In this document: one piece after another, positions 1-34,487 of the stretch | Layout: the number at the start of each line of letters is the position of its first letter | Numbering within the stretch: the first letter of the stretch is position 1 | IMG/VR virus record: IMGVR_UViG_3300022188_000031 | Coordinates: 1 to 34,487 of that record | Length of the DNA stretch: 34,487 nucleotides | Source: a virus | Strand: one strand, 5' to 3' | Notes under the pieces: generated by a model | Told to the model about the DNA's origin: nothing | Database searches by the model: none | The model's input: the letters and a program-made list of their open reading frames with translations, nothing else | Program-made: the position numbers and the translations under genes

Positions 1-1273
1 TTCTCTTCAATTCAGTCATCATTCTCTCGTTGCTATCTCTTATCATTCTTTCTAATTCATCTTTATCACTTACATTAATATTATAACTTGGATTGAAATT
101 AATAATTGTCTCTCCTGCTCCACCACCATGTATACCTAAAAATCTCTCTCCTCCGTGAGCAATTATTGGGACTGGTTCACCAAGTCTACCAGGAACTATA
201 CCTCCATGTTGTCTGGACACTATTTTCTTAGCTGTACCACCAATCATTCCACCAACAGCCTTACCTGCTTTTGAAGCCAAATCTCCTAGTCTATCAGCAG
301 CACGACCAATCCAATCGAAAAATCCTTTAATTTTATCAAATATTGGACTGAATACGTGGTCCCATACCCATTTAACTTTATTTGCGATAGCATCCCAAAC
401 TGCTAACCAAGTTTCTTTCGTAATACCTAAGGATTCTAACAACCCCTGGAAAAATCCTAATATAAATTTAAATGGTATTGCCAATACTTTTGCTGCAGCT
501 TTGAGGAAGCTTACAATAACATTAAATACAGTAACCCAAACATTTTGTAAGAATTTCAACACACCAACAGCTTTATCAACTACTGCAGTAACAATATCCC
601 TGAATCCAAGCCAGTTATTTTTCCAAGCAAGGTATAAAACAATAATTATGGCAATTATTGCTCCTATTATTAACAAAATGGGTCCGAGTGAAGATAGAAT
701 ACTAGTACTAGCAGTTCCAACTACTCCTGCTGCTCCTTTAGCTGCAGTACTTCCAATTCCAAACATTTGTCTCAGACCGTCTAGTCCCAAACCAAGCACG
801 CCAATGGTGGTTAATAATTTACCAACTACAAATCCAACAAGAGTGAGTGAGCCAATTGCCATTTTCACTGGTTCAGGTAGATTCATGAACCAATCCATAA
901 ACTGTAATAAATATGGAAATATAGCTTCCATAACTGGTAAAAATACAACTTGAAGAGTAGATGTCCAAATATCAAATATTCCTAATGCTTCAGCTGCTGG
1001 CTCTAGCCAGCTTCTAAACATTCTGCTTAAATTCATGCCAAAGAACATTACTGATAATAATTCCATTCTGAATCTATGCATACCGTAAATAGTTTTTTTC
1101 TGTACTTTTTGCCAATCATTTTCTGCCCATTTTGAATATTCTATCTCTTTTTTCATTCCTGTTAATCCTTGAGTTACTTTTTCGACTTGTTTTTGTATAG
1201 GAACCCATTGTTTGGTAGATTTATCCATTGTTTCTAATATTATTTCTACTACATGCTGAGTCTTGAATACCAC
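1..1273 (-). CDS. tail tape measure protein (partial, C-terminus off the left edge)
   Basis: About 424 codons are visible; no stop is reached before position 1. Tape measure proteins set tail length and occupy the tail lumen. The N-terminal part is helical and charged (VEKVTQGLTGMKKEIEYSKW), followed by long hydrophobic helices (GPILLIIGAIIAIIIVLYLAW) and then a Gly-rich part with QHGGIVPG and GEPVPIIAHGGERFLGI, a motif typical of the C-terminal half of phage tape measures. The start is a GTG at 1273, directly after the stop codon of the preceding chaperone frame and behind GGTGAGATAA; no ATG is better placed. Position after the tail tube and a frameshifting chaperone pair is the canonical siphovirus order. 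Total length is unknown because the gene is cut by the window. Confidence 0.85.
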   Translation of the reverse strand, partial: MVFKTQHVVEIILETMDKSTKQWVPIQKQVEKVTQGLTGMKKEIEYSKWAENDWQKVQKKTIYGMHRFRMELLSVMFFGMNLSRMFRSWLEPAAEALGIFDIWTSTLQVVFLPVMEAIFPYLLQFMDWFMNLPEPVKMAIGSLTLVGFVVGKLLTTIGVLGLGLDGLRQMFGIGSTAAKGAAGVVGTASTSILSSLGPILLIIGAIIAIIIVLYLAWKNNWLGFRDIVTAVVDKAVGVLKFLQNVWVTVFNVIVSFLKAAAKVLAIPFKFILGFFQGLLESLGITKETWLAVWDAIANKVKWVWDHVFSPIFDKIKGFFDWIGRAADRLGDLASKAGKAVGGMIGGTAKKIVSRQHGGIVPGRLGEPVPIIAHGGERFLGIHGGGAGETIINFNPSYNINVSDKDELERMIRDSNERMMTELKR

Positions 1274-1507
1274 TTATCTCACCTTTCTTTTGATTTTTTC
1301 TATTTCTTCACGTTCTCTTTCATAGTCTTCGTTTATCTTTTCTAGGAGGTCAAACGCTGTAGTTATCGGAAGTTTCTTAAACTCTTCGAATGGAATCCAG
1401 CCATATTCTCTGCAAAATATATGGTGTAGCATTATTATGTACTCACTGACTTGCTTTCTTGACTTCGCTTCTTCCAGTTTTTTCAACATTTGCATTGAAG
1501 GTTGCAT
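1274..1507 (-). CDS. tail assembly chaperone, downstream frame (likely expressed by frameshift)
   Basis: A 77-codon frame overlapping the end of the preceding chaperone gene by 65 nt. From about residue 11 it reads LEEAKSRKQVSEYIIMLHHIF and contains REYGWIPFEEFKKLP, resembling the short C-terminal extensions that tail chaperones gain by ribosomal frameshifting (lambda G/GT arrangement). The ATG at 1507 has no convincing ribosome binding site, while the overlap contains a run of six A on the coding strand. I therefore read it as the T part of a G-T fusion of about 215 residues rather than an independent protein. Its stop codon abuts the tape measure GTG. Confidence 0.7.
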   Translation of the reverse strand: MQPSMQMLKKLEEAKSRKQVSEYIIMLHHIFCREYGWIPFEEFKKLPITTAFDLLEKINEDYEREREEIEKIKRKVR

Positions 1508-1922
1508 TTTCTCTCAACCTACGTAAAGTCCTTGCTTTTTTAATAGCTTCAATATCTGCACTCATTTTACTGGCTCCTAAGTCATTGATTTCAAATATCT
1601 TCTGCATTATTGGCATAAAGTTTGCTACTATAAACTGCTTCTTCTCTTCTTCTGAAAAATCTTTGAAATCTGGTGAGTTTTTGATAGATTTCAATGCTAA
1701 TTTTGTTATTATGTCAATTGATTCCTTGTCTAATGCTGTAAATGCAGCTTCTGGATTTTCAGCTTGCTGTAGTTTTGACAGTACATACAGCAGGTCTGGT
1801 AAGTCTTCTAGTGTTAACTGGTTGAGATAAAACTTGTCTACTGTTCCATCCTCATTGTTAAGTTCTAAATAACCTCCTTTACCCAAATGTTTTCTTTGTC
1901 GTTCCAAATCTATTTTATCCAT
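1443..1922 (-). CDS. tail assembly chaperone, upstream frame
   Basis: 159 residues, acidic and mostly helical, with LTLEDLPDLLYVLSKLQ near residue 37 and EEEKKQFIVANFMPIMQKIFEI in the middle. Size, acidity, location between tail tube and tape measure, and an overlapping downstream frame fit the gpG-type tail chaperone that coats the tape measure during assembly. The start ATG at 1922 follows GAGGTGAATGAAAG. No sequence motif alone proves the family, so the call rests mainly on synteny and the overlap. Confidence 0.65.
   Translation of the reverse strand: MDKIDLERQRKHLGKGGYLELNNEDGTVDKFYLNQLTLEDLPDLLYVLSKLQQAENPEAAFTALDKESIDIITKLALKSIKNSPDFKDFSEEEKKQFIVANFMPIMQKIFEINDLGASKMSADIEAIKKARTLRRLRENATFNANVEKTGRSEVKKASQ
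1478..1483 (-). promoter_or_regulatory. candidate programmed frameshift site (A6 run)
   Basis: On the coding strand the upstream frame reads GTT GAA AAA ACT and the downstream frame reads TTG AAA AAA CTG over the same bases. A lysyl-tRNA on the AAA codon (residue 148) could re-pair perfectly after either a +1 or a -2 slip, because all six bases are A; both give the downstream frame. A -1 slip would not. Direction cannot be decided from sequence alone. Confidence 0.55.
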
Positions 1923-1934
1923 CTTTCATTCACC

Positions 1935-2270
1935 TCAATCTTTCAAAATTTTACCGGAAACAGTCTTTTTGACCGATTCCGGTTTATCTTTCTCAATACG
2001 CATGATTTTTTCCTCAATGCTTTGTATCCAATTAATTACAGCATCAAGTTTTTCATTCAATTCTTCATATCTTTTATCAGCTAGTCCAACAACATCCATA
2101 AGATGAACTAATAACATGCCATAATCGTCACAAAATTGCTCCTTAGCCCATTGGATAAACTTTCTTTTATATTCAGGTGGAATTCTGCCTATATAAAGAG
2201 CATTCTTATTAGCTTTGAGTATTTCGGCTACTTTTTCAGCCAAAGCCTTTTTCTTTTTTTCTTCTTCCAT
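1935..2270 (-). CDS. hypothetical protein between tail tube and tail chaperone
   Basis: About 111 residues if the ATG at 2270 is used; a TTG at 2279 would add three residues. It begins with a Lys/Glu-rich helix (MEEEKKKKALAEKVAEIL), then IPPEYKRKFIQWAKEQFCDDYGMLLVHLMDVV, and ends with a predicted coiled-coil stretch. I do not recognise a family. The position suggests a tail accessory protein or a first chaperone component. A strong hairpin lies directly upstream at 2287-2312. Confidence 0.6.
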   Translation of the reverse strand: MEEEKKKKALAEKVAEILKANKNALYIGRIPPEYKRKFIQWAKEQFCDDYGMLLVHLMDVVGLADKRYEELNEKLDAVINWIQSIEEKIMRIEKDKPESVKKTVSGKILKD

Positions 2271-2286
2271 CTTAATCAACCAAAAT

Positions 2287-2312
2287 TGGGAGCCACCAAT
2301 TGGTGGCTCCCA
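2287..2312. terminator. perfect inverted repeat after the tail tube gene
   Basis: Eleven-base arms (TGGGAGCCACC and its exact complement) flank AATT, so the whole 26 nt is a perfect palindrome. It starts 8 nt past the tail tube stop codon. As RNA it would be an 11-bp G+C-rich stem in an A+T-rich genome. There is only a weak U-tract after it, so 3'-end protection or partial termination is as likely as full termination. Confidence 0.6.
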
Positions 2313-2319
2313 TTCAAAT

Positions 2320-2892
2320 TTAACTATATGAGCTTAGTGCACTAAGTCCGGTTGTACCATCAGTTGATTCCCATGTAATGTTTGAGTTTCCGCTCTTGTC
2401 ATACGGTGCACACTTGAACTTGAATGTAACTTTTAGTTCATTATCTGTAAATGATGGTTTTACTGAAACTAATTGACAGTTCTTGAAAATAGCTCTTAGT
2501 GCTTCATTTGAAACAGCAGCTGTAGCTGAAGTTACGGTAGTATCTTCTGTCCAAAGTATGACTACTCTGTAGTTCTCTCTGTTTCTAGAGTTTGATACGC
2601 TTAATGGGTCAGATGTGGTCCAATTGTTTGAAGTAGTGAAAAATCTCTGCCATACATCGGTACTTGTGGTATCTAAGCTAACTGGATAACCTTCAAATGT
2701 TATTGTGGTTACATCTTCTGGAGGTGGTTTTATTAATCTTCCTCCTCTCAAAGTTGGTATTGCATCGAAATCCCTGTCTCCCATATCTATATCTATACTG
2801 GTAATTGCTGTTGCAAAATCTACATCACTGCCTCCTTTTGGTGCTATTGCAACTAATGCAGTGCCTTCTCCCCACAAATCTGGAAATGCCAT
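2320..2892 (-). CDS. major tail (tube) protein
   Basis: 190 residues, opening MAFPDLWGEGTALVAIAPKG, with beta-rich composition, ITFEGYPV and ATDNELKV-like strands (PSFTDNELKVTFKFKC) and a Ser/Thr-rich C-terminus. Length, N-terminus, beta content and position before the chaperone/tape measure genes fit the tail tube subunit that polymerises into the tail. ATG at 2892 follows GAGGTGAAGAATA. A hairpin immediately downstream would suit a transcript needed in high amount. Recognised by context and overall character rather than a signature motif. Confidence 0.75.
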   Translation of the reverse strand: MAFPDLWGEGTALVAIAPKGGSDVDFATAITSIDIDMGDRDFDAIPTLRGGRLIKPPPEDVTTITFEGYPVSLDTTSTDVWQRFFTTSNNWTTSDPLSVSNSRNRENYRVVILWTEDTTVTSATAAVSNEALRAIFKNCQLVSVKPSFTDNELKVTFKFKCAPYDKSGNSNITWESTDGTTGLSALSSYS

Positions 2893-2903
2893 TATTCTTC
2901 ACC

Positions 2904-3107
2904 TCATATTTTTGATTTTCGGGCTTTTCTATCAGCCCGTGAACGTTTTCTTTCAGGCTTTAATTTAATTACAGCCGATTCATTCGGTCCAATATGAACT
3001 GGTCTTTCTTGAGGCGTTCCTCTAAATTCATAATAGGTTATTACAGCGTCTCCTTCATTCGTTATCTTAATCGTATTTTCATCAATTTTTTCAGTTTTCA
3101 CGGTCAT
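2904..3107 (-). CDS. small basic-tailed hypothetical protein
   Basis: 67 residues: a short beta-rich part (TIKITNEGDAVITYYEFRG, then HIGPNESAVIKL) followed by a strongly basic tail (KPERKRSRADRKARKSKI). ATG at 3107 follows AGGTGAATGAATT. It lies between the gp10-like tail completion gene and the tail tube, in the same operon. Function unknown; the basic tail suggests contact with nucleic acid or an acidic virion surface, which is inference only. Confidence 0.6.
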   Translation of the reverse strand: MTVKTEKIDENTIKITNEGDAVITYYEFRGTPQERPVHIGPNESAVIKLKPERKRSRADRKARKSKI

Positions 3108-3114
3108 AATTCAT

Positions 3115-3603
3115 TCACCTAAAAGCATTATGAATTGCTTTTCTGACTGAAAGGTCTAACATACGTTCATTCCTTTCTAAACCCTTTTCTAAAGCAGGTC
3201 TTAAATGAGGTCTAAATGAGCTCGATAAACCACCTACTTTGATAAACTTCTTACCACTTTCCAACACTTCTGGATGTTTCATAGCTAGCCAATCTTTTAT
3301 AGTGTGACCAGCTCTAGTTGGCATATCAATATGAACCCAGTGCCTGCTAAAACCATATTCCTGAAAGGTTGCATAAGGTGCCCCAGATTCTATAATCCAA
3401 TTACCTTTTTTAGTCTTTTTAACTTTGATATTACTAGCCAGAGTTCCAGTCCATCTTCTGGTTCTTAGCTTGGCAGATTTCTGAATAAATTTAGCAGTTT
3501 TTTCAGTGACCCCATAAATAGCAGTAAGTGCTTCCTTTGGTAATCTCCTAACTCCTCGTCTTACTCTATCCAACCCTTTTGTTTTAATGGTGACTATCGG
3601 CAT
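3115..3603 (-). CDS. HK97 gp10-like tail completion/minor structural protein
   Basis: 162 residues with the typical pattern of this family: an N-terminal helix (LDRVRRGVRRLPKEALTAIYGV), RRWTGTLASNIKVKK (tRTGnLr-like motif), SGAPYATFQEYGFSRHWV (Y-A-x-x-q-E-f-G motif) and FRPHLRPALEKGLE (R-P-f-l-r-P-A). Such proteins act at the head-tail junction or in tail assembly. The ATG overlaps the preceding stop as TAATG and follows GGTGAG. High confidence in family, less in exact role. Confidence 0.85.
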   Translation of the reverse strand: MPIVTIKTKGLDRVRRGVRRLPKEALTAIYGVTEKTAKFIQKSAKLRTRRWTGTLASNIKVKKTKKGNWIIESGAPYATFQEYGFSRHWVHIDMPTRAGHTIKDWLAMKHPEVLESGKKFIKVGGLSSSFRPHLRPALEKGLERNERMLDLSVRKAIHNAFR

Positions 3604-4067
3604 TAGCTCACCTTATAGTCAAATTCTACGGTCATGGATTTGATATGAACTTTGATGCCACGATGTATAACAGTATCCGAATCTATGCGAGTAATTTGAG
3701 TATTGTAAAGGCGTTTATCATTCCTCAAGTCAGAGTATTTGTTATTAAGTATGATACTGGCTATTTCATCGCATAAGTTATCAGCTCCTTCAGCAGCTTT
3801 GTTACCGGCATTGAATACTGTAATATCTACTGAAATAGAGACATTATGCTTAGTTAAAGTCCAATTCTCTGTCTTAAATTCAGGTTTTTCAATAACTATG
3901 ATAGGATAATCATCTTTATCAGCACCAAGATTTTCAGGCCAAGCGGCAAATATCCATTGAGAAGCAGGTCTATCAGGGCTTTGTAAATCAGTAATGTTTT
4001 GAGAAATAAGAGTATAGATAGCTCTATATACATCCCGAGCTATATGCTCTTTGCTTACAGCAGTCAT
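3603..4067 (-). CDS. tail terminator/completion-like protein
   Basis: About 154 residues from the ATG at 4067, which has GGGTGTGA just upstream; an ATG at 4079 in the same frame lacks this. The protein has an N-terminal helix (SKEHIARDVYRAIYTLISQNI), WIFAAWPENLGADKDDYPIIVIEKP, and beta strands in the second half (VSISVDITVFNAG, VHIKSMTVEFDYKVS). Size, fold pattern and order between head closure and gp10 fit a tail terminator. The preceding 75 nt contain a TATA-like element. Confidence 0.6.
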   Translation of the reverse strand: MTAVSKEHIARDVYRAIYTLISQNITDLQSPDRPASQWIFAAWPENLGADKDDYPIIVIEKPEFKTENWTLTKHNVSISVDITVFNAGNKAAEGADNLCDEIASIILNNKYSDLRNDKRLYNTQITRIDSDTVIHRGIKVHIKSMTVEFDYKVS

Positions 4068-4141
4068 ATTCACACCCATACAGGGTCTAAATCTGAGGCA
4101 CTGCCCCTATTACCTGTACAATTAATTTTTGTTTTTTGATA

Positions 4142-4149
4142 TATTTAAA
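4142..4149 (-). promoter_or_regulatory. candidate archaeal TATA box
   Basis: The minus strand reads ATTTAAATAT in the only sizeable gap (4080-4154) of the tail cluster. Transcription would start near 4118, giving a leader of about 50 nt before the 4067 ATG. It may add a second transcript for tail genes. Confidence 0.4.
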
Positions 4150-4154
4150 TTCGA

Positions 4155-4511
4155 TTATTTGATTCGTTTGGCATGTACTTCATAATGAGACCATGTCTTG
4201 CCTTTTTCTACCGCCTTCTCTTTGATTATATTTACTATTTTGTAGTCTGAATCATCATAGTTTACAATATTGTTTAGCTTTACATGGTTGATATTAGAAT
4301 CTTCCGGGTCAATGAAAAGAACTAAATCACCTACCTCTAATACACCTTCCTGTACTTCTAAGGATTCAGCACTCATTATTTGAGGTAAAGCAGTTATTGA
4401 ATAATTAATTTCAGTTTCAGTCTGTTGACCATAAGAATCAGTAGTCACAGAAATTTCCTTGACTATTACAGTTTCACCATGTTCTTTTAGAATTTTCTGA
4501 ATATCAGTCAT
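4155..4511 (-). CDS. head closure / head-tail connector protein
   Basis: 118 residues, beta-rich: TVIVKEISVTTDSYGQQTETE near the N-terminus, a central VLEVGDLVLFIDPED and C-terminal DSDYKIVNIIKEKAVEKG ending in VHAKRIK. The D-S-Y-G-Q-Q pattern followed by a barrel and a 'Y-K-I-V-x-I' strand is typical of phage head closure proteins. ATG overlaps the adaptor stop (ATGA) and follows AGGTGAGACAGAT. Placed between adaptor and tail terminator, as expected. Confidence 0.65.
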   Translation of the reverse strand: MTDIQKILKEHGETVIVKEISVTTDSYGQQTETEINYSITALPQIMSAESLEVQEGVLEVGDLVLFIDPEDSNINHVKLNNIVNYDDSDYKIVNIIKEKAVEKGKTWSHYEVHAKRIK

Positions 4512-5428
4512 ATCTGTCTCACCTTTGTAACTGGAGTTAATAATTCATAAACAGATTGACCTTCAATTTTCTTGATTGGTTTACTTTTGAGTTCATTGAG
4601 CAATTGTTTATATTTTTGATAAAATGTTACAAAAGCATCTGATTGCTTGGCTATTCTTAATTTTCCTATGCTATAAGATTTCAATTTACCTGCATCTAAT
4701 CTAGTGTAAGCCCAAGCAGCAACCAGTGTAGCAAAAGCTGCTCTCAATAAAGGATGGGGGTCTGATTCTGAAACTGGAGCATAGCAGTAAGTAACATATA
4801 AGTCTTTGTCTCCTTCTGGTGCAGAGTCGAGTACAAATTTACCCTCATTAGGATATACTGTATTTACGGTAAGTTGGGTCTCTGTACCATTAGCATCAAC
4901 TTGATAAACTATTACATCATTTTCATCAACAATTCCATCATTATTCAAGTCTCCGATATAAAACTCTTTCCAATTCTTAACATAAAAGGTGGTATTATTA
5001 CTATCTATATCATTTTGTCTGGTTTCATCGATGTATTCAATTTTTTCTCTGATTACTCTAATATTTAAATCTGCATTTATCTGTGGAAGTGCTATTCTTT
5101 GCATTATATTATACAATTCAGAATCGCTAATTTCAGATTCACTCAACCCAGATACTGTTCTTACATCTTCAATTGTGCAGTAAAAAGAAAAACTACCTCC
5201 CTGAATTGGGTCTGAATAATCACTCCATATGTCATTAGCTGAATCATAGAATCTGATTTTATACCAGTGAGATGTTGTCCCATTTTTATCGAAATAAGTA
5301 TTGTCAGATATATTCTGGACAGCTATCTGTTCGTAAGTTCCATTTTTGGAATCTGACCTGTATATGTAAGTCTTATCATAGCTAACATCTGAATCAGTTG
5401 GAATTTTCCATCTTAGCAATATTCCCAT
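4508..5428 (-). CDS. head-tail adaptor with FN3-like and dockerin-like segments
   Basis: 306 residues. Residues about 1-75 look like a fibronectin-III-type domain (LLRWKIPTDSDVSYDKTYIY, SHWYKIRFYDSANDIWSDYS). Residues about 80-140 are helical (TIEDVRTVSGLSESEISDSEL, an adaptor-like start), and helices return after residue 225 (RAAFATLVAAWAYTRLDAG). Between them, residues about 159-172 (GDLNNDGIVDENDV) match the calcium-binding loop of dockerin/EF-hand proteins. The core therefore resembles head-tail adaptors of the gp6/gp15 type, with added surface domains. The start overlaps the preceding stop (TGATG) behind GGTGATGTC. Adaptor role is inferred from core and order. Confidence 0.65.
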   Translation of the reverse strand: MGILLRWKIPTDSDVSYDKTYIYRSDSKNGTYEQIAVQNISDNTYFDKNGTTSHWYKIRFYDSANDIWSDYSDPIQGGSFSFYCTIEDVRTVSGLSESEISDSELYNIMQRIALPQINADLNIRVIREKIEYIDETRQNDIDSNNTTFYVKNWKEFYIGDLNNDGIVDENDVIVYQVDANGTETQLTVNTVYPNEGKFVLDSAPEGDKDLYVTYCYAPVSESDPHPLLRAAFATLVAAWAYTRLDAGKLKSYSIGKLRIAKQSDAFVTFYQKYKQLLNELKSKPIKKIEGQSVYELLTPVTKVRQI

Positions 5429-8349
5429 CAGACATCACCAGTTGATATAATTATTGGTTTGATGTTATTTAAATCTTTGACCTCTGGTTCATAATATTTA
5501 GTTGAATATGCGATGAATTTTTGAGTTATTTCCAAATAAGCATTGGATTGTTTTGCAAAGGTTTTGGTTACTGCGATTCTCGCATTACCGTTTTTGTGTA
5601 TAGTGTGTCTCTCTATATAAATGAATGCATTACCGAACTTGGATATTGCATTTGTTATTTTCAAGCGAGCATTGGCTGATTTTAGAATTGAATATTTAAT
5701 TGATGTACAAGCAGAGCCGACCTTCGAGACTATTTGAGTTAGTTTAAGTCGAGCATTACCTGTTTTGAGTAATTCTTGATTAATTAATTCTATTTTTGCA
5801 GTACCACTTGCGACTTTCTGATAACTAACAGAAATCAATGCATGAGATATTTTGCTTATTGATTTCGTAACTTCAACTCTAGCAGTCGCATCTTTACTCA
5901 TGAGTTTTGTGAGTAATAATCTAGCAATACCATTTTTAATTACTTGCACAGGCACTTTAAGCCTAGCATTGGATGATTTGCTAATTGTATAATTAATTTT
6001 AATTGCAGAGATACCAGTTTTTAAGAACTGAGAAGATTTTAGTAATCTGGCCACACCAGTTTTTAACAAACTATTTGTTTTTGCTATCCTAGCATTTGCA
6101 GTCTTTGATGTTTGATAAGTAGTTTGAACACTAGCAATAGCAACTTTTTCTATGGTTCTTAAGAAATATAATATGGCATTAGCAGTTTTATCAAGAGATT
6201 GTGTAAGTTTTAGTCTTGCAACACCATTTTTGTTTATACCAAAACCAATCTTTAGCCTAGCATTACCAGTTTTTAATAATTGTTGAGCGTAAATAGTGAT
6301 TTTAGCAATACCACTCTTTGTTATTGAATTAATTAATTGCAGTCTAGCTGTTCCATCATACATCTTAGCCTTTGTAGTCAATATGCTAGCGATACCGGTC
6401 TTGTTTATAGTAGAAGTAAGCTCAATTCGAGCATTTGCAGTATACTCTTTGATATTAGTTAGCTGTATTCTAGCATTGCCATTATAAACAAAGCCTTTAG
6501 TGAACCAGAGTAAAGTATAAGGATTTTCTTGAACAAGAGCCATTATACCGTTTCCGTCTATTGATGCTGTTAATGCCAGCATCCCATTTGTAGTTTGATA
6601 AACTAACTTAGGTGTTTCATCAACATCTCTACAAACATATAAGGAATCAGGTAAAGTTCCTCTTAGATACCAGCAATACATAACTTCTGAATCCCTGATT
6701 GAATTCAGTGCTGGGCTCGTACAATCTGAGTTACTATCAACTATTATTTCAGATGACCAACCGTCATTATCAGTATAGTGTCGACATCTTAAGCTACCAT
6801 CACTAGCTATATAAGCAACATAATTAGTTTTTTGTGTAAACGATGAAGGTCTAGTTACTTCATGACAGAAAGTATTTCTTAAATCATCTCCTTTGATATT
6901 GGCGAGTAAAGTTTCTGCTCTGAATCCTCCGTTATCATAAGTTCTGTAATATAGAGAAGTACCAACACAATATACTACTAGACCCTTACTCTGTATTTGT
7001 GTGCCAGTTTTTCTAAATGAACCAGCTACTATGCTATTGGTATTTGTAGTATCACTCAAAGTTTCTTGACTACTCCATGAATCACCGCTTATTGTATTTT
7101 TAGATGAATATGATTTATGCACTATATAATAAGTACCATTGCTCAAATCTTTCAAAGTAGCAATAGCATGCTGATAACCAGAAGCATCTTCAGCTATATT
7201 TACATTTAGATATCTTATTCCAGTTGAAGAACTCCAAATGGTGGTTTCAGAGCCCCAAGACCAATCAGTTCCAGGGTAAGTTCCAGAGACTTCTCTGGCA
7301 TAGACATTACTACCATCTGTATAAATAATGACTAAGTTATTAGAACCTGCAAGTGATATGGAAAAGTCACTGCCCCTTCTATAATGGCCATCTGCATCTT
7401 TACCATCATAACCCTGTAATCTAGCATTTACATTTTCAGTCCAAGTAACACCATCATCTTCAGAATACCAAAATTCGATATAACCAGAAGATGGATTGTA
7501 AATTGCACGCCATAATCTATTGCCATCATGCCAAACTTTTCTTTGGAATTGATATGCTATCATTTGAATAAAGTTAATTTTTGCAGTACCGTCCTTGCTA
7601 ATAGTAGCAGTTTTTAATATCCTAGCATCAGCATCTTTGCTAATTTGGTATGATATACTGATATCGGCACTACCATTTTTCATAGTAGTTTGTTTTTTCA
7701 ATATTCTAGCAGTACTATTGTAAGAAACCTGCCATAATTTTAATACTCTTGCTTCACTGTCTTTATCAAACTGATGAGAAATTCTAATTCTAGCAGTTCC
7801 ATTCTTTTGTAGTTGTTTTGTAGTTCTTAATCTTGCAGTACCATCTTTATTAACTAAAAATGTGAAGTACAAGTAAGCAGAAGCATGTTTGGCAACTTGA
7901 TGAGTTATTAATAATCTGGAATTTGCCTGTTTATTAATTGAAAATCGAGTTTGTATTCTAGCAGTACCAGTCTTAAGCAGCTCAAATCCAGAAATATAAA
8001 TATTAGCATTAGCACTTTTGTGTATAGTTGATGACTTTTTTATTCGAGCTGTTCCGGTTTTAGATAAGCTATATGTTTTTTGTATTGCTGTAGTTCCATT
8101 CTTTGTTATTGAAAAGATAGATTTGATTCTAGAATTCCCATTTTTGGGTATTAGAGTAGTAACTTTTAATCTAGCATTTGCAGTAGCGGTTTTTTGCTGC
8201 AATAATTTTAATCTAGCATTTGCATTTTTTGATAATGAATTTGTTATAATAATTCTGGCAGTTGCATCTTTATTGATAGAATGTGTGATAAGAATGCTCG
8301 CACTTCCATTCTTAGTTAATCTTCTTCTTACTTTAAATACGATTGGCAT
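5428..8349 (-). CDS. repeat fibre protein with central Asp-box domain
   Basis: 973 residues. Residues 11-263 are about 18 tandem repeats of 14 residues and residues 620-944 about 23 more, consensus roughly (I/L)SK(N/T)GTARIxxTxS. Residues 264-619 are unrelated and beta-rich, with an Asp-box (YSEDDGVTWTENV) near residue 292 and many short strands, as in sialidase-type propellers. No signal peptide or membrane segment is seen. The repeats are predicted to form regular short strands, so an elongated fibre presenting a binding domain is plausible. ATG at 8349 follows GGTGATTAA; the 3' end overlaps the adaptor gene. It lies within virion genes, so a head or tail fibre or receptor binder is likely. 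No catalytic set for sialidase was identified. Confidence 0.75.
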   Translation of the reverse strand: MPIVFKVRRRLTKNGSASILITHSINKDATARIIITNSLSKNANARLKLLQQKTATANARLKVTTLIPKNGNSRIKSIFSITKNGTTAIQKTYSLSKTGTARIKKSSTIHKSANANIYISGFELLKTGTARIQTRFSINKQANSRLLITHQVAKHASAYLYFTFLVNKDGTARLRTTKQLQKNGTARIRISHQFDKDSEARVLKLWQVSYNSTARILKKQTTMKNGSADISISYQISKDADARILKTATISKDGTAKINFIQMIAYQFQRKVWHDGNRLWRAIYNPSSGYIEFWYSEDDGVTWTENVNARLQGYDGKDADGHYRRGSDFSISLAGSNNLVIIYTDGSNVYAREVSGTYPGTDWSWGSETTIWSSSTGIRYLNVNIAEDASGYQHAIATLKDLSNGTYYIVHKSYSSKNTISGDSWSSQETLSDTTNTNSIVAGSFRKTGTQIQSKGLVVYCVGTSLYYRTYDNGGFRAETLLANIKGDDLRNTFCHEVTRPSSFTQKTNYVAYIASDGSLRCRHYTDNDGWSSEIIVDSNSDCTSPALNSIRDSEVMYCWYLRGTLPDSLYVCRDVDETPKLVYQTTNGMLALTASIDGNGIMALVQENPYTLLWFTKGFVYNGNARIQLTNIKEYTANARIELTSTINKTGIASILTTKAKMYDGTARLQLINSITKSGIAKITIYAQQLLKTGNARLKIGFGINKNGVARLKLTQSLDKTANAILYFLRTIEKVAIASVQTTYQTSKTANARIAKTNSLLKTGVARLLKSSQFLKTGISAIKINYTISKSSNARLKVPVQVIKNGIARLLLTKLMSKDATARVEVTKSISKISHALISVSYQKVASGTAKIELINQELLKTGNARLKLTQIVSKVGSACTSIKYSILKSANARLKITNAISKFGNAFIYIERHTIHKNGNARIAVTKTFAKQSNAYLEITQKFIAYSTKYYEPEVKDLNNIKPIIISTGDV
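5518..6492 (-). repeat. C-terminal array of ~23 42-bp coding repeats
   Basis: Encodes about 23 copies of the 14-residue unit (for example LLKTGNARLKLTQI, INKNGVARLKLTQS). Copies are diverged at DNA level but keep the 14-residue register, with four single-residue insertions and one deletion in my manual count. Confidence 0.8.
7561..8319 (-). repeat. N-terminal array of ~18 42-bp coding repeats
   Basis: Encodes about 18 copies of the same 14-residue unit (for example INKDATARIIITNS, LQKNGTARIRISHQ). One unit carries a single extra residue. The array stops abruptly at the central domain. Confidence 0.8.
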
Positions 8350-8372
8350 TTAATCACCATTGTATTGGTAAA

Positions 8373-11300
8373 TCATTCAATTGTAGCTTGTATTTCGATT
8401 GGTTCTGCTGGTGGGCTAAAGCTAGTGAAGTTAGCCCAGCACCAAATATAACAGGTTTGTGATGGGTCTATTATACCGCATATATCCTGATATGTTGTAG
8501 TCAAAGTCACCGCTCCATCATATGTGTTATCATCATCACAAAATATCGAAATGCTGCTTACAGTTGCATTTATCCTCAATTTTCCTGTGCCTGATGCTCC
8601 TCCATCGTTTGTAAGCTTGAATATAGCTTGTGCATCACTCTGATACTCTGGTGCAACATAACTATCTGTACAAGCCTGTCCCGGGCTTACTGGAGTATTT
8701 TCACCACAAATGAAAATTGGGTTATTATCAAAATCGTATGACCAGTCGGAACCATCATACACCATAAAGTTAGATTCCGGTGTTGGTGTAACTCTATCAT
8801 CTATTGCATCAACCATAATGTATTTAGACCTCATATATCCAGAGCTACCATACATCATTAAATTGGCTAGTACGTAAGTAACATTCTGATTAATATCATA
8901 ATTCATTATACCTGCCCATCTAAATGAGTGTGCATTATCATATGTATCTCTATCTGGTATTGTTCCAGTATAAATCTTCCAATCATAAGTGCTTAGGTTT
9001 GTATAATCCTTTGTAACCGCATAAAGTAGTCTATTATATTCATCAACTACGAGAAACATCCAATTGTCATCGTGTAGTTTTCTTACTATTATCCCAACTG
9101 CCTTAAATGGAGTGATGTTTAGAACAGTCCAATCAGATTGAGAACCCATCTGTTTGTAAACTAACTTTGCAGGCCCATTTGGCACTGAATTTGAATAGTC
9201 CCAATCAGTACATAGTATTAAAAATGTTGGATAATGTGCTAAACCTTTTGGCTCATCAAGTGCAATATGACCACCCATAAAATTACATTCTGTTATAGTG
9301 TCCATTTCAATAATGTCAGAATCATCTATTTCAAATGAATATACAGGAGTACCGAAATAAGTTTGATTCGAACTTCTCCCTCCATTATTATTTATGAAAT
9401 CTTCAATCGTCGCCCAGAAGAATCTAATCGGTTGTGGTCTTGAAGTAGGCCAACTGCCACCTTGACCATGAACAAATGCTGCCATGTGAATCCATTTATG
9501 ATTGACGCTGTCATAGAAGAAATCCCTCCTTCCGTATGCTTCACCGCTAAGATAGTCTCTATAATTCCAGGTTGTTCCATTATCTGTGCTCCAATGAACT
9601 GACATATCATAATAGTTAACTCTATTATCAGATATGGCAAGCATTGTTTTATTCAAAGCTTTAAGAATATGATATGCACCAGAAGAACCTGTATGTACAG
9701 TAATTGCTCTTGGCCATGTTGATGACAAGTTCCAATTACTTAGGTTAACCACAACAGTACTTCTGACAAATGACAATGGACAATCAGACGTATAGTGACC
9801 ACCAAATGTGAATATTGTATGGTTATAAGCATCAATATCAGCACTCAGAGAAATGTGATTTTCAAAATAATCAGAAGGACTGGTCCATGATTGGCATACT
9901 CTATAACCAGTGGATGCATCATTTGGGAAACAATATTTATCAGCTACCCACTCCAACTTTCCAGAACTTATGTTGAATGGCCTTATACATATATGCGTAA
10001 CATCAGTTCTCAGAGTCTGGTCGAAATAAAACACATATCCAATATCCGGGTCTGTTGCATCGGGAACTATTGTAAATAGACCCCATCCACCAGTTGCAGA
10101 ACCTGTTCCACCACCAAAATCAAACTCTGGAGACAATCCAGCATCTTCGACAGATATGTGGTGTGTATACATGTATGGGTCATTTACATCAACATCTGGA
10201 AATGGAACTTGAATGTCTATTGTATATATATCAGTCTCATTGCTTTGACCTTCCGCATCAGTACATTTTATTTTCCAGTAATTTTTCCCGTCTCTAACAA
10301 AATAGTGCTTAAAAGTCCAAGATGAAGTCGTTGATGTTTCATATACATGCCAATATCCGCTTTCATTTGTATACAATTCAATCAACGAAACTCCATTCGT
10401 TGCATCACAGTTGACAGAAAAGTTAACATACTTATCATTCGTCTCTACATATCCATCTGCTGGATAATCTACAGATATACTGATAATGAATGTATAGTTT
10501 ATATAGACCCATCGATTATCAGCCTTTCCTACATATCCAGCTATATCAGTACATGTCACATTGTATGTATAATTACCATTATCAAGATTGGTTACGTTAT
10601 ACCAAGCAGATACTGCTGTTCCAGACCCTACCTTATTCATTGTATAATCCGTCCCATTAAAGTGGAGAATACATGAATCTATATTTGATATTTTATCACT
10701 TGCAGTTACATTAACAAACGCCCATTTTCTATCAACTACTACATTTTCATCTGTAGGAGAAACATAGCTGACTGTTGGTGGTCCTAAATCAACATAATAA
10801 ACTAAGTTAGTGTTTGACGTGGAATCGTCACAATTCCCATTTGTATCACAACATGCTGTGTAAATGTGGTTTGTACCTTCACTTAGCCCAGAAATAGAAC
10901 ATGATATGCTAGTTGTTCCATCGCCAGTACAATCATTTGTCATTGAATCATAATCTGTATCGGTTGTTGACCACCTACAATCTCCTTCCTCGTCTAGCGT
11001 AAATGTTAATGTAAATGAGGTTGAAGTTAGGGTAGATTCATTTGCAGGGTTCCAATTCGATTGAGTAGGTGGGTTCGTGTCTCCACCAGATTGACTCTGT
11101 TCAGAGGATACTGAAATTGAAGGTTCATTTGTATCCCAAATGCCAGCTATGACCCAATCAACTGTCCAATTCATATAACTGTCATCTGTACTCGTAAATC
11201 TCGCGACGTAAATTTTCAATACTTTATTGGTTGAATCCCATGTAGCTTCACCAACATTATTGCTAGTCTCATCATCATGATATAATGTGAATCCAACATA

Positions 11301-12602
11301 TTGTGGGGTATCAATAACTAGGTCTGAGGAGAGCTCATCATAATACTTTTGACTGTAAGATGTATCCCACGTAATAGTTTTAGCGAGTGTATCTTTTTGA
11401 ACATAAATTGAGGAGATATACCAGTTGTTTATAGTAATATTTCCTAATTTATAGCTACTTTTATCAGCAGTTCCTGTTGTATCTTTAGCTACAATATAAG
11501 ATGCTGGCTTTTGATTTGTGTCATCAGCATTGAAATAATTACCAGGCTTGAACGTATATTGTGTATAATAATATTTAGAATCAGTATCTTCATCTACATC
11601 GAGTGCATATGAACAAGTATAGCGATGTTGACTTCCAGTAACACTATAATCAGTCATTTTTTGTTTTACTCTAAAAAACACATTATTATTTGAACAATAA
11701 CCAAGTGAATGGTAATAAAAGTGACTTGTGGTACTGAGTGGTGTCATAGCCCATCCTTTTGTTGAAGGGTCGACTTCAAAATCTGATGCAGCACAGAATG
11801 TTGAATATATATCACTTCCACTACCTACTGAAGGATTACCATAGTAAATTGAATAAATAACAGGACTGGAACTAGTTTTATCTGCTTTAAACCAAACAAC
11901 GGCATGTTCTGCGAAATGATTCCAATCTTCAATCCAAAATGGTAATTCTGTACCGCCAGAGTTACACGGTGCATTGACTATTCTAATGTCTGAACCATCA
12001 GAGTTTGCATGTGTAAAGTCAAAGTTACTCGATGTCAGTTCAACCATATAAGTAGCATTCAATAATGAAGATGTTAGAGTTACATTTCTACAATATTGCC
12101 AGTTTGAATTCCACCAGGGGTCTACTGGTCCAAATGACCATTTTACGTTTTGATATGGATTATATTTGTAACCAACAATTCTAATTTGATAATCTCTGCC
12201 TGCTCGGAAGACATAGGCAAATTTAGCAGTGTGGTTTTTATTACACCAATAACATCCACACCAAGCACCATTACATGGCTTGGTTAAATCAATTGTTCTC
12301 CAAGAGTCTCCCCACTTTCTCTGCAAAATAACTTCTTTCACATTAGGTTCAGTAGAAAATAACCATTCTTTGCTAGGATATATGAAAATATCTCTGTTTG
12401 TAGTAAAATTAATATAAGCATAACATGGGTCTTCAACAGTTCCATTACAAACCATATCTCCAGAATATCCGGTAATCGTGATTGCACCAATAGAAGAAAG
12501 ATAAAAAAATAAAGAAGCAACTAAAAGTGCAGAACCAAGACTAGTCAGAGCACCCTTTATTCTTTTTGCATATACTCTGGAATACTTGACAATCTTAATC
12601 AC
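8373..12602 (-). CDS. large secreted multidomain surface protein (DUF2341, Ig-like, Asp-box region)
   Basis: 1409 residues. Residues about 18-44 are a hydrophobic signal or anchor segment (LGSALLVASLFFYLSSIGAI). A Cys-rich part follows (CNGAWCGCYWCNKNH). Residues about 165-260 are a DUF2341 domain (NWQYCRNVTLTSS, DGSDIRIV, ELPFWIEDWN, IYSIYYGNPS), then a lectin/LamG-like beta region. Two or three Ig-like domains lie at about 505-800 (NPPTQSNWNPANESTLTSTS; PTVSYVSPTDENV), then a long beta-rich part with the Asp-box WSTDNGTTWNY. There are many N-x-S/T sequons and cysteines, as expected for an extracellular archaeal protein. Probable start is GTG at 12602, overlapping the upstream stop (GTGA) within GAGGTGATT. 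It may be a virion spike or a protein displayed on the infected cell; domain style looks host-derived. Confidence 0.7.
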   Translation of the reverse strand: MIKIVKYSRVYAKRIKGALTSLGSALLVASLFFYLSSIGAITITGYSGDMVCNGTVEDPCYAYINFTTNRDIFIYPSKEWLFSTEPNVKEVILQRKWGDSWRTIDLTKPCNGAWCGCYWCNKNHTAKFAYVFRAGRDYQIRIVGYKYNPYQNVKWSFGPVDPWWNSNWQYCRNVTLTSSLLNATYMVELTSSNFDFTHANSDGSDIRIVNAPCNSGGTELPFWIEDWNHFAEHAVVWFKADKTSSSPVIYSIYYGNPSVGSGSDIYSTFCAASDFEVDPSTKGWAMTPLSTTSHFYYHSLGYCSNNNVFFRVKQKMTDYSVTGSQHRYTCSYALDVDEDTDSKYYYTQYTFKPGNYFNADDTNQKPASYIVAKDTTGTADKSSYKLGNITINNWYISSIYVQKDTLAKTITWDTSYSQKYYDELSSDLVIDTPQYVGFTLYHDDETSNNVGEATWDSTNKVLKIYVARFTSTDDSYMNWTVDWVIAGIWDTNEPSISVSSEQSQSGGDTNPPTQSNWNPANESTLTSTSFTLTFTLDEEGDCRWSTTDTDYDSMTNDCTGDGTTSISCSISGLSEGTNHIYTACCDTNGNCDDSTSNTNLVYYVDLGPPTVSYVSPTDENVVVDRKWAFVNVTASDKISNIDSCILHFNGTDYTMNKVGSGTAVSAWYNVTNLDNGNYTYNVTCTDIAGYVGKADNRWVYINYTFIISISVDYPADGYVETNDKYVNFSVNCDATNGVSLIELYTNESGYWHVYETSTTSSWTFKHYFVRDGKNYWKIKCTDAEGQSNETDIYTIDIQVPFPDVDVNDPYMYTHHISVEDAGLSPEFDFGGGTGSATGGWGLFTIVPDATDPDIGYVFYFDQTLRTDVTHICIRPFNISSGKLEWVADKYCFPNDASTGYRVCQSWTSPSDYFENHISLSADIDAYNHTIFTFGGHYTSDCPLSFVRSTVVVNLSNWNLSSTWPRAITVHTGSSGAYHILKALNKTMLAISDNRVNYYDMSVHWSTDNGTTWNYRDYLSGEAYGRRDFFYDSVNHKWIHMAAFVHGQGGSWPTSRPQPIRFFWATIEDFINNNGGRSSNQTYFGTPVYSFEIDDSDIIEMDTITECNFMGGHIALDEPKGLAHYPTFLILCTDWDYSNSVPNGPAKLVYKQMGSQSDWTVLNITPFKAVGIIVRKLHDDNWMFLVVDEYNRLLYAVTKDYTNLSTYDWKIYTGTIPDRDTYDNAHSFRWAGIMNYDINQNVTYVLANLMMYGSSGYMRSKYIMVDAIDDRVTPTPESNFMVYDGSDWSYDFDNNPIFICGENTPVSPGQACTDSYVAPEYQSDAQAIFKLTNDGGASGTGKLRINATVSSISIFCDDDNTYDGAVTLTTTYQDICGIIDPSQTCYIWCWANFTSFSPPAEPIEIQATIE

Positions 12603-13051
12603 CTCTTCTTATGAAGTTTCCATTCTCCAGTATTTTCATTTATTAAAATGAATCTCTGAATATTTTTGTCTTCTGCTGTTGATTGCCAACCGATTCCATG
12701 ATATACAACTTCACCAGCTTTACCACCCATAACATAACTTACTTTATGTCGTCTAAAGTTAATCCATCTAAAGCCACTCTTTTTGCATTGATTTAATAGT
12801 TTTTTGTCCAATTCCAAATCTATTTTTTCATCATTGACGCAAATGTCTCCCGATTTTAAGTCAACTCTGAACTTTTTATTTTTGTATTCAGCAGAAATTT
12901 CATGAATGTCAGAATGTTTGAGTTTTAACAGAGCCCTGTTTAACTTTACTACATTATCATCTCCAATTTCTATATAATCTGTAAATTGTCGTAATTCTGA
13001 GATAGGTTCGACTATATCAACTGACTTAGATACCTTAGCCTTAACCCGCAT
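12599..13051 (-). CDS. hypothetical protein upstream of the large surface protein
   Basis: 150 residues, mixed alpha/beta, soluble, mildly basic. Visible stretches are LRQFTDYIEIGDDNVVKLNR, SGDICVNDEKIDLELDKKL and WINFRRHKVSYVMGGKAGEVV, ending in NENTGEWKLHKKR. I do not recognise the family. ATG at 13051 follows TGAGGTGGCAATACA. Its stop overlaps the start of the 1409-aa gene, so the two are probably translationally coupled. Confidence 0.6.
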   Translation of the reverse strand: MRVKAKVSKSVDIVEPISELRQFTDYIEIGDDNVVKLNRALLKLKHSDIHEISAEYKNKKFRVDLKSGDICVNDEKIDLELDKKLLNQCKKSGFRWINFRRHKVSYVMGGKAGEVVYHGIGWQSTAEDKNIQRFILINENTGEWKLHKKR

Positions 13052-13070
13052 TGTATTGCCACCTCATTAT

Positions 13071-13589
13071 TTAAGATTCGTCGTATTGGAATGTTATTGT
13101 CTGAGTTCCGATGTCTCCAGGAGTTGTAACTGAGCTTGGAACTACTAACTGAACTACTAAGTATTTGGAATATCCAGGACTTGATGTAATACCACCACTA
13201 GGAGTTAAGTCCAATGCTTCGGACTCAGAATCCCAGCTAGCCAATGTGGTAGTTGCTATGCTAGATTCTGAATTAGTTGGTGTTGCACCGGTAGTGGTTG
13301 CTCCAGCTTTCAAATCTAAGTTTGCATCACTAAGAGTACCTGAAGAGTGCCATGTTTTGATATTGTCTATTTTATTGAAAGTCCCGCTGAATCGGAGTCT
13401 CATCCATCGTTCATAACTGTAGTTTGTTCCACTAGATGGTACTTGAATTGGGTTGTTTTGATAATCTGTTCCTGTAGAGTCATATGCATCGACAGACATC
13501 AAATTCCAATTTGATGCGTCTCCAGATGACGGGTTTTCAGTTCCGGCATTAGTTCCGGTATATATTTTTAATTCTACGGTTGCAGCCAT
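13071..13589 (-). CDS. virion-type beta-rich protein
   Basis: 172 residues from the ATG at 13589, which has GGTGATTGAAG in front; an in-frame TTG two codons earlier is less likely. The sequence starts MAATVELKIYTGTNAGTENP, is rich in Ser, Thr and Gly, contains YERWMRLRFSGTFNKIDNIK and SKYLVVQLVVPSSVTTPGD, and has almost no Lys-rich helices. This is the character of a beta-sandwich capsid or fibre-associated protein; similar N-termini occur in structural clusters of archaeal and thermophile viruses, as far as I recall. A TATA-like element lies about 40 nt upstream. Confidence 0.65.
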   Translation of the reverse strand: MAATVELKIYTGTNAGTENPSSGDASNWNLMSVDAYDSTGTDYQNNPIQVPSSGTNYSYERWMRLRFSGTFNKIDNIKTWHSSGTLSDANLDLKAGATTTGATPTNSESSIATTTLASWDSESEALDLTPSGGITSSPGYSKYLVVQLVVPSSVTTPGDIGTQTITFQYDES

Positions 13590-13622
13590 CTTCAATCACC
13601 TATTTTTTAATTAGCATAAGTT

Positions 13623-13632
13623 TTATTTAAAG
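13623..13632 (-). promoter_or_regulatory. candidate TATA box for the 13589 gene
   Basis: Minus strand reads CTTTAAATAA. A start 25 nt downstream would fall near 13602, just before the GGTGAT ribosome binding site (13595-13600), giving a very short leader. Confidence 0.4.
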
Positions 13633-13633
13633 T

Positions 13634-13804
13634 TTAGCCCGAACTGGGCCTTCTGATGATAACTATTAACTGACCTGAAGTTCCACTTGGACCGAATGCA
13701 ATTACATCACTAGGTTTAATATTTTCCTTTTTCATTTCCTGAGTTATATTTTCTGGAGTGTCATCAATAAACCAATACGGATTGTAAGTTTTATCGAATG
13801 CCAT
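13634..13804 (-). CDS. small hypothetical protein (56 aa)
   Basis: Translated by hand: MAFDKTYNPYWFIDDTPENI at the start, ending GQLIVIIRRPSSG. ATG at 13804 follows AGAGGTGAAATGAATT. The middle reads MKKENIKPSDVIAFGPSGTS and resembles a small alpha/beta virion accessory protein, but I recognise no family. It fills the gap between its neighbours and shares their ribosome binding site style, which supports it as a real gene. Confidence 0.6.
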   Translation of the reverse strand: MAFDKTYNPYWFIDDTPENITQEMKKENIKPSDVIAFGPSGTSGQLIVIIRRPSSG

Positions 13805-13812
13805 AATTCATT

Positions 13813-14058
13813 TCACCTCTTTTGCAATTTCAAAATCAAGGCAACTCTTTCTTTTTCAGTTCTTGGTATTTTGTCATCATATCCCAAGCTTCTGATTAAT
13901 TCAACTTGCTCTTTTTTATTCAAAGCGTATAGTTCTTTTGATGTATATCCTTTGACTGGTGTAGTCGTTGCTTTCATTACTTTCTTGACTGCTTCCATTA
14001 CCTTAGTTGGAACGGGTTTGCCTTTTTCAAATTTTATCGGACCTTTTATTGTTGGCAT
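13813..14058 (-). CDS. small protein with SAP/HeH-like C-terminal domain
   Basis: 81 residues. N-terminal IKGPIKFEKGKPVPTKVMEA is extended and basic. The C-terminal half (TSKELYALNKKEQVELIRSL, then IPRTEKERVALILKLQK) has the two-helix pattern of SAP/HeH/LEM-type domains, found in phage capsid-associated proteins and sometimes binding DNA. ATG at 14058 follows AGGTGATTTT. A head accessory protein is a reasonable guess. Confidence 0.55.
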   Translation of the reverse strand: MPTIKGPIKFEKGKPVPTKVMEAVKKVMKATTTPVKGYTSKELYALNKKEQVELIRSLGYDDKIPRTEKERVALILKLQKR

Positions 14059-14062
14059 AAAA

Positions 14063-14284
14063 TCACCTCAACATAAACCCAATCACACTTGAAATAACCA
14101 AAATAAAAATGCTAATCAATATTTGGTAAAATCTTGAATCGACTTTATCTATTTTATCTCGTATCCATTTAATATCCTGTTCTATAGCCTTTATACTAGC
14201 TTCAACACCACCAAGTTCATGATTTATGGTGCGAATTGATTTCCATATTTCATCAATATCTTTTCTCTTGACTGTTGCTGCCAT
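14063..14284 (-). CDS. coiled-coil protein with C-terminal membrane segment
   Basis: 73 residues from the ATG at 14284 (GGTGGTGACAAGT upstream). Residues about 8-50 form a coiled coil (DEIWKSIRTINHELGGVEAS, IKAIEQDIKWIRDKIDKVD) and the last ~20 a transmembrane helix (FYQILISIFILVISSVIGFM). This layout (coiled coil plus one terminal membrane helix) is seen in small phage membrane proteins such as hemolysin-XhlA-like or holin-like proteins. A lysis or membrane-tethering role is possible but unproven. Confidence 0.6.
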   Translation of the reverse strand: MAATVKRKDIDEIWKSIRTINHELGGVEASIKAIEQDIKWIRDKIDKVDSRFYQILISIFILVISSVIGFMLR

Positions 14285-14432
14285 ACTTGTCACCACCGAA
14301 AAACCTTAACAGTCTACGGCAAATTTCGCACATCTCTAATGGCGTGGAGTTAAATTCGGCTATATGTATCCTATCTCCATCTGTTTCTATTACAATTCTA
14401 CGTACATCTACCTTTGACTCGTGCTTTTTCAT
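14253..14432 (-). CDS. small hypothetical protein with CxxC (59 aa)
   Basis: Translated by hand: starts MKKHESKVDVRRIVIETDGD and continues through IHIAEFNSTPLEMCEICRRL to a TGA at 14253. It overlaps the start of the coiled-coil membrane gene by 32 nt in another frame and contains that gene's ribosome binding site. ATG at 14432 follows AGTGATTAA. One CEIC motif, alpha/beta composition. Function unknown. Confidence 0.55.
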   Translation of the reverse strand: MKKHESKVDVRRIVIETDGDRIHIAEFNSTPLEMCEICRRLLRFFGGDKYGSNSQEKRY

Positions 14433-14447
14433 TTAATCACTTGGCTT

Positions 14448-14780
14448 TTAAGACTGGTCGAAATATGGTACTACATAAGTCGAAGTTCCTACTTTTATTT
14501 TCAAGTATCCTGTAGGGTTTGATGGTAGAGCATCTGCACTGCCTGCAGAGCCAACTGTGGTTTGAGTCATATTTGAGTTCCATACAACAGTTTTGTCAGC
14601 AGCTATTGTAATATCTTGATTGAAAGTAGCAGCTCCATTAACTGTTAATGTATCTACTGCAGCATCTCCGAAAGTTAATGAAGAATTTACTGTCAAATCT
14701 CCTTCTACAGTCACGTTACCTTCAAATGTGCTAGTCTTATCAGCACGAGTGCATTTTATATATGAAGTTCGTATTGCCAT
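14448..14780 (-). CDS. fibre-like virion decoration protein
   Basis: 110 residues with short beta repeats typical of trimeric fibre shafts: FEGNVTVEGDLTVNSSLTFG, DTLTVNGAATFNQDITIAAD. Start MAIRTSYIKCTRADKTS. It directly follows the capsid gene, ends VGTSTYVVPYFDQS, and is probably a capsid decoration or short fibre. ATG at 14780 is preceded by GAGGTGAATGAAAA. The two hairpins between it and the capsid stop probably separate expression levels. Confidence 0.65.
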   Translation of the reverse strand: MAIRTSYIKCTRADKTSTFEGNVTVEGDLTVNSSLTFGDAAVDTLTVNGAATFNQDITIAADKTVVWNSNMTQTTVGSAGSADALPSNPTGYLKIKVGTSTYVVPYFDQS

Positions 14781-14809
14781 TTTTCATTCACCTCAATACA
14801 ATGTTAATG

Positions 14810-14827
14810 GGAGAGCGGAAGCTCTCC
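14810..14827. terminator. hairpin between capsid gene and decoration gene
   Basis: Seven-base-pair stem GGAGAGC/GCTCTCC with a four-base loop (GGAA on plus, TTCC on minus). It is the second of two stem-loops after the capsid stop codon. Confidence 0.5.
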
Positions 14828-14831
14828 ACTT

Positions 14832-14860
14832 CAGGGACTAAAAAAATTAAATGTCCCCTG
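14832..14860 (-). terminator. stem-loop with U-rich loop after capsid gene
   Basis: Coding-strand CAGGGGAC pairs with GTCCCTG (one bulged base); the loop contains ATTTTTTT. A further GGAATTTTTTCC lies just before it. Together with the neighbouring hairpin this is a likely processing or termination zone in the 118-nt gap after the capsid stop. Confidence 0.5.
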
Positions 14861-14898
14861 GAAAAAATTCCGTATATTATGAGACCAGACTATTACGC

Positions 14899-16131
14899 TT
14901 ATGCGTCGCTCACGATAATTCTGACGATTGCATCAGAGTGTATTGGACTGACACCGTGACTCATTGTAAGTTTCATTCTTACTTGGTCTGCGTTTGGCCA
15001 ATCAAAGACCTTTATTTCAGGCTTGACTCCCCAGACCAATGCTCCTACTGGTCCTGCCTTAACAAGACCACATAGGTGTGCGTTAGTATCGAATGACTGG
15101 TTGCTTCCTTGTGTAACGATGCTATCTCCACTTGAGATGGATGGTACCTTTGTTGTGCTTACAACTTTAATTCCTAGATACCTACCAATTTCACCATTGA
15201 GTACTACTTCATTGCTACCGTATTCGGAAGCATTCACGAACTGAGAGTCCTTGAGTAATGCTTCCTCTTGCTCAGGTGCAATGAATAGCACGAATGGCTC
15301 CTTTGCAGTAGGTTCCCAAGTATTCTTAGTTACACTGGATTTAGTGAATGTGTTGGAATTCCAGTAATATCCGTGATTTGACATTAATAGTCTCTTTGCT
15401 TTTGCTATTAAGTCAGTTGTTAGAACATCTCCTGGGTCCAGACTGTTGTCTGCATCAGTGGCGTCACCTCCATATATCGTCTGGCAACCATTTGTTGTAT
15501 CACTCATTTCGGTTGCTCCTAAACTTGGAGATGAGCCGGCAGTACCTAGAATAGCGTCTCTGATAGCGGAGTCAATGGAATTCTCATATTTGTATGAGAG
15601 TTCCTCTCTGGCATATGTTACTAGGTTCAATGCATTTGTTCGTATTGCTTCATTTGTCAAAGCAATACCATAGTTGTATCGTGTTGGTGTTATCTGGACA
15701 CCATTTAATGTGTTTATCTGAGTCCATGAAATTTCGCTTCCAGCAGCATATTCAGCACTGGAAGATTCCCATGAACTGTCAGATAGATACTTCGTTCTGT
15801 ATGGTATAATGATGTCCTTGTGTCCTTCTGGTAGTGTGTATTGAGTTACTATTTGCAAGAATCTCATTCTTTCCTTTGCTGCATCAATTGCCTTCTTCAA
15901 GTACATTATTGGCTGTAGCATATATGCATTGCTTACAGCACCTCCTCTTGTTGATGTAGTGGATGTTACTGTTGAAGCGAGTTCAAAAACTCTCCATCCT
16001 AGAGCATTGGTCTTTGGCTCATAGGAAAGCTGGAGAGTTACGTCACCTGCATTGTTGTATAGTCTTTCTCTGAGATATTGTAACATTGATATGTCTACAT
16101 CTTCAGTTGTTCCGGCTGTTGGGTAATTCAT
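14899..16131 (-). CDS. nested in-frame product: major capsid protein alone (internal start)
   Basis: Same frame, starting at Met380 (MNYPTAGTTEDVDISMLQYL), 410 residues, a normal size for an HK97-fold major capsid protein. AAAGGTGAT (GGTGAT at 16138-16143) lies 6 nt before the ATG, the same spacing as the other internal site. This start coincides with the beginning of the capsid domain. Confidence 0.6.
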   Translation of the reverse strand: MNYPTAGTTEDVDISMLQYLRERLYNNAGDVTLQLSYEPKTNALGWRVFELASTVTSTTSTRGGAVSNAYMLQPIMYLKKAIDAAKERMRFLQIVTQYTLPEGHKDIIIPYRTKYLSDSSWESSSAEYAAGSEISWTQINTLNGVQITPTRYNYGIALTNEAIRTNALNLVTYAREELSYKYENSIDSAIRDAILGTAGSSPSLGATEMSDTTNGCQTIYGGDATDADNSLDPGDVLTTDLIAKAKRLLMSNHGYYWNSNTFTKSSVTKNTWEPTAKEPFVLFIAPEQEEALLKDSQFVNASEYGSNEVVLNGEIGRYLGIKVVSTTKVPSISSGDSIVTQGSNQSFDTNAHLCGLVKAGPVGALVWGVKPEIKVFDWPNADQVRMKLTMSHGVSPIHSDAIVRIIVSDA

Positions 16132-16764
16132 ATTTATATCACCTTTAACAGATAGTTTTACACCTTTATTTTCTTCACTTAATTTTTGTTCCATATCAGA
16201 ATTCTTCTTTACTTTTTTCCATTCTTTTGCAGCGGCTTTGACTAACTCAGAGCCCTTGAGCTCTGGATGTTTCTTAGCAAACTCCTTGACGAACTTTGTA
16301 AACTCTGAATTTAATAATTCCTTCTTACCCAAGTACTCGAGCAAATTCCAAACATCATGGTAAGAAATTGCCCTAAGTTCTTGGGTAGTTTCCTTGCTTC
16401 TGCTGTCTACAACGACAACTTCTGGCTTAGTCTCGGCCTGCTCTTCCTCAACAGTCTCAGACTGAGCAGGCGTTTCTTCTGGCTTTGTCTCTGGTTCAGG
16501 TTCTGGCTTTGTTTCTTCTTCATTCTTTTTAGTTTCTGGATATGCATACTTATCAGGGTATGGATATTTCTCTTCTTTCTTTTTCTTTTCCTTGTTTTTT
16601 TCTGTTGTAGGAGGGTATGGATACTCCTCCTTCTTTTTCTTTTCTTTTAATTCTTCATTTTCTGGTTTAGCTTCTGGCTTTGTTTCTTCTTTAGGTTCCT
16701 CGTGAGCAACGGGAGCGTTTTGGCTGGTCTCTTCGTTCTTGAAGTCTATATTTTCTTCAGCCAT
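14899..16764 (-). CDS. nested in-frame product: scaffold-capsid (internal start)
   Basis: Same frame as the polyprotein, starting at Met169 (MAEENIDFKNEE). GGTGAG at 16771-16776 stands 6 nt before the ATG, matching the best ribosome binding sites in this cluster. It falls exactly at the end of the protease region, so the product would be scaffold plus capsid without protease. Comparable to lambda C/Nu3 nested starts. Confidence 0.6.
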   Translation of the reverse strand: MAEENIDFKNEETSQNAPVAHEEPKEETKPEAKPENEELKEKKKKEEYPYPPTTEKNKEKKKKEEKYPYPDKYAYPETKKNEEETKPEPEPETKPEETPAQSETVEEEQAETKPEVVVVDSRSKETTQELRAISYHDVWNLLEYLGKKELLNSEFTKFVKEFAKKHPELKGSELVKAAAKEWKKVKKNSDMEQKLSEENKGVKLSVKGDINMNYPTAGTTEDVDISMLQYLRERLYNNAGDVTLQLSYEPKTNALGWRVFELASTVTSTTSTRGGAVSNAYMLQPIMYLKKAIDAAKERMRFLQIVTQYTLPEGHKDIIIPYRTKYLSDSSWESSSAEYAAGSEISWTQINTLNGVQITPTRYNYGIALTNEAIRTNALNLVTYAREELSYKYENSIDSAIRDAILGTAGSSPSLGATEMSDTTNGCQTIYGGDATDADNSLDPGDVLTTDLIAKAKRLLMSNHGYYWNSNTFTKSSVTKNTWEPTAKEPFVLFIAPEQEEALLKDSQFVNASEYGSNEVVLNGEIGRYLGIKVVSTTKVPSISSGDSIVTQGSNQSFDTNAHLCGLVKAGPVGALVWGVKPEIKVFDWPNADQVRMKLTMSHGVSPIHSDAIVRIIVSDA

Positions 16765-17268
16765 AATTCGCTCACCGTCTTGATTTAATACGAAGAGACT
16801 ATTAGGGATTAAATCGATACCGTCTCCGGTATCATTAGCTTTATTCAAAAATGTACGTTTACAAGCTGGTTCTACAACCAGTGAAAAGTTTTTAAATATA
16901 AAGTCTTTTACACTACCAGACTCTCCTCTACCTACAATCTTGGGGCTAATACCAAATTTAGCACCCATCAGTATAGCCTTTTGAGCATTTTCATCAGCAA
17001 TAATCAAATCAGCAATAATAGTACCATCATCTAAATATTTAGGATTTTCAATAAATCCAATCCAAGATTTAGCACTGGTATCATCATGGTCATAAAACAA
17101 ATATCTTATGCTAGGATTCTCCCAGTCAGTATTCTCAAATGCCTCTTTAAGTTCCTGTTTATCATAGTACCATTGATTCCACACTCCTGTACTCATTACT
17201 GGATGCTGATGAATCCTAAGAATCTTAAATCCGTTCAGTTTCTCCCAACTGATTTTACTCTTAGGCAT
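14899..17268 (-). CDS. prohead protease-scaffold-major capsid polyprotein
   Basis: 789 residues. Residues 1-165 look like an HK97 gp4/herpes-type prohead protease: RYLFYDHDD (candidate His61), FIENPKYLDDGTIIADLIIA, AKFGISPKIVG (candidate Ser108) and FSLVVEPACKRTF. Residues about 170-300 are a Lys/Glu/Pro-rich scaffold-like linker with YPYP motifs. Residues about 300-360 are helical (FVKEFAKKHPELKGSELVKA, HMG/YABBY-like pattern). From residue 380 it is an HK97-fold capsid protein (YLKKAIDAAKERMRFLQIV, GIALTNEAIRTNALN, EPFVLFIAPEQEEALLKD, SHGVSPIHSDAIVRIIV). The first ATG is leaderless behind a TATA box. Two internal in-frame ATGs have strong ribosome binding sites, so shorter products are likely. 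Confidence 0.85.
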   Translation of the reverse strand: MPKSKISWEKLNGFKILRIHQHPVMSTGVWNQWYYDKQELKEAFENTDWENPSIRYLFYDHDDTSAKSWIGFIENPKYLDDGTIIADLIIADENAQKAILMGAKFGISPKIVGRGESGSVKDFIFKNFSLVVEPACKRTFLNKANDTGDGIDLIPNSLFVLNQDGERIMAEENIDFKNEETSQNAPVAHEEPKEETKPEAKPENEELKEKKKKEEYPYPPTTEKNKEKKKKEEKYPYPDKYAYPETKKNEEETKPEPEPETKPEETPAQSETVEEEQAETKPEVVVVDSRSKETTQELRAISYHDVWNLLEYLGKKELLNSEFTKFVKEFAKKHPELKGSELVKAAAKEWKKVKKNSDMEQKLSEENKGVKLSVKGDINMNYPTAGTTEDVDISMLQYLRERLYNNAGDVTLQLSYEPKTNALGWRVFELASTVTSTTSTRGGAVSNAYMLQPIMYLKKAIDAAKERMRFLQIVTQYTLPEGHKDIIIPYRTKYLSDSSWESSSAEYAAGSEISWTQINTLNGVQITPTRYNYGIALTNEAIRTNALNLVTYAREELSYKYENSIDSAIRDAILGTAGSSPSLGATEMSDTTNGCQTIYGGDATDADNSLDPGDVLTTDLIAKAKRLLMSNHGYYWNSNTFTKSSVTKNTWEPTAKEPFVLFIAPEQEEALLKDSQFVNASEYGSNEVVLNGEIGRYLGIKVVSTTKVPSISSGDSIVTQGSNQSFDTNAHLCGLVKAGPVGALVWGVKPEIKVFDWPNADQVRMKLTMSHGVSPIHSDAIVRIIVSDA

Positions 17269-17292
17269 AATATATTATAGCAATTATCGAAT

Positions 17293-17300
17293 ATTTAAAT
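17293..17300 (-). promoter_or_regulatory. TATA box of the capsid polyprotein gene (leaderless)
   Basis: Minus strand GTATTTAAAT centred about 28 nt before the ATG at 17268, with no ribosome binding site in between. The same ten bases, GTATTTAAAT, precede terminase. This puts the transcription start at or next to the start codon. Confidence 0.6.
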
Positions 17301-17318
17301 ACTAAATTCGACTATTGT

Positions 17319-20300
17319 CTAAATAAGTCCTAATTGCCTCTGATATAAATATACAGTATTAGGACTAAGTGAAAGCTCATCTGCAATTGTTTTTCTGGAT
17401 ATTCCTGCTTTGGTCATTAAGTATATTCGAGCAAGTTGTTGAGAACTTAGCTTGGGTGGTTTACCTACAGATTTGACTTTATCCCATAACATTATCCATT
17501 TGTTCTTTTCAATATGGGCAATGTGGTAAGAATATTTGCCAGTCACATTGATTAATTTTTTAGGTGGCTTAACTAGAACAGGGGCACCTTCTTTTTTAGC
17601 TTGCTCTATTGGTTTCAAATTAATAATTCCTTTATCAGACTTTAATTCGAAATGAATCAAATGGTCATTAACTTGATGTATGGTATAAATCCCTCTAGCT
17701 ATAATTGTAAATACTCCAGGATAATGAGTACCAGCTGTTCCGATTTTATGAGTCACGCCTTCAAAGAATAACCAATCGATAGGTTCTGGGACTTTTATTG
17801 TACCTCTTACATGTTTGTCAGCCCCATAATTAGTTTCTTCTATTGTTGATGGTTCAAATAGAGTTATACCTTCTAATATTCCTTCCAATTCATCTTTTTC
17901 AAACAGTGTTTCTGCTTTACTATAAGTCAAGACTTTTCCATAATCTTTAGCTGGAATGAAAAATCTAACATCCCTATGAGCCTTTTTACCTATGGTATGA
18001 ACTTGCATTACAAATGGCATCCAGAGCTTATTATCCATTATCTTTTTGAAATTAGCTTGCATTCTGAGCGGGAAATCTCTGACATAAATGTCATGCCCTT
18101 CTGTTTTGGGTTCTGAAGCTAATTTCTTGACAGCAAATCCAATCGATTGAACAATGTTTTCTAAATCATCAACTGTAGATGTAGTTTTCTTTTCTGTAAC
18201 ATGGGCTACTCTTGGTTTGTGAATTGAATAGTGTATACCACTAGAAGTTTCATGTCTCCAAATTTCTTCAATTAAAATTGAAATAATCTTACCTGCATCA
18301 ATTTTTTCATCGGTATTGAAAGTACGACCCAAAACCAAAACATTCTTTCCATTGAGAGTGACTACTTTCTTTGGATTTATCATGTTCATATCTTTTTTTC
18401 TTAGATAGATTCCTACGGTATAATTGTATAATCCTCTTTCTTTAGGATTCCTCTGTAAAACTACTACATCTATATCAACCAAATGTCTATACTTTATCCA
18501 AGCATGTGAAGTTTCATCAAATGAATATGGTGCATCTAGTCTCTTAATCACTGCACCCTCAGAACCTTGTAAATCGGCCGCCCATTTAATTGCCTTCTCA
18601 ACTTCTTCTTTACCTTTAGCAAACTTTCTTGGAATTTTAATTACTCTGTTGTTAAATTTCAGCTTGTGTAAATATTTGATTCTTTCTTTCAATGGTAAAT
18701 GAAGAATAGGCTTATTGTAGTAAATTATATCCCAAACAAAAAGTTTGACATTTTTATCATCAACTTTCTTACCAGATTCTATTGCTCCAATAAATTTCAT
18801 TAGTCCTCTGCGACCAGCAACTTTGTTTCCTTCAAATAAAATTAATTCGCCATCAATTATGAAATCTTCTTTGCTTAATTTTCTAATAGCCTCAATTAAA
18901 GTTGGGAAAGCATCTGTAATGTCTTTTCTCTGCTCTGAAAATATTTTTACTTTATCACCAGATTTGTGAATGCAAGCATGAAATCCATTTGCTTTATATT
19001 CGATGGAATATTCGACATTATCTTCAATTTCTTCCATTACATCTGGAATTTTGTAATATGCAGAACCATAAGGTTTTTGAGGCAGATAAGGCGTAAACAT
19101 TTTTAAATTCACTGCCATTTCAATTACTTTTGGTGGTAGTACTCTGACTAATTTCAAGTCATAAATTGGAATGTAATCATCATGGGGACCAGAAGATTCA
19201 CCAAAAATGAAATGTAATTTATTCGCTAATTCATCTGGCAACATTTTCATTAATCTAACTCTAATTGCACGTTCAAGAAAATCATTTCTAATAGCTGTAT
19301 GACATTTAGGACAGATGATTGGTTCTACTCTAACTAATAAATCAATATCATTAGGATAATGCCCATCTTTGGATTTAACTGTAGAACCAACCAAGCTAAT
19401 TACATCTTTGATGACTGTGAAATCATCAAATTCTTTCAGAAATTTTTCGGGATTGTTTAAATCATATCTTTTGTTTATTATTTCCTTCTTTCTACTTACT
19501 ATTTTGTAAAGTTCTAAAGCATAGTTTTTATAATGTTCTGGATGAAACTGGATTCCTCTTTTTTTCAATTCATCATAGATTAATTTGGCAAGATTTATTA
19601 TTGTCTCTTCAGAATATTTGAATTTTCCTTTAGTTTTCAAAGTTGTGTACCAAGCTAAGACGATTCTCCAGTCATCTTTAAGAACTCTGGTTGGTAACTT
19701 GCTTGGGTTATAAGTTTTAACATTTTCAATTAACTCGACATTAGCAAACTCAATCTCTTCTACTACAGTTTCCAAACCTTCTTTAGGCTTCCACCTTATT
19801 GGATTAATGAATCTATCAATCCAAGTAAAACTATATTCCCAAAATTCCTTTTGGTGTTTCCACCAATTCTTAATTTCATCTTCGGAAATCAAATGTAGAT
19901 TTTTTCTTTCTTCAAATTGTTTCTTAGTAATTTTGTTTGGTGGATGTAATCTGATAACTCCATAAACATAATGTTTATCAACTAAGTACAATGCCTTATC
20001 AACTGAATCTATTTTTTTGTTCAAAACTATTAACTGTTGTTTATCCTGCCAAACCCATTTGGCATGAGGTTCGGGAAGATATAATCCTTCTCGATATTTA
20101 TCTTCTAAATCTAAAGTCATTCCATCATAAGCAAGTAAAACTTTAGTACTGCAGTCTCTTCTAATCTCTTCCCAGTATTTCAATATTTCCTTTTCTGCTA
20201 CTTCAAACTTAGGATAAGTGTGACCAGCTTGAATTAAGATTGCTACTTTAGGTTCATACTTTTTTATTAATCCAAGTGCAGTTTCAACTGATTGATGTCC

Positions 20301-20858
20301 TTTAATTTGCTTGCCAAAGTACATTGCTGCATCTAATATCCAGAGTTTAGCATTATAGAAGTATTTATCACTTTCTTTTGGTATTTCACCTAAATCCTCA
20401 CTATAAATAATATCATTAAAACGATAAGCTACAGTTGGAAATCCGGGCTGAATAGAATGCTCAATTCTAATTGGTAAAAACTTTATCCCATCGACTTCAA
20501 ATTCTTCATAAGGCTTGATGAAATGAGGTTTTAATAAATCTATATTCTTATAATTTTCTTTTATTCTAGCCCACGTTTGTTTTTCGCAATAAAAATCCAG
20601 TGTCTGAATATCTTGGTCTGCTAACCAGTGTATTAAATTAGGAATCCCACCAATTACATCATGATGTGCATGAGTACATAAAACAAAATCAATTTTTTTG
20701 ATATTATTAGCCTTTATTTGCTCAGTGAATTGTGGCGTTACATCTATAATGAATTTCGAGTTCTTTATCTCAAAATAACAAGAACTATTCGTTCTTCTAT
20801 CCTTACCTTCACCCCTCACGGGTTCAGTTGGGCCTGAGCCAAGAATAATCAGTTTCAT
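17319..20858 (-). CDS. multidomain end-processing protein: MBL, Pol-beta NTase, ATP ligase, LigD-PE-like, HTH
   Basis: About 1179 residues from the ATG at 20858; an in-frame ATG at 20876 adds six, and the numbers here use that longer form. Residues 7-250: metallo-beta-lactamase fold (THAHHDVIGG at 68-77, H140, D161, H219). 263-360: a beta domain resembling PUA/ASCH (GLYLPEPHAKWVWQDKQQLI). 485-590: Pol-beta-type nucleotidyltransferase (GS 497-498, D510-I-D512, D573). 620-890: ATP-dependent ligase core plus OB fold (K628-A-N-G, IIDGE 673-677, SEGAVIKR 772-779, WIKYR 793-797). 955-1100: LigD 3'-phosphoesterase-like (H960, H967-R-D969-V-R971, FFEG). 1143-1185: helix-turn-helix. It would process and seal nucleic-acid ends. 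Unusual place, between portal and capsid genes. Confidence 0.8.
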   Translation of the reverse strand: MKLIILGSGPTEPVRGEGKDRRTNSSCYFEIKNSKFIIDVTPQFTEQIKANNIKKIDFVLCTHAHHDVIGGIPNLIHWLADQDIQTLDFYCEKQTWARIKENYKNIDLLKPHFIKPYEEFEVDGIKFLPIRIEHSIQPGFPTVAYRFNDIIYSEDLGEIPKESDKYFYNAKLWILDAAMYFGKQIKGHQSVETALGLIKKYEPKVAILIQAGHTYPKFEVAEKEILKYWEEIRRDCSTKVLLAYDGMTLDLEDKYREGLYLPEPHAKWVWQDKQQLIVLNKKIDSVDKALYLVDKHYVYGVIRLHPPNKITKKQFEERKNLHLISEDEIKNWWKHQKEFWEYSFTWIDRFINPIRWKPKEGLETVVEEIEFANVELIENVKTYNPSKLPTRVLKDDWRIVLAWYTTLKTKGKFKYSEETIINLAKLIYDELKKRGIQFHPEHYKNYALELYKIVSRKKEIINKRYDLNNPEKFLKEFDDFTVIKDVISLVGSTVKSKDGHYPNDIDLLVRVEPIICPKCHTAIRNDFLERAIRVRLMKMLPDELANKLHFIFGESSGPHDDYIPIYDLKLVRVLPPKVIEMAVNLKMFTPYLPQKPYGSAYYKIPDVMEEIEDNVEYSIEYKANGFHACIHKSGDKVKIFSEQRKDITDAFPTLIEAIRKLSKEDFIIDGELILFEGNKVAGRRGLMKFIGAIESGKKVDDKNVKLFVWDIIYYNKPILHLPLKERIKYLHKLKFNNRVIKIPRKFAKGKEEVEKAIKWAADLQGSEGAVIKRLDAPYSFDETSHAWIKYRHLVDIDVVVLQRNPKERGLYNYTVGIYLRKKDMNMINPKKVVTLNGKNVLVLGRTFNTDEKIDAGKIISILIEEIWRHETSSGIHYSIHKPRVAHVTEKKTTSTVDDLENIVQSIGFAVKKLASEPKTEGHDIYVRDFPLRMQANFKKIMDNKLWMPFVMQVHTIGKKAHRDVRFFIPAKDYGKVLTYSKAETLFEKDELEGILEGITLFEPSTIEETNYGADKHVRGTIKVPEPIDWLFFEGVTHKIGTAGTHYPGVFTIIARGIYTIHQVNDHLIHFELKSDKGIINLKPIEQAKKEGAPVLVKPPKKLINVTGKYSYHIAHIEKNKWIMLWDKVKSVGKPPKLSSQQLARIYLMTKAGISRKTIADELSLSPNTVYLYQRQLGLI

Positions 20859-21027
20859 AAACCATCTTCCTCGCATTAAATTCCAATCGATTTAATACCT
20901 TTTTGACCAAATCAATTGGAATGTCCAACGCTTCCGAAATTAAATCTGCATTCAATCCATGTATATTTTGTACGTGCAAATAAAACAAAAATTCCACTAT
21001 TTGTTTTTCAGCTTCCTTTTCATTCAC
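20824..21027 (-). CDS. small winged-helix-like protein
   Basis: About 67 residues from a GTG at 21027 preceded by GGTGATTCAT; an alternative GTG at 21036 overlaps the portal stop as GTGA. The sequence EKQIVEFLFYLHVQNIHGLN, then ISEALDIPIDLVKKVLNRLE, then MVYETDYSWL fits a compact winged helix (helices plus a beta wing). It sits between portal and the ligase fusion and overlaps the latter by 35 nt. Could be a small DNA-binding partner of the fusion or a regulator. Confidence 0.55.
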   Translation of the reverse strand: MNEKEAEKQIVEFLFYLHVQNIHGLNADLISEALDIPIDLVKKVLNRLEFNARKMVYETDYSWLRPN

Positions 21028-21032
21028 ATGAA

Positions 21033-22337
21033 TCACCCTTTCTTGTTTTTAGGCTTTTCAGGCAAGCCTTCAGCCTCCCTAATCCATCTTTCTATTTTTT
21101 CATCTGACTGCAATAATCCTACCTTTGCATATTGAGTCAGTCTAGTGGCTTTTGAATCTAACTCTTCCAATGCAACTTCACCCCAAACTATTTTTGGTAC
21201 ACTAATTTTCTTGTTATGATTTTTGTTATAAAGTTCAGCTATTCTGTAAAAGATTTTGTTTTCTATAGTTGAAACAGTTCTTCTGATTATGTCTTTGAGA
21301 GTTAATTTGGCAATGTATTCTTGTCTAGCTAATGTAGCTCGGTTAGTAGCTTCACCAGAACCAGTTGCAAAGGCTTTAGGCATGCCCATTCCAGTTATAA
21401 TTTGTTCAATGAAGTAATCTAGAAATGAACGTAGCCTTTCTGGGTGTTTTGATTCTAGAATTTGTAATTCATTGTAATAAGCTGTGGCAAAAGCAGTTCT
21501 AGAATTCACATTTTCTAATTCCTTAATTGCATTTGCAATTTGTTCTTCAGTTGGTTCATGCATTTCATCTCCAATTTTAGCAAATAAGAGAGGATTTCCA
21601 ACTCTGTATGCTGAATTGGTATATCCTTCTTCGGCAGCTTTTAATTCTAAAATGGTTTTATAAACAGGTTCAATCAAACCGATAGCTTGCAGACCACTAC
21701 CTATAGTGTAAAGTTTAAATACTACTACTCTTTCTGGTGGGAAGAAAATTTGATTTCCACCGACTTTTACTCTGTCTGGTACTTTGATTCTTTTATCTTC
21801 TGGAATCATTATTGCACCAGGTAAAGTTTGTACATAACCTAAAGGATTTCCGTATTCATCAACTGCAATTCTAAATGAACTGTCTCTGGCATAGTCAAAA
21901 TATTTTGGGTCTATTACATCCAAATCAACAATTTCATCTTTCTCTTTTGCATAAATCAATTCGACTGGTGCAACTCCATAAATGCATTGAAATTGAAATA
22001 TTTTCGTGAGTAGAAACTCCCAGTCATTTTCCCCTCCTCTTTTTCCAATTGTGTTTAAAAATTCCGTAAAGAATTCTACACTTTCTTGGTCCCCTTCTAG
22101 TCTATACCCAGAACTCATTATTATCTGCACTATTTTGTTAATCGTGTTGAAAACAACTGGACATGAATAATATGCTTGCTCCAATAATGTTGGACTGACT
22201 TTCTCAGGCATAAAATCAGAATACTTTACTGACAATGGGTTTGGTTTCAATCCACTTATCATTGGCTTGGCGAGAGTGAACTCTCTCATTCCAATTCTCC
22301 TAGAAATAGCTTGCCTGAGTTTAGTGACTATACTCAT
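21033..22337 (-). CDS. portal protein
   Basis: 434 residues. The portal is the dodecameric ring at the capsid vertex through which DNA is packaged. Family features: N-terminal basic segment, EQAYYSCPVVFNTINKIVQI, WEFLLTKIFQFQCIYGVAPV, DLDVIDPKYFDYARD, PPERVVVFKLYTIGSGLQAI (P-x-x-v-x-h pattern), IEPVYKTILELKAAEEGY, and IEQIITGMGMPKAFATGSGE followed by NRATLARQEYIAKLT. Length is normal. It is next to terminase, as in most tailed viruses. Confidence 0.9.
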   Translation of the reverse strand: MSIVTKLRQAISRRIGMREFTLAKPMISGLKPNPLSVKYSDFMPEKVSPTLLEQAYYSCPVVFNTINKIVQIIMSSGYRLEGDQESVEFFTEFLNTIGKRGGENDWEFLLTKIFQFQCIYGVAPVELIYAKEKDEIVDLDVIDPKYFDYARDSSFRIAVDEYGNPLGYVQTLPGAIMIPEDKRIKVPDRVKVGGNQIFFPPERVVVFKLYTIGSGLQAIGLIEPVYKTILELKAAEEGYTNSAYRVGNPLLFAKIGDEMHEPTEEQIANAIKELENVNSRTAFATAYYNELQILESKHPERLRSFLDYFIEQIITGMGMPKAFATGSGEATNRATLARQEYIAKLTLKDIIRRTVSTIENKIFYRIAELYNKNHNKKISVPKIVWGEVALEELDSKATRLTQYAKVGLLQSDEKIERWIREAEGLPEKPKNKKG

Positions 22338-22360
22338 ATTATTACCTTATGTTTACTACT

Positions 22361-23767
22361 TTAAAAAGTTTTAGGCTTAAGTTCGAATGTGAAAAAAGCC
22401 TTATTCATCGGTCTTTTTACAGGCTTAATACCACTTAAAGCAAGTGCTAAACTCATAACCATATCATCATGGGCTGCAGTAGTCTTATAAGTAGTAGCTC
22501 CAGATGGAGTTTTTGTTACTATAAAAGAAGTAAGTTCCTTATAAAGTTTGTCAGTAAGTGCTAAACAACTGCCTCCAGCTTTTCTTGGAATGACCAATTT
22601 ACCATCTTCCAAAATCTTTCTCAAATTCATTAGGTAATTGTTCCTGCTTGCAAAATCAAACTTACAACCTACCGCCCTAATCTGTTTCGACCTCAACTCT
22701 TGTAAGATTGTAACTCCAAAAGTCGATTCGTCTAAATAAATTGCCTCTGGTCTATACTGATTATAAAGAGACTCGAGTCTTCTTATTTGAGCAGAGATTG
22801 GCATTCCTTTATATCTTTCTATTTTGCGAATGTAATACTTGTCACCTTCAGTTTCTACTACAGTGAAGACGGTATAATCTACATCCTTTCCAGTTCCAAC
22901 AGCAAAGTCAGCACCAATGTAAATTCTACCACCCTGAGATTCACTCTTGAAATCAAGTTTCTCGTCAAAAGCATTAAGCACGAGATTTGGTGGGAAGAAT
23001 GCATCTTCCATTGCAACGACATCACACATGTATTCTTGTCTGAATCTAATCGAACCCATTGTCTGTTTAATTTCCTCCAATCTTTTTTCAGAATAGAGCT
23101 CAGGAAAGATTGGCTTTCCTTCTTTGTCAAAAGCACTATAAACTTTACCAACAAAGACAGGATTCTTTAACAATTTATTTGGGAGGTCTATTGCAGAGAC
23201 TGGAGTTGAAATTACAGCCAGTTTACCGCCCTTAGCCGTTACCCTGGTTATGACCCATCGTTCGAATATGGAATGGTCCTTATACTGAGCAGCTTCATCA
23301 CAAATGACATAATCAACGTGAAATGAACGTATGTTTTCATTGTACGGCTTGCAGAATATCTTGCACTTAGTTGACGTGTTTATCTCAGTTTTTGTCCAAG
23401 TTAGTTTATCCTTTTGTTCTGGTTCTAAAATCTTCAACAGTTCATTCGTTGCAATTGCAGTTTTTATTCTTTCTAGAATTTTCACGGATTGGTCAATTAC
23501 ATTTGAAACTATGAGTATTTGTTTTCTTCTATTGTAAAATGCAAGCCAAAGAGGAATTGCAACTCCAAATATTGCAGTCTTACCGTGACCAGTTGGTGCA
23601 ACTATGACTACTCTATCATGACTAAGAAACATGTCAATCCATTCTCTGTGAAAAGGTTTCAGAGTAAGCCCCAAAACCCTTTCAATCCAGAAGGCCGGAT
23701 TGATTCTCCCATAAACGATGAACTCTTTTTCATCCATACCTTGAAGAATTTCCTCCATCGTACGCAT
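22361..23767 (-). CDS. terminase large subunit
   Basis: 468 residues. The DNA-packaging motor: ATPase plus headful/end nuclease. Walker A APTGHGKT at 57-64, Walker B VICDEA at 154-159, coupling region VISTP near 185. The nuclease domain is RNase H-like: GADFAVGTGKDVDYTV (D287), YLDES (D346), AAHDDMVMSLALAL (D434/D435). N-terminal 'FWIERVLGLTLKPFHREWID' is typical. ATG at 23767 has no ribosome binding site but lies about 26 nt from a TATA box shared with the divergent gene, so it is probably leaderless. No small terminase gene is visible. Confidence 0.93.
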   Translation of the reverse strand: MRTMEEILQGMDEKEFIVYGRINPAFWIERVLGLTLKPFHREWIDMFLSHDRVVIVAPTGHGKTAIFGVAIPLWLAFYNRRKQILIVSNVIDQSVKILERIKTAIATNELLKILEPEQKDKLTWTKTEINTSTKCKIFCKPYNENIRSFHVDYVICDEAAQYKDHSIFERWVITRVTAKGGKLAVISTPVSAIDLPNKLLKNPVFVGKVYSAFDKEGKPIFPELYSEKRLEEIKQTMGSIRFRQEYMCDVVAMEDAFFPPNLVLNAFDEKLDFKSESQGGRIYIGADFAVGTGKDVDYTVFTVVETEGDKYYIRKIERYKGMPISAQIRRLESLYNQYRPEAIYLDESTFGVTILQELRSKQIRAVGCKFDFASRNNYLMNLRKILEDGKLVIPRKAGGSCLALTDKLYKELTSFIVTKTPSGATTYKTTAAHDDMVMSLALALSGIKPVKRPMNKAFFTFELKPKTF

Positions 23768-23788
23768 AATAGTTTTATGTTGAAATTA

Positions 23789-23796
23789 ATTTAAAT
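23789..23796. promoter_or_regulatory. palindromic TATA box serving two divergent leaderless genes
   Basis: ATTTAAAT is its own complement and lies about 26 nt from both ATGs (23767 on minus, 23818 on plus). No ribosome binding site precedes either ATG. The gap between the two start codons is only 50 nt, so a single box likely serves both directions, or the two promoters compete. Confidence 0.6.
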
Positions 23797-23817
23797 ACAT
23801 TATCGCATATACTAATT

Positions 23818-24708
23818 ATGCCTCGAGATTTGTTAAAAACAATCCGGGAGAATCCTAAAACACTTTCAGAACTTGCTAAGGAATTCAAATGTTCTAAAAA
23901 CCAAATGAAAAAACAGTTAACTGGGTTGAGAAAGAGAGGAGTACAGGTTGAAAAGATTAGAGACAAAAACGGAGAAACTCACTATTATGTTCCAAGCAGA
24001 CTTCGTTCCAGTGTAAGAGTAGTAAAGACTGATTATTTTGGTTTAATTGGAGACACGCACTTATGTTCAAAATATGCAGAAGAAGAAGCATTGCAAATGT
24101 ACTATGATGAAATTGCAGATAGAGGAATAAAGGAAGTCTTTCATGCAGGAGATTTAATTGATGGGATGAACGTCTATCAAGGACAAGTAAATGATTTGAA
24201 AGTAATAGGACTAACAGACCAGATTGAATATGCGATTAAAAACTATCCAAAAAAGAAGGGAGTGAAGACTCGAGTAATTGCTGGAAACCATGACTTGAAA
24301 GAATTCAAAAAAAGCGGGATAGACCCAGTCAAACAAATCGCACAAGAAAGAAAAGACATAGACTATTTGGGCCAGTATTATGGAAGAGTAAAGCTAAAAG
24401 GAGACGTCATATTGGAATTATCTCACGTATCGGGAGGAGCTCCCTATTCTCTATCTTACAGGATGCAAACTTACCTGCGAAACAGACCGCCAAGCAAATA
24501 TCCCGACATTCTAGCAATGGGCCACCTGCATACCAGTTTCTTTGCAGATTACCAGGATGTACTGACATATAATGTCGGTAGCTTCATGGGAGATACTGAT
24601 TTTCTCAGAAGGAAAGGAATCATCAGCACCATCGGCGGATGGATAGTTGAATTGAAGGTTAAAGACGGAAGAGTAGTAAAAGCCATAAACGAATGGGTGA
24701 AATTTTAA
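23818..24708 (+). CDS. wHTH-metallophosphoesterase
   Basis: 296 residues. Residues 1-60: winged helix-turn-helix (TLSELAKEFKCSKNQMKKQL, then a beta wing GETHYYVP). Residues 70-270: calcineurin-like phosphoesterase with GDTH (78-81), GDLIDG (111-116), GNHD (156-159), H203 and GHLH (235-238), a complete two-metal site. Such enzymes act as nucleases or phosphodiesterases; fusion to a wHTH suggests DNA targeting or self-regulation. ATG at 23818 is leaderless behind the shared TATA box. It leads the rightward operon, opposite terminase. Substrate unknown. Confidence 0.8.
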   Translation: MPRDLLKTIRENPKTLSELAKEFKCSKNQMKKQLTGLRKRGVQVEKIRDKNGETHYYVPSRLRSSVRVVKTDYFGLIGDTHLCSKYAEEEALQMYYDEIADRGIKEVFHAGDLIDGMNVYQGQVNDLKVIGLTDQIEYAIKNYPKKKGVKTRVIAGNHDLKEFKKSGIDPVKQIAQERKDIDYLGQYYGRVKLKGDVILELSHVSGGAPYSLSYRMQTYLRNRPPSKYPDILAMGHLHTSFFADYQDVLTYNVGSFMGDTDFLRRKGIISTIGGWIVELKVKDGRVVKAINEWVKF

Positions 24709-25040
24709 TGGAAATCCCCACCTGGAAAGAAGTCGACTTCGAAACTTGGAAAAAAGTCTTAAATGAAATTATAGAGAAACAAAAATCCGACCTAGTACGA
24801 TACGAATTACTCAAAAACACTCCAGATAAAGACTTAAAGAACTACTATACTCAAAAATACCAATCTATCAAGACAGACTGGATAAATAATCTAGAACTCC
24901 TAACCACAGGTACTAAATTCAAAGATATCAGTAAATTCTACTTAGATGAGGATGGATTACCTGTACTTAAACAACTCGGCCCTACATTAATTAAAATGTA
25001 CAATAAACAAGTAGATGAGATTAACAAATCATATATATAA
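24708..25040 (+). CDS. helical hypothetical protein
   Basis: 110 residues from the ATG at 24708, overlapping the upstream stop as TAATG with GGGTGAAATTTTA upstream. Predicted almost all helical: FETWKKVLNEIIEKQKSDLV, DLKNYYTQKYQSIKTDWINN, then LKQLGPTLIKMYNKQVDEIN. Tightly coupled to the phosphoesterase gene, so it may be a partner. No known family recognised. Confidence 0.6.
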   Translation: MEIPTWKEVDFETWKKVLNEIIEKQKSDLVRYELLKNTPDKDLKNYYTQKYQSIKTDWINNLELLTTGTKFKDISKFYLDEDGLPVLKQLGPTLIKMYNKQVDEINKSYI

Positions 25041-25061
25041 ATCGTCGAAGTCATTTATGTA

Positions 25062-25073
25062 CGACAATTGTCG
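25062..25073. promoter_or_regulatory. CGACAATTGTCG palindrome (candidate operator)
   Basis: Perfect 12-bp palindrome in the 183-nt non-coding gap 25041-25223. Half-sites AATTGTCG recur at 25143-25150 and 25175-25182, and CGAAACAT occurs twice 21 bp apart (25072-25079, 25093-25100). This arrangement looks like a multi-site control region. Confidence 0.5.
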
Positions 25074-25142
25074 AAACATTAGTATCCAGAGCCGAAACAT
25101 AAAATATGTAGAAATCTGCCACTATCCCCCTTTCATCAAAAA

Positions 25143-25150
25143 AATTGTCG
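25143..25150 (+). promoter_or_regulatory. AATTGTCG half-site
   Basis: Second copy of the half-site in the same gap, 32 bp before the third copy (about three helical turns). Confidence 0.35.
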
Positions 25151-25174
25151 TGAATTCTAAATTTTCCTTTCGTT

Positions 25175-25182
25175 AATTGTCG
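25175..25182 (+). promoter_or_regulatory. AATTGTCG half-site next to TATA
   Basis: Third copy, ending 9 bp before the TATA-like element of the next gene, a place where a bound protein would touch TBP/TFB. Confidence 0.35.
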
Positions 25183-25191
25183 TATAGTAAC

Positions 25192-25200
25192 CTATATATA
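25192..25200 (+). promoter_or_regulatory. candidate TATA box for the 25224 gene
   Basis: CTATATATA centred about 28 nt before the ATG at 25224, with no ribosome binding site between; predicted leaderless start. Confidence 0.5.
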
Positions 25201-25223
25201 TGAGTATAGCATAATATCATAAT

Positions 25224-25382
25224 ATGAGAAAGAAAAAATTGTTTCGGGTAGTAAAGAACTTTTTTGGTAGTTTTTTTGGTAAGAATGGGGACTATATGAA
25301 CTATGACGAATTTCTGAAGAGATATAAGGACTATATGGAACAGCAACGAATAAAGAAGATGGTGATGAGATGGCAGCAATAA
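25224..25382 (+). CDS. small basic hypothetical protein (52 aa)
   Basis: Translated by hand: MRKKKLFRVVKNFFGSFFGK at the start, then YDEFLKRYKDYMEQQRIKKM, ending VMRWQQ. Basic and helical with an aromatic N-terminal segment. It overlaps the next gene by 13 nt and holds that gene's GGTGATGAG ribosome binding site. First gene after the operator region, hence a candidate early regulator, but this is inference. Confidence 0.5.
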   Translation: MRKKKLFRVVKNFFGSFFGKNGDYMNYDEFLKRYKDYMEQQRIKKMVMRWQQ

Positions 25383-26185
25383 AATGTCCATATTGTGGAA
25401 ATCTGAAAGCAGTGAAGGTTGGAAGAAAAATAAAATGTAATGTATGTGGTTACGGGGTGACAAAAAGCGATGTAACAAATTGGGAAAGACAAATTAGGAA
25501 AATAAGGAAAAAAGGAAAGAAGAACAGCGATATAGTAGTAGTAGAAGAAGAGAAGAAGAACAACATAGTAGTAGAAGATAACAAGATAGTAGTAGTAGAA
25601 GAAAAACCAATAAGAGAAGCACAAGAAACCATAAGAAAAATAATAAGTAAAGATGGGCGAATGAGTAATAAGGACAAGGAACTTTTACAAAGAGCGTATA
25701 ACACAATAGCACAATATGGTATAGAACTCACAAGAGACTATTTCTATAATATAGTGAGAGAGATTTTCAGTAATAACAACGAATATCTAAAACTACAGCA
25801 ACGAAGAAAAGAAATCATAATAGTAATAAAGCATATAACCACAATAGGAAACCAATACATAAATGACTATTTACTTAATATAGCACAAAAAGAACTAAAA
25901 AGAGTAACCAACAAAATAAAACAAATGGAGAAAGAAAGGCATAAGGACTATATCGAATATAAGAAACTAAAGAACAGGGTAATTAGCAGATTAAGATATA
26001 TATCTCAGTTAGAACAACAACGAATATCAAAACTCTATTATAAAGAAAAACTAAATTTCGCGTGGAAATACAGAAATTTACTTTGGAAACAATATATAAC
26101 TAATAAATCAGAAATTAGTAAAGAAGACTTAAATTCTATAATTTACCACATTAATTTAGGAATTCGGCAATTGTCGAGAATCTAA
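25370..26185 (+). CDS. zinc-ribbon and coiled-coil protein
   Basis: 271 residues. N-terminal zinc ribbon with CPYC (6-9) and CNVC (23-26). Residues about 50-80 are low-complexity Val/Glu/Lys (DIVVVEEEKKNNIVVEDNK), encoded by GTA/GAA microsatellite-like DNA. The rest is a long, very basic helical region (LKRVTNKIKQMEKERHKDYI, LRYISQLEQQRISKLYYKEK) that could form a coiled coil. A nucleic-acid-binding structural or regulatory protein is plausible. ATG at 25370 follows GGTGATGAG. Near its end is another AATTGTCG (26169-26176). Confidence 0.65.
   Translation: MAAIKCPYCGNLKAVKVGRKIKCNVCGYGVTKSDVTNWERQIRKIRKKGKKNSDIVVVEEEKKNNIVVEDNKIVVVEEKPIREAQETIRKIISKDGRMSNKDKELLQRAYNTIAQYGIELTRDYFYNIVREIFSNNNEYLKLQQRRKEIIIVIKHITTIGNQYINDYLLNIAQKELKRVTNKIKQMEKERHKDYIEYKKLKNRVISRLRYISQLEQQRISKLYYKEKLNFAWKYRNLLWKQYITNKSEISKEDLNSIIYHINLGIRQLSRI
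25530..25605 (+). repeat. GTAGTAGAA-type microsatellite inside the zinc-ribbon gene
   Basis: Runs of tagtag and agaaga triplets encode three Val/Glu blocks. The triplet unit keeps the frame open, so copy number can vary without breaking the gene. Confidence 0.55.
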
Positions 26186-26268
26186 TCAAAATTTTTATTT
26201 TATTTTTCTCTTTATTATCTTATTCTCTTATTAGTTTATTAATTTATTAATAATAGTTTGTTATTAAG
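26186..26268 (+). terminator. T-rich tract after the zinc-ribbon gene
   Basis: Several runs of four or five T (ATTTTTATTTTATTTTT and similar) follow the stop codon, as expected for archaeal U-tract termination. I see no gene in 26186-26312. Confidence 0.45.
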
Positions 26269-26302
26269 AAAATGTTTGGCTTTATCATAAGTATTATTGA
26301 GG
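26269..26302 (+). repeat. 34-nt upstream repeat, copy 1
   Basis: Begins AAAATGTTTGGCTTTATC and ends TTATTGAGG. It matches 27082-27115 at 30 of 34 positions by eye. Both copies end about 10 nt before an ATG, so they look like conserved promoter/leader elements. This copy could also encode the short peptide MFGFIISIIED. Confidence 0.5.
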
Positions 26303-26312
26303 ATTGATAAAA

Positions 26313-26429
26313 ATGATAACAACAAAACAAATGAGAAAGATTGAGGAAATGTTTGAAAATGGCTTAATTGGATTTGAAACATATAGGGATATAGTAAGAA
26401 AATACCTTAAAGATAAGGGTGTTTGGTAA
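26313..26429 (+). CDS. small hypothetical protein (38 aa)
   Basis: Translated by hand: MITTKQMRKIEEMFENGLIG, ending KYLKDKGVW. It lies right after repeat copy 1, its stop abuts the next ATG, and it contains the next gene's GGGTGTTTGG ribosome binding site. Helical. No family recognised; short length lowers confidence. Confidence 0.45.
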   Translation: MITTKQMRKIEEMFENGLIGFETYRDIVRKYLKDKGVW

Positions 26430-26687
26430 ATGAAGAAGATTAAGAACGAATTTGGGACTTTTTACATAGGGAAGAAAAGAAATATAGGTTTTGGTGGGGT
26501 TGGTAATGTAGTATACCAAGAGATTCAGGTTAGAAATGTGAGAACAGGTAAGGTAAGGACTATTTTGGCAGGATTGGGATTTATTACAAATCAAATTAAA
26601 CTTAATGACTTAATGAGATATAGAATTAAAAAGGGTGATATTGAAAACTTTAAATCGGGTAAGTGTGAAGTTATAGAAGTTTATTAA
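26430..26687 (+). CDS. hypothetical protein (85 aa)
   Basis: Basic, beta-rich small protein: FGTFYIGKKRNIGFGGVGNV, VRNVRTGKVRTILAGLGFIT, KGDIENFKSGKCEVIEVY. It starts at the TAAATG junction with the 38-aa gene. No family recognised. The opening FGTFYIGKKR resembles FYIGNKRIGV in the 32751 gene, so the two may be distant relatives. Confidence 0.55.
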   Translation: MKKIKNEFGTFYIGKKRNIGFGGVGNVVYQEIQVRNVRTGKVRTILAGLGFITNQIKLNDLMRYRIKKGDIENFKSGKCEVIEVY

Positions 26688-26696
26688 GGTGTTTTT

Positions 26697-27083
26697 ATGA
26701 AATGGAGTGAATTTAAAAAGAATGTAAAGTTAATGATGGAGGTATTGAAAAAAGAAGAAAAGGGGGAAGAATTGAAGCAAGAAGTAGTATATACTGATGA
26801 CGCGGTTGTTATGGCGTTTATACCTAAATATTCGAATGTAAAAAAGAATTTTGAAAAGTTTGTAGGCTGGGAAAAGGATAGAGTTGCTCACGTTACTGAT
26901 ATTAAGAATGCTTATATGAATGCGATGGGGGAAACGGGAAGCTGTATAAGTGTGTATTACTTTAAAATCGTTTATGAGTTTATCAAACATTATGATAAAG
27001 TGTTAATAAGGACTAAAAAGGATTATCCCGTATGGTTTGAAACTGATGACTTTATACTAATTGTAGCACCAAGAACGGATTAA
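26697..27083 (+). CDS. hypothetical protein (128 aa)
   Basis: Alpha/beta protein with EFKKNVKLMMEVLKKEEKG, VVMAFIPKYSNVKKNFEKFV, HYDKVLIRTKKDYPVWFETD and a C-terminal FILIVAPRTD. The final two strands resemble the last strands of processivity-clamp-like folds, but too little is conserved to call it that. ATG at 26697 follows AAGGTGTTTTT, the ribosome binding site style of this arm. Its stop lies at repeat copy 2. Confidence 0.55.
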   Translation: MKWSEFKKNVKLMMEVLKKEEKGEELKQEVVYTDDAVVMAFIPKYSNVKKNFEKFVGWEKDRVAHVTDIKNAYMNAMGETGSCISVYYFKIVYEFIKHYDKVLIRTKKDYPVWFETDDFILIVAPRTD

Positions 27084-27115
27084 AATGTTTGACTTTATCT
27101 TAAGTATTTATGAGG
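27082..27115 (+). repeat. 34-nt upstream repeat, copy 2
   Basis: Begins AAAATGTTTGACTTTATC and ends TTTATGAGG; 813 bp from copy 1. It ends in the TGAGGTGG ribosome binding site of the 27123 gene. Confidence 0.5.
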
Positions 27116-27122
27116 TGGTTTT

Positions 27123-27536
27123 ATGGCAATTGAAAAAATTTATGACAAACTCTTTAAAGAATTTGAACTTTACGAAATTAAATTTATAACGGATTGTTTA
27201 AGAGGAGATGAGGATAATAGAACCAATAAAGAAATTTTAATCGAAGCGATTAAGGACATTGTAAGTGAGATTGTAAACTATGACGATACGGACGATTTGG
27301 CTCACGATTGGGCGGACAGCAATACGGAAATCTATACAACAGAAGTATTTAAAATTTATTCTAAAAATGCTTATTATTCCGTATTTGCGGACGATGCGAG
27401 GCAGGAGTTTGGAACGAATGACGATATAGTCAAGGACTTACAGGCGGGCATTTATTTGGCTTTGAGAAGGTTTGTGGAGTTTGTAATTCAAACTTATAAA
27501 GAGTTAAAAGAGGGAGGGAAAGATGAAGACGAATGA
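27123..27536 (+). CDS. acidic hypothetical protein (137 aa)
   Basis: Very acidic and helical: YDDTDDLAHDWADSNTEIYT, DDARQEFGTNDDIVKDLQAG, YKELKEGGKDEDE. Such charge is common in early viral proteins that mimic DNA or block host factors, but nothing specific is visible. ATG at 27123 follows GAGGTGGTTTT; the last codons overlap the next gene. Confidence 0.55.
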   Translation: MAIEKIYDKLFKEFELYEIKFITDCLRGDEDNRTNKEILIEAIKDIVSEIVNYDDTDDLAHDWADSNTEIYTTEVFKIYSKNAYYSVFADDARQEFGTNDDIVKDLQAGIYLALRRFVEFVIQTYKELKEGGKDEDE

Positions 27537-27831
27537 ATTAGATTTTATTAAAGATTGGTTTAAAAGCGATTTAGACATACAAATAGAAGTTGAATTTAAA
27601 GGACAAAAAGGCATTATAACATTAGAAAATAACGCATATTATACTAATGGACAAAGATATAAAGGGGATAAGAGAAGGATTATTTACGATGATGATTTTG
27701 AAAATTCAAAAATCTATGACTTTTTAGAAGAGAATTTTAAAGAGTATTTTTATAGTGAGTATGATTATGACGAAGTTATTAATTTTCTTTTGAGTTTAGA
27801 AGAGAACGGGTTTAAATTGAGGGTGTTATGA
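27523..27831 (+). CDS. acidic hypothetical protein (102 aa)
   Basis: Starts inside the end of the previous gene behind GAGGGAGGG. N-terminal half is beta-like (DIQIEVEFKGQKGIITLENN), C-terminal half acidic and aromatic (FLEENFKEYFYSEYDYDEVI). Ends overlapping the next start (ATGATG). Function unknown. Confidence 0.55.
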   Translation: MKTNELDFIKDWFKSDLDIQIEVEFKGQKGIITLENNAYYTNGQRYKGDKRRIIYDDDFENSKIYDFLEENFKEYFYSEYDYDEVINFLLSLEENGFKLRVL

Positions 27832-28043
27832 TGGCAATAAAAGGTATGTATTTAAACGGCTGGACGGAGTTAGAAACCAAAAAAGAGATGGAATTTAAAG
27901 ACAAAGACGAAATCAGGACCTTTATCTCTAAAAACGGCGGGGCTTTTGTATTTGAAGAGGAAGGAGAGAAAAGAGTAATCAGAAGCGATGACGAGAGAGG
28001 AGAGAGGAGCATACTATTAGGCAAATTGTTTAATTTGATTTGA
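27831..28043 (+). CDS. hypothetical protein (70 aa)
   Basis: ATG at 27831 chosen over 27828 because GGGTG is then 5 nt away. Sequence MAIKGMYLNGWTELETKKEM, then ISKNGGAFVFEEEGEKRVIR. Small alpha/beta protein, coupled to the preceding gene. No family recognised. Confidence 0.5.
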   Translation: MAIKGMYLNGWTELETKKEMEFKDKDEIRTFISKNGGAFVFEEEGEKRVIRSDDERGERSILLGKLFNLI

Positions 28044-28075
28044 TTTTTTTATTTTCATATTAAAGGTGTTTTTAA

Positions 28076-28447
28076 ATGGCAAAGAAAGAAGTATATATTG
28101 ACGAGGCAAATAAGGTAATCTTTACTAACTTAAACGGGTATTTAGAGCAAATTAAAAAGAGTGTTAAAGAGCAGGATAAGGGTAGAGAGTATTACATTCA
28201 GAGGGAAATTAACATTTCTAAAATCAAAATAGAAGAAAAATTACTAACCAAAAGCAACATATACAGATTAAGAGTTTATTACAATAACACTATGTGGACT
28301 TTTTATTTAGAAAACTATGAACAAGTTAAAGAGAAAATTGAGGAAATATTGAAAAACGGCTTATACTTATTTGACGATGAGAAAGCATACAGATTTGATA
28401 AGTTTATAGTTGATTTGATAAGGGTGAGAATATGGACAAAAAAATAA
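28076..28447 (+). CDS. hypothetical protein (123 aa)
   Basis: Mixed protein with VYIDEANKVIFTNLNGYLEQ, YYIQREINISKIKIEEKLLT, YNNTMWTFYLENYEQVKEKI and FDKFIVDLIRVRIWTKK. ATG at 28076 follows AAAGGTGTTTTTAA. Its end overlaps the next gene's start and carries that gene's AGGGTGAGAAT site. No family recognised. Confidence 0.55.
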   Translation: MAKKEVYIDEANKVIFTNLNGYLEQIKKSVKEQDKGREYYIQREINISKIKIEEKLLTKSNIYRLRVYYNNTMWTFYLENYEQVKEKIEEILKNGLYLFDDEKAYRFDKFIVDLIRVRIWTKK

Positions 28448-28578
28448 AACATAAATTGTTTTTAAATGTGGTAGGACTATGGCTTGATACATTAAAACCA
28501 AATCAAACCCCAAACAAAATTTTAATTGGAGATGTAAAGAGATTATTTGAAATGCTAAAAAAGGAAAATTTAATTTAA
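28432..28578 (+). CDS. small hypothetical protein (48 aa)
   Basis: Translated by hand: MDKKIKHKLFLNVVGLWLDT, ending FEMLKKENLI. ATG at 28432 has GGGTGAGAAT upstream and overlaps the preceding gene by 16 nt. Helical with a hydrophobic segment in the middle. Function unknown. Confidence 0.5.
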   Translation: MDKKIKHKLFLNVVGLWLDTLKPNQTPNKILIGDVKRLFEMLKKENLI

Positions 28579-28587
28579 GGTGTTTTT

Positions 28588-28794
28588 ATGAAACAATTAA
28601 GCGAAAATCAAATTAAGGCGATTGAGACATTAGAACCAAAAGAGTTTATCCTATGGGGCGAAATAGCAAACCTATTTGAAGATTTACTTCTAACAAAATC
28701 GGAAGCGAAAGAGGTTTTGGACTTTTTAGACATTAAGAATACAAAATTAAGGCATTTTGTTTATGAGCAATTAGAACTTAATGGGTTAGGTTAA
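28588..28794 (+). CDS. small helical protein (68 aa)
   Basis: MKQLSENQIKAIETLEPKEF, then LWGEIANLFEDLLLTKSEAK and LDFLDIKNTKLRHFVYEQLE. All-helical, possibly HTH-like, but no clear recognition helix. ATG follows AAGGTGTTTTT. Confidence 0.5.
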   Translation: MKQLSENQIKAIETLEPKEFILWGEIANLFEDLLLTKSEAKEVLDFLDIKNTKLRHFVYEQLELNGLG

Positions 28795-28795
28795 T

Positions 28796-28930
28796 ATGAG
28801 AAAGGAAGATACAGACGAAATTTTAAAATTGAGAACCAAAATTAAAGAAAAACTACAAGAAATTGATGAATTAGTAGGAAAAATAAATGCGATTGTTTAT
28901 GCGTATAGAATTAGAGGAGATGAAAGATGA
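28796..28930 (+). CDS. small coiled-coil protein (44 aa)
   Basis: Translated by hand: MRKEDTDEILKLRTKIKEKL, then EIDELVGKINAIVYAYRIRG. One continuous heptad-like helix. Its stop overlaps the next start as ATGA. Function unknown. Confidence 0.45.
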   Translation: MRKEDTDEILKLRTKIKEKLQEIDELVGKINAIVYAYRIRGDER

Positions 28931-29217
28931 CAACGAGAGCGAATATTATCGTTTTAGGAGATATAGTATTTTCAGTTATGAGCGATGGCTATCCTGACGA
29001 AGTAATACCTTTCTTATTGGAAATAGCAAAAAAGTGTAAGAATGAGAAGGAATTTATAGGAGAATTAACTATTGAAAGCAACGAAGGAGATTGGCTTGAA
29101 ATGGGAAAAGTGGCTTATCCTGACTATGAATATACTATTGATTTTGGAACGAGAACGATAACCTACGAGGAAGAATACGATGATGGAAAATTGATAGAGA
29201 AAAGCATTAAATTTTAG
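28927..29217 (+). CDS. hypothetical protein with DGYP motif (96 aa)
   Basis: MTTRANIIVLGDIVFSVMSD followed by GYPDEVIPFLLEIAKKCKNE and acidic beta strands. The pattern 'TRAx-I-V ... DGYPdxV-pFL' is shared by a family of small phage and plasmid proteins of unknown role that I recognise by motif only. Translationally coupled by ATGA to the coiled-coil gene. Confidence 0.6.
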   Translation: MTTRANIIVLGDIVFSVMSDGYPDEVIPFLLEIAKKCKNEKEFIGELTIESNEGDWLEMGKVAYPDYEYTIDFGTRTITYEEEYDDGKLIEKSIKF

Positions 29218-29226
29218 GTGTTTAAA

Positions 29227-29325
29227 ATGACAACAATATTGTATTATAAAGACGGAACAGGAGCAAAGATTTACTACTCCAAAAAAGAAGAAAAAGTTAA
29301 AATAAAGTGGTTTATATGGAAATAG
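29227..29325 (+). CDS. very small hypothetical protein (32 aa)
   Basis: MTTILYYKDGTGAKIYYSKK then KIKWFIWK and a TAG stop. ATG at 29227 follows TAGGTGTTTAAA. It overlaps the next gene by 10 nt and contains that gene's GTGG. Short; accepted on ribosome binding site and spacing. Confidence 0.4.
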   Translation: MTTILYYKDGTGAKIYYSKKEEKVKIKWFIWK

Positions 29326-29630
29326 AACTTTTTGAAATAGAGGAATTAAAGCAGATATTTGACGAGGAATTTAAAGAATTCATAAAAGAAGGAATTGAAG
29401 AAGTAATTGAGGAAAAGCAAATAGTCAAAATTCAAAATTGGCTTAAAGAACAAACTATAAAGGATAGTTTAATAGCAGTTTTTTTCATAGCAGATTTTCA
29501 ATTAGATAGAGTTACAAACGGAGAAATTTATCTTAATGTAACTCACAGGGAAATAATAATCAAACTAATTACTTGGACTGATGAAGATAGGGGTTATTAT
29601 GAAGAAGCAATTGGAAGGGTGATTTTATGA
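29316..29630 (+). CDS. acidic helical hypothetical protein (104 aa)
   Basis: ATG at 29316 chosen over an in-frame GTG at 29307. Acidic helices (IEELKQIFDEEFKEFIKEGI) then FFIADFQLDRVTNGEIYLNV and ITWTDEDRGYYEEAIGRVIL. Ends overlapping the next ATG. No family recognised. Confidence 0.5.
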   Translation: MEIELFEIEELKQIFDEEFKEFIKEGIEEVIEEKQIVKIQNWLKEQTIKDSLIAVFFIADFQLDRVTNGEIYLNVTHREIIIKLITWTDEDRGYYEEAIGRVIL

Positions 29631-29797
29631 AAAAGTTTTTAGTTAGATTGGCGGTTGAAAGGATAGCAGAGGGCATAATATATGCGGAAAACGAAGCAGA
29701 AGCGAGAAAACAGGCTAAAAGTTGGAACAACATTTGGGACGAGGAAACGGAAAGTGAGAGAATTTTAGATGTAATCGAATTGAAAGAGGCTGATTGA
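29627..29797 (+). CDS. small DpnD/PcfM-like protein (56 aa)
   Basis: Translated by hand: MKKFLVRLAVERIAEGIIYA, then NEAEARKQAKSWNNIWDEET, ending ILDVIELKEAD. The pattern 'F-x-V-x-L-x-V-x-x-x-A-x-G-x-I-Y-A-x-N-E-x-E-A' fits the small DpnD/PcfM-type domain found on mobile elements. ATG follows GGGTGATTTT. Confidence 0.5.
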   Translation: MKKFLVRLAVERIAEGIIYAENEAEARKQAKSWNNIWDEETESERILDVIELKEAD

Positions 29798-29798
29798 A

Positions 29799-29941
29799 AT
29801 GGATATCGATAAAGTTTTGATTGGAAAATCAAGGACTCTGAAGTTATCTTCTATGACGATGAAGGAAATGAAGTAGGACGAAAAAACATATTCAATGCAA
29901 TTAGGCTATTTTTGTGGGTAGAGAGTAATAAGGATTGGTGA
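29799..29941 (+). pseudogene. small gene interrupted by a one-base frameshift
   Basis: The start (MDIDKV) and a good coding body (DWKIKDSEVIFYDDEGNEVG, then NIFNAIRLFLWVESNKDW) lie in different frames. The switch is at a run of four T (29815-29818); a fifth T would give one continuous 47-residue protein. Either a homopolymer error in the assembly, a real mutation, or a -1 slip. Confidence 0.55.
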
Positions 29942-29946
29942 AATAA

Positions 29947-30279
29947 ATGTCGTGGGAAACTCTTGTAACGGGAGAATTTGTTTTCAAAAGGAAACCGAGC
30001 AAAAAGGACATAGAATTGATAAAAGAACATTTAGAAATTTATCCTGAATGTAAAACAGAATGGGGAATAGATAAGATTGAAATAGAGAAGCGAAAGGAAG
30101 GATATATTGTAGCATTTCTTGGATTGAATTGGACTTCTCATTTAAGTAAGGACGAGATTGAAGCACTCATTAAGAAACTAAAACCAAAATTAAGCAGATA
30201 TGCTATAAGTTTGTATTATCTGAATGAACCGCACGAGGACTTTTATTGGGAAGAAGGTGAAGATAATGCAGATGAATAA
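29947..30279 (+). CDS. hypothetical protein (110 aa)
   Basis: MSWETLVTGEFVFKRKPSKK then VAFLGLNWTSHLSKDEIEAL, LSRYAISLYYLNEPHEDFYW and an acidic tail. Alpha/beta, and similar in pattern (LNWTSH...ISLYYL) to small proteins scattered in phage genomes. ATG at 29947 follows TGGTGAAATAA. Ends over the next gene's start. Confidence 0.55.
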   Translation: MSWETLVTGEFVFKRKPSKKDIELIKEHLEIYPECKTEWGIDKIEIEKRKEGYIVAFLGLNWTSHLSKDEIEALIKKLKPKLSRYAISLYYLNEPHEDFYWEEGEDNADE

Positions 30280-30403
30280 CAACGAGATAGAACTATTTTT
30301 AGATGACTTAAAACCAGAAATTCAGAAAGAGATAAAAGAACTATTAGGGGAACAAAATTATGATATAGTGCCAATAGCAGTTATACCTATTAATGAGGAG
30401 TGA
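30266..30403 (+). CDS. small acidic protein (45 aa)
   Basis: Translated by hand: MQMNNNEIELFLDDLKPEIQ, ending IVPIAVIPINEE. ATG at 30266 follows AAGGTGAAGATA and overlaps the previous gene by 14 nt. Function unknown. Confidence 0.45.
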   Translation: MQMNNNEIELFLDDLKPEIQKEIKELLGEQNYDIVPIAVIPINEE

Positions 30404-30407
30404 TATT

Positions 30408-30659
30408 ATGCGAGATTGGAAGCATTTTTGGGCAGTTATTGAGTATTTGAGAAATGAGTTTTTAGAAGAGTATGGAAAGAATACATCGGACAATTATGAA
30501 TTATGGATATCATTTGCAGTAGAATTATTCGAGTATTACCTACGAGAATATGAGAACTTAATAGAAGAAGGGATTGAATTTACAAAAGCAGTTAAGTTAA
30601 TGGCATTAGAAAGAAGATTATCTCAAAAAGGAAAGAATTTTATTGGGGTTAAGTTTTAA
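30408..30659 (+). CDS. helical hypothetical protein (83 aa)
   Basis: ATG at 30408 has GAGGAGTGATATT upstream; an ATG at 30393 in frame has no such site. All-helical: FWAVIEYLRNEFLEEYGKNT, FAVELFEYYLREYENLIEEG, LMALERRLSQKGKNF. Function unknown. Confidence 0.5.
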   Translation: MRDWKHFWAVIEYLRNEFLEEYGKNTSDNYELWISFAVELFEYYLREYENLIEEGIEFTKAVKLMALERRLSQKGKNFIGVKF

Positions 30660-30664
30660 ATACT
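30656..30664 (+). promoter_or_regulatory. candidate TATA box for the PC4-like gene
   Basis: TTTTAAATAC region overlapping the end of the preceding gene. A start about 25 nt on falls just before TGAGGTG (30685-30691), the ribosome binding site of the gene at 30697. Confidence 0.45.
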
Positions 30665-30696
30665 CTTTTAAGTTAATATTATATTGAGGTGTTAAG

Positions 30697-30921
30697 ATGG
30701 AAACTATTACCATTACAAATCAAAGAGATATTAAGGTGCAACAGACAAAATATAAAGGAAGACAGGTATTGGATGTCAGAACATATATCAAAACTCCTAC
30801 ATTCGAAGGCTTTACAAAAAAGGGAATTACCATTCCTATCGAATTCGCTCCTTTATTAATAGAAGCAATACAGAAAGTTTATCAGGAATATCAGGAAGAA
30901 AGCAAAAACGAAACTGAATAA
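30697..30921 (+). CDS. PC4-like ssDNA-binding protein
   Basis: 74 residues: IKVQQTKYKGRQVLDVRTYI, then FEGFTKKGITIPIEFAPLLI. The curved beta sheet followed by 'TKKGIT(I/L)' and a helix is the pattern of the PC4/p15 family, which binds single-stranded DNA or melted promoters as dimers. Length fits the minimal domain. It has its own apparent promoter and stands just before the AAA+ replication gene, so roles in replication or late transcription are both possible. Family call by pattern only. Confidence 0.6.
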   Translation: METITITNQRDIKVQQTKYKGRQVLDVRTYIKTPTFEGFTKKGITIPIEFAPLLIEAIQKVYQEYQEESKNETE

Positions 30922-30922
30922 A

Positions 30923-30940
30923 TTTTTTATTTTTTTATTA
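30923..30940 (+). terminator. T-tract terminator after the PC4-like gene
   Basis: Two T-runs of six and seven start 2 nt after the stop codon, before the GGTGGG site of the next gene. Confidence 0.4.
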
Positions 30941-30960
30941 ATTTTAATTGCGGTGGGTTA

Positions 30961-32070
30961 ATGGTTAAACTAACCGCTCAATATAGGAAATTATTGGAAG
31001 ATTGGCTCAAAAGACATAACATAGAACCCGATACAATAGACATTCAGGCGGAGTGGGATAGTCAATTATCATATAGGGAGAATAAGAAACTTCTCGCAGA
31101 GAAATATAACATAGTAGATTTGGAACTTGAAAAGGACGAATATGACGCTTATGAAAATGAACATTTGAGAGAAGAGGCAGACAGAACGGAAAAACAATTA
31201 GCAAAAGCTATAATGAAACTCAAAGGAAATGAGAACGAAATCTTAAATACGGCATTCTCTACGGCAAAAGAACTGGTTAAAACCTTACTGAAAAGCGAGA
31301 ATATTCACGGGCTTATACTGAAAGGCGAGGCTGGAATTGGGAAGTCTCATTTAGTTATGAAGACATTATCAGAAGAAGGCTTAATGCTTGGGAAAGATTA
31401 TAGCATATTAACAGGATATGCTACTCCGCTTGAACTATATTTGTATCTATACGAAAACAGGAACAAAAAAGTATTGGTCTTCGATGACATTATGAAACTA
31501 TTCGAGAACAACATAAATAAGGGAATACTATTATCGGCATTATTCAACCCGACAGGTGACAGGATAGTAAATTACTATTCATCCACTGAAAAACTAACTG
31601 CTCCAAAGACATTTGAGTTTAAACCTAAAATAATCTGGTGTCTAAATGAAATACCACAGGAATTAGAACCGATTAAGTCAAGATGTTTTTACTATGAAAT
31701 TAAATTCGATTATCCTACCAAAATCAAAATCCTATACGCAATAGCACAGGTGAAGAAAATACCATTTGATATTATTGACTTTATAAAGGAAAATACCAAC
31801 GAGGCTTATCAAATAGACTTCAGACTACCTCTCAAAATATATGAAATCTATAAAGCAAATCCTAACAATTGGAAAAATCTATCCTTACAATTACTCCAAC
31901 CAAAGCACGAAGACTTACTAATAGTGAAGGAATTGATGGAAAAATATGCGACTACAAAAGAACAGATTATACAATTTACAAACATTACAGGAAAATCGAG
32001 GGCTACATTCTTCCGATATAAGAGAGAACTGATGGAAAGTCTCAAAGTCTCATCTCATACCTATGGATGA
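30961..32070 (+). CDS. AAA+ ATPase with C-terminal HTH (replication initiator/helicase loader candidate)
   Basis: 369 residues. N-terminal ~100 residues are charged helices (KLLEDWLKRHNIEPDTIDIQ). AAA+ core: Walker A GEAGIGKS (122-129), Walker B VLVFDD (171-176), sensor-1-like IIWCLNE (225-231), arginine-containing PIKSRCFYYEIKF (237-249). The C-terminus (TTKEQIIQFTNITGKSRATF, FRYKREL) is a helix-turn-helix with a recognition helix that could bind an origin. This layout is typical of DnaA/Cdc6/DnaC-like loaders in small archaeal viruses. ATG follows GGTGGGTTA. No helicase or polymerase is visible in the window, so it probably recruits host enzymes. Confidence 0.7.
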   Translation: MVKLTAQYRKLLEDWLKRHNIEPDTIDIQAEWDSQLSYRENKKLLAEKYNIVDLELEKDEYDAYENEHLREEADRTEKQLAKAIMKLKGNENEILNTAFSTAKELVKTLLKSENIHGLILKGEAGIGKSHLVMKTLSEEGLMLGKDYSILTGYATPLELYLYLYENRNKKVLVFDDIMKLFENNINKGILLSALFNPTGDRIVNYYSSTEKLTAPKTFEFKPKIIWCLNEIPQELEPIKSRCFYYEIKFDYPTKIKILYAIAQVKKIPFDIIDFIKENTNEAYQIDFRLPLKIYEIYKANPNNWKNLSLQLLQPKHEDLLIVKELMEKYATTKEQIIQFTNITGKSRATFFRYKRELMESLKVSSHTYG

Positions 32071-32074
32071 TACT

Positions 32075-32773
32075 ATGAAATGGTTAATTGGAATAGATGA
32101 AACGGCACGATGTCCAGCATTAATGCCATTATATGTCTTGGGAATGGCTACTACTGAACCAGAACTCAAAAAGATGAAGCAGAAACTCACATTAAAAGAC
32201 AGCAAATTAACCACCCCCAAACAGAGAGAAAAGGCATTTAAGTATGTAATTCTTCGCTCAAGAAAGTTTAAATTTGAACTGATTAAAATTGCTCCTGAAA
32301 CAATTGATATGGCTGTAAGCGGTAAGCTTCCATTAAAAATGAATCTAAATGATTTGGAAGCAGTTGCTATGATGAATATAATTGATAGATTGGTTAAGAG
32401 AATAAAAAAAGAAGACAAAAATGCTACATTTTTTGTTTATATAAACAATTTTGAACGGGAAAGGAAGCAGTTTATAGACAGGGCCAAAAGTCTTGGATAT
32501 ACTCCAAACGGCTACAAATTAACTCTAACTCACAAATACTATGACATCATCTCTCTGGCGAGTATGGTTTGTAAGCACATAGAGGATACTGAAACCAAAT
32601 CGTGGAAATTTATTTATAATTTTGATTTTGGCTCTAAAAATCCAAACGATAAACGAACTCAAGAATTTGTGAGAAAATTCCCTCACTCTTGGATTATTAG
32701 AAGAAAGTGGGGAACAATCATACCCCGAATTTTAAAAGAGGTAGAAAATAATGGAACTCAAAATCAAGAATAA
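32075..32773 (+). CDS. degenerate RNase HII-like protein
   Basis: About 232 residues from the ATG at 32075 (GGATGAT upstream); an ATG at 32063 adds four, and numbers here use that one. Archaeal RNase HII landmarks are present in order: GIDETARCPALMPLYVLGMA (canonical GIDEaGRGPviGP), LKDSKLTTPKQRE, LTHKYYDIISLASMVCK (canonical HKAD...vSAASilAK) and FGSKNPNDKRTQEF ... RRKWGTI. D12 and E13 remain. The third acidic position falls in YINNFE, apparently Asn, the fourth has YY(D), and the GRG ribose-sensing motif is ARC. Activity is therefore doubtful or altered. It follows the AAA+ gene; primer removal would be the standard role. Confidence 0.7.
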   Translation: MKWLIGIDETARCPALMPLYVLGMATTEPELKKMKQKLTLKDSKLTTPKQREKAFKYVILRSRKFKFELIKIAPETIDMAVSGKLPLKMNLNDLEAVAMMNIIDRLVKRIKKEDKNATFFVYINNFERERKQFIDRAKSLGYTPNGYKLTLTHKYYDIISLASMVCKHIEDTETKSWKFIYNFDFGSKNPNDKRTQEFVRKFPHSWIIRRKWGTIIPRILKEVENNGTQNQE

Positions 32774-33083
32774 GGTCTTTTACATAGGTAATAAGAGAAT
32801 AGGAGTATTGGGTAGGGATAGAGTTTTTAGAATGTATAGAACCAAAAAGAAGCACTATTTCAGAATTTATAATGGATGGGCTCTTAATAAGCAATTGCTT
32901 TATGACCTGCTTCACAAATTTGATATTAGAATAATAGAAATCATAACAACCGATACAAATGAAATCTACAGGACAGATATTCCAACTTGGTTGAAATTCG
33001 GAAAGGAATACAAAAATCCAAAAGATATTAATGACATTCAATTAATTTTAAATCGTCTTTTGTTTGATGTTTGGCAAAGGTGA
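32751..33083 (+). CDS. hypothetical protein (110 aa)
   Basis: Starts MELKIKNKVFYIGNKRIGVL, then FRMYRTKKKHYFRIYNGWAL and NKQLLYDLLHKFDIRIIEII. Overlaps the RNase HII-like gene by 23 nt. N-terminal half resembles the 85-aa protein at 26430 (FYIGxKR), C-terminal half is alpha/beta. Function unknown. Confidence 0.5.
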   Translation: MELKIKNKVFYIGNKRIGVLGRDRVFRMYRTKKKHYFRIYNGWALNKQLLYDLLHKFDIRIIEIITTDTNEIYRTDIPTWLKFGKEYKNPKDINDIQLILNRLLFDVWQR

Positions 33084-33087
33084 TTGG

Positions 33088-33429
33088 ATGGTTTACAGAA
33101 AAGTAGACGAGAAAACACTGAATAAGATGAAAAAGTGGAGAAAAGCTGGCTTATCGTATATGGAAATAGCCAAAAGATTGCACTTATCCAACAATACTAT
33201 TCAATACCACTTGAAAAAAGAATACAGAAAGAAATCAATTGAAAGGGTAAAGAAGTGGCAGAAAAAGCATCCAAAAATAATGCAAGAAAGGAATAAGAAG
33301 TGGAGAAAAGAAAATCCACTAAAGTATAGAAAGATAATTTGCATTTCATTGGTAAAGGGATATTTAAAGAGAAACATAATCAGCATAGATGACTTAAAGC
33401 AAATAATAAAAGAATTTAGGGGTAGATGA
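33088..33429 (+). CDS. HTH DNA-binding protein
   Basis: 113 residues from the ATG at 33088, which has AGGTGATTGG upstream; longer in-frame starts lack this. Residues 1-45 hold a resolvase/Hin-type helix-turn-helix (KKWRKAGLSYMEIAKRLHLS, then NNTIQYHLKKEYRKK). The middle is very basic (KWQKKHPKIMQERNKKWRKE) and the end a helix (ISIDDLKQIIKEFRGR). Likely a regulator of this arm; target unknown, with the CGACAATTGTCG sites being one possibility. Confidence 0.6.
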   Translation: MVYRKVDEKTLNKMKKWRKAGLSYMEIAKRLHLSNNTIQYHLKKEYRKKSIERVKKWQKKHPKIMQERNKKWRKENPLKYRKIICISLVKGYLKRNIISIDDLKQIIKEFRGR

Positions 33430-33430
33430 T

Positions 33431-33568
33431 ATGTTGGAGATTTATAATATAGAAGCCAAAAAATGTGAGAAATGTGACCATTATGTGTTCAGATGGAATT
33501 GGAATGGAGATGAGTATGTTTGTCCATATTGTGGTGCGGTCAGACCAAACTACATTAAGTCTGGGTAA
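33431..33568 (+). CDS. zinc-ribbon mini-protein (45 aa)
   Basis: Translated by hand: MLEIYNIEAKKCEKCDHYVF, then NGDEYVCPYCGAVRPNYIKS. CEKC and CPYC form a classic zinc ribbon or rubredoxin-like knuckle pair. ATG at 33431 after GGTAGATGAT. Its stop lies at the edge of the structured segment. Confidence 0.6.
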   Translation: MLEIYNIEAKKCEKCDHYVFRWNWNGDEYVCPYCGAVRPNYIKSG

Positions 33569-33735
33569 ATTGGAGTGGTAGCATTTGTATACACCTCACT
33601 CGGCTCAAATGCTCTGGAGTTCATTACCACTCCAAGCCTAAATGAAATTGGCTAAACCGAAACTGCATCCGTAGGTCTAGACCTCTACAATCCCAAGTGT
33701 CTGCGTCAAGCAGACCAGCGGTTTCGGGGCTAAAA
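33569..33735 (+). ncRNA. candidate structured non-coding RNA
   Basis: A 167-nt gene-free stretch, clearly richer in G+C than its surroundings. Domain 1: an 11-bp perfect stem (33570-33580 with 33625-33635) leads directly into a 7-bp stem GCATTTG/CAAATGC (33581-33587 with 33606-33612) with an 18-nt loop containing CACCTCA. Domain 2: a 10-bp stem with one G-U pair (33657-33666 with 33718-33727) encloses two hairpins, one around GGTCTAGACC (33671-33688) and one GTCTGC/GCAGAC (33699-33704 with 33710-33715), a three-way junction. It is not a tRNA. Strand is assumed from its neighbours. It might instead be an origin or packaging site. Confidence 0.55.
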
Positions 33736-33748
33736 GGGTGAATGAAAT

Positions 33749-33937
33749 ATGAAGGAGTTTAGAATTATAATGGGAGATGATATTGTAAATGCCTTTTTGG
33801 TCTTTAATTGGGACAATGGAGTATATGAGTTGATGATTGAAAAAGATGGAAAGAGAGAGGTTTTATTCAGTGGAGATATTAAGTATCTCAAAGGAGTCTT
33901 AAAAGATATCTTGGATGAAATTAATAGAAATTGGTGA
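33749..33937 (+). CDS. small hypothetical protein (62 aa)
   Basis: MKEFRIIMGDDIVNAFLVFN, then NGVYELMIEKDGKREVLFSG and a C-terminal helix YLKGVLKDILDEINRNW. Small alpha/beta protein. ATG follows AGGGTGAATGAAAT, which lies just past the structured segment, so that segment could act as its 5' leader. Confidence 0.5.
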   Translation: MKEFRIIMGDDIVNAFLVFNWDNGVYELMIEKDGKREVLFSGDIKYLKGVLKDILDEINRNW

Positions 33938-33943
33938 TGGAAG

Positions 33944-34345
33944 ATGACTCAAACTAAATCTATTTTTTTCATTGTTTTTATTATTGGAGCCATTTTATTA
34001 GCAACAATTATTTTATCTAATTATGAAAAAATGACATATTGTAAGGAAATAATTATGTTTAATCAAAACAATGAAGATTTAATTGGATATGATGTCCAAT
34101 TATTCATAGACACAAAAACACCAATATCTGAAGGAAAAATGAAACCAGATTGTAGCGACATTCGATTTACTGATACCTATAGTCTCTATCCTTCAGAGTG
34201 GAATAAAAATTACGAGTATGTAGTAATTGAAGGAAGTTGTAATACGAATAACACCGAAATATATATTCACAATGTAACAATTATGGCAAACTCAACAAAA
34301 ATAATCTATATGTGCTATGGATTGAAAAGTGTAATTATTGGGTGA
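33944..34345 (+). CDS. membrane-anchored DUF2341-like protein
   Basis: 133 residues. Residues 6-26 are a membrane anchor or signal (SIFFIVFIIGAILLATIILS). The exterior part has DUF2341 marks: IGYDVQLFIDTKTPISEGKM, KPDCSDIRFTD, CNTNNTEIYI, and ANSTKIIYMCYG, with several N-x-S/T sequons. It is shorter than the same domain in the 1409-aa surface protein, missing the lectin part. Likely displayed on the infected cell; superinfection exclusion is one possibility, by inference only. Confidence 0.6.
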   Translation: MTQTKSIFFIVFIIGAILLATIILSNYEKMTYCKEIIMFNQNNEDLIGYDVQLFIDTKTPISEGKMKPDCSDIRFTDTYSLYPSEWNKNYEYVVIEGSCNTNNTEIYIHNVTIMANSTKIIYMCYGLKSVIIG

Positions 34346-34351
34346 CTGAAA

Positions 34352-34487
34352 ATGCCTGAAAAACCACAACCTTTGGATTTGGAACAAGTAAGAAAAGAAG
34401 TATTTAAGTGGATAGTGGGACAACCAGCGAATGAATTAGAAGAATTTTTTGATTTTACTATGGAAGAGGTAGAACAACGAATCAAAT
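34352..34487 (+). CDS. hypothetical protein (partial, runs off the right edge)
   Basis: Begins MPEKPQPLDLEQVRKEVFKW, then VGQPANELEEFFDFTMEEVE and is cut by the window end after about 45 codons. ATG at 34352 follows GGGTGACTGAAA. Acidic and helical so far; function unknown. Confidence 0.5.
   Translation, partial: MPEKPQPLDLEQVRKEVFKWIVGQPANELEEFFDFTMEEVEQRIK

Follow-up and report, generated by a model that had tools for sequence, protein, structure and literature searches.

A viral gene that carries protease, scaffold and capsid in a single frame raises the question of how these products are delivered, whether by nested translation starts, by proteolysis or by both. The gene considered here is one open reading frame of 789 codons on the minus strand of a 34,487-nt stretch of virus DNA, which was analysed over its full length and is referred to below as the window (Table 1). 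The initial annotation had proposed three levels of translation for it, with a leaderless first ATG and two internal ATGs, each behind a Shine-Dalgarno (SD) sequence, for scaffold and for capsid.

Domains, relatives and host

The capsid part of the gene is matched by Pfam PF25209 (E 8e-7, above the cut-off), PHROG 544 (E 5e-13) and the NCBIfam N4-gp56 capsid family (E 4e-16, just below the NCBIfam cut-off). An AlphaFold model of the product that would begin at M380, of moderate confidence (pLDDT 70), had as its best PDB match in Foldseek the capsid of Ralstonia phage GP4 (E 3.5e-14), and judged by the fold of this model together with the family match the protein is an HK97-fold major capsid protein (MCP). 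The protease model was compared with the phage T4 protease gp21 (VIA Z 12.2 over 122 residues, rmsd 3.0) and, with a weaker result, with the herpesvirus assemblins (VIA Z up to 7.4); on these model comparisons the domain has the T4 gp21/herpes assemblin fold, shared over most of its length. In an alignment of 23 protease sequences His61 and Ser108 do not vary, which makes them the putative catalytic residues. PHROGs gave a single marginal match when searched against the 23 family members and do not cover this protease family.

Alignments place the scaffold domain in frame and 3' of the protease domain within the same open reading frame. It is charged, with K-rich YPYP repeats and a C-terminal helix, and the segment EDVDISMLQYLRERLYN near its end matches the last segment before the stop codon in the scaffolds of relatives. 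The YPYP repeats (KKKKYPYPE and similar) of the window scaffold (16054-16764) also occur in the scaffolds of many relatives.

Relatives were sought in IMG/VR, in GTDB genomes and among annotated phages. Those close over the whole gene are L002-L004, L044 and L069, and a wider family shares protease and capsid; the portal as query gave no relatives, and a first scan of genome contigs with the capsid gave none. One family member, L040, lies in an Aenigmatarchaeota MAG, another, L043, in a second Aenigmatarchaeota genome, and an Altiarchaeum virus is distantly related, which together point to a host that is probably a DPANN archaeon, the contigs being metagenomic and the assignment drawn from two MAGs.

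Table 1. Features of the fusion gene and its upstream region in the window
Feature	Position	Strand	Basis or remark
TATA box TTTAAATA	17292..17299	-	begins 31 nt 5' of first ATG
Protease-scaffold-capsid fusion gene, 789 aa	14899..17268	-	Pfam, PHROG and NCBIfam capsid matches
Protease domain, residues 1-142	16843..17268	-	alignment; invariant His61 and Ser108; model pLDDT 89
SD GGTGA of nested scaffold start, 7-nt spacer	16772..16776	-	position conserved in relatives, codons vary
Start codon M169, very likely nested scaffold-capsid start (621-aa product)	16762..16764	-	aligned with L069 M167
Scaffold domain, residues about 169-405	16054..16764	-	alignments with relatives
GGTGA before M380, SD-like	16139..16143	-	not conserved; partly LSVKG(D/E) peptide
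ATG M380, candidate third start, inside scaffold C-terminal region	16129..16131	-	alignment with relatives
Scaffold C-terminal segment EDVDISMLQYLRERLYN	16054..16104	-	alignments; short helix in model
Codons 405-407 (AAC AAT GCA), site of relatives' capsid start codon	16048..16056	-	alignment
HK97-fold capsid core, residues about 428-789	14902..15987	-	alignment, model, Foldseek

The first ATG and the probable scaffold start

The first ATG (M1) has an SD energy of +1.3 kcal/mol, equivalent to no SD, and the TATA box that begins 31 nt upstream implies transcription from a point at or near the ATG. The same pattern is conserved in the relatives: 64% of 28 genes have a TATA-like box (at least 7/8) 27-36 nt 5' of their protease ATG, compared with 5% of random positions, and the protease ATGs mostly lack an SD. 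The upstream start of the fusion gene is probably leaderless, in agreement with what had been proposed. A short motif (TTCGATAA or CGAAAAATTG) recurs 3' of the TATA box and before the protease ATG, both in the window (17281-17299) and in the protease promoters of relatives.

Both internal in-frame ATGs of the initial annotation, M169 (16764) and M380 (16131), are present with GGTGA upstream, although the spacer measures 7 nt at each site and not the 6 nt given there. The next gene (ATG 14780) has GGTGA at this same 7-nt spacing, and the motif is a common SD in the genome, found upstream of many gene starts in the window. In 26 window genes (9,070 codons) there are 128 internal in-frame ATGs, of which M169 and M380 alone have an SD of -7.9 kcal/mol or lower, M380 being the strongest of all; that both should occur in one gene with 13 of the 128 has a p of about 0.01. 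Synonymous recoding of the window alone gave p 0.50 for M169 and p 0.25 for M380. Recoding fails to separate these SDs from the Gly-Glu and Gly-Asp codons in which they lie, so that comparison with relatives has to decide. The mRNA structure around the starts was uninformative.

M169 was confirmed to lie at the protease/scaffold border. With the in-frame starts of the window and of 25 dereplicated relatives ordered by SD energy, 25 of the 26 genes had an assignable border site, and in 22 of those 25 it carried the strongest in-frame SD. An internal ATG with an SD of -10 kcal/mol or lower is present in 22 of the 30 dereplicated genes of the family and in 38 of the 491 control ORFs, and the best internal SD reaches -8 or lower in 27 of 30 against 71 of 491; the family genes are kin and their counts not independent, and as the top-scoring ATG is sometimes another than the border site (e.g. 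in the window, L014 and L019), both comparisons measure an enrichment of strong starts and not their position at the border. The control ORFs came from the same loci and were scored identically, with the best site per gene picked in both sets.

The border SD is strong in L040 (-10.6 kcal/mol), L044 (-10.7) and L069 (-8.6), and the residues that encode it differ from relative to relative (EV, EE, GG, GE or GD). In L069, M167 aligns with M169 of the window and the GGTGA stands one codon closer, 4 nt before the Met; in L035 the SD lies in another codon phase and precedes a TTG start; and in L016, L017, L020, L027 and L028 it comes after an extra post-protease domain. L024 has a weak border SD only, and the distant Altiarchaeum virus has no border SD. 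For M169, conservation of GGTGA beyond what its codons require, the check that the initial annotation had suggested, is borne out by an SD that is kept while the codons vary. The pattern agrees with selection on ribosome entry where the scaffold begins, and M169 is very likely a conserved nested, SD-led scaffold start. Chance or a codon artefact, with which the window alone would be compatible, is ruled out by the relatives and the control ORFs.

Some relatives have two SD-led internal starts, at codons 172 and 268 in L043 (reverse strand) and at codons 169 and 253 in L010, with the first of each pair behind the protease and the second behind an inserted domain. Nesting on several levels may therefore be present in the protease-scaffold portion of such genes.

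The capsid fusion and the M380 site

The 25 relatives checked all have an unfused capsid ORF, located at the scaffold stop or close to it and in most cases led by an SD of its own, and the capsid is unfused in L040 and L044 too. Among the matches listed, which include the capsid relatives L070-L138, the window and L069 alone have scaffold and capsid fused; the L069 fusion gene is 55% identical to that of the window. A near-identical scaffold-capsid junction was not found in the viral contigs searched. We considered and rejected a sequencing error as the origin of the fusion, since the scaffold C-terminus and the capsid share one frame with neither a stop nor an in-frame start where they meet, and L069 is a second case of fusion; a single base error is thus an insufficient explanation. 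The trees disagree on a single origin of the fusion: the window and L069 form a pair by protease (96/92) but not by capsid. The L003 capsid groups with the window capsid (90/92), with its protease on a long branch elsewhere, a pattern that suggests mosaic exchange of head genes.

By alignment, the capsid genes of the relatives begin at the equivalent of window residues 405-407, where the window gene has neither a stop codon nor an in-frame start. A further GGTGA (16047-16043) stands 7 nt before a CTC, the same distance as from the L035 SD to its ATG, and may be a relic of the SD of the capsid gene, although in the ungapped protein alignment the former capsid start falls upstream of this GGTGA.

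M380 lies about 26 codons upstream of this position, between an LSVK motif and the scaffold C-terminal segment, and the alignment rules it out as the capsid start of the relatives. The proposal that M380 opens the capsid domain does not hold, given the relatives' start at 405-407, a core that begins near residue 428 and a model of the M380 product in which the first 72 residues are disordered. No strong-SD start was seen at the M380 position in the relatives examined, and the close relatives have no start codon there. In L069, the only other fused gene among the matches listed, no start with an SD of -6.5 or lower is found at the capsid border, and the best of the ATGs nearby (M306) has an SD of -4.0 kcal/mol with poor spacing. 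The LSVK(G)(D/E) motif recurs in scaffold C-termini that have no start codon, and the GGTGA before M380 is explained in part by the conserved LSVKG(D/E) peptide. Conservation of the M380 site, on which the proposal had been staked beforehand, was sought and the site found to be absent in the relatives, L069 included. Of the three levels first proposed, the leaderless start and the nested scaffold start are conserved in about 30 genes, whereas the capsid start at M380 is without comparative support.

Expression of the gene and its precedents

We consider it likely that two starts, the leaderless M1 and the nested, SD-led M169, operate together with proteolysis, and that the capsid is made as a cis-scaffold fusion in a probable DPANN head-tail virus. 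The TATA promoter would give a transcript beginning at or near the first ATG, and leaderless initiation at M1 would yield a protease-scaffold-capsid polyprotein. The SD-led start at M169, where we infer that initiation takes place, would yield scaffold-capsid without protease, in a presumed ratio that leaves most subunits protease-free. In relatives the equivalent of M169 would produce a plain scaffold, the capsid gene being separate, and in the lineage of the window loss of the scaffold stop and of the start codon belonging to the capsid would have given the scaffold-capsid fusion. Each shell subunit would bear its scaffold in cis, in the manner of the HK97 delta domain, and packaged protease would cut the scaffold off at a putative cleavage site. 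Initiation at M380 would be an optional, lineage-specific extra.

A gene in which M1, M169 and M380 are all used and M380 supplies most capsid subunits, with a scaffold-derived N-terminus of 26 residues, seems to us rather unlikely, and we take the same guarded view of its evolutionary form, one leaderless and two SD-led starts with the M380 capsid start gained after the fusion had destroyed the original. The exceptional SD strength of M380, its spacing like that of the next gene and its place in the scaffold-capsid linker, where a replacement for the lost capsid start would be useful, argue for such a use of the site; its absence from L069 and the close relatives, the recoding result, the overlap of its SD with the LSVKG(D/E) peptide and its distance from the relatives' capsid start argue against it. 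We regard it as improbable that M1 is the single start, with autocleavage releasing protease, scaffold and capsid and the internal SDs being accidental. Pseudomonas phage MD8 gp5 is a protease-scaffold-MCP gene for which internal starts go unmentioned (PMC8508860), and protease-MCP fusions are described in thaumarchaeal proviruses (PMC6563490). However, proteolysis by itself leaves unexplained a border SD that is conserved with varying codons in nearly all relatives, and would leave each capsid subunit with a protease attached, as against about 60 proteases per 415 MCP in HK97 (PMC12749128).

It is also improbable, in our estimation, that the nested scaffold is made from an internal transcript of its own, as with herpesvirus UL26.5. 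The nested protease and scaffold products of herpesviruses come from separate transcripts, and TATA-like boxes (at least 7/8) are present 27-36 nt 5' of the nested starts in 32% of the genes, compared with 5% at random; however, the window has a TATA score of only 5/8 upstream of M169 and M380, and a leaderless internal transcript would not need the conserved SD.

The two-start reading has its closest parallels in lambda C/Nu3 and the Mu-like phages, in which the 3' portion of the protease gene encodes the scaffold from an SD-led in-frame start of its own, as described for PaMx73 and Mu (PMC4378225). As in lambda C/Nu3 and Mu I/Z, the scaffold of the window lies in frame in the protease gene with an SD-led inner start, from which its production is predicted; the window gene differs in its T4 gp21/assemblin-fold protease, in a leaderless-looking upstream start with an archaeal TATA box and in the fused capsid. 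Herpesvirus UL26/UL26.5, a protease-scaffold ORF with a 3'-coterminal in-frame nested scaffold (PMC4498786), shares the nesting and the general fold of the protease, whereas here the inner start is marked by an SD, and the herpesvirus capsid is not fused. MD8 gp5 likewise has one gene for protease, scaffold and MCP, with a protease region that resembles lambda gpC (PMC8508860) and not the window family; at its scaffold/capsid border no SD-led start (-6.5 or lower) was found, candidates lying only within or near the protease region. The delta domain of HK97 gp5 is a cis scaffold N-terminal to the capsid that is removed by the protease (PMC12749128), a removal that we predict by analogy for the window gene, but HK97 has its protease in a gene of its own and lacks a nested start. 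The thaumarchaeal proviruses Nvie-Pro1, NCAV2-Pro1 and NitIsl-Pro1 are also archaeal head-tail elements with a protease fused to the MCP, in their case described as chymotrypsin-like or S78-type (PMC6563490).

Each element of the gene has a precedent; in the open-licence literature we found no report of the combination, nor of internal starts together with a capsid fusion. The in-frame nesting of protease and scaffold would be extended to viruses probably of DPANN archaea, and, with a leaderless start upstream and an SD-led one inside the gene, two modes of initiation on one message would determine the protease:scaffold ratio. The fused lineage of the window and L069 would be a natural experiment in the passage from a trans-acting to a cis-acting scaffold.

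Between the portal and the protease, the window also encodes a protein of 1185 aa (17319-20876, minus strand) with a metallo-beta-lactamase fold, a nucleotidyltransferase-like stretch, an ATP-dependent DNA ligase domain (E 1e-28) and a C-terminal HTH. Relatives of this protein occupy the same position in L002-L004, some with what looks by eye like a methylase-like insertion, and a ligase-domain protein is unusual content for a head gene cluster.

Follow-up and report, generated by a model that had tools for sequence, protein, structure and literature searches.

Why does a virus keep, among the genes that build its head, a gene for one long protein in which a DNA ligase is joined to several nucleic acid end-processing domains? 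The question is raised by the IMG/VR virus record IMGVR_UViG_3300022188_000031, analysed here over its positions 1 to 34,487 (the window), in which positions 17319-20858 (-) form a single uninterrupted frame of 1179 aa in an open reading frame check. Based on its domains, motif conservation, family coherence, synteny, and the protease fusions of its relatives, we propose that the gene product is a head-associated DNA end-processing and sealing enzyme acting on the virus's own DNA, most likely at entry, a reading to which we give an even chance. The genes around it follow one another on one strand throughout:

22361..23767 (-), terminase large subunit (PHROG 38, E 5e-49)
21033..22337 (-), portal protein of the Portal_Mu type (Pfam E 3.5e-13; PHROG 9232, E 3e-19)
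20824..21036 (-), 70-aa ORF between the portal and enzyme genes, overlapping the start of the latter (weak winged-helix similarity, RPA_C E 0.0065)
17319..20858 (-), gene of the 1179-aa multidomain enzyme (complete frame, stop codon at 17319-17321; in-frame ATG possible upstream at 20876)
14899..17268 (-), major capsid protein (MCP) with a long N-terminal extension (Phage_capsid_4, E 8e-7)

The first in-frame ATG, at 20876, offers an alternative gene of 17319-20876 (-); the start at 20858 (MKLIILGSGP) agrees with that of the closest relative (L009). The N-terminal extension of the MCP is probably a prohead-protease-like part, with a weak protease match, and its counterpart in the related contigs L007 and L009 is a separate gene. 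In the window, this MCP-protease gene and the enzyme gene are separate and not fused, and no end repeats were found. Divergent from the head operon, 23818-24708 (+) encodes a calcineurin-like phosphoesterase (SbcD/DNA repair exonuclease type) that has a helix-turn-helix (HTH) at its N-terminus. An RNase HII gene (Pfam E 4e-14), unusual for a small virus, lies at 32063-32773 (+) and is possibly linked to ribonucleotides at DNA ends.

In the 1179-aa numbering, the enzyme is divided as follows:

20109..20858 (-), aa 1-250, metallo-beta-lactamase (MBL) domain (Pfam Lactamase_B_2 E 9e-19; solved MBL hydrolases E 6e-12)
19743..20087 (-), aa 258-372, ASCH (PUA-like) domain (structure model with pLDDT ~90; Foldseek to ASCH structures)
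19515..19718 (-), aa 381-448, helical domain (iterated HMM; similar to Pyr_excise, the T4 endonuclease V family)
19116..19439 (-), aa 474-581, nucleotidyltransferase (NTase) of the Pol-beta superfamily (GS motif, D504, D506, D567; weak Pfam match, profile-profile comparison)
18468..19049 (-), aa 604-797, adenylation domain of an ATP-dependent DNA ligase (Pfam DNA_ligase_A_M E 1e-28; motif I K622)
18207..18434 (-), aa 809-884, predicted OB fold of the ligase (family HMM, present in 17 of 17 long members)
17631..18029 (-), aa 944-1076, LigD-type 3'-phosphoesterase-like (PE) domain (family profile; H954, H961, D963, R965)
17322..17477 (-), aa 1128-1179, C-terminal HTH (HTH_7 E 3e-7; model pLDDT >90; transposase/resolvase HTH matches)

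An earlier note on this DNA had read in the frame an MBL hydrolase, a PUA/ASCH-like domain, a Pol-beta-type NTase, a ligase with OB fold, a LigD-PE-like domain, and an HTH; every part of this reading is upheld, and the helical domain at aa 381-448 was overlooked. Pfam placed Lactamase_B_2, DNA_ligase_A_M, and HTH_7 above the cut-off and matched NTP_transf_2 weakly. Aligned to 3py5, the MBL metal motif HxHxDH reads HAHHDV, so that the last His is gone, as it is in all three MBL members (HGHSDA in L006/L011 and HAHEDC in L009). For the ASCH part of the model, the best Foldseek matches are ASCH structures (E 8e-6 to 6e-4, probability 1.00). The helical domain resembles a pyrimidine-dimer glycosylase and is sometimes doubled in relatives; Pfam Pyr_excise matched 5 of 16 family copies (best E 1.6e-5), and by eye the domain appears to lack the catalytic Glu of T4 endonuclease V. 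The solved structures closest to the ligase domain are DNA ligases, and K622 aligns with the invariant lysine in a motif I that reads KANG rather than KxDG. Elsewhere in the window, 33064-33429 (+) encodes a 121-aa protein whose HTH matches that at the C-terminus of the enzyme (iterated HMM E 1e-20) and which may bind the same DNA sites.

Among the enzyme domains, the NTase is the one with the weakest evidence. Its single-sequence Pfam match in the window reaches only E 0.0026 (NTP_transf_2), and because Pfam found NTP_transf_2 in the NTase segment of just one of 14 members, profile-profile comparison with shuffled controls was used. Here the NTase family matched archaeal MNT proteins at 70%, compared with at most 0.5% for 20 shuffled profiles, and a fold search gave weak matches to MntA and ANT (E 0.4-0.85). 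The window NTase has the pattern G[GS]...DxD and a third acidic residue (GS, D504/D506, D567), the last of which is absent in L014, L016, L008, and L020. A CPKCH insertion within the domain (residues ~515-521, nt ~19300), missing from aligned relatives, is a possible zinc knuckle. For the PE domain, the window sequence alone gave no significant LigD-PE match and a family profile (15 members) was required, which matches the solved LigD-PE structures 3p4h (E 6e-7), 3p43 (E 3e-6), and 3n9b (E 0.003). Profile searches thus recovered both the PE and the NTase similarity that the earlier note had proposed. A fold search of the PE-HTH model returned HTH matches only, the PE part being modelled poorly (mean pLDDT 57), so that the PE was identified from profiles instead; L018 has a second PE copy that scores above the LigD_N cut-off. 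Glu and Trp stand at the positions of PaeLigD His84 and Tyr88, which we take to have active-site roles, and the family mostly has E/Q and W there. With a metal ligand gone from the MBL, two LigD residues changed in the PE, and the third Asp of the NTase absent in some relatives, some of these domains may be structural.

The family of this enzyme was built by iteration from ANMV-1 through viral and genome contigs, which led to ~20 distinct loci (L numbers), and the NTase-ligase-OB-PE core is common to ~20 uncultured contigs and ANMV-1. An IMG/VR scan with the window protein alone found no relative, one with the ANMV-1 protein alone confirmed none, and a first genome scan with close relatives as queries gave no match. 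Among 50,697 phage records, the core was found in ANMV-1 only. The closest relative of the window enzyme, L009 (57% identity, 1612 aa), has the same order of MBL, ASCH, helical domain, NTase, ligase, OB, PE, and HTH, with a D12 adenine methylase between the MBL and the ASCH domain and a second insertion after the latter, and L006/L011 resembles the N-terminal half of the window enzyme at 45%. The frame is therefore very unlikely to be an assembly chimera, a concern raised in the earlier note, since L009 lies on an independent contig, and we reject this explanation.

Iterated HMMs detect the NTase, ligase, OB, and PE domains in practically every long member, and the ASCH domain in eight members; most members also have the helical domain, frequently in two copies. 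The N-terminal modules vary and include an MBL (window, L006), a D12 methylase (L007, L018), both together (L009), a 2H phosphoesterase (L013; on a separate gene in L010), and, by eye, a TGT/DpdA-like part (L010), and there is no N-terminal module in ANMV-1. The nuclease-like fold that had been seen as an addition to a LigD-like set is thus present in the window as the MBL and is not constant, other members carrying a methylase, a 2H domain, or nothing in its place. In L010, QueE-like and FolE-like genes lie between the NTase gene and a TGT/DpdA-like-ligase-PE-XkdF fusion (4827-12712), possibly forming a system, linked with the head module, that modifies DNA with 7-deazaguanine.

The catalytic motifs are well kept. 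The Asp-x-Asp of the NTase is DID in all aligned rows but one (DVD in L009) and its G is also (nearly) invariant, the ligase motif lysine is kept in 17 of 17 family rows with a (nearly) invariant SEG and motif V lysine, and in the PE, H..H.D is (nearly) invariant and R is present in nearly all members. At the sequence level, this conservation reflects selection on catalysis within the family. In L011, the MBL-NTase half stops early (627 aa) and a ligase N-terminal fragment with the motif I NLNG lies at the contig end (14135-14920 (+)); this enzyme would be a split version, perhaps inactive, with the motif lysine apparently lost.

The core profile, run over 550 archaeal genomes, matched replicative ligases across the ligase/OB part only, and the few matches extending into the NTase or PE were mostly on long viral-type frames. 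In a ligase tree that left out LigD, the viral ligases, including that of L017, group together on a single branch, separate from archaeal replicative ligases and two phage ligases (100/98). Phage SPbeta LigB and the StopSmel and Bradyrhizobium phage ligases were rejected as relatives, having the ligase domain alone in common, and a search for plasmid relatives through the L018 PE gave no match.

Would the same architecture recur near portal genes in other viruses, as the earlier note suggested checking? Of 14 assessable contigs, 12 have a portal or MuF gene upstream of the enzyme gene, either adjacent to it or separated from it by a single small gene (window, L002, L007, L009, L010, L011, L013, L014, L016, L018, L020, and L023/L026), the exceptions being L008 and L019. 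In L007 and L009, the portal and enzyme genes overlap by 4 bp, and head protease and capsid genes usually lie downstream of the enzyme gene. This neighbourhood is kept across deep branches and differing portal families. Moreover, the ligase-PE chain of L010, L012, and L013 ends in an XkdF prohead protease (E 1e-27 or better), and in L018 a PE is fused to a different head protease; as L018 sits on another tree branch, protease fusion arose at least twice. The synteny and these fusions strengthen the idea, proposed earlier, that the head module includes a LigD-like machine whose nucleotidyltransferase is of another kind. The psageK4 "putative methyltransferase", considered as a precedent for an enzyme-protease fusion, was rejected because it is a small, misleadingly named XkdF-like gene. 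In ANMV-1 (L002), KP703175 5868-9368 encodes a 1166-aa cysteine-rich protein after the ligase, with an apparent MuF-like C-terminus.

The head context and the protease fusions suggest that the protein, like polyvalent proteins, resides within the prohead. We infer the enzyme activity, DNA as its substrate, the packaging, and the timing, and propose the following course of events. The enzyme would be made together with the portal, protease, and capsid proteins and would enter the prohead via a tie to the portal/protease assembly. The PE domain would trim 3' ends clean and the Pol-beta-type NTase would add one or more nucleotides. The ATP-dependent ligase, together with its OB fold, would close nicks or ligate the linear genome end to end. 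Help with binding or inspecting DNA could come from the ASCH, HTH, and helical domains, and the N-terminal module, which varies (an MBL in the window, a methylase or 2H phosphoesterase in other members), could add counter-defence or end-cleaning. Most likely, the enzyme would go in with the genome and, on entry, turn it into a continuous, circular molecule. There are precedents for multidomain proteins that are injected from heads (PMC5512222, PMC9503650), and mycobacteriophages use non-homologous end joining (NHEJ) for genome circularisation (Pitcher 2006, as cited in PMC7719229). A search of 14 viral records, several to most of which are possibly fragments, detected no Ku, and its absence from them argues against canonical NHEJ. 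More tentatively, the family may represent an undescribed and widespread viral end-joining machine, a single polypeptide that the prohead protease would mature and that would reach the cell together with the genome, and in which a Pol-beta-type NTase, DNA ligase, and LigD-type PE make the incoming genome whole and circular without Ku.

The main rival to a head-associated enzyme acting at entry is nick sealing during packaging. The enzyme would then act in the producing cell, trimming, filling, and sealing nicks and gaps of replicated or concatemeric DNA near the portal and so keeping the motor from stalling, and would not need to enter the virion. Its gene adjoins those of the terminase and portal, and nick sealing at the packaging stage has a precedent in T4 (PMC10893049). 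However, the prohead protease fusions in three or four members point to the inside of the prohead and not to the motor outside it, and the methylase and 2H modules would better suit early infection. On balance, we regard this rival as unlikely.

The protein might instead serve RNA or tRNA repair and counter-defence, with the MBL, ASCH, and 2H domains cleaning RNA ends, the NTase adding nucleotides like RlaP, and the ligase sealing RNA broken by host defence. RNA is often the substrate of ASCH, 2H, and RNase Z-type MBL folds, and LigD-PE acts near 3' ribonucleotides, which would fit such a role. The same can be said of the Pol-beta NTases that accompany RNA ligases in jumbo phages (PMC7824862). 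Yet the match of the ligase to DNA ligases is much stronger than that to RNA ligases (E 1e-28, compared with a best RNA_ligase family match of 4e-5 in one relative), the D12 DNA methylase, HTH, and Pyr_excise-like domains are of types directed at DNA and support a DNA substrate, and Pfam gave no match to an RNA-ligase-associated NTase family. Since the ligase and most of its partner domains are of DNA type, RNA repair is improbable.

Many phages have an ATP-dependent ligase, and the gene could encode an ordinary replication or repair ligase that sits in the head cluster by chance; a neighbourhood conserved over deep branches and different portal families, direct protease fusions, and the separate tree position of the viral ligases make this quite improbable. 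Finally, a head-internal protein in which the enzyme folds are mostly relics with a structural or scaffolding role would agree with the lost MBL His, KANG in the window branch, the changed PE residues, and NLNG in L011, but is very improbable given that the NTase Asp-x-Asp, the ligase lysine, and the PE H..H.D are kept across alignable members.

Relatives of the enzyme occur in contigs binned as Methanophagales (L026), Methanosarcinales (L023, L025), Aenigmatarchaeota (L021, on the same contig as L005/L007), and Elusimicrobia (L024). The host of the window virus is probably archaeal, although the binning of virus contigs is unreliable. Archaea are mostly without Ku-based NHEJ (PMC7719229), and these viruses, some from vent or seep samples, have a self-contained set of predicted end-processing and ligation activities. 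Its place beside the portal gene or in fusion with a head protease in many uncultured viruses suggests a genome-repair kit packed in heads. If true, this would offer a testable explanation of the way in which tailed archaeal viruses make their linear genomes continuous. A packaged enzyme would be a head-delivered agent of DNA ligation and end processing that connects the maturation of the prohead with the establishment of the genome. It would also show that nucleotide adder, end cleaner, and ligase can be united in one machine by means other than LigD-Ku.

In the open-access literature, with most subscription journals outside the scope of the search, we found no description of this enzyme family, and its nearest functional counterpart is bacterial LigD, the NHEJ ligase with the order POL-PE-LIG. 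Both have an ATP-dependent DNA ligase, an OB fold, a homologous PE, and a nucleotide adder on a single chain, and in both the ligase is without the N-terminal DNA-binding domain of replicative ligases. In contrast to the AEP primase type of LigD, the viral NTase probably belongs to the Pol-beta superfamily, and neither Pfam nor NCBIfam matched an AEP-type polymerase domain in the window enzyme. The viral order is NTase-LIG-PE, two PE active-site positions are changed, no Ku was found, and the viral enzyme has additional ASCH, helical, HTH, and variable N-terminal modules and lies in a viral head cluster. Judged by its residues and domains, the window enzyme would work like LigD but is not LigD, having no AEP polymerase, no Ku, and altered PE residues. 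In the mycobacteriophage system, a viral Ku is reportedly paired with the host LigD; there, too, end joining circularises the viral genome, whereas a window-type virus itself encodes a ligase, PE, and NTase, with no Ku detected.

The ANMV-1 "ATP-dependent DNA ligase" (AJP62006, KP703175), whose annotation names the ligase only, has the same NTase-ligase-PE core immediately downstream of the portal gene, but is shorter (866 aa), is without the MBL, ASCH, and C-terminal HTH, and is accompanied by a different portal family. Lastly, polyvalent proteins (Iyer et al. 2017, PMC5512222) are likewise large multidomain proteins in or near the head module that swap modules (2H, NTase, and others), and are predicted to be injected with DNA. 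DNA ligases go unmentioned in the main text of that study, according to which archaea have few polyvalent proteins, nearly all of those >1,000 aa being bacterial (PMC5512222). The viral enzyme family differs from them in its fixed NTase-ligase-PE core and its protease fusions. By architecture and genomic place, it nevertheless fits the polyvalent-protein style, with packaging predicted, and would, if this is true, extend polyvalent proteins to a fixed DNA-joining core.

Follow-up and report, generated by a model that had tools for sequence, protein, structure and literature searches.

What is the function of a gene-free stretch of 167 nt (positions 33569–33735) lying within an operon whose nearby genes otherwise overlap or nearly touch? 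The window analysed here is the whole of IMG/VR virus record IMGVR_UViG_3300022188_000031 (34,487 bases, GC 34%), which carries terminase, portal, capsid and tape measure genes (Table 1) and therefore represents a tailed virus. The initial annotation had proposed a candidate viral non-coding RNA, with a regulatory RNA, a packaging RNA, an origin or a leader controlling the gene at 33749 as possible roles. Our analysis retained the structured RNA and narrowed its role: it is probably a translational leader that acts in cis, with a bistable helix masking the Shine-Dalgarno (SD) sequence. In this favoured reading, to which we assign a probability of about one in two, the segment is a cis-acting, two-domain mRNA leader in a + strand operon and regulates the 33749 gene at the level of translation through an SD-masking switch.

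The description of the segment as free of genes was confirmed: the stop codon of the upstream 45-aa ORF (33566–33568) ends one nucleotide 5' of the first predicted domain (H1), the SD GGTGA and the ATG (33749) of the next gene, encoding a 62-aa protein, fall within 16 nt 3' of the second domain (H2), and the frames in between are no longer than 38 aa or run in from the neighbours. The sharp difference in composition was equally evident, with a GC content of 47.3% unmatched by any other 167-nt window sampled every 50 nt, and among the 12 intergenic regions of at least 60 nt the segment alone had a GC above 0.39 and alone had a fold z below −3. The 180-nt gap that holds it is the exception in this part of the operon, and no repeat copies of it were found within the window. 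No TATA-like site was located directly upstream (the nearest full match, at 33441, lies within the 45-aa ORF), nor any terminator-like site 3' of the segment; with no such sites of its own, it should belong to the mRNA, and its position flush between a stop codon and an SD/ATG is most simply that of an internal leader of the 33749 gene.

Table 1. Coordinates of the predicted RNA elements and of the genes discussed; states A and B are the alternative pairings described in the text.
Feature	Position	Strand	Remarks
Tape measure gene	2–1273	-	
Major capsid protein gene	14899–17268	-	
Portal gene	21033–22337	-	
Terminase large subunit gene	22361–23767	-	
RNase HII gene	32063–32773	+	among small early-type genes
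HTH gene	33067–33429		upstream of 45-aa ORF
45-aa zinc-ribbon-like ORF	33431–33568	+	assigned from sequence; Pfam zinc-ribbon matches weak, below cut-off
Domain H1	33570–33635	+	11-bp stem 33570–33580/33625–33635, perfect inverted repeat
H1 inner stem, 7 bp	33581–33587/33606–33612	+	stacked on 11-bp stem
H1 apical loop, 18 nt	33588–33605	+	
H1 one-sided bulge, 12 nt	33613–33624	+	3' side
Domain H2	33648–33733	+	three-way junction plus outer stem P2
P2, 5–6 bp	33648–33653/33728–33733	+	outside P3 across AAA bulge
P3, H2 closing stem, 10 bp	33657–33666/33718–33727	+	one G.U
H2 hairpin, 5-bp stem	33671–33688	+	
H2 hairpin, 6-bp stem	33699–33715	+	
Switch strand	33728–33740	+	P2 3' arm running into SD region; pairs 33648–33653 (state A) or 33790–33802 (state B)
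SD GGTGA of 33749 gene	33737–33741	+	GGT buried in state B
62-aa protein gene	33749–33937	+	product predicted beta-beta-beta-beta-alpha, PC4/PUR-alpha-like
Early codons ..GCC TTT TTG GTC TTT.. of 33749 gene	33790–33804	+	pair with 33726–33740, up to 15 contiguous bp

Folding of the segment recovered both architectural features of the initial annotation, the 11-bp perfect stem stacked on a 7-bp stem and the second domain with a three-way junction and a 10-bp closing stem (H1 and H2, Table 1), and both folds were still predicted at 60°C. Against shuffles (150–200 for the whole segment, 300 dinucleotide shuffles each for H1 and H2), the whole segment had a fold z of −3.4 to −4.1 with no shuffle equally stable, and H1 a z of about −4.2 (0/300), which was equally strong on the other strand and so carries no strand information. 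H2 was non-random on the + strand (z −2.95, 1/300) whereas the − strand was not (z −0.15, 116/300), a difference that is due to its use of G.U pairs and that argues for an RNA in the same orientation as the genes around it. In a window-by-window scan the segment ranked about 19th of 1376, some coding windows having lower z, so that fold stability alone is not unique to it. A structured + strand RNA at 33569–33735 is thus supported by the strand-specific fold of H2, the GC island and the lack of coding. When the whole operon transcript was folded, the upstream ORF offered an alternative partner for the H1 5' arm; such pairing would be blocked by translation of the ORF, and since the ORF's stop codon adjoins H1, a terminating ribosome would probably cover the H1 5' arm. 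The H1 apical loop also contains CACCTC (CACCUC in the RNA; 33592–33597), a match to the archaeal anti-SD core that may, on its sequence, pair with the downstream SD. A perfect 12-nt palindrome, AGGTCTAGACCT (33673–33684), lies partly in an H2 hairpin loop and could permit RNA loop–loop dimerisation, or protein binding at the DNA level.

None of the known RNA classes examined accounted for these folds. The Rfam search suggested in the initial annotation (Rfam 15.0 covariance models against the window) gave 0 matches at the gathering threshold and none at permissive thresholds, the best sub-threshold match being sno_ZL8 (14.3 bits against 52 required). ARAGORN found no tRNA or tmRNA gene, in line with the earlier statement that the segment does not fit a tRNA, and C/D, H/ACA, k-turn and bulge-helix-bulge motifs, searched for by eye in the segment, were not seen. 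Two of the roles first listed fared poorly. At the segment the cumulative GC skew does not turn, which speaks against an origin, and a packaging RNA gains no support, given that the terminase large subunit and portal of the virus are ordinary. The phi29 pRNA, at about 170 nt and with a three-way junction, is similar in length and junction, but differs in that a conventional terminase large subunit and portal are present here and in that no sequence or covariance-model match was obtained.

Relatives of the element were sought by several routes. BLAST of the segment DNA against phages and plasmids, a search by way of the neighbouring genes (62-aa ORF, ATPase, RNase HII) and motif patterns in IMG/VR each gave no homologue, the single IMG/VR match to CTAAACCGAAACTGCA falling in an unrelated coding region. 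Covariance models of H1 and H2 found no relative among 26 loci, and the H2 model run against 389 genomes of the phylum of L035 gave a best E of 0.014 per genome, which is chance level. A word shared with the related virus G002, CTCGGCTCAAA(A)TGC, was rejected as homology because the surrounding structure differs and 58 of 500 shuffles do equally well; likewise, GAAAGTCC in G002 and G007 was considered as an RNase P CR-I box and set aside as lacking Rfam support.

The evidence that points to a leader came from extending the fold into the 33749 gene. In this longer fold P2 opens, and GGCUAA (33728–33733) together with the SD region pairs with 33790–33803 (codons 15–18) in a helix of 13 bp in the duplex calculation, or 15 bp counting G.U ends (state B; state A retains P2); at 37°C the pairing probabilities exceed 0.9. 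The two partners of GGCUAA are alike: UUGGUC in the coding strand and UUGGCU in P2. The predicted states are therefore mutually exclusive, sharing 33728–33733, and lie about 2 kcal/mol apart (at 37°C, −68.5 kcal/mol with P2 forced and −70.8 kcal/mol for the unconstrained optimum, which has P2 open and the SD region paired); the gap is no more than 3 kcal/mol up to 80°C, and from 70°C upward the forced P2 state beats the other forced state. Of the SD GGUGA, state B pairs only the GGU (33737–33739), and the gene's mean SD exposure, 0.44, is ordinary for this virus. Predicted folds that exclude each other, are nearly equal in energy and share a single strand with the SD have the architecture of a translational switch.

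The coding side of this helix also appeared to be shaped by codon choice. At −16.2 kcal/mol, the SD-region/CDS duplex of the 33749 gene was the strongest among 45 genes (next −10.7 kcal/mol), and no codon-order shuffle reached it (0/2000). When the gene was recoded synonymously according to the codon usage of the virus, 163 of 30,000 trials reached the duplex (p = 0.005, somewhat optimistic since the helix had been noticed prior to testing), and in the same test on 44 genes the 33749 gene alone had p < 0.04. Two rare synonyms contribute, GCC (6% of Ala codons) and GTC (12% of Val codons), each with a third-position C that pairs with G. It is this 13–15-bp pairing, exclusive with P2 and unusual with respect to recoding, that favours the leader among the roles originally listed.

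The product of the 33749 gene offers a candidate effector. A Pfam search with the 62-aa protein found no family at E values up to 10 and a BFVD search gave no confident named match. Its AlphaFold2 single-sequence model (pLDDT 84, pTM 0.59) comprises strands at residues 2–8, 11–20, 25–32 and 35–43 and a helix at 44–61, and its top structural match was PURA repeat III (Z 7.3, rmsd 1.9, 57 residues). PURA, Borrelia Pur-alpha and PC4 homologues head the ranking at Z 5.4–7.3 and 4–10% identity, although a Z below 8 can reflect a common arrangement. The best structural neighbours (Z 5.1–7.3, 55–58 of 62 residues) are PUR repeats, bacterial Pur-alpha, PC4 homologues and kindred single-strand nucleic-acid binders, interrupted solely by a KhtT antiporter domain. 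This agreement among the top matches of the predicted model is suggestive of a PC4/PUR-like single-strand nucleic-acid binder, whereas T4 gp32, a single-strand nucleic-acid binding protein to which we return below, has an OB fold.

From these calculations we infer how the switch might operate, in which direction and with which effector. In state A, P2 would hold GGCUAA and leave the SD free; as P2 is transcribed first, this state would be the earlier of the two. Once the first codons had been transcribed, the slightly more stable state B could form, in which the switch strand and SD region pair with codons 15–18 (33790–33804) and close a 77-nt hairpin that would bury part of the SD and enclose the start codon. 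An effector binding H1/H2 would set the balance between the states. The most likely effector would be the 62-aa product itself, repressing its own synthesis as T4 gp32 does; given the predicted PC4/PUR-like nature of the product, this is the most economical guess. A leader of 170 nt is longer than SD masking needs, which counts against the leader reading, as do its basis in a single sequence, the incomplete burial and ordinary exposure of the SD, the alternative partner of the H1 5' arm and the low Z values of the protein model.

Autogenous translational repression of gene 32 is known in T4 and RB69 (PMC535899; reviewed in PMC3014915). The T4 gene 32 leader resembles the present one in being a structured leader that adjoins the SD of a gene for a single-strand nucleic-acid binding protein, but the two have no sequence relation, an alternative SD/CDS helix is predicted here, and repression is proposed by analogy. 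In archaea, a leader structure controls translation of the RNA-binding protein L7Ae from its own mRNA (PMC6298567), a precedent for leader-based autoregulation there, although L7Ae leaders contain a k-turn, none having been recognised by eye in H1/H2, and the products are unrelated. SD-sequestering riboswitches share the plan of an aptamer stem and an SD-masking stem that are mutually exclusive and have one strand in common; here, however, no known aptamer was matched in Rfam and the masking strand lies within the coding sequence.

The main rival to a leader is a viral non-coding RNA with a trans-acting or structural role, processed from the operon transcript, a stable RNA acting with a protein partner, as a decoy or as an antisense, with the SD/CDS pairing secondary; we regard this as possible, although not probable. 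Screens of GC-rich intergenic regions find structured RNAs in AT-rich genomes (PMC8723152), and the segment is just such a GC island, with two independent compact domains and an H2 fold that is non-random on the + strand only. Two relatives also carry GC-rich structured intergenic stretches of their own, in G002 downstream of RNase HII (L028:13930–14185, with a tRNA T-arm-like GCGGGTTCGATTCCCGC) and in G007 (L049:5580–5800, strongly folded, no Rfam match); as these are unlike the segment and unrelated to it in sequence, the alternative would be that each virus carries unrelated non-coding RNAs. The G002 stretch differs in structure, and its 18-nt likeness to the segment is the chance-level one described above. 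The segment, moreover, has neither a promoter nor a terminator of its own and no Rfam, C/D or tRNA match, and processing into a separate RNA would leave the codon-biased pairing with the next gene unexplained.

That the segment has no function, being an inserted GC-rich stretch or the remnant of a gene, with stems and SD pairing that arose by chance, would agree with the empty homologue search and with the several coding windows of similar fold z. Such a reading is distinctly unlikely in view of the shuffle results (0 of 150–300 for the whole segment and H1, 1 of 300 for H2), the strand asymmetry, the p of 0.005 for the SD/CDS pairing and the compactness of the genome. An as yet undescribed type of riboswitch, in which H1/H2 would be the aptamer for a metabolite or ion, would use an identical bistable platform and suits the two-domain, aptamer-like fold, the lack of an Rfam match requiring the class to be new; we consider it improbable, as such elements usually precede metabolic or transport genes and not, as here, a small predicted nucleic-acid binder, and no homologue found backs conserved loop bases. 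A DNA element (a protein-binding site, recombination site or origin, with stems such as the single-copy palindrome AGGTCTAGACCT serving as DNA-binding palindromes) is highly improbable, for although H1 is a perfect inverted repeat that folds equally well on both strands and an HTH gene lies nearby, H2 folds on the + strand only by way of G.U pairs that are meaningless in DNA, the GC skew has no turning point and there are no repeated copies.

If the leader reading is true, this probably archaeal virus would have a compact, testable structured leader controlling a replication-type protein, parallel to T4 gene 32 but built from different parts. In the listed part of a full-text literature search, no paper naming both riboswitches and archaeal viruses was, judging from title and abstract, about a viral switch, and RNA-based control in archaeal viruses appears little described. 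A more ambitious proposal, which we hold to be rather doubtful, is that the element represents a new class of archaeal tailed-virus regulatory RNA, in which a two-domain leader would sense its own PC4/PUR-like product or another ligand, mask the SD by a helix with the CDS and couple translation to the level of free single-stranded DNA in the course of infection. More generally, an orphan RNA that lacks homologues may become readable if one tests for competition between its fold and a codon-biased pairing where the following gene begins.

GGTG-type SD sites upstream of many genes in the window, a terminase match within a Thermoplasmatales MAG and phage matches that include Halogranum tailed virus 1 together suggest, on sequence grounds, an archaeal host. 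A host search by DNA in the phylum of L035 gave short AT-rich matches only. The relatives G001, G002 and G006 have terminases 51–54% identical to that of the window, and G003 is a partial relative. G002 carries a tRNA-Met (CAT) gene at L028:14491–14564, and in G007 the motif GGGTAGCCT(C/G)TGGC recurs near L049:6183. In G006, a 122-aa frame (L045:7132–7500) consists almost entirely of in-frame tandem repeats of about 12 nt (TCTCAAGTC..) with long self-complementary folds. Between the portal and capsid genes of the window lies a gene (17319–20876, − strand) for an 1185-aa fusion protein with a metallo-beta-lactamase-type nuclease at residues 31–229, a weak nucleotidyltransferase match at 478–519, an ATP-dependent DNA ligase at 610–796 (PF01068, E 1e-28) and an HTH at the C-terminal end; residues 368–608 are seemingly missing from G006. 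The major capsid protein is extended at its N-terminus by about 400 aa, as are its counterparts in relatives.
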